DNA of 60,197 nt from Geobacter sp. (lineage in GTDB: Bacteria; Desulfobacterota; Desulfuromonadia; Geobacterales; Geobacteraceae): contig DAIEGL010000124.1 of assembly GCA_027356255.1 (NCBI GenBank), positions 1-60,197 on the forward strand, in the 5' to 3' direction. Position 1 is the first letter of the stretch. The number at the start of each line of letters is the position of its first letter. Under the pieces are notes generated by a model. It saw only the letters and a program-made list of their open reading frames with translations, was not told the origin of the DNA and made no database searches. This document shows positions 1 through 60,197 of this stretch, one piece after another. A program made the position numbers and the translations under genes.

Positions 1-570
1 GATGGTGTACTGGTCGAGAGCCATGGTCCCTGCCGGCGCAGGGGCAAAATCAGCCCCCTCGACATGCTGCGCCGCGGTGCCGGTCCCCTTGTCTTCCACG
101 GAACCGGCCGTCAGATCGGCCAGATGCTCCGTGAGGGTCTCCACGGAAATCTTCTTGAATGTCGGGGAGCTTGCCGTCGTCATCCGCGCCAGCTCTGCAT
201 CGGAGAGGAGGCCGAGCACGATGTGGCCGGAACGGACGCTGGCCGCACGGAAATCCACCGAAGCGAGCAGCCAGGCGTCCTGGATCATCTTCGGGATGCG
301 GGGCGAGAGCGCAGGGTTGCGGGCATTGCCGCTCTTGAACCCCTCCATGGCCCGGGTCAGGTCGCTGCGCAGGCGGGTCTCGTTGATCTCGAAATGGCGG
401 AGGATCCTGTGCAGATCGCTGTTGGGGGCGTCGAGGAGCTTGAGCAGGAAATGCTCGATATCGACCTCATAGTGGGTCTGCGACAGACAGAGTCCGGCGG
501 CCTGCTCCAGGGCGTTCCGGCAGGTGCCGTTCAGTTTGCCGATCAGTGACGTAAGGTTAGATTTAGGCAT
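1..570 (-). CDS. tssH: ClpV (TssH) T6SS AAA+ ATPase, N-terminal part only
   Basis: The first 190 codons are present; the gene continues past the left edge. ClpV is the cytoplasmic ATPase that disassembles the contracted TssB/TssC sheath. The visible part is the double Clp_N repeat (about residues 8-150), with the typical stretch HFLLKLLDAPNSDL and the second repeat around SGHIVLGLL. A linker follows, and the frame reaches ALDQYTI, which in this family leads into the first AAA+ module. Start: ATG at 570 with GGAG about six bases upstream. It lies 34 bp after tssG and ends the visible T6SS operon. The Walker motifs are outside the window. Confidence 0.93.
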   Translation of the reverse strand, partial: MPKSNLTSLIGKLNGTCRNALEQAAGLCLSQTHYEVDIEHFLLKLLDAPNSDLHRILRHFEINETRLRSDLTRAMEGFKSGNARNPALSPRIPKMIQDAWLLASVDFRAASVRSGHIVLGLLSDAELARMTTASSPTFKKISVETLTEHLADLTAGSVEDKGTGTAAQHVEGADFAPAPAGTMALDQYTI

Positions 571-603
571 GGCGCTCTCCTAGGTTAAATTGCATCGCTT
601 CAT

Positions 604-1641
604 TCAATGAAAAAGGTTCACGTCCGTTTCCTGAAAGGTGACGCTGGGATCGGACGGAAGCGGCACGCCGGGGGATGCGATCCAGGTCGACCACCCCAGG
701 CGGGGTGCATCGGTGCCCTGCGCGCCGAGCCGGCAGGGGAGGACTTCCCCCTTGTCGAGGACCAGCCGCACCTCGAACTCGTACTCGATCCCCACCAGGT
801 ATTTGACCAGCGAGAACAGAGGCTTGAGCATCGCCCCGGACGGCAGGAAAGCGGAAAACCGGCGAAAATCCATGGGACCCAGGGAGAGCCGGAACCTTGT
901 CTGGCACTCCCACATCTGGCTGCCGCAGACGGTGTTGACCCCCAGCCGGCTGTTTGCCTCCCCGAGCATTGTGCAGTCCTCCGGCTCCAGGGTGATCAGG
1001 CGCGGCACGAACTGGTGGACCTCAGCCCCTACCCCGAAGTAATAGGCGACCGCCGCGGTGATGGTCGATGCCGAGGGCGCCTGTCTGGTCGCCAGCCCAC
1101 TGCAAAAGATGGGCGTTTCTCCCGGCACCCCGACCCGCCCCGCCAGACCGGGGGTACCCAGGCCGATGAGGCTGAGCATGTAGCCGGAGATCCGGTCCCT
1201 GTCCCCTGCCTGCTTGTTCGCGGCCAGGCGGTGCCGCTTCCAGGCCAGGTAGAAGAGGGAGATGAGCCGGTGGTGGAACATGTCGAAGAAGGCGGCCAGC
1301 GAGTGGTCCTTCTCCCGCGCCCGCTGGATCGCCAGTTCGTTGTACCACTGGGGCAGGACCCCTGACGGGCCGACGAGCCCCATGAAGGCGACCTCCATCT
1401 CCAGCCGGTCGCCATCCTCTCCTTTTCTCAGCTGCGCGACCTCGCTGGGGGGAAAGGCAAAGCCCGGCCGGACCGAAAACCGTACCGCCTCGTCCTGCGG
1501 GCTCAACGTCTCGCCGAGCCCCTTCTTCTCCGGATGCAGCCGCTCCAGCAGGTTCACCGCCTGGAAGAACGGAAAGCGGTAATATTCCTCGAAGAGGGCC
1601 TGTTCTATGCTGGATTGCTCTGCCTGCCGCTCGGACGCCAA
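604..1641 (-). CDS. tssG: T6SS baseplate subunit TssG
   Basis: TssG (VasB/ImpH family) is a baseplate wedge component that works with TssE, TssF and TssK. The protein has 345 residues, normal for the family. It opens with the hallmark [19 protein letters not shown] and continues with [19 protein letters not shown] and a conserved [13 protein letters not shown] helix. No ATG fits. The best start is TTG at 1641, preceded by AGGGGG at good spacing; the open frame extends to 2340 but that part is tssF antiphase sequence. It begins 41 bp after tssF and is followed by clpV. Confidence 0.93.
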
Positions 1642-1682
1642 ACTGTTTCCCCCTACTTTACCGTTAACTCCATGCTGCGCCC

Positions 1683-3485
1683 TCACATAAGCACCCGGTC
1701 CCCGTTCCTTGGGGGCCATTGCTTCATGATCTCTTTGCGCTGCAGCGTCTTGGCCACCACCTGGACAAACGAGTTGACCGACACGTACTGCCCGAGGAAC
1801 CGCTCCAGGACCGACGCGAACAGATAGAGCCCGGTGCCCACATACTTGTCTTCGTCGAACTCGACGGTTATCTGCAGGCCGCGGCAGAAGGCCGGGCCGA
1901 TCCGCCTGGTGACGTGCCCCGACCGCAGGGAGACGATCCCGTTGATCTGCTGCCTTGTTACGGGCGAATTGTCGAAATCGTACAGCCGGAGGATCTCCTT
2001 CAGGGCGTCTTCTCCCCCCTCCACCACCGAGAGATAGTTGAGGGAGAGATGGGAGATGAGGCGCCATTGCAGCCCCCCGTCCAGGGCCGACCTGAGGGTC
2101 GCGGTCGGCTTGATGAGACAGTGGATGGCCTCGATGGGGGCGGACAGTTCGGTCTCGAAATCCCCGGCAGCATCGCCGAACGGCAACCGGGCCGGCAGGT
2201 CCCGGTTCGAGCAGGTGACATGGACGGTGACGGTCTCCTCGCTTGGCGTGACCGGCCGGGAGTCCAGGTCGCAGAAGGTGAGGAAGAGATCGGTGCCGTT
2301 GTCCCCCTTCCGTCCGGAAGGACGGCGCTGCATCTGCCAATAGGCGCCACCCCCCGTGGCGTCTTCATCGTCCCGGTGGTGCTGGATCGAGTAGAGCGGG
2401 CGGTACTCCTTCCCCTTGACCGAGGAGACCCCGAGGGTGGCGGTCACGCTGACGACGCTGAGCACCTCCGTGGCGTCGATCCGTCGGATGTCCGGGAGGA
2501 GGCGGTATTCGGTTTTCTGGTGCTCGATCCGGATCGGCTCTGCGATCCGCTGGAAGGAGTTGACGACCGGGGCCGCATGGAGACAGAAGTTGTCGGCGTC
2601 GATGAGCAGCGTATTCTTGGCCGGCCTGTCCAGGTAGATGTGCAGGTCTATGGTGTCGCCGAAAGCACCCTTTGCCAGCCTGTCGAGCCCGGCGATCTCG
2701 AAGAAGAGATACTTTTCCGGGAAGCAGAAATACTCCAGCAGGAGCCGGTAGCCGGGAAAGGAGTGCTTCGGGTACGGCAGCAGCCCCTCTTCCTCGGCAA
2801 ACCCGACCGGCCGGATGCTCTCTCCCCCCAGGGGAACGATGGCGGGAACGGCGGCCCCGACCGACTCGCACTCCACGTGGCAGACCTGGTTGAAGAGGAG
2901 CTCGTAGAGATGGAAGATGTGCTGGCGCTGGCCGTTGAGGAAGAAGCGGAGCCGCTCGCCGCTGAAATCGGTGAAGCTCTGGTTGTTGGCCAGCTTCAGG
3001 CGAATGCTGATGACCTGCTGGGCGCCTCTCACCAGCCGTTTCGGTTCGGCGAGGGTCGCGCCGACCACCTCCATGGGCCAGAGCGTGACCGGATAGGCGG
3101 TCCTGAACTGGCAGGGGGTCCCGTTGACCGGCTTGGAAAATAGCTGGGTGTCCTTGTCTATCCGGTAACCGCCCGCCGGGATGTTCTTCAGTAGGGGCGA
3201 GAACCGCACCACGGACATGGACGGGATCGGGTTGGTGTAATGGGGATAGAGGATGTTCAGGAGCGACTGGGTGATCTCGGGAAAGTCATCGTCGATCTTG
3301 CGGTGAATCCGGGCGCAGAGGAAGGCAAACGCCTCGATCAGCCTCTCGGTGTGCGGGTCCTCGCACTTGTCCGGCTCGAGCTGGAGCCTCCCCGCGATCT
3401 TCGGGTACTTTCGCGCGAACTCGCTCCCCATCTCACGGATGAAGGTCAGCTCACGCTCGTAATAACTGAGAAAATCATCTTCCAT
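1683..3485 (-). CDS. tssF: T6SS baseplate subunit TssF
   Basis: TssF (VasA/ImpG) is the large baseplate wedge protein. The 600 residues match the usual length. The N-terminus, with [17 protein letters not shown], the run KYPKIAGRL and [16 protein letters not shown], is diagnostic. The C-terminal part contains [20 protein letters not shown] and [10 protein letters not shown], both typical. The ATG at 3485 follows only a weak ribosome binding site, 8 bp after tssE, which suggests translational coupling. No defects are seen. Confidence 0.95.
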
Positions 3486-3493
3486 TAATCACA

Positions 3494-3967
3494 TCACTTG
3501 GCAATAAAGTACGACCCGCTGTTGATGTCGAAGCAGGTATCGAAGGTTATGGGCGCGGTGACCGGATCGACGAACAGAAGCGCGGTAATCCGGAAGCGGA
3601 GCGCCCGCTCGTTGCCGGCGGAGCTGTCGAGCCGCACGGCCACGTTCTTGAGCCGGGGTTCGAAGAGGGTCATGATCCGCTCGATCTCCTGGCGGATCTG
3701 CTGCCGTACGGCACCACTCTTCGGGTTCTGGGAGATGAAGTCCCGCACCCCGTAAGCATAGAGCGACCCACGCACCTGTTCCGCAGCGTCGGAAACCGGC
3801 CGGATGCTCTTCCGCGTATTGAGCAGGTTTTCCAGGTCGCGGATGACCGACTCCCGGACCTGATTGACGGTGGCGAAACGACTCTGTACCGGCTCATGGG
3901 ACGAGTCCGGCTCGTTATCGATGAGCCGGTCCAGAATCGATGTCTGAATATTCTGCTGTTCTCGCAT
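3494..3967 (-). CDS. tssE: T6SS baseplate subunit TssE (gp25-like)
   Basis: TssE is related to phage T4 gp25 and helps nucleate sheath assembly on the baseplate. The 157-residue protein has the family pattern: SILDRLIDNEP near the N-terminus, VRESVIRDLENLLNTRKS, a YGVRDF segment, and IERIMTLFEPRLKNVAVRL. It sits between hcp and tssF. The preceding intergenic stretch carries a strong inverted repeat at 3993-4036. Start ATG at 3967; the Shine-Dalgarno is poor. Confidence 0.93.
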   Translation of the reverse strand: MREQQNIQTSILDRLIDNEPDSSHEPVQSRFATVNQVRESVIRDLENLLNTRKSIRPVSDAAEQVRGSLYAYGVRDFISQNPKSGAVRQQIRQEIERIMTLFEPRLKNVAVRLDSSAGNERALRFRITALLFVDPVTAPITFDTCFDINSGSYFIAK

Positions 3968-3992
3968 GGGCGCCCCGGAAATCCCCGGATTC

Positions 3993-4036
3993 GGCAGTTG
4001 AAGCCATCCTGCGTCATTCGGACAGCTTCAACTGCC
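3993..4036. repeat. 12-bp inverted repeat between hcp and tssE
   Basis: GGCAGTTGAAGC at 3993-4004 is perfectly inverted as GCTTCAACTGCC at 4025-4036, with a 20-bp spacer. The flanks (CCCCGGATTC on the left, TGGTTCGGGATC on the right) extend the stem imperfectly. The arm shares GGCAGTTGAAG with the longer palindromic element at 20295-20474. There is no T-tract, so it is more likely an mRNA-stabilising or attenuating hairpin after hcp, or a palindromic repeat, than a classic terminator. Confidence 0.75.
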
Positions 4037-4046
4037 TGGTTCGGGA

Positions 4047-4544
4047 TCAGACCTTCTTGTTGGTTTCCAGGTTCCACCCTGCGGCCACCTGGCCTCCGCC
4101 GGAGCCATCGGCCCGCTTCTGCTGGGTATAGGCCAGTTCGATCTTGCCGTAGTTGAAGGAGAGCTCTTCCAGGGGGAGCGTCTCCCCGCCCTGGGAAGAG
4201 CCGCCCGGCCGGCTGGAGCTGATGATGACGTTGGAGAGTTTGTACTCCATGTACTTGACCTTGTCGCCGCCGGCCCGGCAGAGTTCGAGGGTCACGGTCG
4301 GGATGTGCTTGCCGGTCGCGCAGGCTTCGAAGATCTTCGGCGTGGCCTTGTCCAGGGCCTTGACGACGGTGAAGTCGGCGAAATTTGCCCGCTCGGCCGA
4401 AGCGCCGCCGCCGGTGCTGGCCGAACCGGAGGCGCGCTGCGTCACGCCGTAGTTGAAGGAAAGGATCTCTATCCAGTCCTTGTGCTTGTCGTCGGTACTC
4501 TCGCCGGGAACACCCTCGATTTTCAGAAATGCGTCAAATGCCAT
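4047..4544 (-). CDS. hcp: Hcp (TssD) T6SS tube protein
   Basis: Hcp hexamers stack to form the inner tube propelled by sheath contraction, and also carry small effectors. The 165-residue sequence begins MAFDAFLKIEGVPGESTDDK and contains the paired motif ILSFNYGV / LSFNYGKIELAYTQQ expected of the family (PF05638). The ribosome binding site AAAGGAGGAG is the strongest in the locus, fitting an abundant product. A hairpin at 3993-4036 follows the gene and could leave hcp mRNA more abundant than the tssE-clpV segment. Confidence 0.95.
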   Translation of the reverse strand: MAFDAFLKIEGVPGESTDDKHKDWIEILSFNYGVTQRASGSASTGGGASAERANFADFTVVKALDKATPKIFEACATGKHIPTVTLELCRAGGDKVKYMEYKLSNVIISSSRPGGSSQGGETLPLEELSFNYGKIELAYTQQKRADGSGGGQVAAGWNLETNKKV

Positions 4545-4581
4545 ACCTTCTCCTCCTTTTAGTTAGTGGGAATATCCCAGA

Positions 4582-6078
4582 TTAGCCCTTGGCCGGTTGT
4601 GGCAGGTTCGCCACCAGACGCAGGGAAACGGTGAGTTCGTCAAGTTGGTAGTGGGGCTTGAGAAAGGCCACGGCCCGATAGGCGCCGGGCTTGCCCGGCT
4701 GCTCGAACACCTCCACCCGGGCCTCGCGCAGCGGGAAACGCGATTTCATCTCCTGTCCCGCATCGTCGTCGAGCAGCACATAGTTGCTGATCCAGCGGTT
4801 GAGGTAATCCTCGACGTTTTTCTTCGTGTTGAAGCTCCCGATCTTGTCCCGCATGATCGACTTGAGATAGTGGGCAAAGCGGGAAACGGCCAGGATGTAC
4901 TGCAACTGCGACGAGAGCCGGGCATTGGCGTTGGCTGCGTCCGAGTCGTACACCTTGGCCTTGTTGGCGGTCTGGGTGCTGAAGAAGGCGGCGTTGTCGG
5001 TCCCCTTGCAGTGGACCAGGGGGACAAAGCCGAGGTCGGCCAGCTCCTTCTCCCGGCGGTCGGTGATCGCGACCTCCGTGGGGCATTTGAGCGCCACTTC
5101 GCCGTCATCAGTGTTGAAGGTATGCACAGGCAGCCCGTTGACCAGGCCGCCACCTTCCACCCCGCGAATGGCCGCGGTCCAGCCGTACTTTGCGAAGGCG
5201 TCGGTGACCCGCGAGGTCAGCGCATAGGCCGCGTTCCCCCAGAGGTACTTGCCATGGTCCGTGCCGTCCACATCCTCCTCGAACGCGAACGACTCGACCG
5301 GCACCGTTGCCTGGCCGTAAGGGAGCCGCATCAGGATGTGCGGCACGCAGAGCGCCACATAGCGGGCATCCTCAGAGTCGCGGAACGACTTCCACTTGGC
5401 GTACTCCACGCTCTGGAAGATCTTGGCCATGTCCCGCGGATTCCCCAGATCGGTGAAGCTCTCCAGGTTGAAGAGGTTGGAAGAGGCGGCCGTGATCAGG
5501 GGGGCGTGGGCAGCGGCCGCCACCTGCGACATCTTCTCCAGGAGGGTCAGATCCTGGGGATGGTTGCTGAATTCGTAGTCCCCCACCATGACGCCATAGG
5601 ATGCGCCGCCGAAGGTGCCGAATTCCTCTTCGTAGATCTTCTTGAACAGGGTGGACTGGTCGAATTCCGACGCCTTCTCCATGTCCTTGAGCAGTTCCTG
5701 CTTGGAGACGTTCATGACGCGGATCTTCAGCCGCTCCCCCGTCTCGGACTGGTTGACCAGGTAGGAGAGTCCCCGCCACGACGCTTCGAGCTTCTGCAGG
5801 TCGGGATGATGCATGATCTCGTTGAGCTGGGTCGAGATCAGTTTGTCGATCTGGGCGATACGGGCGTTGATCATCTGCTCCGTGTCTTTCGACACAGTGA
5901 TCGCGCCATCCATGATCTGCTTGACGAATTCACCGATCAGGTCCCGGGCATACCCTTTCTGCACCTCGTTCCTGGCGATGCGGCTGTCCTGAATGATCTG
6001 TTCCAGCAGTCCCCGCTCCGCCATGGTTTCGGCGGTCGGAGCCTCCTGGGACTGTAGCTGTTGTTCCTGTAATCCCAT
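4582..6078 (-). CDS. tssC: T6SS contractile sheath large subunit TssC
   Basis: TssC (VipB/EvpB) forms the contractile sheath with TssB. The 498-residue sequence has the conserved core: LEASWRGLSYLVNQSETG, MSQVAAAAHAPLITAAS, the cluster LRLPYG-like RLPYGQATVPVESFAFEE, and C-terminal GSFNTKKNVEDYLNRWISNY. It starts at ATG 6078 behind GGGGGG, 11 bp after tssB, so the two partners are co-translated. Its stop lies 37 bp ahead of hcp. No unusual features. Confidence 0.96.
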   Translation of the reverse strand: MGLQEQQLQSQEAPTAETMAERGLLEQIIQDSRIARNEVQKGYARDLIGEFVKQIMDGAITVSKDTEQMINARIAQIDKLISTQLNEIMHHPDLQKLEASWRGLSYLVNQSETGERLKIRVMNVSKQELLKDMEKASEFDQSTLFKKIYEEEFGTFGGASYGVMVGDYEFSNHPQDLTLLEKMSQVAAAAHAPLITAASSNLFNLESFTDLGNPRDMAKIFQSVEYAKWKSFRDSEDARYVALCVPHILMRLPYGQATVPVESFAFEEDVDGTDHGKYLWGNAAYALTSRVTDAFAKYGWTAAIRGVEGGGLVNGLPVHTFNTDDGEVALKCPTEVAITDRREKELADLGFVPLVHCKGTDNAAFFSTQTANKAKVYDSDAANANARLSSQLQYILAVSRFAHYLKSIMRDKIGSFNTKKNVEDYLNRWISNYVLLDDDAGQEMKSRFPLREARVEVFEQPGKPGAYRAVAFLKPHYQLDELTVSLRLVANLPQPAKG

Positions 6079-6089
6079 TGTTCCCCCCT

Positions 6090-6620
6090 TTAATCTGCGT
6101 TCTTCTGTTCGGCTGCATTCACGACACCGGTCTCTGTCCCGAGCTGGAGCAGGGAATCGGTACTGGCGATCACCTCTTGCAGCAGTTCGTCGAGCCGGTC
6201 ATTGCCATCCAGCTTGTTGAGGAGATCGGACAGCCTGCGTCTTGTCTCAACGAGCTTCCTCAGCGGCTCCACCTGCTGGACTACCCGTTCCGGGTGGAAG
6301 TCGTCCAGGCTCTTGAAGCGAAGTTCGACCGCCATCTTCGAGTCGTCGTCGGTCAGCCTGTTGTCCACCTTGAACGCGACCCGCGGCTTCATCGCTTCGA
6401 GGACGTTGTTGAAATTGTCCCGGTCGATCTCCACTAATTTCCTGTCCTTCAGCTTGGGAAGCGGCTCATCGGGGCGCCCCGAAAGATCGGCAAGGGCACC
6501 GACCACGAAGGGGATGTCCTTCGTCTCGATGGAATCGCCGATTTCCACGTCGTAGGTAATCTGCACCCGCGGCGCCCTCACCCTGTCCAGCTTGTGCTGC
6601 AAACTCTCCGTCTTTGCCAT
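6090..6620 (-). CDS. tssB: T6SS contractile sheath small subunit TssB
   Basis: TssB (VipA) pairs with TssC in the sheath. The 176-residue protein begins MAKTESLQHKLDRVRAPRVQ and carries the hallmark VQITYDVEIGDSIETKDIPFVVGALADLSG, followed by KLKDRKFVEI-like KLVEIDRDNFNNVL. An upstream in-frame ATG exists at 6635, but the ATG at 6620 has GAGGAGG at ideal spacing and is preferred. Operon order tssA-tssB-tssC-hcp. Confidence 0.95.
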   Translation of the reverse strand: MAKTESLQHKLDRVRAPRVQITYDVEIGDSIETKDIPFVVGALADLSGRPDEPLPKLKDRKLVEIDRDNFNNVLEAMKPRVAFKVDNRLTDDDSKMAVELRFKSLDDFHPERVVQQVEPLRKLVETRRRLSDLLNKLDGNDRLDELLQEVIASTDSLLQLGTETGVVNAAEQKNAD

Positions 6621-6631
6621 AATTCCTCCTC

Positions 6632-8020
6632 TCAATTAATCCGGTAGGCGATTGCCTTGGTCACATCCAGTGTGCAGATTCGCCGGAAAAGTTCCCGGGA
6701 TTTGGTCAGGTCGTCATCGGAGGGATCTTCCCCCTGAAGACACTGATAATAGGCTTCCAGCACCTCCGCTATCCATAGGGGCGATTCCCATCGCTCCAGT
6801 TGCAGCTCTTCAATGCAGGCGCTGAGTTCTTCCACGATCGGCCTCGCCACGTCGGTCCGCCCGGCTTTCAGGCAGAGCTTCACCGTGAAGAGCCGGAAGC
6901 GGTTCCGCTCCCGGGGCGAGGGCGCCTTGTGGGCCGCGGAGAGCAGGCTGTCGAGGGCATCCTTGAACCTCCCCCCCTCCAGCATCCGGAGCGCCTCGTG
7001 CCAGCGGGACTGCTCATCGAGCTCGACAGGGGAAACGGCCGCCGCTGCTACGGCTGCCACCGGGGCAGGCGGGATTGATGCGGCAGGTTGGCCGACTGCG
7101 TCATCGAGGCGGGCCATGGCAGCCGCCGGCATGGCGTCCGCTGCGGGCCCTGCCACTGGTGCGGCCTCAACACCCGTCACCGGGGCGCTGCCGGCAACCG
7201 CTGAGGCCGTGTCCGCAGAAGACTCTTTCAGTCCGGGATAAATCCTCTTCACCAGCTGCAAGCAGTCGTCAACGGCCCCGCGCAGATCCGACAGGGTCGG
7301 CGCTTCGTTCCCGAACTTCTCGTCCACCATCCCGTCCAGCTCTTCGAAGCGTTCGAGGACCCCGGCCACGTCGCCGAAAAGCGCCTGGGAGAATGCGGCC
7401 CCTGTACCGGCCACTGCAGCATCGAAGAGCTCCGCGGTCAGCTTCCCCTCGGCTATCAGCTCGTCACGCCGCTGCTTTTTCTGTTCGTCGACATCGCCGA
7501 ACCTGTTCCGCGTGTCCGCCTCGGCCCCCACGTCCCTCGATTCCTTCCATTTCAGCCAGGAATAGCCATAGGTTGCCTGTGGATCGGTCACGGCAATCTG
7601 CCTGACACAGACGGACAGCTTCTCGTTCAGGAATTCGAACGGGGCGGCGCGGTACTCCAGGTCGCCGTCGTCGATCAGGGGATAGGCAATATCCCAGAAC
7701 CGGTCGAGGAGCCCCGACATGACTTTGAGGCCGCAGCTCAGGCCGGCAAATCCCCCGGTAATGGTGAGCGCCTCGGTGAGCCAGGCGGCTATCTGGAGGT
7801 CCTTGCTCTTGTCGGTCAGCGCCTCGACTGCCAGGGAAATCACCTTGTCCCAGTCGGCCCTCTTGACCTCCCGTTGCCAGTCACCCATGGCAATGGCGTC
7901 TTCGGAGCGCCTCGCCTCCTTGATCGCTTCGTGGACCGTGGTGTAACGGAGATCCTCTCCCGCCTGATTCTCCCCGGCTAGCGGCGCCAGGAGCGCTTCA
8001 ATGTTTATCTGCCTCTTCAT
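6632..8020 (-). CDS. tssA: T6SS cap/priming protein TssA
   Basis: TssA proteins coordinate baseplate docking and sheath polymerisation. The N-terminal ImpA_N domain is clear (INIEALLAPLAGENQAGEDL, then DWDKVISLAVEALTDKSKDLQIAAWLTEAL and the GGFAGLSCGLKVMSGLLDRFWD region). An Ala/Pro-rich linker (about residues 270-350) precedes a C-terminal helical VasJ-like domain ending DVTKAIAYRIN. The 462-residue length fits. Start ATG at 8020 with GGAGGAAG upstream; the frame is open further upstream, but that overlaps tagF. Confidence 0.92.
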   Translation of the reverse strand: MKRQINIEALLAPLAGENQAGEDLRYTTVHEAIKEARRSEDAIAMGDWQREVKRADWDKVISLAVEALTDKSKDLQIAAWLTEALTITGGFAGLSCGLKVMSGLLDRFWDIAYPLIDDGDLEYRAAPFEFLNEKLSVCVRQIAVTDPQATYGYSWLKWKESRDVGAEADTRNRFGDVDEQKKQRRDELIAEGKLTAELFDAAVAGTGAAFSQALFGDVAGVLERFEELDGMVDEKFGNEAPTLSDLRGAVDDCLQLVKRIYPGLKESSADTASAVAGSAPVTGVEAAPVAGPAADAMPAAAMARLDDAVGQPAASIPPAPVAAVAAAAVSPVELDEQSRWHEALRMLEGGRFKDALDSLLSAAHKAPSPRERNRFRLFTVKLCLKAGRTDVARPIVEELSACIEELQLERWESPLWIAEVLEAYYQCLQGEDPSDDDLTKSRELFRRICTLDVTKAIAYRIN

Positions 8021-8057
8021 TTCCCCCACTTCCTCCTGCCCCTCCACTAGGAGCCTG

Positions 8058-8825
8058 TCAAGTTTCTGTTGCCCGGTTGGCGCCATGCTGCCGTTGGGGG
8101 AGCTCCGACCAGAGGGTCGAGAAGTCCGCCACGCTGAGCGGCCGCCGGAAGAACGCCAGGAAGGGCGTGTCGGGCGTCCCCCCCAGAAACATCGAACTGG
8201 GCGCACCCTTGCCGTGTCTTTTCAAGGCATCGCCGATGAAGACGAGCTCCCAGTCTCTCTCCGGCTCAAACCTGTCGAGCACGACAAAACCGGCATCCTT
8301 CTGCGCCAGCTCCCCCAGCTGGCCGCGGCAGCGGTCGTAATCGGCAGCATCCGTAGGCGGGAGATCCGTGATGCCCGCCGGCGCGCCGCCCCACTCGGGA
8401 AGCGGCGCCCGCAACCCGTGAAGCGCCTCTTCCAGGTCGGGGAGCGCACGGTATGCCTTGACCGAAAGCTTTTCCATCTCACCCCAGAGGTCGGCACAGA
8501 CCAGGGTCAACCGGTCCCAATTTTCGGCCCATCCCGGCAGAGGACCGCTCCCCATGACCATAAAAGGGAAGGGGCGTCCGATGCGGTCGCTGCTCTCCCG
8601 CAGCAGGCCGCAGGCGATCTCGTCGCCCGCGGTCCCCCTGGCCCAGAACCGCCAGGAACAGGGGATCGGGGTCTGACGTCCCAGCAGAGGATAACCCTTG
8701 GCCACCCAGTCGGAAAAGCCGGCCGCCAGGGGAAACTGCCGCCCGATACTGAAGTAATCCCTGGCAACGGGATGCTTGCCGCTGGCGGCCCAGCGCCAGG
8801 GACGCCCCTTTCTCAGTTCCAGCAC
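8058..8825 (-). CDS. tagF: TagF-family T6SS-associated protein
   Basis: The 255-residue frame matches the TagF/ImpM (DUF2094) family: SGKHPVARDYFSIG near the start (family form KLPxxGDF), WRFWARG, GRPFPFMVMGSGPL, and C-terminal PSSMFLGGTPDTPFLAFFRRPLSVADFSTLW. In Pseudomonas aeruginosa, TagF represses the H1-T6SS post-translationally, independently of the PpkA kinase. No ATG fits. GTG at 8825 overlaps the end of tssM by 13 bp and is chosen; CTG/TTG alternatives lie nearby. The gene sits between tssM and tssA, a usual position. Confidence 0.87.
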   Translation of the reverse strand: MLELRKGRPWRWAASGKHPVARDYFSIGRQFPLAAGFSDWVAKGYPLLGRQTPIPCSWRFWARGTAGDEIACGLLRESSDRIGRPFPFMVMGSGPLPGWAENWDRLTLVCADLWGEMEKLSVKAYRALPDLEEALHGLRAPLPEWGGAPAGITDLPPTDAADYDRCRGQLGELAQKDAGFVVLDRFEPERDWELVFIGDALKRHGKGAPSSMFLGGTPDTPFLAFFRRPLSVADFSTLWSELPQRQHGANRATET

Positions 8826-11800
8826 TGGGTGATCGTCCTGGGGAGCTGTCCCGGCAGATCTTTCCCTCGCCCCGCGATTTCGTGGCCGCCGCTGATCTGG
8901 TAGTTGACCCGGATGAACTTGATCCCCATCCGCTCCAGGGCCTGTCTCTCCCTGGGGAAATCCTGGGGATGGAGCACCCGCCGCCCGCCGGGAAAGTCCT
9001 GCAGGAACTCGGGAAAGCCCTGGGGTCCCGGATACTCCCGCGTGAGGATGAGATCGCCCACGTCGATCTGGAAGACCACGTCGCCGCAGGCATCGGGCGC
9101 CCAGATGAAGTTCTTGTTCACCGGGAAATTGAGGTTCTCGATCACCTGGCTCCCGGAGGCGCATTGCAGCTCCAGCTTGGTGCTCTGCGGCTTGACCCTG
9201 GCATCGGCATTGGCGTCCGTGGGGAGCCCCCTGATCGCCACGTTGTAGTTCTGCCGGGCCGGGGCGACCATCTTCACCTTGGCCCCCTTGGCCAGGAAGG
9301 AGAAAAAGGTCGGGGCAAACGGGATCGATCCTCCCAGAGCCGTCTTGGGGTAATAACCCCGCTGGGGGCTCCACCCCACGAACGGGTCCACCGAGGCGCT
9401 GACGAACTTCCAGACCGGCCCCTCTTTCGCCAGCAGATACTGGAGGGCCTGCGGGTCGGCGGCCCCCTGGGCCTCCTTCAGCACCTTCTCCTCCCACTGG
9501 GTCTGGAGGGAAGCGGCCGACTCCATCCGCACGTAGGTCCAGAAAAACGCGAGCGGGCCCGTGATGAGCCGGTCGAAAGTCTCGTCCCCCCGCCCGCCGC
9601 CGAGGGCGTTTTTCACCCTCTGGGACGCATCCGCCGCCAGATAGAACGGCGACTTGCTGGAGAGCGGATCTTCGGTGAACACCTGGAGCGCCAGCTTGAA
9701 CGCCTCCGACTGCGACTTGGCCACCGGGGCAATGGCGCTGATCGCCCCCTGGTATTCCTGGGCCGCCTTGGCGCCGGCCAGCTGGTTGTCAACCTTCGCC
9801 GGATTCTCCCCCTGTTTCCCCAACAGCTGCCCCACCTGTCCGACCAGCTTCTTCCCCTCTTCCACGGTCTTCACCGCGGCGCCCGCTGCCGCCCCGCCCG
9901 TCTTCAGCAGCCGGTACTGGAACACCTCCCTGACCCAGGCGGGTGCACCGTCGGTGACGCCAAACGGTTCCAGCTCGGCGACCACGCTGTTGAGAAAGGC
10001 GAAATAGGGCCCCTGGTCGGTCGCCATGACCGCGGCCGCAGCCTGCCATTCCCTGGCGCCGTTAAGCCTCTCCTCCCCCTTCGGCATCATCCCGGCGAAT
10101 TTCTGCCAGGCGGCGAAACAGGCGTCCCGATACCCTTTCTCGAAAAGAGCCTTTCCCCTCTCCATCACTGCCGGTTCGGGGAGGGCGGAGGCCAGCTCGC
10201 TCTCCATCCCGGAAACGCACTCCTTTCCCTTGCGGGTAAAGGCCGGGGCGATTACCGCGTCCTCAGCCGCGCCCCGCGTTCCGCCCCAGAACGACTGGAG
10301 GGTCAACCTGGCGCCGGCCACCTCCCGGTTGGCAAAATCGATCAGCCAGGTCAGACTCCCACCCTTCACGGCCAGGATCTGCTTCAGCCACGACTGCAAC
10401 ACCGCGATCTCCTTGCCGATCTCGGCATCGTCCGCCCGCCATTCCAGATAGCTGATATACAGCTCGCCGAATTTCCGGTTCGCTTCCGGGTCGTCCGGCT
10501 GGGCCGACAACATCAGGTAGGAAGGGAGCGGTTTCTTCCGGAGCGCGGCAAGCCCGGGGTCGTCCCGGCGGGCCTTGAGCAGGTTGATCCTCCTGACCAG
10601 GTGGACGATATACTGCCCCGCCAATTCATCCGGGGTCGCTGCGGAAAAACCGGCGATCGTACCGGTCATCCCCCTGTCGAAGGCGACCAGGAAACGATCC
10701 TGGAACTGCTTGCAGTATTTCGCCTTGAGCGCGGTCTCCGCCTTCAGGCTTTCGTTCAGGCCGAACCGGGGAATGATCCAGTGCCGGTTTTTCTGTTCGA
10801 TCTGCACGATCATCTGCCGGAACCGGTCCATGGTCGCCATGTCCGGCAGGGTGTCCCCCCTGAGCTCGACAGGCTTGGCGAGCACTGCCGAGGCCTCGCG
10901 GATCGTCGTCATGTTCTTCACGAAGGAATAGCTCAGGAGGCCGGACAGGGCGATCCCCAGGATCACCCACGAGGTGAGCCCCAGATTGCGGGTGAGGCTC
11001 TGCCACTCCTTTCGGCGCGTCGTCGGGGCAAACAGGCCCCGATCCTTCGGCAGCACCTTCTCAAAGAAATCGTGCAGGAACAGTCCCCTGGTGGTGCCGG
11101 GGAGGATCTCCTTTTCCTTGATCAGCCCCAGCTGGCTGAGAAAATGCGAGTAGGGGGTCCCTTCCTGCCGGCCGCTGCTTAGATAGAGCCCTCTGAGAAG
11201 CGGGGTCTCCTGGAAGCGGTTTTCCTGGAACGCGGCCCGCACGAACAGCTCCAGCCCCGGCTTGAGGTTCTGCACCTCTTCGGGGAACAGGAGCAGGCCG
11301 GGACCGGCCGCCCCCTTCTCGTTCTGATGGAGCATCAGTATCCGGAGACGTTTCAGCCGCTCTGCGAGCGTGGTTGCCGCCCGCCCCAGAAAGCCCTGCA
11401 CATCCCTGGCAAAGTCGGGGTTGATGACCCCCATGGGCTGATCCAGGCTCTTTTCCGGGAGCCGGTCGCAGAACTGGGTCATCCCCTGGATCAGGTCGCA
11501 CTTGGTGACCAGCAGATAGATGGGGAACTTGATCCCCAGGACCCGCATCAGCTCGTCGATCCTGGCCCGCAGCTGCTTGCCGTCGCTTTCCAGGACCTCC
11601 GGCGAGCCGTTGACCAGCTTGTCTGCGGCGACCGTGACGATCAGTCCGTGGATCGGCTCCCTTCGCCGGTATTTCACCAGCAGCGAGAGGAATTTCTGCC
11701 ACTCCTCGTTGTCCCGGCCGGAGTCGACCGGCATGGCGTAGCGGCCGGCGGTGTCGAGGATCACCGCCTGGTCGAAAAACCACCAATCGCAGTTGCGGGT

Positions 11801-12271
11801 CCCAGAAACGCCGGAGACATGGTGCATTTCGGCAAACGGGGAGGAGATGCGGGCGCTGGTGATGGCCGTGGTCTTCCCGGAACCGCTTTCTCCCATGACC
11901 AGATACCAGGGGAGTACATAGAGGGGGTTCCCCTCCTTTTTCAGATGGGAGCGGCGCAAGGTTTCGACCGCCTCTTTCCAGCGCTGCTGCAGCTCCCTGA
12001 TCTGGCTCTGCTCCTCGTTCGGCAGCTTTCCCAGCCGGGCGTTGTCCTGCTCGATCACCTGCTGCACGAACTGCTGCTCCTTGCGGCGCAGAAGCAGTTT
12101 CCTGACGAAAAGCCCGCCGATGAACAGCCCGACCAGACAGAGAGAGAGAAAGATGCCGACCCACCACGGCCAGTTCATCATCAGAACGAAACCGAAAACG
12201 AGGAGGATGACCAGGATAGCGGTGGCGACCAGGAGGAAATATTTCAGGCAGGTAAGTATGGTCTCTTTCAA
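8813..12271 (-). CDS. tssM: T6SS inner-membrane protein TssM (IcmF)
   Basis: TssM spans the envelope and links TssL to TssJ. The 1152-residue protein has two N-terminal membrane helices (about residues 10-31 and 38-56), a cytoplasmic GTPase-like domain with Walker A GESGSGKT at 127-134, a third helix around SWVILGIALSGLLSYSFV, and a long periplasmic part ending in the IcmF C-terminal beta domain. Walker A is intact, unlike in some TssM proteins. A TTG at 12271 behind AGGAGGGG is preferred over the ATG at 12304, which overlaps tssL. The end overlaps tagF. Confidence 0.94.
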   Translation of the reverse strand: MKETILTCLKYFLLVATAILVILLVFGFVLMMNWPWWVGIFLSLCLVGLFIGGLFVRKLLLRRKEQQFVQQVIEQDNARLGKLPNEEQSQIRELQQRWKEAVETLRRSHLKKEGNPLYVLPWYLVMGESGSGKTTAITSARISSPFAEMHHVSGVSGTRNCDWWFFDQAVILDTAGRYAMPVDSGRDNEEWQKFLSLLVKYRRREPIHGLIVTVAADKLVNGSPEVLESDGKQLRARIDELMRVLGIKFPIYLLVTKCDLIQGMTQFCDRLPEKSLDQPMGVINPDFARDVQGFLGRAATTLAERLKRLRILMLHQNEKGAAGPGLLLFPEEVQNLKPGLELFVRAAFQENRFQETPLLRGLYLSSGRQEGTPYSHFLSQLGLIKEKEILPGTTRGLFLHDFFEKVLPKDRGLFAPTTRRKEWQSLTRNLGLTSWVILGIALSGLLSYSFVKNMTTIREASAVLAKPVELRGDTLPDMATMDRFRQMIVQIEQKNRHWIIPRFGLNESLKAETALKAKYCKQFQDRFLVAFDRGMTGTIAGFSAATPDELAGQYIVHLVRRINLLKARRDDPGLAALRKKPLPSYLMLSAQPDDPEANRKFGELYISYLEWRADDAEIGKEIAVLQSWLKQILAVKGGSLTWLIDFANREVAGARLTLQSFWGGTRGAAEDAVIAPAFTRKGKECVSGMESELASALPEPAVMERGKALFEKGYRDACFAAWQKFAGMMPKGEERLNGAREWQAAAAVMATDQGPYFAFLNSVVAELEPFGVTDGAPAWVREVFQYRLLKTGGAAAGAAVKTVEEGKKLVGQVGQLLGKQGENPAKVDNQLAGAKAAQEYQGAISAIAPVAKSQSEAFKLALQVFTEDPLSSKSPFYLAADASQRVKNALGGGRGDETFDRLITGPLAFFWTYVRMESAASLQTQWEEKVLKEAQGAADPQALQYLLAKEGPVWKFVSASVDPFVGWSPQRGYYPKTALGGSIPFAPTFFSFLAKGAKVKMVAPARQNYNVAIRGLPTDANADARVKPQSTKLELQCASGSQVIENLNFPVNKNFIWAPDACGDVVFQIDVGDLILTREYPGPQGFPEFLQDFPGGRRVLHPQDFPRERQALERMGIKFIRVNYQISGGHEIAGRGKDLPGQLPRTITQCWN

Positions 12272-12284
12272 GGTAACACCCCTC

Positions 12285-12950
12285 CTAGAAAAGTTTGCCG
12301 GCAATGCTGCTCAGGCTGAAACGATAAATGAAATAGAGAACGGCGAAGAGGAGCACCGGCCCGGCCAGCCCGATGGCTGTCACCAGGGAAAAGCGCAGCG
12401 GTTGGCGCTTTTGGGCGATCTCGGCGACCTGCTGCGGGAGCGCCTCGGGGAAGAGCTCCATTCTGTCCAGCGAAGGGACTCCCACGGAACTGCCGGTCAG
12501 GATCTTCAGATTCGAGGTCTTCAGCTGTTCCAGCAGGTACTCGTCGCCGGACTGGATGAAACGCCCCTTGAAGCCGAGGGCGAGGCAGAGGTAATAGATC
12601 TCCCGCACCTCCTGCTGGTGAAAGCCCAGGTTGTTCAGGCGTTCGAAGACCTCGACGCCAGCATCGGTGGTATTGTAGTAGAGCCGCTGCAGCTGTTCCC
12701 GCTGCCACAGGTTCTTCTGGTTCCACTCCGAGCCGAGCAACACCTCGTCGATCCAGGCGCAGACGATGAACCGGGCCTGATCGTAGTCGTCGGCCGACAC
12801 CTCCCCCTTTTTGGCCATGGCCTCGCTCTGGAAGAGGAGCCGCTGAATGTCCCCCTTCACCTGGTCAAAGGTCGGCTGTCGCGCCGCCACCCCCTGTTGA
12901 AAGGCGACGACATAGGCGACGAGCTCCATAAAACAGTCGTTAAGATGCAT
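12285..12950 (-). CDS. tssL: T6SS inner-membrane protein TssL (DotU), no peptidoglycan-binding domain
   Basis: TssL forms the membrane complex with TssM and TssJ. The 221 residues cover the cytoplasmic DotU domain (LNDCFMELVAYVVAFQQG, FIVCAWIDEVLLG, EVFERLNNLG, EIYYLCLALGFKGRF) and one C-terminal membrane helix (about residues 188-212). It stops about nine residues after the helix, so the OmpA-type anchor found in extended TssL proteins is missing. Start ATG at 12950 with GGAGA upstream. The usual tssK-tssL adjacency is broken by a two-gene insert upstream. Confidence 0.93.
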   Translation of the reverse strand: MHLNDCFMELVAYVVAFQQGVAARQPTFDQVKGDIQRLLFQSEAMAKKGEVSADDYDQARFIVCAWIDEVLLGSEWNQKNLWQREQLQRLYYNTTDAGVEVFERLNNLGFHQQEVREIYYLCLALGFKGRFIQSGDEYLLEQLKTSNLKILTGSSVGVPSLDRMELFPEALPQQVAEIAQKRQPLRFSLVTAIGLAGPVLLFAVLYFIYRFSLSSIAGKLF

Positions 12951-13112
12951 TGTTGTCTCCTGGGTCAGGGTCGTTCTCTGGTATTTGCAAATTCGACTTT
13001 GCAATCAAGTTGATACCGAGCGTAAGGGCTCGACGCTCCGCGCCCAATCAGTGGCGGACTTCATCCGCCATGGCGCGTCTAACAGAATGCATGAGCGCAT
13101 TTCTCGCACTTT
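12951..13112. other. Structured intergenic region between the cargo insert and tssL
   Basis: 162 bp without a gene but rich in hairpins. TTGCAAA/TTTGCAA (12985-13004) has a 6-bp loop. GAGCGT/ACGCTC lies near 13019-13038. TGGCGGA/TCCGCCA (13052-13070) has a 5-bp loop. On the minus-strand transcript these follow the inserted gene at 13113-14339 and precede tssL, so they could be a partial terminator or processing site, or the scar of the insertion. Confidence 0.5.
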
Positions 13113-14339
13113 TCAATGATTGTTCCCCAATCCTTGTTTCTTCTCTCTGGCCAGTTTTTCCAGATCCTTCTGCACGATGTAATCGTGGAACGACATCTTC
13201 CCCTTTTCGGGGAAGTCCCGGTTTTCCAGGTCCCAGCGGTAGAGCTTGTTCAGGCTTGATCCGATAAAGCTGACCGGGTTGGTGGTCCAGCCGAAATTGT
13301 TTGGGTTAAAGTAGTTATTGGACACCAGTATCGGCGAGCCCAGGTAATTTGGGTATTTTTCGGAGATCGGCATGAGGTAGGTTTTGGCAGGGCTAGAAGA
13401 TTCTTCTCTAAAAACAACCCATTTGCCGTCTGGAGAGAACGAAAACTGCTTCGCTTCACTAAATAAGAGCCGAGGGGTACCACTAGCTACACTCCAAGTA
13501 ATAAACATGGCTCCATTTCTTCCACCAGATAGTATTGCAAAAGGTAGATATTGGTGAGCATGTATCCACATGAAACGAATCTTGCCTTTATTCTGCTTAA
13601 TCACGTCCGCCAGCGGGTGATTAGAAGGCTCGAAATTCATGGTAAATACTTGCAACAATTCCTTCTCACGATCATATAAGAAAACCTTGTCAGTCACCAC
13701 AGACCACGTTACTCCATCTTCTCTAGGCAACTGTCTTACAAGTCTGGCTTCTTTTTCACTCAGGTCCATCAAAAGCAGATGGGTGCTGTAATCCCATGGA
13801 TCCTCGGATCTTGGATTATGTGCTTGAATCTCGAAAATAAAGTGTCTTTGGCGAGCATCCGCTATGGCAATTTTTTCAATCGTATCTTCAAGGGAAGCAG
13901 CGATACGGTAACGTTCATGCTGTTTGGTTCTGAAATTATAAAGCACAAATCGTCGTGTCTGGCCAAAGCCGATGGTGTCCCGTGAAACAATTGGTATATA
14001 CTCCCCCCCTCCTCCTACCTGTTCATAGGCATTCTTGAAATATTGGTCAGTGGTTATCTTACCTTTGGGGAAAGACAGGAGAGTTATGGCATTGTTTAAG
14101 TCATTGGTGCCTATGGAATTGTCTTGTGGTACTGGAAACAATGAAAGGCTTGAATTTGTTTTTATGTCATATACCTGTGGTTCCAGGTGCTTGGCTTCGT
14201 TTATGTTATAGAGTGGTTCCATTTTATTCCCTCCAAAACTTGTTGATGCAAAAAGACATACACTTATGCCAATGACAAACACTGGCAACACAAACCACAA
14301 ATATTTGCCGGTATTGTTTATTGTTGTCAGGCGGTGCAT
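13113..14339 (-). CDS. Membrane-anchored or exported propeller-like protein, partner of the amidohydrolase
   Basis: I do not recognise this 408-residue protein. It has an N-terminal hydrophobic segment (about residues 13-32, LWFVLPVFVIGISVCLFAS) without a lipobox, so it is anchored in or exported across the inner membrane. The rest is beta-rich. FSFSPDGKWVVFREE resembles a TolB/WD40-type blade, and SFIGSSLNKLYRWDL another, suggesting a propeller. The sequence is visibly more AT-rich than the T6SS genes around it, a sign of acquisition. Its start overlaps the end of the amidohydrolase gene by 13 bp, implying coupled translation. Inference: a periplasmic immunity or accessory protein for that enzyme. 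Confidence 0.6.
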   Translation of the reverse strand: MHRLTTINNTGKYLWFVLPVFVIGISVCLFASTSFGGNKMEPLYNINEAKHLEPQVYDIKTNSSLSLFPVPQDNSIGTNDLNNAITLLSFPKGKITTDQYFKNAYEQVGGGGEYIPIVSRDTIGFGQTRRFVLYNFRTKQHERYRIAASLEDTIEKIAIADARQRHFIFEIQAHNPRSEDPWDYSTHLLLMDLSEKEARLVRQLPREDGVTWSVVTDKVFLYDREKELLQVFTMNFEPSNHPLADVIKQNKGKIRFMWIHAHQYLPFAILSGGRNGAMFITWSVASGTPRLLFSEAKQFSFSPDGKWVVFREESSSPAKTYLMPISEKYPNYLGSPILVSNNYFNPNNFGWTTNPVSFIGSSLNKLYRWDLENRDFPEKGKMSFHDYIVQKDLEKLAREKKQGLGNNH

Positions 14340-16165
14340 GGCGTCTCCTCGTAGATTACGTAGCTTTTATTAGCAACACTTATATATGCAGCTTCCTTTA
14401 CAATCTCATCTCTTTTGCCATCAGTAAGTTCACCCAAAGTATCTTGAATTTGTTTTGTCTGCCGTCTCGCAATAATATTCACAGCTATCCTCTTCACCTG
14501 AGTATCCGCATCCAGGCGATAAAACCGATAAGGGTTATACTGGGTGAATCTGGGCCAGAGGCTGGTGTCTACGGCATCCAAAGCCTTTTTGGCTTTTTGG
14601 CAATACTCTACGTAATTGACGCCATCCAAGAGGGTCAGATACCAGTCCGTGCCAAACAGGATGCGGTCCTTTATGTGCTCCCCATCCGGGCCTTGCATGA
14701 TCTTTATGAAGTAATCACGGAAATCTCCGTCGGCAAATGACGATGATAGGTCCGCGTACAGGTTGGGATACTTCTTCTCTTTGATCATCCGGATGATCTG
14801 ACGGCCCCATTCCCGTCCGAGGTCGCTGTTCCCTCCAAAATGGGCAAGACAGAGATGCAAGGTATTCAAACGCGTGCCGTTGGCGGTCTTGTCCAAGACC
14901 TGCCGCCAGGCATCTGGCGCGACAAAGTGTGTGTTGAAATATTTCTTTTCGCCAGTGGCATCCTTCTGTTTTTGGTCTTCGTCAGTATCGTTCGGATGCA
15001 CAAAATCGAAATATTCATCCCGGTCGAAGCTTGGTGCCCCGCCTGGCGTGCAATGATTCAGGACCGGAATCTCCCTTTTGCAGCACTCTGCATAGAAATC
15101 CGCCATCGCCGGCAGTCTGGGGTCCCAGGGGCGATAACCCTGGGCCGTGTACATTTTGAAACCCAGGTATAGCCCGGTTGGACCCACTTGCTCGAATGCC
15201 TCCGCGTTGCCCTTCAATTGCCAGCGCCTGGGGTCGTAGTGGAACATGGGAAGCAGCTTGAGGGGGTTGGCGAGGACCACCCGTTCCGTGTATTGAAGCT
15301 GCTTTGACCACGGCTCATACAGGTCTGTTTCGTCCGGGGCCAGGCAGGGGGCGGCTTTTATGCGGATCCGCTCGTTCTTGAGAGAACTACTGTCATAATA
15401 GATTCCGGTTATCCCCTGCTCATGCGCCGTTTCCCTGTACTTTTCAAACTCTTCGTTCGTTTGCCCTCTCTCCGGGAGGAGCGGCCGCTCTTTGTCTATC
15501 CTCGTATAGGAATCTCCCCGCTTGTCCCAATAGCCGTGGCTTGGGTACCAGTAGTGGATGGGTTTTTTCGTGGTGTCCTCGTCGGCGTAGATGGCGTTGT
15601 AGACCTTGATACCGAAGTACCCGTCGATATGGGCGTATTCCATGTCCATGGTCATGAGAACACCAGCAAATACCAGGTGCGACAGGTCTTTGTACTGATC
15701 TTCTTTCATGACCTCATCGAAGACCTGGTTCCTCTTGACGATATAGTCGGCGCCGACTTCAAAGGTCTTCTTCTGCGATTCCGGCACCATCTGCCGGACA
15801 CCAGCCTTCCTGTAATGGTCCCCGTTTTCGTCCGGTATGGCGCCGAACGTCTGCTTGATCTTCCCGACGACCGGCTTGAGCATGATAAAATCAGCTATGG
15901 TGAAAAAGACTTCACCGGTGGTCTCTATTGTGGCCCGCTTGAGCTTCATGAACTTCATGGGCCCGAGTTGGCCGTGCAAAAACGGCAGGGGCGCGCAGTT
16001 CCCGCTCTGAATGTGCATGTGGGAGTCTATAATTACGGATGGCCGGTAGATGCTGATCCGGTGCATTCCGCCGCACAACAAATCTTCCTTTACGGATTTC
16101 AGTACGGCGCCGTTGGGATCGTTCTGTTCCACTTTCTTCTTTGCCTTTTCGTGGTTTGCTGCCAT
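14327..16165 (-). CDS. Amidohydrolase-superfamily-like protein inside the T6SS locus, candidate effector
   Basis: 612 residues with the ordered metal-ligand pattern of the amidohydrolase superfamily: H49/H51 in IIDSHMHIQSG, K337 in GLYLGFKMY (possible carbamylated lysine), H371 in PVLNHC, H442 in CLAHFGGN and D507 in ILFGTDWYL. This predicts a metal-dependent TIM-barrel hydrolase. It is longer than typical members, with an extra segment at about residues 65-300 and a C-terminal helical tail. There is no signal peptide and no PAAR, VgrG or Hcp fusion. The start at 16165 has AGGGAA upstream. It interrupts tssK-tssL and is coupled to the gene at 13113. Effector status is inferred from position only; substrate unknown. 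Confidence 0.75.
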   Translation of the reverse strand: MAANHEKAKKKVEQNDPNGAVLKSVKEDLLCGGMHRISIYRPSVIIDSHMHIQSGNCAPLPFLHGQLGPMKFMKLKRATIETTGEVFFTIADFIMLKPVVGKIKQTFGAIPDENGDHYRKAGVRQMVPESQKKTFEVGADYIVKRNQVFDEVMKEDQYKDLSHLVFAGVLMTMDMEYAHIDGYFGIKVYNAIYADEDTTKKPIHYWYPSHGYWDKRGDSYTRIDKERPLLPERGQTNEEFEKYRETAHEQGITGIYYDSSSLKNERIRIKAAPCLAPDETDLYEPWSKQLQYTERVVLANPLKLLPMFHYDPRRWQLKGNAEAFEQVGPTGLYLGFKMYTAQGYRPWDPRLPAMADFYAECCKREIPVLNHCTPGGAPSFDRDEYFDFVHPNDTDEDQKQKDATGEKKYFNTHFVAPDAWRQVLDKTANGTRLNTLHLCLAHFGGNSDLGREWGRQIIRMIKEKKYPNLYADLSSSFADGDFRDYFIKIMQGPDGEHIKDRILFGTDWYLTLLDGVNYVEYCQKAKKALDAVDTSLWPRFTQYNPYRFYRLDADTQVKRIAVNIIARRQTKQIQDTLGELTDGKRDEIVKEAAYISVANKSYVIYEETPCTA

Positions 16166-16213
16166 CCAAGCTTCCCTGCTTCGTGTTGTTTCAGAGCACC
16201 TTTTCCTTACCTC

Positions 16214-17608
16214 TCACGATCGCCCCACGACCATCAGCTCCACCTCCAGGTCCTCGGGGGCGTCGTCCCAGTAGAGCGCCACATTCTGCCCCTTTTCCAC
16301 CAGGGCCCACTGCTCGTTGTGGGCGTCGATGGCGAAATAGATGCAGAACGCCCTGCGGGGGAGTTCCTGGGGCGGCGTGGGGAGATGCTCGGTGCCGATG
16401 CCGGGGAGCGCCCGGGCAATGAGGAGCGGCAGCCGCTCGCGGGAGCTCAGCTTGGCCGTGGAGGCCAGCGACTGGAGCACCGCCTTGGGATCTGCCTCGG
16501 TCTGCAGCACCAGGAAATAGCGGTTGCGGCTTTCGAAGTGGGCCGGCTTCATGTCGGAAGTGAAATAGGTGCCGTCGTAAACCAACGGAAGCACGTATTC
16601 CGGGCCGGCGGTGATCTCGTCCAGGAGGCGCAGAATCAGGAGCTGGGCCGCCGTGAAGCATTCCCCCAGGTTGCGGTGGTCGTAGGGGGGATAGAGCGGG
16701 ACCCCGTCCGCCACCGACTCGCCAAGGACGGTCACGGTTTCGGAAAAGGAGGACAACTCGCCGACGATCTGCCGCAACACCCCGTAAACCTGCCAGGGAT
16801 GGACCTCCCGCGCCTCCGTGTACTGGAACAGGAGCGGCACGTAGCGGTTCAGGGAACGGAGCGCCAGCAGGTAGACCACATCACGGGAACCGAACTCGGC
16901 CGTCTGGATTCCCCGTTGCCTTTTGTACCCCTCCAGCTGCCGGCAGCGCGAAGCCAGCTGGTCCCTGACCTCCTTGACCACGGCGTACAGGGTCGGGGAA
17001 CTCCCGATGGTCAGGGCCGGCGGGACGAACAGCGGGGATAGCTCAATCCCGTCCCGGGTCCTTTCCAGCTGCGCGATCGGCATCAGCAGGTAATCCCCCA
17101 CCAGGTCTGTTTCCGTTTCCCAGAAAATCCTGAGCAGGTACTGCATCCGCCGGACTTCCCCCTGCGGACCGCCGGCATGCAGGTCGGCGCACTGCTCCGC
17201 ATCGGCGCCGGCGACGAACCGGGTCGTCACCTTGGCGAGACCGTCCAGGGCCTCGACGGTGGTGACATTCTCGCCGGTTTCGTCCCACTTCTTGATGCCC
17301 AGATAGATGGTGAACGGTTTGCTCCCCGCCACCCACCCCTCGTCAAAGGGGCGGGATTCGCACAGGGCATTGTCAGGCAGAACCGCATGGGTGCCGTCCG
17401 GAAAGAGGAATGAGCCCCTGGTCAGCTGGAAGGCGCCGGTCCCGAGGGCAGCCTTCTGGACGCCCATTTCGTAGACCCCCCAGAAATGGGGGGTCAGATA
17501 CTCCTGGTAGGGGATGAGCTGCGACTGGGCGCACCGGTCGGCGAGCTGAAAATGCTGCGGCTGCAAGAAGAGCCCTTGATGCCAGAAAAGCGGCCGTTGT
17601 AGTTCCAT
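16214..17608 (-). CDS. tssK: T6SS baseplate protein TssK
   Basis: TssK trimers connect the baseplate to the TssLM membrane complex. The 464-residue protein begins PLFWHQGLFLQPQHFQLAD, the family signature, and has the C-terminal domain with YFAIDAHNEQWALVEKGQNV. The ATG at 17608 overlaps the tssJ stop as TAATG, the usual coupling of these two genes. Normally tssL follows directly; here the amidohydrolase gene begins 48 bp downstream. Confidence 0.95.
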   Translation of the reverse strand: MELQRPLFWHQGLFLQPQHFQLADRCAQSQLIPYQEYLTPHFWGVYEMGVQKAALGTGAFQLTRGSFLFPDGTHAVLPDNALCESRPFDEGWVAGSKPFTIYLGIKKWDETGENVTTVEALDGLAKVTTRFVAGADAEQCADLHAGGPQGEVRRMQYLLRIFWETETDLVGDYLLMPIAQLERTRDGIELSPLFVPPALTIGSSPTLYAVVKEVRDQLASRCRQLEGYKRQRGIQTAEFGSRDVVYLLALRSLNRYVPLLFQYTEAREVHPWQVYGVLRQIVGELSSFSETVTVLGESVADGVPLYPPYDHRNLGECFTAAQLLILRLLDEITAGPEYVLPLVYDGTYFTSDMKPAHFESRNRYFLVLQTEADPKAVLQSLASTAKLSSRERLPLLIARALPGIGTEHLPTPPQELPRRAFCIYFAIDAHNEQWALVEKGQNVALYWDDAPEDLEVELMVVGRS

Positions 17609-18198
17609 TATTTCACCTGCACGTTCGTTATTTCGAAGGGGCCCAGTTCCATACGGATGGTGGTACCCCCTTTGCCTGCCACGTTTGCCAGGGGGGAGAG
17701 ATGGGTCATCTTCTCCTTCCCCGTGCCGTAATAGCCGGAGGCGATGCCGAGGTAGCGAGCGCCTTCTGCCCGGTCGCGCATCTCTTTCAGCTCCTGTCCG
17801 GGCTGGACCACCAGCCGCTTGGCATTGGCCACGGAACCGTCGAAACGGCCGCACTCCAAAAGCTTGGCGAGTCCGTCATCCTCCTCGGCCAGCTGATTGA
17901 AGCCGTTGGGGTCTTTCAGCTGGTAAACGCAGAGGAACAGGGCATGGGCGTTGTTCTGGTAGCGGTTCAGCTGGGGATCGGCCTTGATGAGGATCGATAT
18001 GTCGTCTTTCCTGAAAGCCTCGGCAGACCTGGCGGCTTCCGCCTTCAGCGCGTCGATCCTGGCCGCCTCCGGGATTTCTGGGGCCTGCAGCGACGGGGCG
18101 TCTGCCTTGGGAACCTGCGGCGTCTTCTTGGCAAACCAGGAACAGGAGCAGCAGGCCCCGGCCAGGGCCGCTATGGCAACTATCTTCAGAATTTTCAT
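17608..18198 (-). CDS. tssJ: T6SS outer-membrane lipoprotein TssJ
   Basis: TssJ (SciN) is the outer-membrane lipoprotein that binds the periplasmic tail of TssM. The 196-residue precursor has a lipoprotein signal with lipobox LAGAC (residues 12-16), a spacer, and the conserved beta-sandwich core: LIKADPQLNRYQNNAHALFLCVYQLKD as separate strands, then the VVQPGQ turn and YLGIASGYY. Start ATG at 18198 behind GAGG, 3 bp after the upstream gene. Confidence 0.93.
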   Translation of the reverse strand: MKILKIVAIAALAGACCSCSWFAKKTPQVPKADAPSLQAPEIPEAARIDALKAEAARSAEAFRKDDISILIKADPQLNRYQNNAHALFLCVYQLKDPNGFNQLAEEDDGLAKLLECGRFDGSVANAKRLVVQPGQELKEMRDRAEGARYLGIASGYYGTGKEKMTHLSPLANVAGKGGTTIRMELGPFEITNVQVK

Positions 18199-18201
18199 GG
18201 A

Positions 18202-18960
18202 CTACCTCATGGGAGATTTGAACGTCTGCTGGCACTGCTTCTCGAAGTCCCGCAGCAGTCTTTCCGTCAACTGGCCGGAACTGAACCAGCGGCGACAGCG
18301 GGCATGGCGCTCCTCGTACATCTCGAACAGCTCAGCCTTGCGCAACGGGCCGAACTTGAGCCCGGACGACTTTGCCTGTGCCAGAGACTCCGGGTCCAGT
18401 TCCGTAAGGAGTTCGTCCAGAACGGCCGTGGCCGCCACCTGGTACGACTGGTGCGCCACCTGAAACGCCTGCTTTATCTGGTCAAGATAATCCTTGAGCG
18501 AAGCGCCCCCCGCCCCTTCTTCCAGATTCGAGCCGATGACCTTGCGGATGGTGGCCAGCTCCGGGTGCTGGCCGAGCAGGGTGACATTGATCACGGAAAT
18601 GATCTCGTTCAGCGTGTCGAACAGCGTGTTCAGGCTTTGGGCAAACTTCCCGGAGATCTCGTCGGACCCGATTTCGGTCGTACCGATCGCCTTCCCGAGA
18701 AAGAGAGAAATCAGCCGCGTCACGTCTGCCGAAGCCTGTGTGGTCGCCTGGCTCCCCATGGTGGTTGCCACAACGACGGGTTCGGGACGGTCGAACCGCT
18801 CGGCCAGCGACTCCAGGAGATGCAGCCGCTCAGCCTGGGGGAGAGCGCCGAGTTCCCGGTCGAGGTACCCTTCAACGGCGCTCTCAAGGTCAGAGGGACA
18901 GGAACTGCCGATTGACCTGACCCCGCGGGCCAGGTTGTCCACCAGGAGCGAATTATTCAT
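18202..18960 (-). CDS. T6SS-associated protein resembling the C-terminal domain of FHA (TagH) proteins
   Basis: 252 mostly helical residues with no membrane segment. The C-terminal half (SLKDYLDQIKQAFQVAHQ, AVLDELLTELDPESL, KAELFEMYEERHARC, LLRDFEKQCQQTF) resembles the domain that follows FHA in TagH-type T6SS proteins (helices, a DPExL turn, an aromatic ExY motif and a terminal F). In this locus that domain appears to be a separate gene, with the FHA part encoded at 20527-21456. The ATG at 18960 has AAGGA upstream; another in-frame ATG lies at 18975. Confident as a T6SS component by position, moderate for the family. Confidence 0.65.
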   Translation of the reverse strand: MNNSLLVDNLARGVRSIGSSCPSDLESAVEGYLDRELGALPQAERLHLLESLAERFDRPEPVVVATTMGSQATTQASADVTRLISLFLGKAIGTTEIGSDEISGKFAQSLNTLFDTLNEIISVINVTLLGQHPELATIRKVIGSNLEEGAGGASLKDYLDQIKQAFQVAHQSYQVAATAVLDELLTELDPESLAQAKSSGLKFGPLRKAELFEMYEERHARCRRWFSSGQLTERLLRDFEKQCQQTFKSPMR

Positions 18961-18971
18961 GGCAACATCCT

Positions 18972-20267
18972 TCAATTTCTGGGGAACCTGGGGCGGATTC
19001 TCCCCCCCTGCGGCATGACGACGATCGTCTCCGCCAACTCATCCGTCTCTTCCGGCGCCTCAGCCGCTGGCGGCGACTGGTCGTCCGGCTGTATCCTCTC
19101 CGGCGCTGCCGTAGGTAAAAACTGCCGTGTCGGTCGGGAAGGATTAAGCAGCACCGTTTCCAGCAGACCGTCTGCGCCCGGGTTCGCCGGCGGCGCAGCC
19201 GCATGTACCTGTGCCGGGGCAGAACGGGGGAGTATATAGGTTTCATCAAGTTGCGGTTCGGCCGGCGGTGCCGCATTCCGCGCGAACGCCGGCCCAGGTG
19301 ACAGAATGACCGTTTCCATGGTCTCATCGAAATCGTCCGGCGCAGAGACGGGCGATGCCGGCGCCGGTATCGGCCGCAGCTCCTGCCGGTTCCTGGCGAT
19401 GAGCCGCGACAGCACCCCGTGCAACTCCCTGTCGTCGGGGCGCCGCAGCTCCTGCACCGGTTGCTCCAGGCGCGGCCCCACGGCAAACATGGCCGCTTTC
19501 AGATCGGCCCGCAGCTCCTCGACCGACCGGACGATCCCGTCACAACTCGCATCGTGCCGTTTCGCCGCCCCGAGCAGTTGGTAGCCCGGCGCACAGGCCC
19601 GTTCCCACAGCGGGAGCCACTCCCCTCTGAGCGGGATACTCCCCGGATGCCAGAACAGGTTGTCCGGGGTTGCAAGTTCCCGTAGCGCCCGCCCCGGGTC
19701 AGCAGCATCCGCCGACGCCGCCAGATACTCGTTCACGGCGCCGAGCAACTTGCCATCCCCTACCCGCCCGTTCCGGATCAGCAGCTGAAACCAGACCAGC
19801 CCCAATGAAGTGAGGGCATCGGCGCTTGCCTCAAGCCGGGGCGCAGCAGGAAGCGGTGCGATATCCGCCAATAATTCGATCTGGAAATTCCAGCATAACG
19901 GCAGCAGCCCGCTCGCCGGCGGGATGCGCACCCAGACCCGGTCGCATTTCACCCCGGCCGGGGGTTGATCGTTCCGGCCGAGACACTGCTGCAGCAGGTC
20001 GCTCAAAAGGGTGAGCTTCAAAAAGAGCGTTTCCAGGAAGGAACGGTCATCCCCCCGGGGGAAGAGCGGCTCGCCCGGGAAGCCGGCCCCCCGGAGTTCC
20101 CCGAGGCGATTGACCCGGCCCCGGTTCAGGATCGGATCGAGACGGGCTTGAAGCTCCTCGATACCGGCACCGGAAAGAATTTGCACGAAATCGAGGGCCG
20201 GCAGCGAGGGGGCCTCCGCGAGCAGCAGGTAAAATGGAAGCGGCTTGTTTTCTGTCAGTAATGCCAT
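18972..20267 (-). CDS. T6SS-associated protein with four C-terminal ETxxL/V motifs
   Basis: I do not recognise a named family for the 431-residue product. Residues 1-290 look globular and helical with several Trp. Residues 300-431 form a Pro/Ala-rich, probably disordered tail with four spaced copies of a short motif: METVILSP (T319), DETYILPR (T343), LETVLLNP (T371) and AETIVVMP (T414). Each has Glu at -1 and Leu/Val at +3 from the Thr, the spacing FHA domains read in phosphothreonine ligands. A tandem FHA protein is encoded just upstream. Inference: a phospho-switch scaffold of the T6SS. ATG at 20267, weak RBS. Confidence 0.6.
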   Translation of the reverse strand: MALLTENKPLPFYLLLAEAPSLPALDFVQILSGAGIEELQARLDPILNRGRVNRLGELRGAGFPGEPLFPRGDDRSFLETLFLKLTLLSDLLQQCLGRNDQPPAGVKCDRVWVRIPPASGLLPLCWNFQIELLADIAPLPAAPRLEASADALTSLGLVWFQLLIRNGRVGDGKLLGAVNEYLAASADAADPGRALRELATPDNLFWHPGSIPLRGEWLPLWERACAPGYQLLGAAKRHDASCDGIVRSVEELRADLKAAMFAVGPRLEQPVQELRRPDDRELHGVLSRLIARNRQELRPIPAPASPVSAPDDFDETMETVILSPGPAFARNAAPPAEPQLDETYILPRSAPAQVHAAAPPANPGADGLLETVLLNPSRPTRQFLPTAAPERIQPDDQSPPAAEAPEETDELAETIVVMPQGGRIRPRFPRN

Positions 20268-20294
20268 GGCAATGTCCCGAATAAACCTAAAACC

Positions 20295-20474
20295 GGCAGT
20301 TGAAGGGGGCCGGATTGAGCGACTACGCGCAATTTCGTTGCCGCTCTTAGCGAAATGAGCGTCAACGGCCGATATTGTCTGAACCCGGAGGGGGAGTTTA
20401 TCGGCTGTAGCGGAATGAGCTTAGAGCGGCAGAAACAGGGCGTTCGGAGCGAAAGAAGGCCCCCTTCAACTGCC
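20295..20474. repeat. 180-bp nested palindromic element
   Basis: The ends GGCAGTTGAAGGGGGCC (20295-20311) and GGCCCCCTTCAACTGCC (20458-20474) are a perfect 17-bp inverted repeat. Inside, GCCGCTCTTAGC and GCTTAGAGCGGC pair imperfectly, and GCCGATA/TATCGGC pair at the centre. It lies between the FHA gene and the ETxxL gene, with no coding capacity. No transposase is present. The arm is related to the repeat at 3993-4036. It could be a MITE-like repeat or a structured leader/attenuator. Confidence 0.8.
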
Positions 20475-20526
20475 GCATTCAGGTTAAATGTTTCCTGTTT
20501 TCCCGGGGAGACACGCGGGTCTGCCC

Positions 20527-21456
20527 CTACCTTAATCCCTTGACAAATCTGGAGAGGAAGCCCGGCGCCGCTTTTCCGGCGGCCTCGTCCCTCGTCTCGA
20601 TCTGCACATCGGCCGTTCTCTGCTGACACTGCTCAATGGGAGCCGTTTCAACCTCGGCCAGCCTTCCATCCCCCAGGAACTTGAATACAGGCCCCTGAGG
20701 AGAACAGGCGATTTCATCGAGCTGATTGAGCCGTACCGGCATGTCGATCGGCCGGCCGTTCACCGTCACCACCCTCTGTCCGGTCAGCTCCTTCAGCCAG
20801 TAATTCCCCTGGCTGAAGAACAGTTGCACATGCTGTTCGCATATCCCGGCGTGCTGCAGCACGAAGTCGCACCGGGCATGGGTGCCGATGACGACGGGGA
20901 GCTCCCGGTACGAGCGGATGGTCGGCCCGAACTGGATGATCAGGGGGGCATTCACCTTTTGCGGCGTGGCCACCGGTGCCGCTGCTTCCTCCCTTGCAGG
21001 GGGGGGGACGCTCGGCACAATCGACGGCCGCGGCGGCTCCGGCCGCGCTTCCGGGGCGACCGGCGCCATGGCGATCACCGGTGCCGGTTCCGGCTCCCTG
21101 ACCGGCATAGGCTCCGGCTCCGCCAGCCCCTCCACCACCTCGGCATTGAAGCTCACCTTGGGACCGCCGCTGCCGAACTCGATCACGTCGCCGTTGCGGA
21201 GCACCGCTTCCCGTACCTGCTTGCCGTTCACAAAGGTGCCGAACCGGTCATTCCCGGCGATCAGTTTGAACTGGTTCCCCTCCCGCTGGATTCTGGCGTG
21301 GTCGCGGGAAACGCCCGGCTCGTCTGGCGGGAAATGCAGGGTAGATGACGGCAGCCGGCCGATCGTAATCAGCGGGTCGCCAAACTCCTGGATCTGCCCC
21401 TTCAATCCCCCCTGGATATGAATGAGCTGGACGACAATGCGCGGTGGATGCTTCAT
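20527..21456 (-). CDS. Tandem FHA-domain protein of the T6SS locus
   Basis: 309 residues with two forkhead-associated domains joined by a Pro/Ala-rich linker (about 110-175). FHA1 (about 5-105) has the full phosphothreonine-binding set: IGR, SRDHARI and GTFVNG. FHA2 (about 180-285) is degenerate: IGT replaces IGR and CEQHVQL replaces the SRxHA motif, while VTVNGRPI remains. In P. aeruginosa, Fha1 is phosphorylated by PpkA and promotes H1-T6SS assembly. Neither kinase nor phosphatase is in this window. The start is ATG at 21456, 42 bp after the Pal-like gene. Confidence 0.88.
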   Translation of the reverse strand: MKHPPRIVVQLIHIQGGLKGQIQEFGDPLITIGRLPSSTLHFPPDEPGVSRDHARIQREGNQFKLIAGNDRFGTFVNGKQVREAVLRNGDVIEFGSGGPKVSFNAEVVEGLAEPEPMPVREPEPAPVIAMAPVAPEARPEPPRPSIVPSVPPPAREEAAAPVATPQKVNAPLIIQFGPTIRSYRELPVVIGTHARCDFVLQHAGICEQHVQLFFSQGNYWLKELTGQRVVTVNGRPIDMPVRLNQLDEIACSPQGPVFKFLGDGRLAEVETAPIEQCQQRTADVQIETRDEAAGKAAPGFLSRFVKGLR

Positions 21457-21498
21457 GACCGTGACCCCATAAGCGGTGTACCTTCCTCCCGAATCCCG

Positions 21499-22122
21499 TT
21501 ATTGCTCGACCTTGGCGGAACGGAGCGGCTCCGCCCCGTCTTTCCCGACAATTTCCACGCGACGGTTCTTCCTCCAGGCCGCTTCATTGTGACCTGGATC
21601 GACCGGGTTTTCGCGGCCGTAACTCATGACGGAGAGGCGTCCCGCATCCACTCCGCGGGTGACCAGATACGACCGGACCGCGGTGGCCCGCCTTTCCCCC
21701 AGGGCGATGTTGTACTGATCGTCGCCCCGTTCGTCGCAGTACCCTTCGATGATATAGGAGACGCTGTCCCCTTTCACGACCTGATACAGCCGCTCCAGCG
21801 TGTCCCTGGCATCCTTCTCCAGCAGATAGGAATCAAACCCGAAATAGATCGGGCTGAACTGCTCACTCTTGGCGGCCGCGGTATCCGCACCCTGGGCAAC
21901 GGCCGGTGCGCCCTTTTTCTCCGCCTCGGCAGCGGAGAGAGCAGCCTGGGGATTCTGAAGCGGTGCGGGAAATTCCGGTTTCGTCAACGGCCGGCAGACC
22001 ATGTTCGGATTGCGGGCCGCCGTTCCCGAGCCGGCCGGAACCGGTGGGTTCGAGGCGCACCCCGCGGAGAGACAAGCCAGACTGCAACAGCTCAAAACGA
22101 GCAGCTTCCTGATATTCATCAT
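21499..22122 (-). CDS. Pal/OmpA-like peptidoglycan-binding lipoprotein
   Basis: The 207-residue precursor has a lipobox LSAGC with Cys at residue 22, a linker, and a C-terminal OmpA/Pal domain: IYFGFDSYLLEKDA, IIEGYCDERGDDQYNIALGERRA as consecutive motifs, and NRRVEIV at the end. CDERG and the Asp/Arg ligands for diaminopimelate are present. It lies at the head of the T6SS genes, and TssL here lacks its own peptidoglycan-binding domain. Inference: it anchors the T6SS membrane complex to the wall, as TagL/SciZ does in other systems. The ATGATG start at 22122 has AAAGGAG upstream. Confidence 0.85.
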   Translation of the reverse strand: MMNIRKLLVLSCCSLACLSAGCASNPPVPAGSGTAARNPNMVCRPLTKPEFPAPLQNPQAALSAAEAEKKGAPAVAQGADTAAAKSEQFSPIYFGFDSYLLEKDARDTLERLYQVVKGDSVSYIIEGYCDERGDDQYNIALGERRATAVRSYLVTRGVDAGRLSVMSYGRENPVDPGHNEAAWRKNRRVEIVGKDGAEPLRSAKVEQ

Positions 22123-22158
22123 TACTCTGATGCTCCTTTCACACGCGGCCACCCTTTC

Positions 22159-24198
22159 TCAGCGCTTGGCCTGATTAATTTGCGCCTTGGCCTTGCTGAT
22201 ATCCTCGGAAGACGCATAGCGGACCGGCCAGACATAGCCGACCTTGTTCTTGTTTTTCAGGCTCACGCTCCCATTCCCCAGATTTATGGAATAGGAATAC
22301 ATGGGACCGAGGGGATTGATCGATGAACTCCAATAATTGTCGTGTTTGACGATATTGCTGAACGGGTGCCCATCCGGATAAGATCCGTCCATGCCACCCT
22401 GTTTATCGACGAGGACCTTCCACTCTTCCTTGGTCGGCAGATGCCAGTCGGCATAGCCGCCGTATTTCAGGTTATCCACATACTGCATGGCCTCATCCAG
22501 CTCCATGCCCCGATAGGGATAATTGGCATTCTTCAGCCACATCAGGCGGGTCCTGGTGTCGATAACCACGTCGCCGTACAAAAGGAAGCGCCCCTTGGCA
22601 TCGGATGCCACCGGTTTCAACTCTTCCAGTTTCTGGCTGTAAAGCTCCCGCTCCTCCTTCAGCTTCAGCCGTTCCTGCTCCATGGCCAGTTTTTGCTTCG
22701 TCAGTTCGTTCTCAATCCTGGCCCGCTCCTCATCGGCCTTTCGCCGCTGCGCCTCCAGTTTCTCCGTCTCTTTCCTGATCTGCGCCATCCGCTGCTGCTG
22801 CTCCTCCTCGACCAGCTTTCTCTTCTCCTCTTCCTTCTTGAGCCTGGCCTCGGTCTCCTCCTGCAAACGCTCCCGTTCCCGCACCTTCTTTCTTTCCGCC
22901 TCTATCTTGCTTCGTTCGGCCAGCATGCGCTGCTTCTGCTGCTCGATCTCGGTCAGCGATGCCGTAGCGACGTTGTTGCTGTTTTTCTGCAAGGCTTGCA
23001 GCCGCTCTTCTTCAGCCATATTCTTCCTGGCCAGCTCCTCCAGGCTGTTCTTGTCGCTCAACAGGCTCTTGCGCTCCGCTGCCAGCCTGGCTTTTTCCGC
23101 AGTGGACTTCTTCTTTTCCTCCTCAAGCTTGCGCCTGATGGTTTCAGTTTCCTTTTCCTGCGCCTCGTTCTCCGCAGCCAGTTTCTTCAGTTCCGCATTC
23201 TTCTGCTCGGCCTTCTTCCGCTCCTCTTCCAGCTGCCGCTTGACGGCCTCGTTCTCCTGCTTCAACTTCTCCATCTCTTCTTTCAGGTTCGGCTTTTTCG
23301 GGCGCTCCGCCACATTCAGCTTGGCCAGGACGAAAAGGCCGTCGTCGTCGATGGCGCTCTGCACCCTGGACCGTTCGGGTCTCTGGCTCCCTTTCTGGTC
23401 CACCTGCGGCTGAATCTGCTGATTGAAAAGCGTAGCCACATCAACGTATTTTCTCTGGTTTTCCTCCAGCGACTTGATCATGTAATGGGCAAAGAGGCTG
23501 TGCTCGCTGCCGCGCACCCCATCCTCCACCGGCTCGTTGCCGCCCGAGGTGATGACCTCCCGGGACTTTCTGGAGGCGCGCTCCTGCAGCTTCTGGTTCA
23601 GCGCATCCTCATCGTCGTCCACCATCACATCGTTGGTCAGGCTGCGCCGCATCATGGTGCCGCTGTAGCAGCTGTCCGCGACCAGGAGGAAATTCTTGAT
23701 TTTGATCTTCTCCGTCTCCAGCAGGGCCCGTATCTGGGAATGGGCAATCCAGCTGCTGGGATCGTCGCTCTTGCCGTCGATCGGAATCCAGTACCCCTCC
23801 TTGGTCAGGTCGTCCACATTGCCGTGGCCGGCGTAATAGACGAGCAGGTTGTCCTTGTCCGTCAGCTTCTGCGCCTTTTCCCGCAACAGCCTGACGATAT
23901 TGGAGGCGGTCGGTTTTTTCTCCGTCTTGTCCGTAATCAGGACGACGTCCTCGAACCCGTACTGATCCTTCAGCACCTGCCCCAGCTTTTCCACGTCCTT
24001 GACCGGCGTCTTCAGGTGCGGCATCACCTGGTAATCGTTGATGCCGATGAGCACGGCGTGGTATGAGCCGAGCCCCGCGGCAACGGCGGAAGGCTCTTTC
24101 GCCCTGATGGAAATGCCGCGCTGCCCGCCGGCATAAGCCGGAATGACGAGTGAGACGCAAAGCGTAACAATTACCAGCACCTTAAACACATTTTTCAT
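22159..24198 (-). CDS. Exported caspase-like (C14) protein with coiled coil and DUF1566-type C-terminal domain
   Basis: 679 residues. A signal peptide (1-23, ending PAYAG) leads to a caspase-like domain (about 45-290) with the His/Cys dyad at H125 (YYAGHGN) and C177 (ADSCYSGT). Residues about 300-545 are a charged Glu/Lys/Arg coiled coil. The C-terminal domain (about 550-665) has the DUF1566/Lcl pattern: DTRTRLMWLKNA, AMQYVDNLKYGGYADWHLPT, YWSSS and WPVRY. It starts 37 bp after the TpsA stop and ends 36 bp before the Pal-like gene, bridging the adhesin and T6SS blocks. The target is unknown; processing of TpsA is one possibility. Confidence 0.85.
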   Translation of the reverse strand: MKNVFKVLVIVTLCVSLVIPAYAGGQRGISIRAKEPSAVAAGLGSYHAVLIGINDYQVMPHLKTPVKDVEKLGQVLKDQYGFEDVVLITDKTEKKPTASNIVRLLREKAQKLTDKDNLLVYYAGHGNVDDLTKEGYWIPIDGKSDDPSSWIAHSQIRALLETEKIKIKNFLLVADSCYSGTMMRRSLTNDVMVDDDEDALNQKLQERASRKSREVITSGGNEPVEDGVRGSEHSLFAHYMIKSLEENQRKYVDVATLFNQQIQPQVDQKGSQRPERSRVQSAIDDDGLFVLAKLNVAERPKKPNLKEEMEKLKQENEAVKRQLEEERKKAEQKNAELKKLAAENEAQEKETETIRRKLEEEKKKSTAEKARLAAERKSLLSDKNSLEELARKNMAEEERLQALQKNSNNVATASLTEIEQQKQRMLAERSKIEAERKKVRERERLQEETEARLKKEEEKRKLVEEEQQQRMAQIRKETEKLEAQRRKADEERARIENELTKQKLAMEQERLKLKEERELYSQKLEELKPVASDAKGRFLLYGDVVIDTRTRLMWLKNANYPYRGMELDEAMQYVDNLKYGGYADWHLPTKEEWKVLVDKQGGMDGSYPDGHPFSNIVKHDNYWSSSINPLGPMYSYSINLGNGSVSLKNKNKVGYVWPVRYASSEDISKAKAQINQAKR

Positions 24199-24235
24199 GG
24201 CTTACCCCCCTCTTCCATGATCCGATACGAACCGA

Positions 24236-27200
24236 TCAAAAAACCTGCTTCTCCTCCATCAGCAGACACGGATTGCCGTCCGGCAGCACCCCCGGCAGGA
24301 ACTCCTGGACCGGCTTGGGCTTCTCCTGGTCATCCATGGAGATCGCCTCATTGGGCGCCACCGAGAAGAACTCCTCAAAGCTGGTCAGCATCAGCATGCT
24401 GTCCATCACCTTGGAGTTGACCGCCATATTGATCGTCTTCCCACCCAGGAGCACCGACTCCTGATACGCCTCCTGCAACCCGCCGCCGGCAATCATCCCC
24501 TTGTACAGGACAACCCCCGGCGCATCCGACTGGATATTCGGCCAGGAGTTATACATGACAACCCCGGGAGCATACGCCTGAACCTTCTGCCAGTTGCTCA
24601 TATCGACACTTTCCAGCTTCGCTGAGGCCGCCAGTTCCGATCCGGTGGCATGCACATTGATCTGTCGGGCCGAAATGCGTGGTTTTGACTTCATGCCGAT
24701 GGTTTCTGCATTCAGGTTCACCGTATTGGCGTAAATGGAACCACCCTCTATGGTTTTTGCGGTCAGAGTCACCGTGTCGCCGATAATGGTATCGGGACTG
24801 ATCACCATGTTCCCTTTCGTTGACAGGGTGACGTCGCCGGTGTTCTTCACCTCGTTGATGTAGAGATCGGTCATGTCGGCAAACTCGATATTGCCGGAAC
24901 CGCCATTGACGGCATTGAACGTCTTGACCTCGTTCTGCGCCAGGAGGGCGGTCCCGCTGGCCGAGGTGGTGGTCAGCAGGCCGTTCGTCGCGATGATGCC
25001 GCCGGTCTGGTCGATCCTCCCCTGTTCGGCGTTCAGGGCGATCTTGCCGCTCTCGCTCTTCAGGTTGTGGGCAACCGTGATCCCCTTTACCCCCTCCAGG
25101 GTCATGTTGCCGGTGGTGGTCGTCAGGTCGGCGGCCGTGCTCAGGGTGCCGCCGCTATGGAGGAAGAGGTCGGCACTCCCGGTGTCGATGGCAGTGGCGG
25201 GAAGGGTCAGCTTCCCGGCGGCCACCACCCGGAGCGGGCTGTTGGAGGCTATGGCGAGGGAACCCAGGGCAAGATCGTTCCTGTCCCGGATGGAGGTGGC
25301 GCCGCCGGCCACAGACACGGCGCCGCCGAAGTCGTTATCGCCGTTGTCCAGGGTGACGGCGCTGCCGCCGGCGTTGATGTGGCTTGCGCCGCTGACCGTA
25401 AGCGCGCCGCTCTGGCCGACCGCGCCGCCGGCGTTCGCGACCAGGTCGCCGGTGACGGCAGTGGCGCCGAAGGTCAGCTCTTTCGAAGCGGTGGTGAGGC
25501 TCCCGCTGGTGCCGTCCACGGTCAGGTCGCCGCCGACGGTCAGCCGGGTATCGCCAGTGGCCAGGTGAGCGGTCAGGCCGTTTGCGTCCACGATCTTCGT
25601 GCTACCGCCGGTCACGGTCACCGCACCGATGAAGTCATTGGCTCCGTTGTCCAGGGTGACGGCGTTGCTGCCGGCATTGATGGTGCTCTGGCCGGTGACC
25701 GTCAGCACGCCGCTCTGGCCAACTGCGCCGGAGGCAGTGGCGACCAGGTCGCCGTTGACTTTGGTTGCGCCGCGGCCGAAGGTCAGCCCTTGGGAGTCAG
25801 TGGTCAGACTGGCGCTGTTACCGTCCACGATCAGGTCGCCGCCGGCAGTCAGCTCAGTTGCGCCGGTCGTCAGGTGGGCGGTCAGGCTGTTCTTGTCCGC
25901 AATTTTCGTGGTGCCAGCGACGACGGTAACCGCGCCACCGAAGTCATTGCCCGCGTTGTCCAGGGTCACAGCGTTGCTTCCGGCGTCGATGGAGCTGTTG
26001 CCGGAAACGGTCAGCGCTCCGCTCTGTCCGACCGCACCGGCGGAGGTCACAGCCAGGTCGCCATTGACAGTGGTTGCGCCGCTGCCAAAGGTCACGTTCG
26101 TCGCATTGGTGGCCAGATTACCGCTGGCACCGTCCACGGTCAGGTTGCTGCCGGCGGTCAGAGCGGTTGCATCGGTCGTGTTCAGGTGGCCCGTCAGGCT
26201 GTTTGCATCCACGATCTTCGTGGCGCCGCCGGTCACGGTCAGAGCGCCGATGAAGTCATTGTCGGCATTGTCCAGGGTGACGGCGTTGCTCCCTGCGTTG
26301 ACGGTGCTGGCTCCGGCGACCTTTAGAGCCCCGGTCTGTGAGACTGCGCCAGTGGCGGTCGCAGCCAGATCACCGTTAACTGTGGTGGCGCCGAAGGTAA
26401 GGCCGGCCGAGTGGGTGGTCAGGGTGGCACTGGCGCCAGCCACGGCCAGATCGCCGCCAGCAGTCAGATCGGTGGCGCCGGTCGCCAGGTGGGAGGTCAG
26501 GCTGTTCTTGTCTTTGAGAGTGGTGGCCCCGCCGGCGACCGTCACTGCGCCGACGAAGTCGTTGCCCGCGTTGTCCAGGGTGACGGTATTGCTGCCGGAG
26601 TTGATGGTGCCGGCTCCGGTAACCGAGAGAGCCCCAGTCTGCGCGACCGCGCCAGTGGCGGTCGCAGCCAGATTACCGTTAACGGTGGTAGCGCCGAAGG
26701 TCAGACCGGCTGAATGGGTAGTCAGGTTGCCGCTGGTGCCGTCTACGGTCAGATCGCCGCCGGCCGTCAGGTCGGTGGCGCCGGTCGTCAGATGGGCGGT
26801 CAGGCTGTTTGCGTCTCTGAGGGTTGTGGTGCCGCTGGCGACCGTCACTGCTCCGACGAAGTCATTGCCTGCATTATCCAGGGTGACAGCCCCGCTCCCC
26901 GCGTTGATGGTGCTGGCGCCGGTCACCGTCAGTACACCGGTCTGTCCGACCGCGCCAGTGGCGGTCGCAGTCAGATCGCCGGTAACGGTGGTGGTGCCGC
27001 TGCCGAAAGTCAGGCCGGCCGAGTGGGTGGTCAGACCGGCGCTGGCACCGTCCACAGTCAGATCACCGCCGGCCGCCAGGTCGGAGACACCGGTGGTCAG
27101 GTGGACGTTCAGGCTGTTCTTGTCCTTAAGAGTGGTAGCCCCGCCGGCAACTGTCACGGCGCCACCGAAGTCGTTGGCGGCGTTGTCCAGATCAACGGTC

Positions 27201-30200
27201 TGCCCGGCAGCATCGATGGCCATTGTGCCGCCTACTTTGAGGGCGCCGCCAGTCTGGCTGACCGCGCCAGTGGTATTAACCGTCAGACTGGCGGTGTCGC
27301 TCCCGGAAACATCCACGGTAGTTCCGGTCAGGACGGTGGTTTCCGTGGTGTTCAGAGCCACGGCCAGGCCGTTCTTGTCGGTGATCTGCGTCGCGGCCCC
27401 GTTCACTGTCACCTTGCCGCTGAAGTCGTTGCCCGCTTTATTCAGGGTCACGGCCTGCCCGGCAGCGTTGATGGTGGTCGTGTCACCTACAGCGAGGACG
27501 CCACCCTCTTGGCTGACCGTCCCACCGGCATTGGCCGTCAGGTCGGCGGTAGCGGTCCCGGAGATATCCAGGGTAGAGCCGGCGGTCAGGACTGTATCGC
27601 CCGTGGTATTCAGTGCCACTGTCAGGGCGTTCTTGTCGGCAATCTGTGTCGCGGCCCCGTTCACTGTCACCTTGCCGCTGAAGTCGTTGCCCGCTTTATT
27701 CAGGATCACGGCCTGCCCGGCAGCGTTGATGGTGGTCGTGCCACCTACAGCGAGAACGCCACCGTCTTGGCTGACCGCCCCACCGGCATTCACCGTCAGG
27801 TCGGCGGTGTCGCTCCCGGAGACATCCAAGGTAGTGCCGACGGTCAGAACGGTAGTGCCTGTTGTGTTCAGCGCTACGGTCAAAGCGTCCTTGTCGGTGA
27901 TCTGCGTTTCTCCACTCGATACGATGTTTAACGTCGTGAAGTCGTTGTTGGCTTGCGCCAATGTCACCGTGCCAGTCCCGGCCGTAACCGTTGTCGCCCC
28001 CGCAGAGATCGCTCCACCCGTCTGGACTACTGCGGCATTTGTTGTCGTCAGTCCCAGAGTCCCGTCGGCTGTCACATCGTTGGACAGGATAATTCCCGTT
28101 GTTCCCGTCATGGAAACGTTGTTGCCGTCCACGACTCCAACATTCAGGTTCCCTGCGGTCGCAGCCAAATCTACATCACCAGTTGTCCGTATCGACGAGA
28201 CAGTGAGGGTTCCTGAAGTCGCGGATATTCCGGAAAGCTGGGTCCCACTACCGATAGCGCCACTGATATTCAATGTAGTCGTCGGCGCTCCTGAAATCGT
28301 TAGATTCTTCTCTCCATCGATGTTACCGGAGAGGGTTAAATTCCCATTGTTGATTCCTATGCGGGAATCCAAGGCCAGTAGGATGTCGCTACTCACTGTG
28401 GTGTTATTGGCACTTTGTAAAGCACCACCTCCGTTAACGCCGCTACCGTTGAGCGTTATAAGACCGGCTGCAAGACTAACGTTGTCAACCAAAAGAGTTG
28501 CGCCGTTCATTACGGCTACTCCGCCCGTTATCGAACCCAAGGCATTGGAATTTGCCGCTGTCAGCGTCCCGTCGGCGATTATCGTCCCGCCACTGTATGT
28601 ATTCGCACCCGCCAGGGTCAGGTTCGCGGCGTTCGTCTTCTTCACGCTACCCGTTCCGCTGATCACGCCCACATATGTGCCGTCCGCACTCTGGTCGAAG
28701 ACCAAGGCCGCATTGTCGACGATGTTGCCCTGCAGGCTCTGCGTGGTGCCGGTCAGCGTCCCGCCGCTTATTGTCGTGCCACCGCTGTATGTGTTGGCAC
28801 CCGATAGCGTGACATTACCGCTGTGCAGCTTCGTCACGCTGCCGGTTCCTCTGATCTCACCCGCATATGTACCATTTGCACTCTGGTCGAAAACCAACTC
28901 CGCATTATCTACGATATCTCCCTGCAAGCTCGTGGTGGTGCCCGTCAGCGTCCCGCCACTTACCGTCGTCCCGCCGCTGTACGTGTTGGCACCCGATAAC
29001 GTGACATTGCCGCTGTTCAGCTTCGTCACGCTACCCGTTCCACTGATCACGCCCGCATATGTGCCGCCCGAACTCTGGTCGAAGACCAACGTGGCATTAT
29101 CTACGATATTCCCCTGCAGACTCGCGGTGGTACCCGTCAACGTCCCGCCATTTGCGTGTGTCCCGCCACTATAAGTATTCGCCCCCGATAGCGTGACGTT
29201 GCCGCTGTTTGCCTTCGTCATGCTGCCGGTTCCACTGATCGTGCCTGCATATGTGCCATCGGTGGTTTGGTCGAAGACCAACGCAGCATTATCAACGATA
29301 TTTCCCTGCAGGCTTGTGGTGGTACCCGTCAACGTCCCGCCATTGACGTTTGTCCCTCCACTATAAGTATTCGCCCCCGATAGCGTGACGTTGCCGCTGC
29401 TTAACTTCGTCATGCTGCCGGTTCCACTGATCACGCCTGCAAACGTACCATCGGCACTTTGATCGAAGACCAAGGACGCGTTGTCGACGATATTCCCCTG
29501 CAGGCTCGTTGAGGTTCCCGTCAATGTCCCGCCGTTTACTATCGTCCCGCCGCTGTATGTGTTCGCTCCCGATAGCGTGACGTTGCCGCTATTCACCTTC
29601 GTCACACTGCCGGTTCCACTGATCACGCCTGCGTATGTGCCATCCGAACTCTGATCGAAGACCAAGGACGCATTGTCTACGATACTCCCTTGGAGGCTCG
29701 CGGTGGTGCCAGTCAGCGCCCCGCCGTTTACCGTCGTTCCACCACTGTATGTATTCGCACCCGATAGTGTGACATTGCCGTTATTCACCTTCGTCACACT
29801 GCCGGTTCCGCTGATCACGCCTGCAAATATGCCGTCCGTGGTCTGATCAAAGACCAAAGCAGCATTGTCAACGATGTTCCCCTGCAAGCTCGCGGTAGTA
29901 CCAGTCAGCGTCCCGCCCGATATTGTTGTCCCACCATGGTATGTATTCGCACCCGATAGCGTCACATTGTCGCTACTAAGCTTCGTCACGCTACCAGTTC
30001 CACTGATCACGCCTGCAAATGTGCCGTCGGTGGCTTGGTCGAACACCAACGCAGCGTTGTCGACGATGTCTCCCTGCAGGCTCGAGGTGGTACCAGTCAG
30101 TGTCCCGCCATTTATCGTCGTCCCGCCGCTGTACGTGTTGGTACCTGATAGCGTGACATTACCGCTGTTTGCCTTCGTCACGCTGCCGGTCCCGTTGATC

Positions 30201-33200
30201 TCGCCCGCATACGTCCCGTTCGAACTTTGATCGAAGACCAACGCCGCATTATCTACGATGTCTCCCTGCAGGCTCGTGGTGATGCCCTTCAGGGTACCGC
30301 CGCTTACCGTCGTCCCGCCGCTGTACGTGTTAGCTCCCGAGAGTGTGACCGTGCCGCCGGTGCTCTTGGTTAAACCCACCGTGCCACCTAGAGCCGCGCT
30401 CACCGTCCCCGATTGAACGTCATAGTCGGTTGCAGAGATCAGAGCACCCTTCACCGTTGATGAATCGACTATCGATCCCGACACCAGGGACACGCCGTTT
30501 ACCGCATCTGTATGTCCGGCCAGATCAAGTGTCCCGCCGTTTACCGTGACGTTTGTTCCGCTCGGAAGCGCATTGTCTGCACCTGTTGCCAGCGTTCCGA
30601 CATTGACGTTTGTCCCGCCGCTGTACGTGTTCGCTCCAGAGAGGGTGACCGTGCCGCCGGTGCTCTTGGTTAACCCAACCGTGCCACCGAGAGCCGCGCT
30701 CACTGTCCCCGATTGGACGTCGTAGTCGGTTACGGAGGTCAGAACCCCGGTCCCTATCGAATCGACTATCGATCCCGTCATTAGCGAGACGCCGTTTACC
30801 GCATCCGCGTACCCCGCCAGATCCAATTTCCCGCCGTTTACCGTGACGTTTGTTCCGCTCGGAAGCGCATTGTCTATGCCTACTGCCAGCGTTCCGCCGT
30901 TGACGTTTGTCCCGCCGTTGTACGTGTTCGCTACTGATAGCGTGACCTTACCAGCACCTGACTTGGTCACGCTGCCGTTGCCGCTGATCACGCCTGCATA
31001 GGTGCCATCCGTGGCTTGGTCGAACACCAACGCAGCGTTGTCGACGATGTCTCCCTGCAGGCTCGTGGTGGTACCCGTCAGTGTCCCGCCGCTTACCATC
31101 GTACCGCGGCTGTAAGTGTTGACACCTGATAGCGTGACATTGCCGCCAGTGCTCTTGGTTAGGCCTACCGTGCCACCTAGAACCGCACTCACCGTCCCCG
31201 ATTGAACGTCGTAATCGGTTGCGGAAATCAGAGCCCCCTTCACCGTTGATGAATCGACTATCGATCCCGACACCAGCGATACGCCATGTACCGTATCCGT
31301 GTGCCCGGCCAGATCCAGTGTCCCGCCGTTTACCGTGACGTTTGTACCGCTCGGAAGCGCATTGTCTGCCCCTGTTGCCAGCGTTCCGACATTGATGTTT
31401 GTCCCGCCTCCGTACGTGTTCGCTCCCGAGAGGGTGACCGTGCCCCCGGTGCTCTTGGTTAAACCCACCGTGCCACCGAGAGCTGCGCTTACCGTCCCCG
31501 ATCGAACGTCATAGGCGGTTGCGGAGGTCAGAACCCCGGCCCCTACCGAATCGACTATCGATCCTGACACCAGCAACACGCCATGTACCGTATCGGTGTG
31601 CCCGGCCAGATCCAACGTGCCGCCGTTAACCGTGACGTTTGTGTTATTCGAAAGCACGTTATCCGCGCCCTCTGCCAGCGTCCCGTTGCTTATCGTCGTC
31701 GCGCCACTGTACGTATTCGCACCTGATAGTGTCACTATGCCGACACCCGTTTTTGTCAGGCTGCCGGCCCCCCTGATCACATCTGCATATGTGCCGTTCG
31801 TGGTTTGGTCGAAGACCAAAGCTGCGTTGTTTGTAATATTCCCCTGCAGGCTCGCGGTGGTACCCGTCAGCGTCCCGCCGCTTATCGTGGTCCCGCCGCT
31901 GTATGTGTTTGCTCCTGAAAACGTGACATTACCGCTGTTCGCCTTGGTAACGCTGCCGGTGCCACTGATCGCGCTTGCATATGTGCCGTTTGTCGTTTGG
32001 TCAAATACCAGCGCCGCGTTATTTGCGATATTCCCCCGCAGGCTTGATGTTGTGCCTGTCAGTGTCCCCGCATTTATCGTCGTCCCGCCGCTGTATGTAT
32101 TCGCCCCGGAGAGAACGAAGTTCCCTGCCCCCTCTTTAATAAGAGCCCCACTACCGGCGATAACCGCTCCTGCTGCCTGGCTACCGTCGATATTCGTGTC
32201 GATATGCAAGCCACCTGTCCCGACGGTTATTGTACCTGCCGTCTGATTGACACTTCCTGTGGATGCGGTAAGAACGAGACTGCTCACACCGGTCAGCGAT
32301 ATGCTGCTACTAATATCCACTCCTTTTGCATTAAGAGTCACGTTGCCAGACGCTGTCCGTGTGAGGCTGTTGGTGACGTAAATGTTGTTGTGAGCCGATA
32401 TTGTTAAATCGTTGCCGTTATGGAGGATGCCGGCAGCTCCAAATGTAATGTCGCCGATTCCTGAACCGCCGGAGATACCGACTGTCGTCACTGTTACATC
32501 ACCTGACTGAAGGCCCCCATCGATGGTAGACCACGAAATATGGGCGTCATTACCGCTCGGTTTGAAGGGAGAAGATGAGTTGACATTGTAGTCGCTTGCG
32601 TTGTCAATCGTCAGATCCCGAGGGTCGATGAGCCATTGCCCAACTTTGCCATTAGAGGCACCTACATTGGGTGCACTCTTGACTGAGAACGCACCATGGG
32701 ATGACGTCTCAACAAAACCACCATCCCCCCCTGCAATGCCACCTTGGGCGCTGATGGTGCCTTCCATCACCAGGGAATCATTTCCCCACACAGCCACCTG
32801 CCCGCCGTTGCCTTTTGTCAAGGCATCCGCAGTCACGCTGGCCCCCTGCTCCCCGTAGGTCATGGAGGCGTTCTGTTCCGGTCCTGCACCGTGGAAGTTC
32901 CCACCAATGAGGACCGTCCCCCCGCCGGCAACACCCGATGCGTCAACCCTCGCGCCGCTGAAAAGCCCCACCTTGTTACCGAGAAGCTTGACTGTGCCGC
33001 CGGTTTCGCCGCTGTTCTTCCCCGAGGCGTCCAGGGTACCGCTGTTGGCCACGATGCCGTTCTCGCCACCGTCCAGGTAGATGGAGCCGTTCTTCTCCAC
33101 GATGGAACGGGCCTGGATGATCCCTTCGTTGTTGACTACATTCTTCAAGAGGTCAGTGGCGACCCGGGCGGTCAGCACCACCTGGCCACCGTCGGCGGTG

Positions 33201-33994
33201 ATGGTGCCGCTGTTCTTGACCCCAAGGGCATCGGCTGCGGCCTTGTCGCTCACCACCAGGTCAATCAGGTCGCTGCCGGCGAAGTTGAGGGTGATTGCAT
33301 CCCCGGAGGCCAGATGGACCTTGCCCAGGTTGGCGATAATGGTCCCTTCGTTGCTGACAGTCGGGGCGGCCAGCACCACGTAGCCCCCGTCTGCCACCTG
33401 GATGTTTCCCTGGTTGATGATGGACGCCAGCGAACCGGGAGTGCCGCTGAGGACATTCTTGCCAGCCATGAAATCATCGGTGCCTATGTTCATGGTGGAG
33501 GCGAGGAAGCTGCCGGTCTGCACCTGGGCACCGGCACCTACCAAAAGCCCATTCGGGTTAATCACCCAAACCTGGCCGTTACTGGAGAGCTTGCCGTAGA
33601 TGAGGGAGGGGTCCTGACCGGTGACCCGGTTCAGAGCGATCGAGTCCCGTCCCGGCTGGACGAACTTTACCGTCTCATTGGCGCCAATGCCGAACCCGGT
33701 CCAGTTGATGGCCGTCCGGGTCGATGACTGGTTTATGGTCATGGAGGTGGCATTAGATTGGGAAATAGTGGCGCTGCCGCCGACCACGGTGCCGTTCTGC
33801 GGCAGGGCATGGGCAGGAGAGGCAGAGAGGGCAGAGGCAAGGGTCAGGGTGCCGGCCGCAGTAACAGCCAGTTTTAAAGCACCAGCGGCGCTACCGGCTA
33901 CGTTATCGCCATAGCCGAGCGCCAAATGCCCCTGCTGGGCTATCCGTCTGCTACGCTGCCGCCGGGCCTTAGTCTTTTTAGTCCTTTTTGCCAT
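24236..33994 (-). CDS. Giant TpsA filamentous-haemagglutinin-like adhesin (3252 residues)
   Basis: A secreted two-partner adhesin. The very basic N-terminus (KRTKKTKARRQRSRR) and hydrophobic segment end at a likely cleavage site after AHA63. The TPS (haemagglutinin activity) domain covers about 64-310 with INWTGFGIGANE, NRVTGQDPS and NPNGL (146-150). About 620-1810 are autotransporter-type repeats of about 65 residues (LSGANTYSGGTTINGGTLTG). About 2030-2930 are longer beta-helix repeats (GAVTVAGGATTLKDKNSLT type). No C-terminal beta-barrel is present, so secretion should use the TpsB at 39190-40908. The C-terminal 300 residues are non-repetitive, with no recognisable toxin domain. ATG at 33994 with GGGAGGG upstream. 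Confidence 0.92.
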   Translation of the reverse strand: MAKRTKKTKARRQRSRRIAQQGHLALGYGDNVAGSAAGALKLAVTAAGTLTLASALSASPAHALPQNGTVVGGSATISQSNATSMTINQSSTRTAINWTGFGIGANETVKFVQPGRDSIALNRVTGQDPSLIYGKLSSNGQVWVINPNGLLVGAGAQVQTGSFLASTMNIGTDDFMAGKNVLSGTPGSLASIINQGNIQVADGGYVVLAAPTVSNEGTIIANLGKVHLASGDAITLNFAGSDLIDLVVSDKAAADALGVKNSGTITADGGQVVLTARVATDLLKNVVNNEGIIQARSIVEKNGSIYLDGGENGIVANSGTLDASGKNSGETGGTVKLLGNKVGLFSGARVDASGVAGGGTVLIGGNFHGAGPEQNASMTYGEQGASVTADALTKGNGGQVAVWGNDSLVMEGTISAQGGIAGGDGGFVETSSHGAFSVKSAPNVGASNGKVGQWLIDPRDLTIDNASDYNVNSSSPFKPSGNDAHISWSTIDGGLQSGDVTVTTVGISGGSGIGDITFGAAGILHNGNDLTISAHNNIYVTNSLTRTASGNVTLNAKGVDISSSISLTGVSSLVLTASTGSVNQTAGTITVGTGGLHIDTNIDGSQAAGAVIAGSGALIKEGAGNFVLSGANTYSGGTTINAGTLTGTTSSLRGNIANNAALVFDQTTNGTYASAISGTGSVTKANSGNVTFSGANTYSGGTTISGGTLTGTTASLQGNITNNAALVFDQTTNGTYADVIRGAGSLTKTGVGIVTLSGANTYSGATTISNGTLAEGADNVLSNNTNVTVNGGTLDLAGHTDTVHGVLLVSGSIVDSVGAGVLTSATAYDVRSGTVSAALGGTVGLTKSTGGTVTLSGANTYGGGTNINVGTLATGADNALPSGTNVTVNGGTLDLAGHTDTVHGVSLVSGSIVDSSTVKGALISATDYDVQSGTVSAVLGGTVGLTKSTGGNVTLSGVNTYSRGTMVSGGTLTGTTTSLQGDIVDNAALVFDQATDGTYAGVISGNGSVTKSGAGKVTLSVANTYNGGTNVNGGTLAVGIDNALPSGTNVTVNGGKLDLAGYADAVNGVSLMTGSIVDSIGTGVLTSVTDYDVQSGTVSAALGGTVGLTKSTGGTVTLSGANTYSGGTNVNVGTLATGADNALPSGTNVTVNGGTLDLAGHTDAVNGVSLVSGSIVDSSTVKGALISATDYDVQSGTVSAALGGTVGLTKSTGGTVTLSGANTYSGGTTVSGGTLKGITTSLQGDIVDNAALVFDQSSNGTYAGEINGTGSVTKANSGNVTLSGTNTYSGGTTINGGTLTGTTSSLQGDIVDNAALVFDQATDGTFAGVISGTGSVTKLSSDNVTLSGANTYHGGTTISGGTLTGTTASLQGNIVDNAALVFDQTTDGIFAGVISGTGSVTKVNNGNVTLSGANTYSGGTTVNGGALTGTTASLQGSIVDNASLVFDQSSDGTYAGVISGTGSVTKVNSGNVTLSGANTYSGGTIVNGGTLTGTSTSLQGNIVDNASLVFDQSADGTFAGVISGTGSMTKLSSGNVTLSGANTYSGGTNVNGGTLTGTTTSLQGNIVDNAALVFDQTTDGTYAGTISGTGSMTKANSGNVTLSGANTYSGGTHANGGTLTGTTASLQGNIVDNATLVFDQSSGGTYAGVISGTGSVTKLNSGNVTLSGANTYSGGTTVSGGTLTGTTTSLQGDIVDNAELVFDQSANGTYAGEIRGTGSVTKLHSGNVTLSGANTYSGGTTISGGTLTGTTQSLQGNIVDNAALVFDQSADGTYVGVISGTGSVKKTNAANLTLAGANTYSGGTIIADGTLTAANSNALGSITGGVAVMNGATLLVDNVSLAAGLITLNGSGVNGGGALQSANNTTVSSDILLALDSRIGINNGNLTLSGNIDGEKNLTISGAPTTTLNISGAIGSGTQLSGISATSGTLTVSSIRTTGDVDLAATAGNLNVGVVDGNNVSMTGTTGIILSNDVTADGTLGLTTTNAAVVQTGGAISAGATTVTAGTGTVTLAQANNDFTTLNIVSSGETQITDKDALTVALNTTGTTVLTVGTTLDVSGSDTADLTVNAGGAVSQDGGVLAVGGTTTINAAGQAVILNKAGNDFSGKVTVNGAATQIADKNALTVALNTTGDTVLTAGSTLDISGTATADLTANAGGTVSQEGGVLAVGDTTTINAAGQAVTLNKAGNDFSGKVTVNGAATQITDKNGLAVALNTTETTVLTGTTVDVSGSDTASLTVNTTGAVSQTGGALKVGGTMAIDAAGQTVDLDNAANDFGGAVTVAGGATTLKDKNSLNVHLTTGVSDLAAGGDLTVDGASAGLTTHSAGLTFGSGTTTVTGDLTATATGAVGQTGVLTVTGASTINAGSGAVTLDNAGNDFVGAVTVASGTTTLRDANSLTAHLTTGATDLTAGGDLTVDGTSGNLTTHSAGLTFGATTVNGNLAATATGAVAQTGALSVTGAGTINSGSNTVTLDNAGNDFVGAVTVAGGATTLKDKNSLTSHLATGATDLTAGGDLAVAGASATLTTHSAGLTFGATTVNGDLAATATGAVSQTGALKVAGASTVNAGSNAVTLDNADNDFIGALTVTGGATKIVDANSLTGHLNTTDATALTAGSNLTVDGASGNLATNATNVTFGSGATTVNGDLAVTSAGAVGQSGALTVSGNSSIDAGSNAVTLDNAGNDFGGAVTVVAGTTKIADKNSLTAHLTTGATELTAGGDLIVDGNSASLTTDSQGLTFGRGATKVNGDLVATASGAVGQSGVLTVTGQSTINAGSNAVTLDNGANDFIGAVTVTGGSTKIVDANGLTAHLATGDTRLTVGGDLTVDGTSGSLTTASKELTFGATAVTGDLVANAGGAVGQSGALTVSGASHINAGGSAVTLDNGDNDFGGAVSVAGGATSIRDRNDLALGSLAIASNSPLRVVAAGKLTLPATAIDTGSADLFLHSGGTLSTAADLTTTTGNMTLEGVKGITVAHNLKSESGKIALNAEQGRIDQTGGIIATNGLLTTTSASGTALLAQNEVKTFNAVNGGSGNIEFADMTDLYINEVKNTGDVTLSTKGNMVISPDTIIGDTVTLTAKTIEGGSIYANTVNLNAETIGMKSKPRISARQINVHATGSELAASAKLESVDMSNWQKVQAYAPGVVMYNSWPNIQSDAPGVVLYKGMIAGGGLQEAYQESVLLGGKTINMAVNSKVMDSMLMLTSFEEFFSVAPNEAISMDDQEKPKPVQEFLPGVLPDGNPCLLMEEKQVF
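25190..27900 (-). repeat. Coding tandem repeats of about 258-310 bp in tpsA (C-terminal array)
   Basis: Within tpsA, units begin at regular spacing. The GCGGTCAGGCTGTT-type sites near 25569, 25879, 26188, 26492, 26796 and 27100 are 304-310 bp apart. Two neighbouring units near 27367 and 27626 are about 258 bp apart and almost identical over long stretches. Encoded units alternate strands such as TVTGASTINAGSNAVTLDN and GNDFVGAVTV. High local identity suggests recent duplication or gene conversion. Confidence 0.85.
28560..32130 (-). repeat. Coding tandem repeats of about 195 bp in tpsA (autotransporter-type array)
   Basis: About sixteen or more units of about 65 residues, each with SGTGSVTK, NVTLSGANTYSGGT and LTGTTTSLQGNIVDNAALVFDQ. 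The DNA spacing is about 195 bp, seen for example near 28590, 28783 and 28978. Interspersed longer units carry VNGVSLVSGSIVDS. This repeat class (PATR) is known from autotransporter and haemagglutinin passengers, where it forms beta-helix rungs. Confidence 0.88.
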
Positions 33995-34036
33995 CTTTCC
34001 CTCCCTGCCGATGTGCCTGATATAAAACAGACCAGA

Positions 34037-35140
34037 TCAACGTAACCTGGTGATGATGTTATTGTCCTGAGACACGTAAAGACTGGAGCCATCGGTAGTT
34101 ATGCCGCCTGTAGACCAGAGAGTTCCGAGACTGCCACTGACCGAAAGCGTTGAAACCTCCCCAGTGGCTATGACAATCTTGCGGATTGTTGGCACTATTG
34201 CTGTCTTTTTGCGATCGGTCACGTAGAGGTTGATTCCATCTGTGGTGATACCACTATCCTCATAAAAACTGGCCGCGGCACCGATGCCATCAGCGTCTCC
34301 CCATACACCGGCGGTGCCGGCCACGGTGGTCACGGCACCTGTGGCGATCACAACCTTGCGGATAGTCGCGCCGTCGGTAACAAAAAGATTGGTTCCATCT
34401 GTGACTATACAGAGAGGCATATCCAGACGCGCAGCGGTCCCGATACCATCCGTGGAGCCTGCGATGCCATGTGCACCGGCCAAAGTGGTGACTTCACCAG
34501 TGGCTATGACGATCTTGCGAATCGTGCTGTCATTATCGTCTGCCACAAAAAGATTGATTCCGTCCGTCGTAATGCCATAAGGGTCCATGAAGCGGGCGGC
34601 CGCACCGACACCATCAGCAGAGCCTTTGCTCCCGGCAGTGCCGGCCAGGGTGGTTACAGCGCCAGTAGCGATCACTACTTTACGGATCGTACTATTGGCC
34701 GAGTCAGCCACATAAAGATTCGTTCCGTCCGTAGTGATGCCGTAAAATTCAGAAAACCTCGCTGCAGCACCGGTACCGTCGGCCGAACCGGAGATACCGG
34801 CCGAGCCGGCAAGCGTCGTTACGGCTCCTGTGGCAATGACAACCTTGCGAATCGTAAAGCTATTTGTGTCTAAGATATAAAGGTTTGTCCCGTCCGTAGT
34901 CATAGCCCAAGGGGCATTAAATCTGGCTGCTGCCCCAAGGCCATCAGACGAACCTGCGAGACCAGCAGTGCCTGCTATTGTGGTTAAAGTACCAGTCAGA
35001 ACGAGTTCCTTCCCCTGTATTGCCCCCCCTTTCAGGCTAGGGCCAGCGCTATTGCCTGTGCCACTGCCACCGCCACAACCGGCAGCCAACGCTATGGCCA
35101 TCAAAACCAGAATCCGGCTAAGAATGTTTCGAGTTTTCAT
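34037..35140 (-). CDS. NHL-repeat lipoprotein
   Basis: The 367-residue precursor has a lipoprotein signal (MKTRNILSRILVLMAIALAAGC, lipobox Cys22, then a Gly-rich spacer). It is followed by about six NHL-type blades of about 55-57 residues, each with the pattern FxxPxGITTDGTNLYVADxxNSTIRKVVIATGAVTTLAG (varying). NHL propellers bind proteins or ligands. Start ATG at 35140 with GGAGG upstream. It lies 42 bp before tpsA and 14 bp after the transglycosylase-like gene, so the three are probably co-transcribed. A decayed paralogue lies at 37606-38040. Confidence 0.88.
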   Translation of the reverse strand: MKTRNILSRILVLMAIALAAGCGGGSGTGNSAGPSLKGGAIQGKELVLTGTLTTIAGTAGLAGSSDGLGAAARFNAPWAMTTDGTNLYILDTNSFTIRKVVIATGAVTTLAGSAGISGSADGTGAAARFSEFYGITTDGTNLYVADSANSTIRKVVIATGAVTTLAGTAGSKGSADGVGAAARFMDPYGITTDGINLFVADDNDSTIRKIVIATGEVTTLAGAHGIAGSTDGIGTAARLDMPLCIVTDGTNLFVTDGATIRKVVIATGAVTTVAGTAGVWGDADGIGAAASFYEDSGITTDGINLYVTDRKKTAIVPTIRKIVIATGEVSTLSVSGSLGTLWSTGGITTDGSSLYVSQDNNIITRLR

Positions 35141-35153
35141 CCATATCCTCCGT

Positions 35154-35957
35154 TCAGTTGTCCCAATCAATACTGTTACGCCAGTAATGACGTGGTGCGA
35201 TGTTCCAAACCTTTGTATTGTAGTAGTCCTGCTGGTACCGTGTGCTCACTTCCGCAGCATTAGGATGCAGTGTCTTTCCTATTTCTGGCTCAATATATTT
35301 CTTGTTCGTTCGAGGGTTATTGGTTGCTTTATGCTGAATGGCTTTCTTTTTTCGGGTGGGATCGATGTGATCCCCTGTAAAGGTACCGTTCAACACTTTC
35401 TCGATATTATCAGCAATAGGAATTACTCTTGTTTTTGAGAGGTTCAAACCGCCATGATCTTTGGCATCGCCATCTAATCTTCCGGGCCCATCATGGTGGT
35501 ATTGGTAGATCTTTTCTTCTTCCTCTGTGCCTGAGTGCCCACGCTTATTTGCGATCTTTTTGTTCCTAAGAAAATACCTAACAAGCGCATCGACGTTGCT
35601 GCCTATGTCAAATCTATTTGTGTCATTCAAGCCGAAATCTCGTCCAGTACCGTCGAGAAATTGTCCTATACCTGCCGCTGTCTGGTTAGATGCTGCATCT
35701 GGATTAAAGCCAGATTCTACATAAGCCATCGCCAAGACATCTGCTATCTGACGCGTGTTCAACTGATATGTTTTCGCCGTGCTGATTATCGTATCAATGA
35801 CTTTTTTCTGAACATCCGGTTTTGCATCGCCCCAAATACGACTATTCCCAGCAGGCCTACCCGGAGTTTTAACAATAGGTTCAGTGTAATGTGACTTTGC
35901 CGTAACCTTCTTATATCCTGAGCCTTTATTGGCCGTCATCGCACTGTAATTAATCAC
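35154..35957 (-). CDS. Lysozyme/transglycosylase-like protein without signal peptide, candidate wall-degrading effector
   Basis: 267 residues. The central part (about 65-150) resembles the SLT/lysozyme-like fold: VLAMAYVESGFNPDA with E81 as likely catalytic acid, TAAGIGQFLDGTGRDFGL, and IYQYHHDG. This would cleave peptidoglycan glycan strands. The N- and C-terminal parts are not recognised. No signal peptide or membrane helix is seen. The start is GTG at 35957 (AGGG upstream), 9 bp after a gene for an exported Cys-rich protein. Cytosolic muramidase plus exported partner is the layout of T6SS effector/immunity pairs, but this is inference. Remains of a second copy are at 38075-38113. Confidence 0.7.
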   Translation of the reverse strand: MINYSAMTANKGSGYKKVTAKSHYTEPIVKTPGRPAGNSRIWGDAKPDVQKKVIDTIISTAKTYQLNTRQIADVLAMAYVESGFNPDAASNQTAAGIGQFLDGTGRDFGLNDTNRFDIGSNVDALVRYFLRNKKIANKRGHSGTEEEEKIYQYHHDGPGRLDGDAKDHGGLNLSKTRVIPIADNIEKVLNGTFTGDHIDPTRKKKAIQHKATNNPRTNKKYIEPEIGKTLHPNAAEVSTRYQQDYYNTKVWNIAPRHYWRNSIDWDN

Positions 35958-35966
35958 AGTTTCGCC

Positions 35967-36485
35967 CTAATACTTCCTTCTGAGTGGAATATCTATGAAA
36001 GATGACCTCGGCCAAGTCTTAGGCAATCCCAGTTTTGTATATATTTTTGAAAAACGTTCGTAAGCGTCTTTAGCATTACGGTCACTGGTCAGCTTCTTAC
36101 CATTCAAATCAAATAGTTCTGACCATTCACATTCCTCACAATTTCCTCCATTATTATGATTTATCAAAATATAGTATTGTGATTTACCCTTTACACAAGC
36201 AAACGCCGTAGCAAGAGAATAATCTCCGGGTTTGCCTAAAGTATTTATTGTATTTGGGTTGCTTATGCCAATGGTTCTAAACTCAAATTGCTGTTTTGTA
36301 CAAGATGGCAGCACATCTGAGTCAGCATAACATTCAGTGATAACTGAAACATTTGTATTTCCACATACCGTTTTTGCACTCTTTGAATACAATTCTTCAG
36401 CACCGGCAATACCTGCTAAGGAAAATAGCAGAACGATAAATATCGTTGAACTCACACATCTATAATCCTGTTGCAGTCCTATCAT
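35967..36485 (-). CDS. Exported Cys-containing protein, candidate immunity/inhibitor
   Basis: 172 residues with a signal peptide (about 1-28, hydrophobic IFIVLLFSLAGIAGA, cleavage after AGA) and a mature part containing several Cys (TVCGN, TECYADS, LPSCTK, FACVKG, NCEECEW), suggesting disulphides in the periplasm. No family is recognised. The codon use and base composition are AT-richer than in flanking tpsA sequence. The ATG at 36485 has AAGGTGA upstream; an ATG at 36527 would add residues before the signal. It directly precedes the muramidase-like gene and follows the truncated TpsA. Confidence 0.62.
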   Translation of the reverse strand: MIGLQQDYRCVSSTIFIVLLFSLAGIAGAEELYSKSAKTVCGNTNVSVITECYADSDVLPSCTKQQFEFRTIGISNPNTINTLGKPGDYSLATAFACVKGKSQYYILINHNNGGNCEECEWSELFDLNGKKLTSDRNAKDAYERFSKIYTKLGLPKTWPRSSFIDIPLRRKY

Positions 36486-36528
36486 CACTTCACCTTCAAA
36501 TCTATTGATGATCCAGTGATAATTCATG

Positions 36529-37497
36529 TCAAGCAGCCAGCTGCCAGCTCACCGAGGTACCGTTTTCGCCGCCATCCAGGAAGATGGCGCCGTTTTTCTC
36601 CACGATGGAACGGGCCTGGATGATCCCTTCGTTGTTGACCACATTCTTCAAAAGGTCGGTGGCGACACGGGCGGTAAGCACCACCTGCCCGCCATCGGCA
36701 GTGATGGTGCCTCTGTTCTTGACCCCAAGGGCATCGGCGGCGGCCTTGTCGCTCACCACTAGATCGATCAGGTCGCTGCCGGCAAAGTTGAGGGTGATCG
36801 CATCCCCGGAGGCCAGATGGACCTTGCCCAGGTTAGCGACAATGCTCCCTTCGTTACTGACAGTCGGGGCGGCCAGCACCACATAGCCGCCGTCAGCCGC
36901 CTGGATGTTCCCCTTGTTGATGATGGACGCCAGCGAACCAGGTGTACCGCTCAGGACGCCCTTACCAGCCATGAAATCATCGGTGCCGATATTCATGGTA
37001 GAAGCCAGAAAGCTGCCGGTCTGCACCTGAGCACCGGCTCCCACCAAAAGCCCGTTCGGGTTTATCACCCAGACTTGGCCGTTACTGGAGAGCTTTCCGT
37101 AAATAAAGGAGGGGTCCTGACCGGTGACCCGGTTGAGGGCAATAGAGTTGCTCCCCGGCTGGATGTATCTTACCGATTCGTTGGCACCGATGCTGTACCC
37201 GGTCCAGTTGATGGCCGCCCGGTTGGAGGACTGGTTGATGGTCATGGTGGCGGCGTTGGTTTGCGAGATGGTGGCGTTGCCGCCGACCACGGTGCCGTCC
37301 TGCGGCAGGGCATGGGCAGGAGAAGCGGAGAGGGCAGAGGCAAGGGTCAGGGTGCCGGCCGCTGCACCAGCCAGTTTCACTGCATCAGCGACGTTACCGG
37401 CTATGTTATCGCCATAACAAAGCACCAGATGCCGCTGTTGGGCTATCCTCTTGCTGCGCTGCTTTTGCGCTTTGGTCCGTTTACTTTTCTTTGCCAT
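36529..37497 (-). pseudogene. Truncated TpsA copy (signal peptide and TPS domain only)
   Basis: A 322-residue frame nearly identical to residues 1-313 of the full TpsA: basic start MAKKSKRTKAQKQRSKR, cleavage after AHA63, and NPNGL at 146-150. After GGENG it diverges abruptly to TSVSWQLAA and a stop, exactly where the full copy continues into its repeats. A strong AGGAGGGG precedes the ATG at 37497, so it may still be expressed and exported through TpsB as a lone TPS domain. Most likely the remnant of a second tpsA after deletion or replacement. Confidence 0.85.
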
Positions 37498-37605
37498 GCT
37501 CCCCTCCTGTTTCTATCCACCTGCAATTCAATAAACTTTCACAAGTACAACTTGCTGACTAGCTACATACCCTAACCATCACGGCCGGCTGGAGCATTTT
37601 GCGGC

Positions 37606-38040
37606 CTACAACAGGTTCTTCACGACCGCCACACCATTACACATTGTGATGTAGAGCAAGTTGCCGCTGACCGCCACTCCTATCGGATTACTCAGCACCC
37701 CAGGCAATGCCCCTGGGACAAAGCCCTCTTGCCCCGCACCCCCGACTACAGTCGTCACCACCCCGGCGGGTGTTATCTTGCGGATGGTGTGGTTTTCGTT
37801 ATCGGTCACATAAACATTGCCCGCACTGTCGGTGGCAACGCCCTCAGGGTAATCAAAACGCGCTGCGACCCCAGTGCCGTCAACATTGCCCGAGCCACCC
37901 ATATCCCCGGCAAACAGCGCGAGGGACGTGCCCGGTGTCGAATTCCCAACACCGCCACCTCCGCCACTTCCACTTCAACCGGCAACCACCAACATGGCCA
38001 CCAGGATCAGCATCCGGCTTAGCACGTTCCAAATTTTCAT
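37606..38040 (-). pseudogene. Decayed NHL lipoprotein copy with a stop at the lipobox Cys codon
   Basis: From the ATG at 38040 (perfect AGGAGG upstream) the frame reads MKIWNVLSRMLILVAMLVVAG and then TGA (37975-37977), exactly at codon 22, where the intact paralogue at 34037-35140 has its lipobox Cys. The same frame then continues SGSGGGGG and into NHL-like sequence (FDYPEGVATDSAGNVYVTDNENHTIRKITPAG) to 37606. Only about two blades remain, against six in the paralogue. So it is both nonsense-mutated and truncated. Confidence 0.85.
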
Positions 38041-38074
38041 CTATTTCCTCCTGAGAGTTGAGCATTTTTGCTTA

Positions 38075-38113
38075 TCAGTCGTTCCAATCGATTCTGTTCC
38101 GCCAGTAAAGGTA
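38075..38113 (-). pseudogene. 3' scrap of a second lysozyme-like gene
   Basis: Read on the minus strand this encodes YLYWRNRIDWND and a stop. The intact gene at 35154-35957 ends HYWRNSIDWDN and a stop, and the flanking distance to the NHL start is similar (about 35 bp here, 14 bp there). It marks the 3' end of a lost paralogue in the same gene order. Confidence 0.75.
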
Positions 38114-38122
38114 TGAAGACCT

Positions 38123-38215
38123 TCAGTTATTACGAGCTTGGAATCCCACGATCTTCAGGGTCGAGGCCAGGAACCTGCCGGTCTGCACCTGGACAACGGC
38201 GCGAACGTGTGGATT
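38123..38215 (-). pseudogene. Scrap of a TpsA TPS domain
   Basis: The minus strand encodes QNPHVRAVVQVQTGRFLAS followed by TLKIVGF, matching INPNGLLVGAGAQVQTGSFL and ASTMNIG of TpsA residues 145-171. It ends at a stop about ten bases from the lysozyme-like scrap at 38075-38113. About 1.5 kb seems to have been lost between them, compared with the intact module. Confidence 0.75.
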
Positions 38216-38476
38216 TTGGTCAAAAGGAGTGGTCAAAGGGGAAGGAAACGAGTCTAATGCAAGAGGGCTAACCTGAGTAACGAGGGCTTCTGAATGGTCC
38301 TGATGGAGGGGCCAACAGTGCGACTCTATCGAGGTAAAACCAGCATGCTTTTGCCACCACAATTTGCAGCCATTTCAATTGTTCATAGTCATCCAAAAAT
38401 CTGTCGGTTACAGATCGATAACAAAAATATTAATCTGTTGCCGCCAGTGAAAGCGGTTTAACAATTAAAATACAAC

Positions 38477-38522
38477 ACAACTGTAAAAAATTTTTACAGT
38501 TGTAAAAATTTTTTACAGTTGT
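38477..38522. promoter_or_regulatory. 27-bp perfect palindrome plus an extra half-site
   Basis: ACAACTGTAAAAA (38477-38489) is mirrored by TTTTTACAGTTGT (38491-38503) around one central A. A further TTTTTTACAGTTGT follows at 38509-38522. The arrangement of two inverted half-sites and one direct half-site at about 19-bp spacing looks like a cooperative repressor/activator site, or a hairpin with T-tracts acting as a terminator in both directions. Confidence 0.5.
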
Positions 38523-38696
38523 ATGTTCTCAATATGACAAAGTTTTTACAAAGTTAAAACATTGTTAAAAAAGAAACAAGACAATTTGAATTATTTTTAG
38601 TTAATTATTTTATCTGTATATGTTTAGACTATGGCTATAAGTTAATTAAAATAGAAGCGCGGTGAATTCGATGGTGGGTAAGGTTTAGATTTGTTT

Positions 38697-38749
38697 CCGT
38701 ACACCCGATTTCGAGTCAGGCACCACATCGTCCATTCGAACACCTCTCC
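38697..38749 (-). pseudogene. 5' fragment of a tRNA-Ser(CGA) gene
   Basis: The minus strand from 38749 begins GGAGAGGTGTTCGAATGGAC and continues through GGTGCCTGACTCGAAATCGG to GTGTACGG. This is the 5' acceptor strand, D-arm and anticodon arm of bacterial tRNA-Ser with anticodon CGA (CCTGA pairs with TCGGG around CTCGAAA). After that the match fades: the T-loop is ATCGAAT and nothing pairs with GGAGAGG. It is not a working tRNA but a scar, possibly of integration or rearrangement at a tRNA-Ser locus. Confidence 0.7.
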
Positions 38750-38769
38750 GGAATTTGCGCCAATCCCCC

Positions 38770-39150
38770 TCAGCTCTCACCTTCCGCCCCCGGGGCACAC
38801 ATTTCATTGATCATCCGCACCTTGGCCATGTATAGCTTGGCCAGGTTCATGTTCACCACCGCCACTTCCTGGCTGATCTCGCCGCTGACCTTTTCGCTCA
38901 TTTGCAGGGCCGCCAGAAGACAGGACTCGGCCTCATCAAATTCCCGGCGCAGGGTGTGAATGATGCCGAGGTTGTTCAGTGCGGTGACCGTGTGTTTGTG
39001 CCGCCGGCCGAACGCCTTCCGGCTCAGGCCGAACAGCTTCTCGGCGGCGGCAAGAGCCTGATCCATGCTGTTGTCGCGGGTCAACTGCACCACTTCCCGA
39101 TTCAGCGCTTCCCACTCCTGGTCGTCAATCTTCTTGCGTCGAAACCACAT
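38770..39150 (-). CDS. Small TPR-repeat protein
   Basis: 126 residues from ATG 39150 (MWFRRKKIDDQEWEAL). An upstream ATG at 39186 would start 3 bp after the tpsB stop but has no ribosome binding site. It contains two to three tetratricopeptide repeats of the kinesin-light-chain type: ALAAAEKLFGLSRKAFGRRHKHTV, TALNNLGIIHTLRREFDEAE, and SQEVAVVNMNLAKLY. No signal peptide, so probably cytosolic. It follows tpsB closely, which suggests one transcript and a chaperone or scaffold role for the TpsA system, but no specific function can be assigned. Confidence 0.72.
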   Translation of the reverse strand: MWFRRKKIDDQEWEALNREVVQLTRDNSMDQALAAAEKLFGLSRKAFGRRHKHTVTALNNLGIIHTLRREFDEAESCLLAALQMSEKVSGEISQEVAVVNMNLAKLYMAKVRMINEMCAPGAEGES

Positions 39151-39189
39151 ATCACCGGCCCTTGTGAACCCCGTAATTGCCTGCATCGC

Positions 39190-40908
39190 CTAAAACGAAA
39201 GAGTCGCCACGAAAGTCGTCCGGCCGTTGCGGGCCTCGTACCCGCCATTCTTGGAGGGGACCGCCCAATCGAGCTTGAAGGAGAAGAACTGCCCGCCATA
39301 CAGCCGCACGCCAGCACCCAGGCCGGTCAGGTAATCCGCGTCCCTTTCTCCGGCAGTCGCATCGGTGACGAAGGCGCCGCCATGGTCTACAAACATGGCA
39401 AACTTGATGGTATCACCCACCTTCTGCTTGAAGATGGTCGCTTCCGGGAATATCGGCGACACGGCAAGCTCGGCGGAGAGGTAGTAGCCGCTGTCGCCGC
39501 CGACCGCTGCCGGGGTGTACCCGCGGACGGTCCCGTCGCCGCCGATCAGGAACTGTTCCGGCACCAGCAGCCGGTCGGGGGAATACTGTGCCCCGCCCCT
39601 GAGGATGATATGGTTGTAACCGGGGAGTTTCTGGATGCGCATGGCGTCCAGGTTAAACTTGTGAAAAGAGTCGGAGGCTCCCGCCCGGCTGGGCGAGGGG
39701 ACATCGTTCTCCTCGGTGCCGCCGAAGAGGCTTCCCAGGCCGGCTGCATAGCTGAAGCCCAGGAAGTTCCGCCCCAGGAACCTGTCGGTCTTGGTGTAGT
39801 AGGCGTTGAGGATGATCTTGCGAATGGCGTCCCGGCTCCGCGGCCCATCCAGCAGGTCCTCCTTGGTATCGATGAATTCGGTGCCGAGCCGGATATTCAG
39901 TATCTCGTCTCTCTTCCTGATGAACGGCCGGGATGCATAGAAGCCGAAGACATTGCCCCGCCCCTGCAAGGCAAGGGGGGCCAGGATGCCGCCGGCGGTG
40001 TAGATGCTGTTGGTGTAGTACCCTCCCACCTGCGTGCCGCATCCGCCGATGGGGAGCAGGTATTCAACCCGGCCGAAGGAGAGCCGGTCAAAGTCGATCC
40101 GATCGACACCGGTTACCCCGCGCAACAGAAGCGCGTCACCGCTGGTGAGCAGGTTGCCGGCGTTCAGGTTTACGCTGACCCGTTTTTTGCTGGTCGTTTC
40201 CGAGCCGAAGTTGTCGTAGGAAATGCTCCCCGAAATGGGGAACCGGTCGGCGACCGCGGCGATCAGATCGGTTGTGCCGGCTTCCTTCCCCGCCTTGAGC
40301 GATGCCTTGACCGCCAGAGAGGGGTAGTCGTTCAGGATGAGCAACTCTTTTTCGAGGGTTTCCTCGTTTAACGAGCGGTCTCTTCTGACCTCGTTCAGAT
40401 GGCGTTTGATGAAGGCCGTGCTGTAGCTCTTGTTGCCGGTGACCAGTATCTCTCCCACCCGCCCCTCGACCACCTGGATCGTCACCACGCCGTCGATGAT
40501 CCCCTGAGAAGGGACATAGGCATTGGCGATCAGGTATCCCGCTTCCCGATATTTCGCCGTTACGAGTTCGGCGACGTTCCAGATCTCTTCCAGGGACAGC
40601 TCCTTGCCCACGGCCATTGCCGTGGCGGAATCCAATGTGGCCGCATCGAGCAGCGTGTTCCCCTGGATGTCGAACTTCCTGACCAACACCTTCTTTGCCC
40701 CTTCCGCTTCCACTGGAGCCGGCTTCTTCACCTCCTGCTCGATCACCGGCTGTTCGCGCTTTTTGATTTGCGCCGGTATCTGGTCTTTGTCCTGGAGTAT
40801 CTGATACATCTGACCGGGAGCCGTCCCTTCTGCGTGAACGGTGCCCGCCAGTGCAATTACCCCCAGGGACAAGGCAAGAACCGCGCTGCGCTTCGTAATC
40901 CTCATCAT
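39190..40908 (-). CDS. TpsB outer-membrane transporter (ShlB/FhaC family)
   Basis: The 572-residue protein has a signal peptide (ending TVHA), a Lys/Glu-rich linker, and POTRA domains (VRKFDIQGNTLLDAATL, YREAGYLIANAYVPSQ, VVEGRVGEILVTGN) over about 70-230. The rest is a 16-strand-type barrel with the loop-6 signature VRGY in GGDGTVRGYTP, and a terminal Phe (TFVATLSF). It secretes TpsA proteins through the outer membrane after recognising their TPS domain; the partners here are at 24236-33994 and the truncated copy. Start ATGATG at 40908 with GGAGGGG upstream. Confidence 0.93.
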   Translation of the reverse strand: MMRITKRSAVLALSLGVIALAGTVHAEGTAPGQMYQILQDKDQIPAQIKKREQPVIEQEVKKPAPVEAEGAKKVLVRKFDIQGNTLLDAATLDSATAMAVGKELSLEEIWNVAELVTAKYREAGYLIANAYVPSQGIIDGVVTIQVVEGRVGEILVTGNKSYSTAFIKRHLNEVRRDRSLNEETLEKELLILNDYPSLAVKASLKAGKEAGTTDLIAAVADRFPISGSISYDNFGSETTSKKRVSVNLNAGNLLTSGDALLLRGVTGVDRIDFDRLSFGRVEYLLPIGGCGTQVGGYYTNSIYTAGGILAPLALQGRGNVFGFYASRPFIRKRDEILNIRLGTEFIDTKEDLLDGPRSRDAIRKIILNAYYTKTDRFLGRNFLGFSYAAGLGSLFGGTEENDVPSPSRAGASDSFHKFNLDAMRIQKLPGYNHIILRGGAQYSPDRLLVPEQFLIGGDGTVRGYTPAAVGGDSGYYLSAELAVSPIFPEATIFKQKVGDTIKFAMFVDHGGAFVTDATAGERDADYLTGLGAGVRLYGGQFFSFKLDWAVPSKNGGYEARNGRTTFVATLSF

Positions 40909-41493
40909 GGAAAAAACCCCTCCTGCATAATAAATTGCGATTACCCCGAAAATTGGGGCAATACGTCTGTGATTTTTCGAATCTGCTCCCAGGACGCTAC
41001 AAGACCGGTCCATCGAGTATTCAAGACGGTCAAGGGCGGAGCTTTGCAACGGAAGTTCCGGGTCCCACGGTCAGCAAATCTGGTCGCACATGAATTTTCT
41101 GGAGATCTTCAATGGATGGAAACTAGCTGCGGAGGTGTCCCTGAGGTGTGGCAGATGCGATCGCCTGCTCCAACATTGTTGATTCTTCTGTAATCGTAAC
41201 GACGTTCAAAATGCACGTACCGCTTTTACGCTTTAATTCATTTACACTAACAAAAGCGTAACATAGCTGAAATCACGCGTAGTTATGGCATTTTTCAGTT
41301 CTAATGTCAATAATTATATGGTTATTTACTAATACAGTCCTGTTAATTTGAGCGTTCCAAGTTGAATTGATTGACTTCTGAATGCGGATGGCTTGCCGAC
41401 AGCCTGAGCGGCTTGGCATTTCGGAGCGGCAATAAATGAGGAAATGTCTGGGGAATCGGGTTTGGTGGGGTGCCCTGCAAAAGATCGACGGAC
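40909..41493. other. Upstream region of tpsB
   Basis: About 585 bp without a supported gene between tpsB and the cbcL terminator. The leader has a small hairpin CCCCGAAAATTGGGG at 40944-40958. Farther up is an inverted repeat at 41226-41261 in an AT-rich stretch (41220-41360), the most likely promoter/operator area for tpsB. No riboswitch fold was recognised. Confidence 0.5.
41226..41261. promoter_or_regulatory. Inverted repeat upstream of tpsB, possible operator
   Basis: TTACGCTTT (41226-41234) and AAAGCGTAA (41253-41261) form a perfect 9-bp inverted repeat with an 18-bp AT-rich spacer, about 320 bp upstream of the tpsB start. The half-sites lie about 2.5 helical turns apart, suitable for a dimeric regulator. 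No known consensus was recognised. Confidence 0.4.
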
Positions 41494-41529
41494 AAAAAAA
41501 GGGGTTGCCGTTGCGGCAACCCCTTTTTT
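41494..41529 (-). terminator. Rho-independent terminator after cbcL (bidirectional form)
   Basis: A7, stem GGGGTTGCC, loop GTTGC, stem GGCAACCCC, T6. It lies 22 bp past the cbcL stop. The A-tract gives a U-tract on the minus-strand transcript. Confidence 0.93.
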
Positions 41530-41550
41530 GCTTATATCCCTGCTATCTGC

Positions 41551-43407
41551 CTAATGGGCCCCCCCAGTCAGGAAGGCGAAGAGCATCAGGGCAACAAGGG
41601 TCAGGCCGGTGATGACGGCGATGAAACCGAACGTCTTGACGATGAAGTCATAGGCAATGCCGCTGGTGTGCTTGGCCCTGAACTGCTCGGTTATGCCTTG
41701 CTCCTCGTAACGTTTCCACTGGTCGCCACGCTCTTCCACGAACTCATGCTTGGACATCTGCCCGTTGAAGATGACGAAGTCCATGGGGAACTTCTCCGGC
41801 CGGCCGTGGGTATTGAAGAAATGGACGGTGAAGATGAAGCCGGTGGCAAGCAGGGCCTCGTCGGAGTGGACGATGGTCGCCACGTTGAACGCCCAGCCCG
41901 GGAGGAAGTAGCCGAAGAACTCGGGGAACCAGAGCATCAGGCCTGATCCGCCGATGGCAAACATACCCCAGAAGACGGCGATGAAGTCGAATTTCTCCCA
42001 GTATGTCCAGCGCTCGAAGGTCGGTTTCGGCCCCCGGAACAGGAACCAGCGGACCATGCCGGTGACGTCTTTGATATCCCTGAAGTTCGGCATCAGCGAG
42101 TCGGGACCGAACATCCTCTGCAGGAAGTTCCCCTTGATATCCTTCCTGATGAAGAGGAAATGGATACTCAGGAAAATAGCACCGGAGAAGTAGACAAAGG
42201 TGATTCCGGCGCAGATTCTGTGGATGAAGCCGGCGTTGGCGGAGCCGCCGTACAGCTGCATGAACAGCTTGGCCCAGACCTGGTCGCTGAATTTGAGCGG
42301 CAGACCGGTCAGAGAGAGTCCGAGGAAGCTGATGATGACCAGCAGGTGCAGGAAGATGTGCCGTCTCTTGAAGCGGCGGTATACCTTGTGGCCATCGGGC
42401 ACGACATGCTCGATGTGACCTTCCATGATTGCGGCGGCCTTTTCACGATTCTCCACGAAGCCGCGGAACATCCAGAGCAGCGAGTGGAGCCAGAAGACCG
42501 CAAAGGTGCCGACCAGCAGGCCGGTCATGGCAAGGAAGGTATAGTAGAGTATCGGGAATTTCTCCCTGTCGGTATGCTCGCCGTGGGCGTAGAACTTCGT
42601 AAAGAGCGGCGTTGCATTTTTATGGCATTTGGCGCAGGTGTGCACCAGGTTCTGCGGGTTGACGCTTGATTTCGGGTCCTTGGCAGGAAGGACCTCATGG
42701 GCGGTGTGGCAGTCGGCACAGCCCGCCACCTTCTCCGGAAAACCGAGACGGTAGTTCTTGCCGTGATAGCTCTCCATGTAGGTCTTTACCGCAACGTTGA
42801 AGACGCCGTTGCGCTGCATCATCTTCTCGTCGCTGTGGCACTTCAGACATACCTTCGTGTGGAATTCACGGTTGGCATGGGATTTCGGATCGCCCAGCGG
42901 CTGGATATCGTGCAGGTTATGGCAGTCGTTGCAGGCAGCCGAATCCTGGTTACCGGCCGCAACGGCCTTGCCGTGGATGGAGTTGCGGTAGACCGCTTGC
43001 TTGTCGTGGCACTGGATACACTTGGCGACCACAAGCCTCTTGTCTTTTTTCCAGTAGGTATGCGTATGGATGTCGGTGTGACAGTCGGCACATCTTACGT
43101 CGTTCTGCACATGGACGCTGTTGTAATATTCAGCGTTTTCCTTTTTGTGGCAACGTTCGCAGTGAACCTTACCGACCTTGACCTCACCTTTCATATGCTT
43201 GGTTAGGTCCGTAATCTCCACGTGACAACTGGTACAGGCATTTTTGCCATGGACTGACGCCGCAAAAGCGGCAGCGGAAATCTTGTTGCCGTGGCAGCCT
43301 AGGCATGTGGCCGGGTCAATGGCCATCCCCTGCTCTGCAGCCGCCGGCCTGACCACGGCCAGGAACAGCAACAGGGCTGGGAGCATTCTGGTCAACATCT
43401 GAAACAT
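41551..43407 (-). CDS. cbcL: CbcL-type nine-heme cytochrome c / b-type quinol oxidoreductase
   Basis: 618 residues: a signal peptide (ending PAAA), a periplasmic multiheme domain with nine CxxCH motifs (CLGCH, CTSCH, CERCH, CADCH, CIQCH, CNDCH, CLKCH, CADCH, CAKCH), then six membrane helices of the HydB/cytochrome b type with paired His (HIFLHLL, HRICAGI, HSDEALL, FTVHFF). This is the architecture of Geobacter sulfurreducens CbcL, which passes electrons from menaquinol to periplasmic cytochromes at low redox potential. As I recall, cbcL is also near glmU/glmS there. ATG 43407 with AGGAGG at 7 bp. Monocistronic, with its own terminator. Confidence 0.92.
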   Translation of the reverse strand: MFQMLTRMLPALLLFLAVVRPAAAEQGMAIDPATCLGCHGNKISAAAFAASVHGKNACTSCHVEITDLTKHMKGEVKVGKVHCERCHKKENAEYYNSVHVQNDVRCADCHTDIHTHTYWKKDKRLVVAKCIQCHDKQAVYRNSIHGKAVAAGNQDSAACNDCHNLHDIQPLGDPKSHANREFHTKVCLKCHSDEKMMQRNGVFNVAVKTYMESYHGKNYRLGFPEKVAGCADCHTAHEVLPAKDPKSSVNPQNLVHTCAKCHKNATPLFTKFYAHGEHTDREKFPILYYTFLAMTGLLVGTFAVFWLHSLLWMFRGFVENREKAAAIMEGHIEHVVPDGHKVYRRFKRRHIFLHLLVIISFLGLSLTGLPLKFSDQVWAKLFMQLYGGSANAGFIHRICAGITFVYFSGAIFLSIHFLFIRKDIKGNFLQRMFGPDSLMPNFRDIKDVTGMVRWFLFRGPKPTFERWTYWEKFDFIAVFWGMFAIGGSGLMLWFPEFFGYFLPGWAFNVATIVHSDEALLATGFIFTVHFFNTHGRPEKFPMDFVIFNGQMSKHEFVEERGDQWKRYEEQGITEQFRAKHTSGIAYDFIVKTFGFIAVITGLTLVALMLFAFLTGGAH

Positions 43408-43727
43408 GAAAACAACCTCCTGATCTAGAGATAAAATAAGCGTTTGCAAAACGCAGTATTATAATTTATAATTTCCCAACATCCCACCTTAAACAAATCA
43501 CGTTAAATCTTAAGTTGTCACGTCAAATCAATTAGTTAAAACTCCTGCCAAATATAAAACATTATTTAATTCTTGAACAAAATTAAATGAATAGGCGCAA
43601 ATAGGTGAAATAGTAATATGCGGGAGGATAAAAAGCAATAAAAATGTATATAAAATGTATACACTAAGCCTTATTCATCGGGAGAACCACCAGGCAAGAT
43701 TTTCAGGGCGGGATGGATGAACTCTTC
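43408..43727. other. AT-rich upstream region of cbcL
   Basis: 320 bp with no gene. It is much more AT-rich than the surroundings and should hold the cbcL promoter. A sigma70-like TTGTTC-18-TATATT pair can be read on the minus strand within about 43555-43590. A TGGCAG resembling a -24 element is also seen but lacks the -12 GC. Neither is convincing. Confidence 0.45.
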
Positions 43728-45605
43728 TCAGGGCTCGGAAGCGGAAACGACAATGCCTTCGGCAACGGCAAATTCCAGGAATGACGCCGCTTCGTCTGCG
43801 GGGAGGCCGATGCCGGCGGCGATCTCCCTGGGGGAGCGCTTGGAATCCAGACCTCCCAGCAACCGGTAATACGGTTCAATGAGCGATTCTGTGAAAACCT
43901 CGTTTCCCCGCGGATAGATGACGGCGCACGAACCGTCGGCAACGAAGCAGTCGGCAAATTCCCGCAGGTCGATGTCGCCCGACTCCAGGATATCGTATAT
44001 CTCGTAATTGAACCGCGCCATCCTGGCGGACGACGATACCGAGAGCGGCTCATCGAGCAGGTTCATCCGCGCCAGATCCCGGTCGGTGGGGAGTTCCGGC
44101 GCCGGCGAAAGAAGGGCCGCCGCATAATAGTAATGATAATCAACCAGGTCGAGAACAACGGCCAAAAGCTTGCCTTTTTTCCTTTCAGCGAAAAGGTCGC
44201 GCAGGAAATCCCGTTGCATTTGCCAGATCCGTGCATCGGAAAACCGCTCTTCGACGACCTCCCCCCCCTCCTTCGCTGCCAGCCACAGCCTGAAACCGTC
44301 GAGAAAGGCGGAGGGACGCATCTTCAGCGGGGCCAGAACCGCGTTGAACCAGGCGACCGCCTTTCCCCGGCTGTAAAAGATATCGCAGGCAGCGGCAAGC
44401 CCCCTGGCAGCGCGCATCTCCCCTTCTGAAAAGGTCTCCGAACTGATCACGGTATAAGGCGGCCCGGGCAGGTATCCGAGACCGAGCTCGTCCGCCCTGG
44501 CGGAAAGCCTCGTGCCGGGGAGCACCGCCAGAGGGAAGATGTCCAGATGGTTTGGGTAAAGCCCCAGGGCAAAATCGAGACTGGCGGAAAAACCCTCGCC
44601 CGTGTCCCCGGGAAGGCCGTAGATCAGGTCGAAGCCGAAAACGGCCCCCGCTTCGTTCAGCAGGGCGATTTTGTCCAGGAAATCCGCCGGGCTGAAGATC
44701 CTTCCCACCTTCCGCTGGATCTGCGGGTCGGCGCTTTGCAGTCCTATCTGGAGAGAACAGGTTATCTGCGCGAAGAGGCCCGCCAGGTCCCGGTCGATGA
44801 ATTCGCTGCGGATCTCGAAATGAAAATGGATGTGGGGCGCGTTCCTTTTAATCAGCCGCAAGATCTCCTTCGCCCGCTTCATGTCCTGGTTGAACGTGGA
44901 ATCGAGAACGAAGACCTGCGTAACACCCCGCCGGGCAAACAACCGCAGCTCCGCCCCGATCCGCTCCAGGGAAAAGCGGCGCACCCCCGCCCCCCCCTTA
45001 TTGTCGAAGCAGAAATCACAGGCAAAATCGCACCCACGCGAAAGTTGCCAGAGAACGCCGCACCGGTCGCCCAGCGGCAATATGCCGCCGAGATAGGGTG
45101 AAGGGAGCGTGTCCAACCGCTCCACCGGTTTGCGCGGGACATGCTCGAATGCACCGTCCCTCCTCGAAGTGACCCCCATGATGCCGGAGACGGAATCCCC
45201 GGCGCACAGCCGCCCCGCCACCTCGCGAAACGTCTCCTCCCCCTCACCCGTGATGATGAAGTCCAGGCAGGAGCCGTCGAGGACTCCCGCCGCATCCGCT
45301 GACGCCTCGGGCCCGCCGGCGAATATGGTCAGCTGCGGTTTGCGGCGGCGTAGAATTGCCGCCGTCTCCAGGCAGAGCGCCCTGTTCCAGACGTAGACGG
45401 AGAAACCGACCGCATCGGGATTCTCGGCGAGGATGCCGGCCGCGCACTCTTCCGCCGGCTGGACGAGGAAAAAATCGGCAAGCGAAACCGACACCCTGTT
45501 TGAAAGGGCTTGATCGGCGCAGAGATACGCCTTGAGAAAGGCGTTGGCTAAAGGAACGGCTTGCGGGGACGGGGAGGTATGTATGGCAGCGAGGACTACG
45601 CGCAA
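43728..45605 (-). CDS. B12-binding radical SAM protein
   Basis: 625 residues. The N-terminal Rossmann-like cobalamin-binding region (about 1-140) has GFSVYVWN and IFAGGPEAS but no DxHxxG motif. The radical SAM core has the cluster motif CDFACDFC (SRGCDFACDFCFDNKGG) and later GFDLIYGLPGD. The C-terminal about 220 residues resemble the DUF4080 tail of such proteins. The substrate is unknown; members of this group are often methyl- or ring-modifying enzymes. Its stop lies 320 bp from cbcL, and it is 39 bp downstream of the MXAN_5187-type gene, probably co-transcribed. ATG 45605. Confidence 0.85.
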   Translation of the reverse strand: MRVVLAAIHTSPSPQAVPLANAFLKAYLCADQALSNRVSVSLADFFLVQPAEECAAGILAENPDAVGFSVYVWNRALCLETAAILRRRKPQLTIFAGGPEASADAAGVLDGSCLDFIITGEGEETFREVAGRLCAGDSVSGIMGVTSRRDGAFEHVPRKPVERLDTLPSPYLGGILPLGDRCGVLWQLSRGCDFACDFCFDNKGGAGVRRFSLERIGAELRLFARRGVTQVFVLDSTFNQDMKRAKEILRLIKRNAPHIHFHFEIRSEFIDRDLAGLFAQITCSLQIGLQSADPQIQRKVGRIFSPADFLDKIALLNEAGAVFGFDLIYGLPGDTGEGFSASLDFALGLYPNHLDIFPLAVLPGTRLSARADELGLGYLPGPPYTVISSETFSEGEMRAARGLAAACDIFYSRGKAVAWFNAVLAPLKMRPSAFLDGFRLWLAAKEGGEVVEERFSDARIWQMQRDFLRDLFAERKKGKLLAVVLDLVDYHYYYAAALLSPAPELPTDRDLARMNLLDEPLSVSSSARMARFNYEIYDILESGDIDLREFADCFVADGSCAVIYPRGNEVFTESLIEPYYRLLGGLDSKRSPREIAAGIGLPADEAASFLEFAVAEGIVVSASEP

Positions 45606-45644
45606 AAGATGCTCCGGGAGAAGGGATAAATGGGGTTTGACGGC

Positions 45645-46208
45645 CTATTGGGCTTCCGAAGAACCTGGGCGGGCCTTGATCTTGGGCTTCCCCTCTTCGA
45701 TGACGACCCTGAATTCTACCCTGTCGCAGTTGTACTTGGCGGATATGGCCGGTTTTTGCTTTTTTATGGCTGAAGCGATCATTTCAGGGGTGACGTTTTT
45801 TAACGGCAGGTTGCACGCCTTGCGCGCTTCGATATACTGCTGATATATTTTTTCCACTTCCAGGATGGCGTCCAGTTCATGGGAAGGCTGTGACTGTCTT
45901 GCCGATGCCTTATCCTGGTGCATGGCCATTTTAAACCGGTCCCGCGAGTACTTGCCGTCCTCGATGAGCCGGTTGATCCTGCTCCATTTCTGCTTATGGG
46001 TGTTGAAGGAGGCCACCAGCGAGTTGAACTTGAATTTCAGCATGGTATTGACGATGTTGACGTTCAGGTATTTCCTGGCAGACCTTTCGACCTCGTCGAG
46101 AAGCTTTAACGGTTCGCGTTTTTCCAGGCCGAGGAAGTACTGCTCGTATCTGGTAATCAAGTCATGCAGGCTTTGTTCGAACAGAGCTATGTCTTCTGGC
46201 AATCCCAT
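45645..46208 (-). CDS. MXAN_5187-type conserved protein of unknown function
   Basis: 187 residues, soluble and helical. The segment with YEQYFLGLEKREPLKLLDEV, then NTMLKFKFNSLVASFNTHKQ and DGKYSRDRFKM, matches what I recall of the MXAN_5187 C-terminal domain, found in Myxococcota and Desulfobacterota. The C-terminal part (VTPEMIASAIKKQKPAISAK, VEFRVVIEEGKPKIKARP) fits too. No function is known. It is transcribed divergently from glmU across 204 bp. ATG at 46208. Confidence 0.72.
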   Translation of the reverse strand: MGLPEDIALFEQSLHDLITRYEQYFLGLEKREPLKLLDEVERSARKYLNVNIVNTMLKFKFNSLVASFNTHKQKWSRINRLIEDGKYSRDRFKMAMHQDKASARQSQPSHELDAILEVEKIYQQYIEARKACNLPLKNVTPEMIASAIKKQKPAISAKYNCDRVEFRVVIEEGKPKIKARPGSSEAQ

Positions 46209-46342
46209 GCGCCCTCCGCAAAAACTATAACCGGAACGTATTGATAAGTAAAGGTAAAAGCTGGTGGACGCGGGCCCGGATCAATCGGATTGCCTTACGC
46301 TCCTCCGCAACCGTCTGCCGTTTCCGAACCACGGTTAATTGC

Positions 46343-46371
46343 TTGACGCGGCGGCAAGTTATTGTTAAAAA
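46343..46371 (+). promoter_or_regulatory. Sigma70-like promoter of glmU-glmS
   Basis: TTGACG at 46343-46348, a 17-bp spacer, and TAAAAA at 46366-46371, about 40 bp before the glmU start. Confidence 0.55.
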
Positions 46372-46412
46372 TGTTGTGATTTTCACGCGTTCACCATCAT
46401 CGGGAGGGTTGA

Positions 46413-47789
46413 ATGAACAACATCGCTGCAATTGTCCTGGCCGCCGGCAAAGGGACCAGGATGAAGTCGGATATGGTCAAGGTCATGCATCCACTGGGGG
46501 GACTCCCCATGGTTTCCTGGCCGGTCATGGCTGCCCGCGAGGCGGGCGCCTCCAGCATCGTTCTCGTTACCGGGCACCAGTCGGAAAAGGTGCGCGACCT
46601 CTTTGCCGGACGGGCGGACCTTCGTTTTGCCGCCCAGGATGAACAGCTGGGAACCGGCCATGCGGTCGCCTGCGCCCTTCCCGCCCTGCTCGGCTTCTCC
46701 GGCATGGCATTCATCCTCTGCGGTGATGTGCCGCTGATCAGTACCGCTACGCTCAAGGCCATGGCGAAGCAGCACCGCAGCCGCCATGCGGTCATAACCG
46801 TCCTGACCGCCGACTTTGCGCAACCGACCGGCTACGGCCGGATCGTCAAGGACGGTGACGGCTTCATCAGGCGCATCGTCGAGGAAAAGGACGCCACCGA
46901 TGCCGAGCGGTTGATCACGGAGATCAACTCCGGTATATACTGTGTGGAGTCGGATTTCCTGACCGTTGCCATACCCAACCTGAAAAACGACAACGCCCAG
47001 AAGGAATACTACCTGACCGACATCATCAAGGAGGCCGCCGGCCTCGGTCTTTTGTGCCAGGCGTTTCCGGTGGCCGACCCCGCCGAAATCATGGGGATCA
47101 ACGACCGTGTCCAGCTGGCCGAAGCGGGGCAGCTGTTGCGCGGGAGGATCAACCGGTCCCTCATGCTATCCGGCACCACCCTGATCGACCCGCAGACAAC
47201 TTACATCGACTGGGGGGTGCGGATCGGGAGGGACACCGTCATCCACCCGAACGTCCATATTTCCGGCGGCACCGAAATCGGCAGGCACTGTAAGGTTGAG
47301 CCTTCCGTGGTCATCAAGGGGTGCAGGATCGGCGATGGCGTGACCATAAAGACCGGCTCCGTCATGGAGGATGCCGTTGTCCGCGACGACGTCGCCATTG
47401 GCCCGATGGCCCATCTTCGCCCCGGCACGGAACTGAAAGCGCATGTGAAGATCGGCAATTTCGTCGAGACCAAGAAGTGCGTCATGGGTGAAGGATCAAA
47501 GGCCTCCCACCTCACCTATCTGGGGGATGCGGCCATCGGCACGAACGTCAACATCGGCTGCGGCACCATAACCTGCAACTATGACGGCGTCAAAAAGCAC
47601 CGGACCGTGATCGAGGACGACGTCTTCGTCGGAAGCGACGTGCAGCTCGTGGCACCGGTCACCGTCGGCCGCAACTCGCTGATAGCGGCCGGGACGACGG
47701 TGACCAAAGATATCCCCCCTGATTCGCTCGCCATTGCCAGGACCCCACAGGTAAACAAGGAAGGTTGGAAACTCAAGAAGCGGGACTAG
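46413..47789 (+). CDS. glmU: Bifunctional GlmU: GlcN-1-P acetyltransferase / GlcNAc-1-P uridylyltransferase
   Basis: GlmU makes UDP-GlcNAc for peptidoglycan and lipopolysaccharide. The 458 residues show the N-terminal uridylyltransferase motif LAAGKGTRMKSD, FILCGDVPLI and EINSGIYC. The C-terminal left-handed beta-helix has hexapeptides (IGRDTVIHPNVHISGGTEIG), ATHLTYLGD-like ASHLTYLGDAAIG, and GCGTITCNYDGVKKHRT with acetyltransferase residues. ATG 46413 with GGGAGG upstream. glmS follows after 54 bp, so amino-sugar synthesis is one operon. Confidence 0.97.
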   Translation: MNNIAAIVLAAGKGTRMKSDMVKVMHPLGGLPMVSWPVMAAREAGASSIVLVTGHQSEKVRDLFAGRADLRFAAQDEQLGTGHAVACALPALLGFSGMAFILCGDVPLISTATLKAMAKQHRSRHAVITVLTADFAQPTGYGRIVKDGDGFIRRIVEEKDATDAERLITEINSGIYCVESDFLTVAIPNLKNDNAQKEYYLTDIIKEAAGLGLLCQAFPVADPAEIMGINDRVQLAEAGQLLRGRINRSLMLSGTTLIDPQTTYIDWGVRIGRDTVIHPNVHISGGTEIGRHCKVEPSVVIKGCRIGDGVTIKTGSVMEDAVVRDDVAIGPMAHLRPGTELKAHVKIGNFVETKKCVMGEGSKASHLTYLGDAAIGTNVNIGCGTITCNYDGVKKHRTVIEDDVFVGSDVQLVAPVTVGRNSLIAAGTTVTKDIPPDSLAIARTPQVNKEGWKLKKRD

Positions 47790-47843
47790 GGATCGGGGAT
47801 CGGTTTTTCCCGACACCGGAACCCAGATAATGGAGAAAATACC

Positions 47844-49673
47844 ATGTGCGGAATAGTCGGTTACACAGGCAGACAGGAAGCGACGCCCATCATTCTTGAC
47901 GGTCTGAAGAAACTGGAGTATCGGGGGTACGATTCGGCCGGTATCTGCACCATCCACCACGGTCATGCGGAAACCAGGCGGAGCGAAGGCAAGCTGGTCA
48001 ACCTGGAGAGGCTCCTGGCAAAGGAACCGATCTCCGGCGCCATCGGTATCGGCCACACCCGCTGGGCGACCCACGGCAAGCCCTCCGAGATCAATGCCCA
48101 TCCCCACCAGGCCGGCTCGGTGGTGGTCGTCCACAACGGCATCATCGAAAACTACCTGCAACTGCGGGAGGAACTCAGGGCGGGGGGACACACCTTCAAG
48201 AGCGAAACCGACACAGAGGTCATCGCCCACCTCACGGAGAAGAAGCTGCTCGAAACCGGTGACTTCGAGAGGGCCGTGCGCCTTGCCCTGGGCGAACTGC
48301 GCGGCGCCTACGCGGTCTGCATCCTCTGCGAAAATGAGCCCGGCACCATGATCGCGGCAAAGCAGGGCTCGCCGATGGTGATCGGCCTGGGGGAGGGCGA
48401 ATATTTCGTCGCCTCCGACATCCCCGCCATCCTCTCCCATACCCGCAACATGGTTTTCATGGAGGACGGGGAAATGGCCGTTTTCAAGGAGGGCCGGGCG
48501 ATTTTTTCCACCGTCGCCGGCATGCCACTGGTCAAATCCACCCGCTACATCGACTGGTCGCCGCTCATGGCCGAAAAGGGCGGGTACAAGCACTTCATGC
48601 TCAAGGAGATATACGAGCAGCCGCGCGCCATCAGCGACACCATCGCCGGCAGGCTGGTGGAGGAAGAAGGGACGGTCTACCTGGAAGACCTCTCCTTAAG
48701 CGACGCCGAACTGAAGGCGATCGAGAGGATTTACATCATCGCCTGCGGCACTTCCTGGCACGCCGGCCTCGTCGGGAAGTTCCTCATCGAGGATCATTGC
48801 CGGATCCCGGTTGAAGTGGATATCGCCTCGGAGTTCCGCTACCGCAATCCGGTGGTCAACGACAAGACGCTCATGGTGCTCATCTCCCAGTCGGGCGAGA
48901 CCGCCGACACCCTGGCAGCCATGCGCGAGGCGAAGGCGCGGGGGGGGAAAAACCTTGCCATCTGCAATGTGGTGGACTCCTCCATCGCCAGGGAAGCCGA
49001 CGGTGTCATCTACACCCATGCCGGTCCGGAAATAGGTGTTGCCTCCACCAAGGCGTTCGTCACCCAGCTTGTGGCGCTCTACCTCTTCACGATCAAGCTC
49101 GGCCGCACCGTCGCCACCATAGACAAGGCAAAGGGACAGGCGATGATTGCCTCCCTGGTGCGGGTCCCGTCGCTCATGGAAAAGACTCTGGAACTGAACC
49201 CGCAGGTTGAGACCATAGCCCGCAGATTCATGAACGCAAGGGATTTTCTCTACCTGGGGCGAGGCATCAACTACCCCATCGCCCTGGAAGGGGCATTGAA
49301 GCTGAAGGAGATATCCTACATCCATGCCGAAGGGTACCCGGCAGGTGAGATGAAGCACGGACCCATCGCTCTCATCGACGAGCACATGCCGGTGGTGGTC
49401 CTGGCGCCACAGAACAGCAACTATGAAAAGGTTGCCTCGAACATGGAGGAGGTCATCGCCCGCGGCGGGAGGGTCATAGCCGTCTGCTCCGCCGGCGACG
49501 AGAGCATCCGGGCCAAGGCAGATGTCACACTGGAAATTCCCCAGGACAACGATGACCTGACCCCCATTCTCCTCTCGGTGCCGCTCCAGCTCTTGGCCTA
49601 CCATGTGGCGGTGCTCAAAGGAACGGACGTGGATCAACCGCGTAACCTGGCCAAGAGCGTAACCGTGGAATGA
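47844..49673 (+). CDS. glmS: Glutamine-fructose-6-phosphate aminotransferase GlmS
   Basis: GlmS converts fructose-6-P and glutamine to glucosamine-6-P, the first step toward UDP-GlcNAc. The 609-residue protein starts MCGIVGYTG with the catalytic Cys2 of the class II glutaminase. It has [16 protein letters not shown] and two SIS domains ([46 protein letters not shown]), ending [17 protein letters not shown] lies upstream of ATG 47844. No glmS ribozyme is expected in this phylum and none was seen in the 54-bp gap. Confidence 0.97.
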
Positions 49674-49713
49674 GTGGTGGGATGAAATAATGCCGCTGCT
49701 GTTTGTTGTGCAA

Positions 49714-49747
49714 AGGGGCGGGAAGATTTTCCCGCCCCTCGCTTTTT
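49714..49747 (+). terminator. Terminator of glmU-glmS
   Basis: Stem GGGGCGGGAA / TTCCCGCCCC with a short loop, followed by CGCTTTTT. It begins 41 bp after the glmS stop; it may also serve the convergent kinase gene, though no A-tract of length precedes it. Confidence 0.9.
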
Positions 49748-49759
49748 AGAATGGTCGTC

Positions 49760-51661
49760 TCATCGCCCCAGGGTGAAAAATATCGTGGCACCTTCGTCTA
49801 CCCCGGCTTCCGCCCAGATCTTCCCCTCGTGCCTTTCAATTATGCAGTGTACCGTTGCCAGACCGATGCCGGCCCCTTCGAATTCTCTTCCGCTGTGCAG
49901 GCGGGAAAACGGCTGGAACAGCTTGCCCGCATACGCCATATCGAATCCCGCCCCATTGTCCCTCACAAAGTATACTTCCTCGTCGTCCCGGTTTTCAGCG
50001 CCGAACTCTACCACCGCCATGGGCGTTTTCAAGGTATATTTGAAGGCGTTTCCGAGCAGGTTGTGCATGCAGATGCTGAGCAGCTTGCGGTCGCCGCGGG
50101 CGTATATGTCCGGGGCGACGTTGAATTGCATGGTCCGCTCGCCATGGACTTCTACCAACTCGACCATCACCTGCCTCGCCAGATCGCTGAGGTTTACCGG
50201 TTCGCACAGAATCTCGCTCTTTGACAGCCGGTTCATCATCAAAAGCGCGTCAACGGCAGACTTCAACTGCTGGGTCGAGCAGCCGAGCCGCTCTATGTAG
50301 TACTGCAAATCGCCGAGCTCCCCGTTCCTGAAGCATTCCGAGATGACCTCCCTGAAGCCTTCCAGCCGGGCAATCGGAGCCCGCAGCTCATGGGATATGG
50401 CGTAGCAAAACGCTTCCATTTCCCTGTTCGATTTTTCCAACTCCGCGGTGCGCTCCTGAACGCGCTTTTCCAGGTCGGTATTGAGTATGCGAATCTGCTC
50501 CTCCGCCCTCTTCTGTTCGGTCACATCGACCATGACCGCCTGGGAACGGATCACATCGCCGGTGGCGTTCCATTCGGCTACGGCGGTGAGGAGCACGTCC
50601 ACAGTCTCTCCGTTTCTTTTCACCATCCGGTACGGTACATCCTGGCAAAGGCCGGACTTGAAGAATGCGGGGATGGCGGTCTCTTTGGCGTAGCGGCTTG
50701 ACTCCTCCGTCAGGAAATCCGTGGATTTGCGGCCGATCACCTCACTTCGTTCGTACCCCAAATGGAACAGCCAATAATTGCTGACATTCACGATCCGCCC
50801 GGTTTCGTCAATGGAATGGAGCATGACCGGCGTGTCTTCATAGAGATGCCGGAACCGCTCTTCGCTTTCCCTGAGGGCGTCTTCAGACCTCTTTCGTTCG
50901 GTGATGTCCTCTTTCACCGCCACGTAGTGGGTAACGGTCCCGTCCGCATCGCACAGTGGCGAGACGGATGCCGACTCCCAGTAAAGTTCGCCGCTCTTTT
51001 TCCGGCTCTGGAATTCCCCTTGCCACACGTTGCCGGCGGTTATGCTGCGCCAGAGCCTTTCGTAGCTCTCCGACACCGCAGCATTCGATTTCGGATGCGC
51101 GGGGTTTTGACCGACGACCTCTTCAGGGAGGTAACCGGTTATCTCGGTGAATTTCGGATTGACGTACTCGACTACCCCCTCCGAGTCGGTAATAACAACC
51201 ATGTTGGGGCTCTGCTCGACGGCGCGGGATAGTTTGGAGATCCGCTCGCTCTGTTCCTTGACCTTTCTTTCCAGGGTGATCCGGGCAACGCTGTCTCCTA
51301 TGGCCTCAAAAAATTTGTCATGGTCGATCGGCTTCAGCACATACCTGTTGATCCCCATCTCGATGGCATTCAGCAGGTAGTGCGTATCGCTGTGGGCGGT
51401 AATCAGGATGATGTTGGCGCATGGATTCATCCGCCGTATTTCTCTTGCCAAGCGGATTCCGTCCATGACCGGCATGCTGATATCGGTAAGGACGATGTCC
51501 GGCCGGTGCTCCTTGTACATCTCCAGGCCGCTCCTGCCGTTTGCGGCGGACAAGAGCCTCAGGGCCGGAAATTTGACGGGGATCATGGTGCATATGAGGT
51601 CCCTGGTTATCGGGTCGTCTTCCACACAGAGAATCGAAATTTCCTGGGCGTACGGTGTCAT
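49760..51661 (-). CDS. Hybrid sensor kinase: REC-PAS-PAS-HisKA-HATPase
   Basis: 633 residues, with no membrane segment. An N-terminal receiver domain (about 8-125) carries ILCVEDD, phospho-acceptor Asp in DIVLTDISMPVMDG, and the lysine in YVLKPID. Two PAS domains follow (about 150-270 with ITGYLPEEVVGQNP; about 280-395 with LGYERSEVIGRKS), each ending in a PAC-type DITERK/DVTEQKR, then a coiled coil. HisKA has ISHELRAPIARLEGF, and HATPase_c has LLGNAFKYT, VRDNGAGFDM and GAGIGLATVH. The N-terminal receiver suggests input from another kinase. ATG 51661. No partner regulator is adjacent. Confidence 0.92.
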   Translation of the reverse strand: MTPYAQEISILCVEDDPITRDLICTMIPVKFPALRLLSAANGRSGLEMYKEHRPDIVLTDISMPVMDGIRLAREIRRMNPCANIILITAHSDTHYLLNAIEMGINRYVLKPIDHDKFFEAIGDSVARITLERKVKEQSERISKLSRAVEQSPNMVVITDSEGVVEYVNPKFTEITGYLPEEVVGQNPAHPKSNAAVSESYERLWRSITAGNVWQGEFQSRKKSGELYWESASVSPLCDADGTVTHYVAVKEDITERKRSEDALRESEERFRHLYEDTPVMLHSIDETGRIVNVSNYWLFHLGYERSEVIGRKSTDFLTEESSRYAKETAIPAFFKSGLCQDVPYRMVKRNGETVDVLLTAVAEWNATGDVIRSQAVMVDVTEQKRAEEQIRILNTDLEKRVQERTAELEKSNREMEAFCYAISHELRAPIARLEGFREVISECFRNGELGDLQYYIERLGCSTQQLKSAVDALLMMNRLSKSEILCEPVNLSDLARQVMVELVEVHGERTMQFNVAPDIYARGDRKLLSICMHNLLGNAFKYTLKTPMAVVEFGAENRDDEEVYFVRDNGAGFDMAYAGKLFQPFSRLHSGREFEGAGIGLATVHCIIERHEGKIWAEAGVDEGATIFFTLGR

Positions 51662-51885
51662 ATCAGCCCCCAATCCGAAATTCCGCCCAGGCCGAAACTG
51701 AACGGCAGGACAAACAACCGCACAATGATACAAAATCTTCGCAAGTTAGAAAAGATTTATTTCGATATATTCAGATTTTATTGGAAGAAAAAGATTGTAA
51801 GCCGCACGAAAAAATGCGGATGGTGTGGGCAGCTCCGGGCCGCCCTAATTCCGCCGCGGTCAAAGAAAGGTGGAGTCTGCGGGCT

Positions 51886-54771
51886 CTACAGCAATTTTCG
51901 CAGGAACATCCCCGTGTAGGAGCGGGTTACCCGCGCCACATCCTCGGGAGTGCCGGTGGCGATTACCTCTCCTCCCCGGTCCCCCCCTTCGGGTCCCAGG
52001 TCGATGATGTAGTCGGCCGTCTTGATCACGTCCAGGTTGTGCTCGATGATGACGATGGTGTTCCCACCCTCCACCAGCTTCTGCAGGACCTCCAGCAGCT
52101 TGGCGATGTCGTGGAAATGGAGACCGGTGGTCGGTTCGTCGAGGATGTAGATGGTCCGGCCGGTGGCGCGCTTGGAGAGCTCCTTGGCCAGCTTGACCCG
52201 CTGGGCTTCCCCCCCCGACAGGGTGGTGGCGGACTGGCCGAGCTTGATGTAGCCGAGCCCCACCTCTTCCAGGGTTTTCAGCTTGTTCTTGATCCGTGGG
52301 ATGTTTTCCATGAACGAAAGCGCCTGGGAGACGGTCATGTCCAGCACCTCGGCGATCGATTTCCCCTTGTAGCGCACCTCCAGGGTCTCCCGGTTGTAGC
52401 GGGCCCCCTTGCAAACCTCGCACTGGACATACACGTCGGGGAGGAAGTGCATCTCGATCTTGATGATCCCGTCCCCCGAGCAGGCCTCGCAGCGCCCCCC
52501 CTTGACGTTGAAGGAGTAGCGCCCCGGCTTGTAGCCGCGCACCTTCGATTCGGGGAGCTGGGCGAAGATGTCGCGGATGTCGGCGAAGACCCCGGTGTAG
52601 GTGGCGGGGTTCGAGCGGGGGGTGCGGCCGATGGGGGACTGGTCGATGTTGATCACCTTGTCCAGCGACTCAAGGCCGGTGATCCGCTTCACAGCCCCCG
52701 CCTTCTCCCTGCTCCGGTAGAGCCTCTGGCAGAGGACCTTGTAGAGGGTGTCGATGACGAGCGTCGATTTGCCGGAGCCGGAGACGCCTGTCACGCAGGT
52801 CAGGACCCCCAACGGGATGTCCACCTCCACGTCATTCAGGTTGTTCTCCGTGGCGCCGGTAATGCGCAGGAACCGGGCCGGCTTTCGCCGCTCTTTCGGC
52901 ACCTCGATGGCCAGCTTGCCGGAGAGGTACCTGCCGGTAAGGGAGTCGGGGTTCGCCATGATCTCCGCCGGCGTTCCCTGCGCCACCACCCGCCCGCCGT
53001 GGATACCGGCCCCCGGCCCCATGTCGAGCACATAGTCCGCCTCCAGGATCGTCTCCTCGTCGTGCTCCACGACGAGCACCGTGTTTCCCAGGTCGCGCAT
53101 GTGCTTGAGGGTCTGGAGAAGTCGGGCGTTGTCCCGCTGGTGGAGGCCAATGGACGGCTCGTCGAGGATATAGAGAACACCCACCAGGCTGGAGCCGATC
53201 TGGGTCGCCAGCCTGATCCGCTGCCCCTCCCCGCCGGAGAGGGTGCCGGACGACCGGTCGAGCGACAGGTAGTCGAGTCCCACGTTGACGAGAAAATGGA
53301 GCCGCTCCCGGATCTCCTTGAGGATGCGGCGGGCGATCTCCTCTTCCTTCTCCGTCAGATGGAGATGCGCGAAAAACTCCAGGCTGTCCTTGATCGATAG
53401 GGAAGTCACGTCGCAGATGTTGCGCCCCTTGATGCGGACGAAAAGCGCCTCCTTCTTCAGCCTGGCTCCCTTGCAGGTGGGGCAGGGCATGACGTTCATG
53501 TACCGCTCCAGCTCCTCCCGCACGAGGTCCGACTCGCTCTCCCGGTAGCGCCGCTCCAGGTTGTTGAGCACCCCCTCGAACTCCTTCTGGTAGGTGTGCC
53601 TGCGTCCGCCGTCCTCCTCCCACCAGAACTCGACCAGCTCCCCCCGGGAACCGTGGAGGATGATCTCCTGGGCCTTTGCCGGGAGCTTTTTGAACGGGGT
53701 GCGGATGTCGAAGTCATAGGCCTTGGCCAGGGCATCCAGCGTCTGGTGATACCAGCCGGAGAGCCGCTTTTCCCACGGGGCTATGGCCCCCTCGCGGATG
53801 GAGAGGTCCGGGTTGGGGATCACCAGCTCGGCATCGAAATACATGCGCGTCCCGAGGCCGGTGCAGTCGGGACAGGCGCCGTAGGGGTTGTTGAAGGAGA
53901 ACATGCGCGGCGTCATCTCCGGGTAGGAAATGCCGCAATCGACGCAGGCGAGACTCTCGGAAAAGAGCATGGTATCGGCCCAGAGCGGTTTCTTGGCCGC
54001 GTCCTTCTTCCCCTTGCCTGCCGGGCCGGGAACGGGAACCCCATCCGGATATTCCTGGACGGCGACCTTGACGATCCCCTCGGCGTGATTCAACGCCGTT
54101 GACAGCGAGTCGGCAAGCCTGGACTGGATGCCGTCCTTGACGATGAGGCGGTCAACGACGATGTCGATGTCGTGCTTCTTGTTCTTGTCGAGAGGGATCT
54201 CATCTGCCAGGTCGTAGGGGACGTTGTCGATGATGACGCGGACGAAGCCGTCCTTCCTGAGCTGGTTCAGTTCCTTGCGGTATTCCCCCTTGCGGCCGCG
54301 GACCATCGGGGAGAGGAGGTTAATCCGTGTCCCCTCGGGCATGGCCATGATCTGGTCCACCATCTGGGAGACGGTCTGGGCGGTGATCTCCTTGCCGCAA
54401 TTGTAGCAGTGGGGTTTGCCGACCCGGGCGAAGAGGAGCCTAAGGTAGTCGTAGATTTCGGTGACCGTGCCGACCGTGGAGCGGGGGTTCTTGCTCGTGG
54501 TCTTCTGCTCTATGGAGATGGCCGGCGAAAGCCCCTCTATGGATTCCACGTCCGGCTTCTCCATCTGCTCCAGGAATTGGCGTGCGTAGGCGGAGAGGGA
54601 CTCCACATAGCGCCGCTGCCCCTCGGCGTAGATGGTGTCGAAGGCGAGGGTCGATTTCCCCGAGCCGGATATGCCGGTTATCACCACCAGCCGGTCGCGG
54701 GGGATCTCCACATCGATGCACTTCAGGTTATGTTCGCATGCGCCCTTGACGATTATCTTGTCGGTTGCCAT
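51886..54771 (-). CDS. uvrA: Excinuclease ABC subunit UvrA
   Basis: UvrA recognises DNA damage for nucleotide excision repair. The 961-residue protein has two ABC ATPase modules: Walker [10 protein letters not shown] (33-41) with signature [12 protein letters not shown], and [15 protein letters not shown] with signature [12 protein letters not shown]. It has zinc-binding CxxC pairs (CVDCG with [16 protein letters not shown] with CEVCKG). The UvrB-interaction region is present. ATG 54771; a weak TTGAAC-16-TATTGA pair lies upstream. Nothing unusual. Confidence 0.97.
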
Positions 54772-54914
54772 GAATTGGTGCTCCGGAATCGGATATTTTC
54801 AGCAGTCTGCATCACGGGTGCGCTGGCCGGAAAAACAGGGCCGCATGTCAATAATACCGTACTGACCCGGTTCAATCCAGTCCCCTGACGAGGCATCTCC
54901 GCTGCTGCCATGCT

Positions 54915-54950
54915 AAAAAAAAGGCCCCGGATCGCTCCGGGGCCTTTTGC
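54915..54950 (-). terminator. Terminator of the cold-shock gene
   Basis: A8, then the stem AAGGCCCCGG / CCGGGGCCTT around ATCGCT. On the minus strand the A-tract becomes the U-tract. It lies 18 bp after the csp stop. Confidence 0.92.
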
Positions 54951-54968
54951 TTCCGTTTAAAGTTATCT

Positions 54969-55169
54969 TTAAACTCTGTTGACGTTGGCTGCCTGAAGAC
55001 CTTTCGGGCCTTTCTGCACTTCGAATGTCACAGCCTCGCCTTCGGCCAGAGATTTGAAACCATCGCCCTGGATCGCGGAGAAGTGTACGAACACATCATC
55101 ACCGTTATCCTGCTCGATAAAACCAAAACCCTTGCTGTCGTTGAACCATTTTACCGTACCATTTGCCAT
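54969..55169 (-). CDS. Cold-shock family protein (CspA-like)
   Basis: A 66-residue single cold-shock domain with RNP1 KGFGFIEQD and RNP2 VFVHFSAI, binding single-stranded nucleic acid as an RNA chaperone. It begins [18 protein letters not shown] good promoter (55233-55261) is upstream, giving a leader of about 55-60 nt; a strong terminator follows, so it is monocistronic. Confidence 0.97.
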
Positions 55170-55232
55170 TCTTGCTTTCTCCTGCTGCTGCTTGTAAATT
55201 TTGTCCGGATGTAATACCTGGACACTCAGGCG

Positions 55233-55261
55233 AGCTTACGGGTTTCGGCCAACCATGTCAA
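55233..55261 (-). promoter_or_regulatory. Sigma70-like promoter of the cold-shock gene
   Basis: On the minus strand: TTGACA (55261-55256), a 17-bp spacer, TAAGCT (55238-55233). The -35 is consensus. Confidence 0.72.
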
Positions 55262-55276
55262 GCGTTTATTTCCGGT

Positions 55277-56686
55277 TCAGATGCCGGCGATCTCACGACC
55301 CGCCCGGAGCAGTTCCGCGACAACGGCCGGGTCATTCGCCTCGCTGTAAAGCCGCAACACCGGTTCGGTGCCGGATGGGCGGATGAGCAGCCAGGAGCCG
55401 TCGCTAAAGATGTACTTGAAGCCGTCCCTGAAGTTTTCCGCGGCCACCGGCCGGGAGGCGATGCTCTTAATCCCTCCCGCCTTGAGCCTGGCGATCAGCC
55501 GCTCCTTCGCCTCATTCCCGATGGGGGCGTCGATGCGGCGGTAGTAGAAACGGCCGATCTCGTCCATGGTCTCTTCGAGCAGCTGACGCAGCCCCTTGCC
55601 GCTCATGGCCATGGCCTCCAGGAGCAGGAGCCCCATCAGAATCCCGTCCCGTTCCGGTATGTGCCCCTTGACCCCCAGGCCGCCCGATTCTTCTCCCCCC
55701 ATGAGGATGTCGTGGTCGAGCATCAGCTCGCAGATGTGCTTGAAGCCGATCGGGGTCTCGAAAATGGGAAGGCCGAACTTTTCCGCGAGGAGATCGATCA
55801 TCCGCGTCGTGGAAACGGTTTTCACCACTCCGCCGCGCATCCCCTTGCGCTCATAGAGATGGCGCAAAAGCACCGTGAATATCCGATGGGAGGAGAAGAA
55901 TTCCCCCGTCTCGTCCACCGCACCGATCCGGTCCGCGTCACCGTCCAGGGCGAGCCCCACCTTGTAGGCACCGCTCCGCACCAGCGTGGAGAGTTCCGTG
56001 AGATGTTCCTCTATCGGCTCCGGCGCCTGGCCGCCGAAAGCGGGGTTTTCGATGGTGTGAATCTCCGCCGTTCCAGGGAGGAGTTCCGGTATGAAGCCGG
56101 TCCCGGCACCGTACATGGGATCGACCACCGCCGGTATCTGCGCCCCTTTGATCAGGTCCAGGTCCACATAGCGTGCCAGCTGACCGAAGTACGGCTCTCT
56201 GGCGTCGATCAGCTCCACCTGGCCTGAATCCCTGGCCTCGGCAAGGGATATCGCCTGCACACCGCGGTTTCCGGCGATGTTACGCTCGACCGTTTCTTCC
56301 AGCACCTTCGTAGTGGAAGGCCTGGCGGAACCGCCGAACGCCTCCTTCACCTTGAAACCGTTATACCTGGGGGGATTGTGGCTGGCGGTGATCATGACCC
56401 CGGCGCCGGCGCCCCGTTCGTGCACGGCCCAGGAAACCGCCGGAGTGGGAGCGTAGTTGTCGGTCAGCCAGACCCGGATGCCGTTGCCGGCAGCAATCTC
56501 CGCCACCCGCTCGGCAAATTCCCTGGAGAGAAAGCGCCGGTCGTAGCCGACCACCATCCCCTTGCCGGCCAGCCCCTCCCTGTGGAGATAGTCCATGGTG
56601 GCCTGTGCCACCAGGGAAAGGTTGTCGAAGGTGAAGTCCCTGGCGATCACGCCGCGCCAGCCGTCCGTACCGAATTTTATCTGCAA
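55277..56686 (-). CDS. Phosphoglucomutase/phosphomannomutase family protein
   Basis: The 469-residue alpha-D-phosphohexomutase begins IKFGTDGWRGVIARDFTFDN. It has the phosphoserine loop TASHNPPRYNG, the metal loop DGDADR, the sugar-specificity loop GGEESGG and the phosphate-binding RPSGTEP near the C-terminus; all four are intact. The substrate may be glucose- or mannose-1/6-phosphate; GEESGG is compatible with both. The best start is TTG at 56686 behind AAAGGAGG; the frame is open upstream to 56755, but without a ribosome site. Divergent from the cyclophilin gene. Confidence 0.93.
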   Translation of the reverse strand: MQIKFGTDGWRGVIARDFTFDNLSLVAQATMDYLHREGLAGKGMVVGYDRRFLSREFAERVAEIAAGNGIRVWLTDNYAPTPAVSWAVHERGAGAGVMITASHNPPRYNGFKVKEAFGGSARPSTTKVLEETVERNIAGNRGVQAISLAEARDSGQVELIDAREPYFGQLARYVDLDLIKGAQIPAVVDPMYGAGTGFIPELLPGTAEIHTIENPAFGGQAPEPIEEHLTELSTLVRSGAYKVGLALDGDADRIGAVDETGEFFSSHRIFTVLLRHLYERKGMRGGVVKTVSTTRMIDLLAEKFGLPIFETPIGFKHICELMLDHDILMGGEESGGLGVKGHIPERDGILMGLLLLEAMAMSGKGLRQLLEETMDEIGRFYYRRIDAPIGNEAKERLIARLKAGGIKSIASRPVAAENFRDGFKYIFSDGSWLLIRPSGTEPVLRLYSEANDPAVVAELLRAGREIAGI

Positions 56687-56842
56687 ACCGGGGTCCTCCT
56701 TTGGATGGGATGCTCCAATATGATGGATATGCAAAAAGCTCCAGCTGCAGGGCATGCGAATTCATCAATATGTGCATCGGGCCATTTTCTCCATCCGCAC
56801 CGGATCTGTCAATCTTTAGTTTTCTCTTATGCCTGAACATGG

Positions 56843-56871
56843 TTGACCGGAGTCCCGGATTGGCATATATA
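56843..56871 (+). promoter_or_regulatory. Sigma70-like promoter of the cyclophilin gene
   Basis: TTGACC (56843-56848), a 17-bp spacer, TATATA (56866-56871), about 33 bp before the ATG. Confidence 0.7.
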
Positions 56872-56904
56872 TGGCCTACAAATTCAAATCAAGGAGGTAA
56901 CAAC

Positions 56905-57489
56905 ATGCTGAGAAAACTTGCAGTCGCGCTCCTCATCGGACTCTGCCTGGGGGGAACGGCGTCGGCGGAAGAGGCGAAGACGGGGAAAAACCCGGTCGTG
57001 GTCATGGAAACAAGCCTGGGAACAGTGAAGATGGAGCTTTTTCAAAAGGAAGCGCCGATCAGCGTCAAGAACTTCCTCGACTACACCAACAGCGGCAGTT
57101 ATAACGGCACCATCTTCCACCGGGTCATTCCCAATTTCATGATCCAGGGGGGAGGGTTCACCGCCGACATGAAAATGAAACCGACCAAGGCCCCGATCAA
57201 GAACGAGGCGGGGAACGGCCTGAAAAACGACCGCGGCACCCTGGCCATGGCCCGCACCATGATGGTCGATTCCGCCAGCTCCCAGTTCTTCATCAACGTG
57301 GTCAACAACGACTACCTCAACCACCGCGACAACTCGCCGCAGGGATTCGGCTACGCCGTGTTCGGCAAGGTGATCGACGGGATGGACGTGGTGGACAAGA
57401 TTGCCGCGGTGAAGACCGGCATGCAGAGAGGTTTTTCCGATGTGCCGGAAACGGCGGTGGTGATCAAGTCGATGAAGGTCTTGAAATAG
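56905..57489 (+). CDS. Exported cyclophilin-type peptidyl-prolyl isomerase
   Basis: 194 residues. The signal peptide MLRKLAVALLIGLCLGGTASA is followed by a cyclophilin domain: VVMETSLGTVKMELF, NFLDYTNSGSYNGTIFHRVI with catalytic Arg, FMIQGGGFTADM, MARTMMVDSASSQFFINV, and YAVFGKVIDGMDVVDKI. It would fold proteins in the periplasm. ATG 56905 with AAGGAGG upstream. Single gene with its own promoter and terminator. Confidence 0.95.
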   Translation: MLRKLAVALLIGLCLGGTASAEEAKTGKNPVVVMETSLGTVKMELFQKEAPISVKNFLDYTNSGSYNGTIFHRVIPNFMIQGGGFTADMKMKPTKAPIKNEAGNGLKNDRGTLAMARTMMVDSASSQFFINVVNNDYLNHRDNSPQGFGYAVFGKVIDGMDVVDKIAAVKTGMQRGFSDVPETAVVIKSMKVLK

Positions 57490-57520
57490 GCAGAACCTGA
57501 ACGTCTGCCGATACCTGCTG

Positions 57521-57556
57521 AAAGGGGCAACCATCTATGTATGGTTGCCCCTTTTT
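57521..57556 (+). terminator. Terminator of the cyclophilin gene
   Basis: Stem GGGGCAACCAT / ATGGTTGCCCC with a short loop, followed by TTTTTC, 32 bp after the stop. Confidence 0.93.
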
Positions 57557-57599
57557 CTTGGTTCTTTCGACATTTTCTGGGACGGCTGCCGTGGCTTCG

Positions 57600-57776
57600 G
57601 GAGTGAGTCACAGAGGCGAAGCGGCGAGCGGACACCCGCCAGGAATTGCAGGAAGCACCTTCGCCTGTAAGCGGATATGCAGATGATTACATTGAGAGAG
57701 GCTGCAAGGCCGCAGCTTCGGCGACCGAACGAACGGACGAAGTCGCGGCAGGCGGCCTTTCCCCGGAATTGCCGGA
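57600..57776. repeat. Structured intergenic element after the ResB-like gene
   Basis: About 180 bp with nested inverted repeats. AAGGCCGC (57706-57713) pairs with GCGGCCTT (57752-57759), with an inner imperfect CGGCGAC/GTCGCGG. GGCGAA (57616-57621) pairs with TTCGCC (57660-57665). A near-identical direct repeat GGAATTGCAGGA / GGAATTGCCGGA occurs at 57642 and 57765. No gene is supported. It has the look of a dispersed palindromic repeat; copy number cannot be judged here. Confidence 0.55.
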
Positions 57777-57782
57777 TGAAAT

Positions 57783-58478
57783 TTATCTCCCCCGCCGCAC
57801 ATACAGGAGCACCACGTTGCCGACGGTGAAGAGGAGCGCCCCAGCAAGGGCAAGGCCGGCACCAGGCTCCCGGTGGATCTCCACCAGGGCCGCCCGGTAG
57901 GGGACGAGCTGCACCTCCTTGAGGTAGACGCCGAAACCCTTGTAGAAGAAGGGATGGTTGGGGCTGATGGTCTGCACGACCGTCCCGGAACGGACATCGG
58001 CGCTGTAGTCGGTCATCATTCCCATCTGCCCCACCTCCCCTGAGATGTTCCCGACCACGACGCCGGTCCCGTCGGGAAAACCGATGGTCTCCCCCTCGTT
58101 CACCTGCATCACCCCCTTCAGACCGCCGTAGGCGCTGAACAGGTGGGCGAGAACGATGAGGAGGAAACCCGCGTGCATGACCTGCGGCGCGATCAGGGTG
58201 AGGAACCTCGCCCGGCCGTACTTGCCGCGGAGCGATTCGATGCTGCAGAGGACCGTGTTTACGGCGAGGAAGAGGAGGAGGGCGATGGTGAACCAGAGCC
58301 ACCAGGAGAGGGCAAGCGGGGTCTCCCGCAGCCAGGCAAAGAGCGGCATGTCGTTGATGGAGCTCGATTCCGCCCCCCCGCCGGAAAAAGAGCCGGCGGC
58401 GAGGAGGACGATCACGCCGGCCATGAGCCAGATGCCGAGATCGAGAGAGGCGAGCCGGTTGTAGAGATTCTTGAGCAT
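57783..58478 (-). CDS. ResB-like cytochrome c biogenesis protein
   Basis: 231 residues, shorter than classical ResB/Ccs1 (over 400). Membrane helices: LDLGIWLMAGVIVLLAAGSF, ALSWWLWFTIALLLFLAVNT, LIAPQVMHAGFLLIVLAHLF and the C-terminal GLALAGALLFTVGNVVLLYV. Between the last two lies a periplasmic beta-rich segment, as in ResB. The His in VMHAGF is the likely heme-ligand type residue. It lies 31 bp downstream of the CcsA-like gene, so the two form a System II-type heme-delivery pair. ATG 58478. Confidence 0.85.
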   Translation of the reverse strand: MLKNLYNRLASLDLGIWLMAGVIVLLAAGSFSGGGAESSSINDMPLFAWLRETPLALSWWLWFTIALLLFLAVNTVLCSIESLRGKYGRARFLTLIAPQVMHAGFLLIVLAHLFSAYGGLKGVMQVNEGETIGFPDGTGVVVGNISGEVGQMGMMTDYSADVRSGTVVQTISPNHPFFYKGFGVYLKEVQLVPYRAALVEIHREPGAGLALAGALLFTVGNVVLLYVRRGR

Positions 58479-58509
58479 GCTTCAGATCCTCGTGCAATGT
58501 GTGGAACCG

Positions 58510-59226
58510 TCAAAAGCTGTGGGAACTCCGCATCAGCATGCTCACCCCTAGATAGGTGAAGAGCGCCACGGCAAAGCCTATGATCCCTCCCCAGGCGACC
58601 GCCCTTTCCCATTGGGAACCTTTCAGGCGCAGGTGCAGGTAGAGGGAGTAGAAGAGCCAGAGGATCGAAGTCCAGAGCTCCTTGGGGGTCCAGAGCCAGT
58701 AAGTCCCCCAGGCATAATACCCCCAGATGCCGCCGGCGACCATGGAGGCGGAGAAAAAGCTGTATCCCACCAGGGCGGCCTTGTACTGAAGGTCAAGGAG
58801 CGTCCGCTCCCCCTTTCTCAGGAACATCCCGCCGAGAAAGGCGCCGACGCCGAACAGGGCGTAGGCGAAGAAGGCGAGCGCCACGTGCAGCTCGAACCAG
58901 TAGGTGCGCAAGACCGGCGGGAGCGGCATGTTCAGGGTGGGAAAGGGAAGCGCCAGCAGGGCAAACAGGGCCGCCATGCAGCCAGCCCCCCAGGAAAACG
59001 AGGCATAGCGCAGCTGCCTTGCATAGAGGAAGGGGAGCGCCATGAGCCCGATGGAGGCGGAGAAGAAGGCCAGTGTGTCCTGGGGGCCGATGAGCGGCAA
59101 TCTCCCCAGCTCCGCCCCCCTTATGCCAAGATAGACGAGCTCCGTGAGGAGCGCGGCGATGAACCCCGCCTTGCGAAAGGAGCCGAACAGGTAAAGGGCG
59201 ATGGAGGCCAGAAGGAGCCATTTCAT
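58510..59226 (-). CDS. CcsA/HemX-like cytochrome c assembly protein
   Basis: 238 residues with about seven to eight membrane helices. The heme-handling region reads WGTYWLWTPKELWTSILW, a variant of the WWD motif (WGxxWxWDxKE) in which Asp is replaced by Thr-Pro. Conserved His include ELHVALAFFAY and YLHLRL. Together with the ResB-like gene it would export heme and attach it to apocytochromes; a genome with many multiheme cytochromes usually has several such pairs. ATG 59226. The deformylase gene is 16 bp upstream in the operon. Confidence 0.88.
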   Translation of the reverse strand: MKWLLLASIALYLFGSFRKAGFIAALLTELVYLGIRGAELGRLPLIGPQDTLAFFSASIGLMALPFLYARQLRYASFSWGAGCMAALFALLALPFPTLNMPLPPVLRTYWFELHVALAFFAYALFGVGAFLGGMFLRKGERTLLDLQYKAALVGYSFFSASMVAGGIWGYYAWGTYWLWTPKELWTSILWLFYSLYLHLRLKGSQWERAVAWGGIIGFAVALFTYLGVSMLMRSSHSF

Positions 59227-59242
59227 GGGTTGCTCCGTTGTT

Positions 59243-59749
59243 CTATTTGTAGCTTTTGCGCCGGAACAGGCCGGTCTTCAGGGAGGCGATCCGGTCGAGG
59301 AAGAGTATCCCGTCCAGGTGATCCATCTCGTGCTGGATGGCCACCGCCTCGAAACCGCTTGCGGCTATTTCCCGCTCCGCCCCGTTTTCGTCCGTGAAAC
59401 GGACCGTGATCTCCGTGGCCCGCTCAACGTCGCCGGTGTAATCGGGGACGCTCATGCATCCCTCGCGCATGATGGCCGCACCCGCCCGAAAGGCGATCTC
59501 CGGGTTTATCATCTGCAAAAGTCCGTGGTTGTTATCCTTGCCGTTTCTGCTGGCGGAGACGTCCACCACGCAGACCCGGAGCGTGACGCCGATCTGCGGC
59601 GCCGCCACGCCTACCGAGCCCGGGCCGGCATGCATGGTGTCAAGGAGGTCCTGCAAAAGCCCTTTTATCTCTGCATCTACGGAGACCACCGGATGGCAGA
59701 GTTTCTTGAGCAGCGGATGGGGGTATAGGAGTATTTTCTGTACAGGCAT
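59243..59749 (-). CDS. def: Peptide deformylase
   Basis: 168 residues; removes the formyl group from new N-terminal Met. All three motifs are present: GVAAPQIG (about 47-54), EGCMSVP with the metal Cys (about 96-102), and HEMDHLDG with two metal His (about 139-146). EGCMS instead of EGCLS is a mild variation. The ATG at 59749 is 4 bp after the ACT-domain gene, implying one operon. Confidence 0.96.
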   Translation of the reverse strand: MPVQKILLYPHPLLKKLCHPVVSVDAEIKGLLQDLLDTMHAGPGSVGVAAPQIGVTLRVCVVDVSASRNGKDNNHGLLQMINPEIAFRAGAAIMREGCMSVPDYTGDVERATEITVRFTDENGAEREIAASGFEAVAIQHEMDHLDGILFLDRIASLKTGLFRRKSYK

Positions 59750-59753
59750 CGGA

Positions 59754-60197
59754 CTAGAGGGAGACCGGCGTGATGACGCGCACGGAGATCTCCACGTTCA
59801 ACTCCTTCTTCAGTTTTTCCAGCACGGAGGCGATCTCCTCCACCCCCATGCCGGCAGGGAGGAGCGCCTCAAGCATCAAGACGTAGACCGGCTCCTCCTG
59901 CGTGCCTATCAGCTTGGTGTTCAGGTCGGCGATGTTCACCCCGCGCTCGGCCAGCTCCCGCGTCACCCGGTAGACGATCCCCGGCTGGTCGGAGCCGTAG
60001 ACCGATACCAGGCAGAGCTCCCCCTCCTCCCTGACCGGCCGGACCTCGTCAGCGGCAAGGGTGCGCACATGGACGACCAGCCCGGTCCGCTCGTGCAGGA
60101 GCTTGAACTCGTCCACGAGCCGCGCCTTGGTGAACGGCTTTTCGTGGGAAACCACGAGGATCATGGCGAAGTCCCCGCCGAGCATGGTGCAGCTGGA
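59754..60197 (-). CDS. ACT-domain regulatory protein (GcvR-like), 5' end outside the window
   Basis: The frame stays open to the right edge; the first codons seen encode SSCTMLGGDFAMILVVS, typical of the middle of an N-terminal ACT domain, so the true start lies beyond 60197. A second ACT domain follows (LVSVYGSDQPGIVYRVTREL, ERGVNIADLNTKLIG, about the last 80 residues). The family resembles GcvR, which senses small ligands such as glycine or other amino acids. An ATG at 60185 exists but would remove part of the domain. Confidence 0.87.
   Translation of the reverse strand, partial: SSCTMLGGDFAMILVVSHEKPFTKARLVDEFKLLHERTGLVVHVRTLAADEVRPVREEGELCLVSVYGSDQPGIVYRVTRELAERGVNIADLNTKLIGTQEEPVYVLMLEALLPAGMGVEEIASVLEKLKKELNVEISVRVITPVSL

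Follow-up and report, generated by a model that had tools for sequence, protein, structure and literature searches.

What does a protein without recognizable family membership contribute to a type VI secretion system (T6SS) when its tail carries four similar threonine motifs and its gene lies next to that of a protein with two FHA domains? The question is raised by a 60,197-nucleotide stretch of DNA from a Geobacter sp. (hereafter the window), a contig of a 3.4-Mb, 301-contig assembly with a completeness of 84.6%. The window contains a T6SS cluster in the order ClpV N-terminal part, TssG, TssF, TssE, Hcp, TssC, TssB, TssA, a TagF-domain frame, TssM, TssL, an amidohydrolase, TssK, TssJ, a T6SS_FHA_C protein, the protein with the threonine motifs (the motif protein) and the tandem-FHA protein, beyond which an OmpA-domain protein and then a caspase-domain protein are encoded. 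The T6SS genes around the motif gene are open in frame. The two genes of interest lie exactly where the initial annotation had placed them, both on the minus strand, and all four tail motifs that it had quoted were recovered. The relevant features are as follows.

G000:C185:1-60197, the window
8058..9497, minus strand, TagF-domain frame
8813..12304, minus strand, TssM (IcmF)
12285..13004, minus strand, TssL (DotU)
16214..17854, minus strand, TssK
17608..18198, minus strand, TssJ
18202..18975, minus strand, T6SS_FHA_C-domain protein that lacks an FHA domain; its gene follows the motif gene in 56 of 62 loci
18972..20267, minus strand, motif protein of 431 aa, with a C-lobe-like helical part and a disordered tail, N-terminally truncated
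19296..19319, minus strand, motif 1, METVILSP (Thr319)
19224..19247, minus strand, motif 2, DETYILPR (Thr343)
19140..19163, minus strand, motif 3, LETVLLNP (Thr371)
19011..19034, minus strand, motif 4, the C-terminal copy, AETIVVMP (Thr414), its Thr column invariant in an alignment of 46 sequences
20268..20526, no strand, spacer of 259 bp, at the position where the N-terminal ~250 codons of the orthologues would be
20527..21456, minus strand, tandem-FHA protein P0002 of 309 aa, candidate reader of the motifs
20710..20895, minus strand, FHA2, with the phosphate-binding Arg, Ser and Asn missing from almost all members of the family
21172..21369, minus strand, FHA1, retaining GR and SRxH, but in the window without the loop Ser and Asn that relatives have
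An example of a 12-mer carrying the threonine motif is PELTETVLLSPA

In other T6SSs, TagF is known both as a partner and as a repressor of Fha. Between the genes for TssK and TssL, two frames are present, one of 612 aa with an amidohydrolase match (14327-16165) and one of 408 aa without a family match (13113-14339). Upstream of the FHA and OmpA genes of the T6SS, a protein is encoded that consists of a caspase (C14) domain, a long middle part and an Lcl_C domain (22159-24198). Further along lie the genes for a 3252-aa TPS-secretion-domain protein with PATR and DUF5649 repeats (24236-33994), for a second, short TPS-domain protein (36529-37497), and for a ShlB-type TpsB, the partner of the 3252-aa protein (39190-41049).

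The motif protein falls into two parts with very different predicted properties. In the AlphaFold2 model, the helical part has pLDDT values above 90 over much of its length, whereas the values over residues 307-431 are mostly below 50, in agreement with the disorder that had been proposed for the tail. The motifs in this tail are not a product of its composition. In 20,000 composition-preserving shuffles of the 135-aa tail, a threonine followed by three hydrophobic residues was found 0.055 times on average, as compared with four times in the actual sequence, and ETxx[LV] 0.07 times as compared with five; the observed count was reached in none of the shuffles for either form. EETDEL, the fifth sequence to fit E-T-x-x-L/V literally, is probably a coincidence.

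To find relatives, an alignment of orthologues had to be used as the query, as the window protein alone was insufficient and gave no match when searched against genome contigs. Relatives were found in 3 of 58 near genomes (this count includes the genome of the window) and in 16 of the 395 genomes of the phylum that were searched; none was found in four searched genomes of the same genus. The alignment-based scan yielded 64 named loci, mostly of Desulfobacterota/Thermodesulfobacteriota, with further ones in Nitrospirota, one in a Planctomycetia record and one in a Deferribacteres record. Two members (L043 and L049) are found in records named EthSRB1 and Eth-SRB2, which are apparently partner bacteria in alkane-oxidising consortia. 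In complete members, which are about 590-920 aa long, a conserved core of some 550 aa is followed by a tail that varies. Neither the motif protein nor the full-length orthologues tested matched any Pfam or NCBIfam model, a PDB sequence search revealed no relative, and no description of such proteins was found in the literature on T6SSs with FHA/PpkA, on those of Desulfobacterota or on pseudokinases. The motif proteins constitute an undescribed, T6SS-associated family. The long open frames had raised the possibility that the motif protein is fused to the T6SS_FHA_C domain; this was rejected because the extra length of the orthologues is N-terminal and T6SS_FHA_C is encoded separately.

The initial annotation had proposed to check whether the ETxx(L/V) array is conserved in orthologues while the rest of the tail drifts, and this was the case in the tails of 66 non-redundant members. 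When hydrophobic triplets were counted without assuming a preceding Thr, the residue before them was Thr in 259 of 263 cases, Asp in two, Glu in one, Ala in one, and Ser in none; Ser and Thr are equally common in these tails, each accounting for about 7.5% of the residues. A Thr followed by three hydrophobic residues occurs 280 times in the 66 tails (shuffle mean 6.9, maximum 13), with zero to nine copies per protein (median four), a median spacing of 30 residues and the last copy at a median distance of 14 residues from the C-terminus. The consensus is [DE][DE][LI]xE-T-[VI][IV][LIM]-SP, with an acidic residue at position -1 or -2 in 258 of the 280 motifs. All four Thr codons are in use (ACC 109, ACG 108, ACA 45, ACT 18), and the Thr is, therefore, kept at the protein level. 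Among related pairs with a core identity of 50-98%, the motif Thr was kept in 493 of 507 aligned cells, as opposed to 211 of 599 for other tail Thr and 39% for non-motif tail residues, counts that are partly driven by the alignment and come from pairs that are not independent. The tail is predicted to be disordered in both models that were made, i.e., of the window protein and of its homologue from Geobacter sp. OR-1 (L084). A search for the strict motif in TssJ, TssK, TssL, TssM, T6SS_FHA_C and the kinases gave no match. Unrelated FHA proteins (L038:4080-5666, L114:5214-6713 and L116-L122) have linkers that contain one or two Thr-hydrophobic motifs, such as SETQIL, EQTLMF, DKTMVM and AKTVVL; with 10 observed vs. 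0.38 expected, in a comparison chosen post hoc after the motifs had been seen, they hint at a genome-wide kinase/FHA motif.

The tandem-FHA protein is a candidate reader of these motifs. The pT+3 residue is important for the selectivity of FHA domains (PMC5549992), the Fha protein of Agrobacterium tumefaciens binds the peptide DLPpTVVEI with a Kd of 1.58 mM as an 8-mer and of 0.54 mM as a 20-mer and leaves the unphosphorylated peptide unbound (PMC3953482), and PknA-dependent phosphosites of Mycobacterium tuberculosis have acidic residues at -1 and at -3 to -6 and Leu or Val at +3 (PMC7164672). By sequence comparison, the consensus of the tail motif fits both this Fha ligand and the PknA substrate motif. 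With FHA genes in whole genomes located by Pfam, the FHA1 domains of 21 relatives were aligned, and GR and SRxH proved invariant and S[TA]NGT nearly so. The initial annotation had stated that FHA2 has lost its phosphopeptide-binding motifs while FHA1 retains them all. The former applies to nearly the whole family. The latter is true for the family but not for the window, because the loop, which reads D-x-S-[TA]-N-G-T in relatives, is A-G-N-D-R-F-G-T here; GR and SRxH are retained, and Ser and Asn are gone. In FHA domains in general, these loop residues matter for phosphopeptide binding. A frameshift as the cause of the change was rejected, since no alternative frame restores the loop. The FHA1 domain of the nearest relative (L021) has a Tyr for the Asn (NGT to YGT) in a locus that is otherwise complete. 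P0002 is not a canonical Fha/TagH protein: it scores 44 bits against TIGR03354, below the cut-off of 120.25, and the T6SS_FHA_C domain that accompanies FHA in Fha/TagH proteins is encoded here by a separate gene.

Gene order ties the family to the T6SS. The order motif protein, T6SS_FHA_C, TssJ, TssK is conserved, with the last two genes found downstream of the motif gene in 47 and 56 of 62 loci, respectively. In the window, L021, L022/L084 and L071, the motif gene is directly preceded by the tandem-FHA gene. A Ser/Thr kinase, which the initial annotation had proposed to look for nearby, is encoded within four genes upstream in 10 of the 56 loci that have an upstream gene, and downstream in none of the 62. 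Among these ten is L021, in which the genes for the kinase (Pkinase and PEGA domains), the tandem-FHA protein and the motif protein are contiguous. The window itself holds no kinase gene; the assembly contains two, both on other contigs, one of them (C138) beside PP2C, FHA plus transglycosylase and DUF2169 genes. In most of the other genomes checked (G185, G237, G342, G381, G416, G444, G445 and G446), a tandem-FHA gene of the P0002 type, usually with a neighbouring kinase and PP2C gene, lies on the same contig at 26-57 kb from the motif gene, with the sole kinase found in G416 being on another contig. G302, G398 and G176 have the tandem-FHA gene on a different contig from the motif gene, and in G447 the two are far apart. 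Linkage within 57 kb covers about ten genomes, and in many loci the available flanks contain neither an FHA nor a kinase gene. As in a T6SS threonine-phosphorylation pathway, a Ser/Thr kinase gene is linked to the T6SS in relatives, and PP2C genes stand beside their kinase and FHA genes.

The conserved core may itself be related in fold to protein kinases. The model of the OR-1 homologue has a mean pLDDT of 77.7, with the core mostly above 90 and the tail below 50. In VIA-align 2, protein kinases filled the first 50 rows of matches to this model, e.g., IRAK1 with a Z score of 16.0 and an rmsd of 3.6 Å over 255 residues, and BFVD gave a viral Ser/Thr kinase at an E value of 6.7e-4; Foldseek matches in the PDB were not significant (E 0.01 or worse). 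An independent model of the window protein matched kinase domains with a Z score of 11.4, often over C-lobe residues only (e.g., FAK 497-686), although a Z of about 11 can arise in helical proteins. Profile comparison (hhalign) with the kinases of these loci gave a probability of 0.2% and, thus, no support for kinase homology. The HRD and DFG sequences conserved in active kinases are present in 1 and 6 of 47 orthologues, respectively, as compared with all 18 kinase controls. The conserved PENIFW stretch resembles a kinase catalytic loop but was not accepted as one because of its position close to the C-terminus of the kinase-like domain. Eight invariant Cys residues lie in and beside the stretch between the N- and C-lobe-like parts. 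Hence, with moderate confidence, the full-length core is predicted to adopt a protein-kinase-like fold that is inactive and interrupted by a Cys-rich, zinc-ribbon-like insert.

The window copy retains only the C-lobe-like part and the tail. It begins at about core position 250, and the roughly 250 N-terminal residues that are absent relative to the orthologues were not found in the window or in the rest of the assembly. The spacer at 20268-20526 contains a strong hairpin element of ~200 bp, of which a 95% identical copy is present at C61:4898-5098 and a part recurs on contig C129. This element is MITE/REP-like and sits at the truncation point of the motif gene. Since both the FHA1 loop residues Ser and Asn and about 250 N-terminal residues have been lost, the window copy may be impaired.

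The best reading of these data is that the motif protein is a new component of a T6SS threonine-phosphorylation pathway, and we consider it fairly probable that it is the member of a T6SS phosphorylation module that bears a multi-motif phosphothreonine tail. A T6SS-linked Ser/Thr kinase would phosphorylate the tail threonines and a PP2C would reverse this modification. FHA1 of the tandem-FHA protein would bind the phosphothreonines, each of them weakly, and the presence of several marks on one tail would then provide avidity; given the weak binding at single sites, we infer that the motif array is plausible as an avidity device. In this way, the tail would concentrate FHA proteins at the assembly site and, via its operon mate, the T6SS_FHA_C protein, also parts of the membrane complex and the baseplate. 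The task of a canonical Fha, which combines FHA, a linker with the phosphosite and T6SS_FHA_C, would be split across three proteins, and the motif protein may serve as a hub with several docking sites by which the T6SS is switched on.

Such a mechanism had been presented as different from the known PpkA-Fha1 system; we would rather class it within the known pathway, as a variant that has a new substrate or scaffold. Like the PpkA/PppA/Fha1 systems of Pseudomonas aeruginosa and Serratia marcescens, it comprises a T6SS-linked Ser/Thr kinase, a PP2C, an FHA protein and TagF. However, in those systems, Fha itself is phosphorylated at one site, whereas here a protein distinct from Fha, with a median of four motifs, is predicted to be the substrate, and FHA and T6SS_FHA_C are found on separate proteins. 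In A. tumefaciens, where PpkA, TssL phosphorylated at Thr14 and Fha work together, the phosphothreonine of a partner protein is bound by FHA and activates the T6SS (PMC3953482). The sequence DLP-pT-VVEI resembles the tail motif, but TssL carries it as a single site, unlike the array in the undescribed family considered here. A multivalent hub has a precedent in the TssW-PpkA-Fha system of Acidovorax citrulli, where condensates of Fha and PpkA recruit T6SS parts (PMC12607579), although no separate motif-repeat protein has been described there. Rv1747 of M. tuberculosis, an FHA-bearing ABC transporter listed as condensate-forming, likewise reads phosphothreonine with a pT+3 preference, but it is a transporter outside the T6SS and lacks a motif array on a kinase-like protein.

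Other explanations deserve consideration. The motifs could be short linear motifs that act without phosphorylation, T-V-I-L adding a β-strand to a T6SS partner, e.g., T6SS_FHA_C or TssK, and Thr being preferred for strand geometry. The hydrophobic, β-branched T-V-I-L/I would suit β-augmentation, and the genes for T6SS_FHA_C, TssJ and TssK are directly downstream. However, a motif that only forms a strand should tolerate other residues, whereas Ser is never and a residue other than Thr only four times found before the 263 triplets; the acidic -1/-2 positions, the linkage to kinase, PP2C and FHA genes and the phosphorylation-dependent binding of the similar published ligand DLPpTVVEI (PMC3953482) also argue against this explanation, which we regard as improbable. 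Similarly improbable is a second one, according to which the motif protein is a pseudokinase that serves as an allosteric partner of an active kinase, with the tail as a substrate buffer or timer and FHA1 binding being secondary or performed by another FHA protein. The predicted kinase-like fold without conserved HRD and DFG, the kinase genes immediately upstream in several loci and the post hoc similarity to motifs in the linkers of other FHA proteins would fit, but in the window the tail is the part retained after loss of the N-lobe-like part, and a tandem-FHA gene directly precedes the motif gene in the four settings listed above.

A third explanation concerns the window only and is compatible with the preferred one for the family: the gene pair may be a decaying remnant that does not work here, while the family is functional elsewhere. 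The absence of the N-terminal residues from the whole assembly, the repeat element at the junction with its 95% identical copy on C61, the altered FHA1 loop and the lack of a homologue in the four congeneric genomes searched are consistent with decay. Against it, both frames are intact, the four motifs are kept, the surrounding T6SS genes are open, good folding is predicted for the protein even in its truncated form, the assembly is 84.6% complete, and the change from NGT to YGT in L021 occurs in an otherwise complete locus. On balance, decay is possible but rather unlikely.

To our knowledge, the known cases in which a kinase triggers T6SS assembly all involve single phosphosites on Fha or TssL, and the affinities of the TssL peptides are in the millimolar range. 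As a multi-motif phosphothreonine tail, the motif protein would represent a natural multi-site array with an adjacent reader gene, which offers a direct test of whether valency sets the firing threshold. More tentatively, a T6SS-dedicated pseudokinase with a metal-ribbon insert and a phosphothreonine array could, together with the tandem-FHA reader and the free T6SS_FHA_C protein, constitute a three-part Fha, i.e., a phosphorylation-tunable condensate scaffold that nucleates T6SS assembly in Desulfobacterota, Nitrospirota and others. This widespread family, for which no Pfam or NCBIfam model exists, would extend pseudokinase-like scaffolds to contractile injection systems.

Follow-up and report, generated by a model that had tools for sequence, protein, structure and literature searches.

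Introduction

Partial tRNA pseudogenes and remnants of tRNA genes occur in bacterial chromosomes. The 5′ piece of a tRNA-Ser(CGA) gene described here resembles them in being an incomplete copy of a tRNA gene of the same genome that has mutated and is no longer tRNA-like, and nothing essential sets it apart from them; it does keep its leader, and it lies at a rearrangement of a two-partner-secretion locus. Judged from its sequence, it would thus belong to this known class of bacterial tRNA pseudogene fragments. A second point of comparison is provided by the tDNA islands of Islander, where 159 of 3919 islands carry a 5′ fragment and 3760 a 3′ fragment, and the target subsites named are anticodon-loop, T-loop, and junction (PMC4383910). 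Like the displaced 5′ fragments described there, ours covers the 5′ end of a tRNA gene, but, unlike those, no island is seen, the contig has no integrase, the homology runs past the anticodon loop, and the cognate gene appears undisturbed (PMC4383910). A scattered 5′ tRNA-Thr fragment is also reported from Caldiarchaeum, for which the authors propose an element plus recombination (PMC3293823). While that fragment likewise lies far from its intact gene, the case as given there is archaeal and linked in one clone to a recombinase gene (PMC3293823), a link that is lacking here.

The stretch of DNA that we analyzed (the window; 60,197 nt) is contig C185 of genome G000, a 3.4-Mb Geobacter sp. assembly of 301 contigs with 84.6% completeness and 3.9% contamination.

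Identity and extent of the fragment

Alignment (blastn and pairwise) with the genome's own intact tRNA-Ser(CGA) gene (contig C251, 10255–10342) places the fragment at 38693–38755 on the minus strand, with 89% identity over 63 alignment columns and an E-value of about 1e-16 within the own genome. Its composition is a leader, AATTCC (38755–38750), followed by tRNA nt 1–55 (38749–38693), which comprise the acceptor 5′ strand, the D-arm, the anticodon arm, and the 5′ strand and loop of the variable arm, the homology ending just past the loop of the variable-arm hairpin GTAC-GGCAAC-GTAC. Relative to the intact gene, the alignment contains substitutions and a 2-nt insertion in the D-loop. In a comparison of the window with the tRNAs of its own genome (30 loci, from 33 places listed, and the intact Ser-CGA gene), Ser-CGA was the sole strong match (E 4e-15), with the next best at 0.003. 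The exact 27-nt pattern of the fragment had no match in either genome_contigs or viral_contigs, and no second genome of the species was found. An earlier note on this DNA had proposed the tRNA-Ser(CGA) 5′ match, to be given up if alignment showed no significant match, and the own-genome alignment bears it out. The span given there, 38697–38749 with the strand unstated, corresponds to tRNA nt 1–51 without the leader and is shorter than the full minus-strand extent; otherwise the description in that note is a good one.

The same note had the T-arm and the 3′ acceptor strand as missing, and this holds. ARAGORN found no tRNA in the window, a Rfam search of 37000–40500 at E<=1 gave no tRNA match, and the next 90 nt after the fragment give no better alignment with the 3′ portion of the tRNA than shuffled sequences do (p 0.44). 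Since TCGAAT is the only match there, a residual 3′ half beyond the fragment was rejected. Of the properties by which a tRNA pseudogene fragment is recognized, a significant match with a tRNA gene of the same genome and loss of the tRNA structure are found here.

The intact gene and the source of the copy

Directly upstream of the intact gene on C251 is tadA, with 82% identity to the copy in a relative, G004, whose tRNA-Ser(CGA) is followed by an island. Downstream, the C251 sequence matches the G004 sequence beyond that island (score 132, reached by 0 of 500 shuffles), versus a score of 15 (reached by 341 of 500 shuffles) for the G004 flank between the tRNA and the island, and scores of 13, 24, and 35 for the flanks in G001, G002, and G003. 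Because tadA lies upstream and the downstream flank is as found beyond the G004 island, the C251 site looks undisturbed, with what appear to be native neighbors on both sides.

As for the leader of the fragment, all six adjacent bases agree with those of the own gene, while among the 39 distinct 12-nt leaders compared the next best agree at 4 and 2 bases. The match is only 6 nt long, though, and would by a rough estimate arise by chance at about 2e-4. That the leader matches the own gene alone suggests that the copy was most likely derived, leader included, from genomic DNA of the own lineage, rather than from a mature tRNA or the gene of a relative.

The two-partner-secretion locus

Along the minus strand, tpsB is followed in turn by a TPR gene, 14 nt, the fragment, ~350 nt of AT-rich DNA, a TpsA remnant, a decayed NHL gene, and a truncated tpsA. 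Here, tpsB (39190–41049, minus) encodes a ShlB/FhaC-type transporter with Pfam ShlB and POTRA_2 matches, and the TPR gene (38770–39186, minus; TPR_12, E 7e-15), which ends in a stop codon 14 nt ahead of the fragment, has a counterpart between tpsB and tpsA in G135. On the far side, the TpsA exoprotein gene remnant (38150–38215, minus) is small (tblastn 60% over 25 aa, E 4e-4; DNA 86% identical to 33486–33535), the NHL-repeat lipoprotein gene (37618–38061, minus; tblastn to the product of 34037–35170) is decayed and has an in-frame stop, and the second tpsA copy (36529–37497, minus) is truncated to 322 aa (TPS domain, E 2e-31; 81% identity with the N-terminal 166 aa of the long TpsA). The long tpsA itself (24236–33994, minus; 3252 aa), identified from the ORF listing and by similarity, is displaced about 5 kb from tpsB-TPR. 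Thus, of the border between tpsB and a decayed module at which the fragment had been placed, the seam with the decayed module stands, though the TPR gene separates the fragment from tpsB.

Another family of the order has relatives of tpsB at E<=1e-60 in 11 of its genomes (with our own, 12 of the 141 order genomes), and the other four genomes of the genus have none. Synteny with the genus, over the 17 kb compared (33000–50000), runs from ~49671 to ~41484 and then stops. G135 has the arrangement tpsB-TPR-tpsA, its TPR and tpsA genes being about 50 nt apart; in the window, the TPR gene is followed instead by the fragment and the remnants, which suggests that the fragment sits where tpsA became detached. 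We read it, from sequence comparison, as a probable lineage-specific partial duplication at a rearrangement breakpoint 14 nt past the TPR gene.

Other features of the locus were also observed. Between tpsB-TPR and the long tpsA, the stretch 33486–38215 holds repeated partial copies of the TpsA exoprotein and NHL lipoprotein genes, which may be a cassette-like reservoir or tandem duplications that have decayed. The gene immediately downstream of the 3252-aa tpsA (22159–24198) encodes a protein with caspase (Peptidase_C14) and Lcl_C domains, and a minus-strand gene run at 1683–12304 appears, from ORF starts judged by eye, to resemble a type VI secretion cluster.

The AT-rich stretch and its tandem dyad

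The unusual AT-rich DNA noted earlier next to the fragment is indeed present at 38340–38692 (minus), with an AT content of 0.62–0.82 per 60-nt bin, and probably once served as a promoter region. Searches of phage and plasmid collections returned nothing beyond short, weak matches to it (best E 0.1–0.5). Rfam matches of its palindrome (mir-255, manA-II, and MIR1878) were below gathering scores and were rejected, A/T dyads being read as their cause.

An exact motif search located a tandem operator-like dyad, TGTAAAN5TTTACA-NN-TGTAAAN5TTTACA, at 38482–38517. With a spacer of one or two nucleotides (N1-2), the exact motif occurs at 31 places in 10 of the 141 order genomes, including all five of the genus, and the reversed control pattern at none in the same 141. 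We viewed the neighboring ORFs at all 31 places, with Pfam run on 17 of these ORFs; sites besides that in the window include L090, L098, L130, L089, L091, L092, L094, L133, L144, L145, and L152. Several of the dyads lie 30–131 nt before a start codon, among them those of cas3 and of surface-protein genes. The gene that follows is cas3 in three genomes (L090, L098, and L130) and one for an NfeD-domain protein in three (identified by Pfam at L092 and L145 and from sequence alone at L135/L152), and genes for a beta-helix protein and an RHS-repeat protein are also found after the dyad. In G004, a LexA-type repressor gene and a second RHS gene are 150 nt and 215 nt, respectively, from dyad sites. 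Among the remaining places are some with no clear gene after them or with a neighbor without a family. From this pattern, the dyad looks like a candidate operator of a regulator. The literature covered, including the accessible part of PMC545781, yielded no such tandem dyad, only BirA sites with a longer spacer, which is not proof that the motif is unpublished.

Displaced 5′ copies in the order

A search with a 66-nt query revealed further tRNA-Ser(CGA) 5′ copies in seven of the 141 order genomes (G009, G045, G075, G077, G088, G113, and G123). Read base by base, all seven end at nt 38–41, within or just past the anticodon loop, and five of them (not G045 and G123) share contig and strand with the intact gene, which lies 5 to 34 kb downstream. 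In G009, the outside neighbor of the 5′ copy is a tadA-type deaminase gene. A tyrosine-type integrase of 354–357 aa follows the copy in G009, G045, G077, and G113 (Pfam run on two of the four), starting 415–428 nt from it in the three genomes measured and about 425 nt in G045, where the variant 5′ end was missed by the exact string and the distance was taken from coordinates; none was seen after the copy in G088, G075, or the short G123 contig. By eye, the island arms carry GTGCAC repeats. The 5′ copies of these relatives are 5′-half islands, the known minority class.

Ordinary 3′ fragments of tRNA-Ser(CGA) are also present, with three verified (G004, G083, and G071) out of 13 candidate rows. 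Four weak rows (G068:C7, G054:C10, G038:C4, and G015:C21) resembled partial fragments but were not counted, being not tRNA-like and taken by eye as protein-coding chance matches; the first three are nearly one sequence and the last is a different one. Two contigs that end within the tRNA gene (G048:C320 and G060:C240) were left out of the fragment count.

Within the integrase family, the four closest members (L066:17326-18827, L063:1958-3442, L067:1823-3305, and L069:3023-4511) adjoin a displaced tRNA-Ser(CGA) 5′ half. For more distant members (L119, L123, L124, L126, L127, and L128), the start lies ~280–430 nt beyond an intact tRNA for Leu, Ser(TGA), SeC, or Phe, and no tRNA was seen at the remaining places (L120, L121, L122, and L125). 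On this evidence, a change in the tRNA half carried by the element seems to have occurred within the family. Separately, at L002:925-1569 a tadA frame without a stop before tRNA-Ser(CGA) continues through the leader and the tRNA 5′ half, unlike in G004, where the tadA stop precedes the tRNA.

Alternative explanations

The earlier note had the fragment as a mark of integration or recombination. A recombination breakpoint is supported by the gene order, which is altered relative to that of G135, while site-specific integration is not, and the latter now appears unlikely. One form of it would have the fragment as a relic attL of an old island that displaced the tRNA-Ser(CGA) 5′ half, the integrase and the rest having since been lost. 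Such islands do exist in the order, with 5′ copies in seven genomes, three of which have no integrase seen after the copy, and the fragment, starting at nt 1 with its leader, includes the end of the tRNA gene, as in Islander islands. A missing island partner could also be explained by the fragmented, 84.6%-complete assembly. Nonetheless, the window copy ends at nt 55, past the nt 38–41 end point of all seven island copies, its outside flank is TPR/tpsB and not tadA, and neither an anticodon-loop end nor an alignable arm, the marks of the 5′-half islands of the order, is found. The AT-rich zone was rejected as an attachment arm, with no similarity to the stretches after the seven other 5′ copies and no GTGCAC-repeat arm. 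The Islander arrangement has the fragment upstream of the cognate gene, in the same orientation and within 2–200 kb, with the integrase between them. The fragment (C185) and the gene (C251) are on separate contigs, so that their relative placement counts neither way, and this separation also qualifies the lack of an integrase between them. The native flanks at C251 speak against a regenerated tRNA gene bordering an island. The integrase and direct repeat that the earlier note had proposed looking for did not turn up: contig C185 has no integrase, all five PF00589 places of the genome being elsewhere, no relative of the order's island integrase occurs in G000 at E<=1e-50, 37000–39200 holds no integrase remnant (best E 0.06), and the only partner repeat in the own genome is the intact gene with its native flanks. 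We therefore regard an attL relic as improbable.

Small inverted repeats are the sort of core site used by integrases. As the homology ends just past the loop of one, the variable-arm hairpin, the fragment might instead be an att relic, and the only visible footprint, of a class of integrases whose crossover falls within that hairpin in class II (long-arm) tRNA genes, with an element carrying nt 1–55. This would be a new integration subsite, absent from the anticodon-loop, T-loop, and junction subsites that Islander names (PMC4383910). With none of the seven other 5′ fragments ending at nt 55, no integrase on the contig, and an end point that is a single case and possibly chance, we think it very unlikely.

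Equally hard to credit is an artefact of assembly or binning, by which unrelated contigs would meet at the fragment. The fragmentation (301 contigs) and 3.9% contamination would allow it, but the copy, being mutated and having an own-lineage leader, is no misjoined read from the intact gene, and the operator motif typical of the genus is present beyond the fragment. Lastly, that the fragment works as a gene, for a tRNA half or a small RNA, is least plausible of all: although the anticodon arm is still pairable with one G-U (alignment by eye) and the remaining sequence is 89% kept, there is no stable or tRNA-like fold (z 0.35 against shuffles, versus -2.18 for the intact gene), and 38200–38900 has no promoter-like site in the sense direction and two, within chance, on the other strand.

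Proposed origin and implications

The explanation we favor, and consider probable, is that the fragment is a decaying partial duplicate, or pseudogene fragment, of nt -6 to 55 of the own tRNA-Ser(CGA), captured when a horizontally acquired tpsB-TPR-tpsA module broke and rearranged. During this breakage, the partial copy would have been inserted as filler DNA or by illegitimate duplication; a template switch, junction filler from end-joining, or a larger duplication later trimmed may each have made the patch. The inserted copy would then have decayed neutrally, presumably with no present function, and would now lie where the TPR gene meets the AT-rich, promoter-like stretch. Most likely it is not a functional gene but an ordinary scar in the genome that does no harm.

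As such, the scar would place one breakpoint in the two-partner-secretion locus, and cautions that tRNA fragments do not always mark the end of an island. The present one can be told from the true 5′-half islands of the order by three simple checks: where the homology ends, what flanks the intact gene, and whether an integrase is nearby. Those islands and the tandem dyad motif are better leads than the fragment itself.
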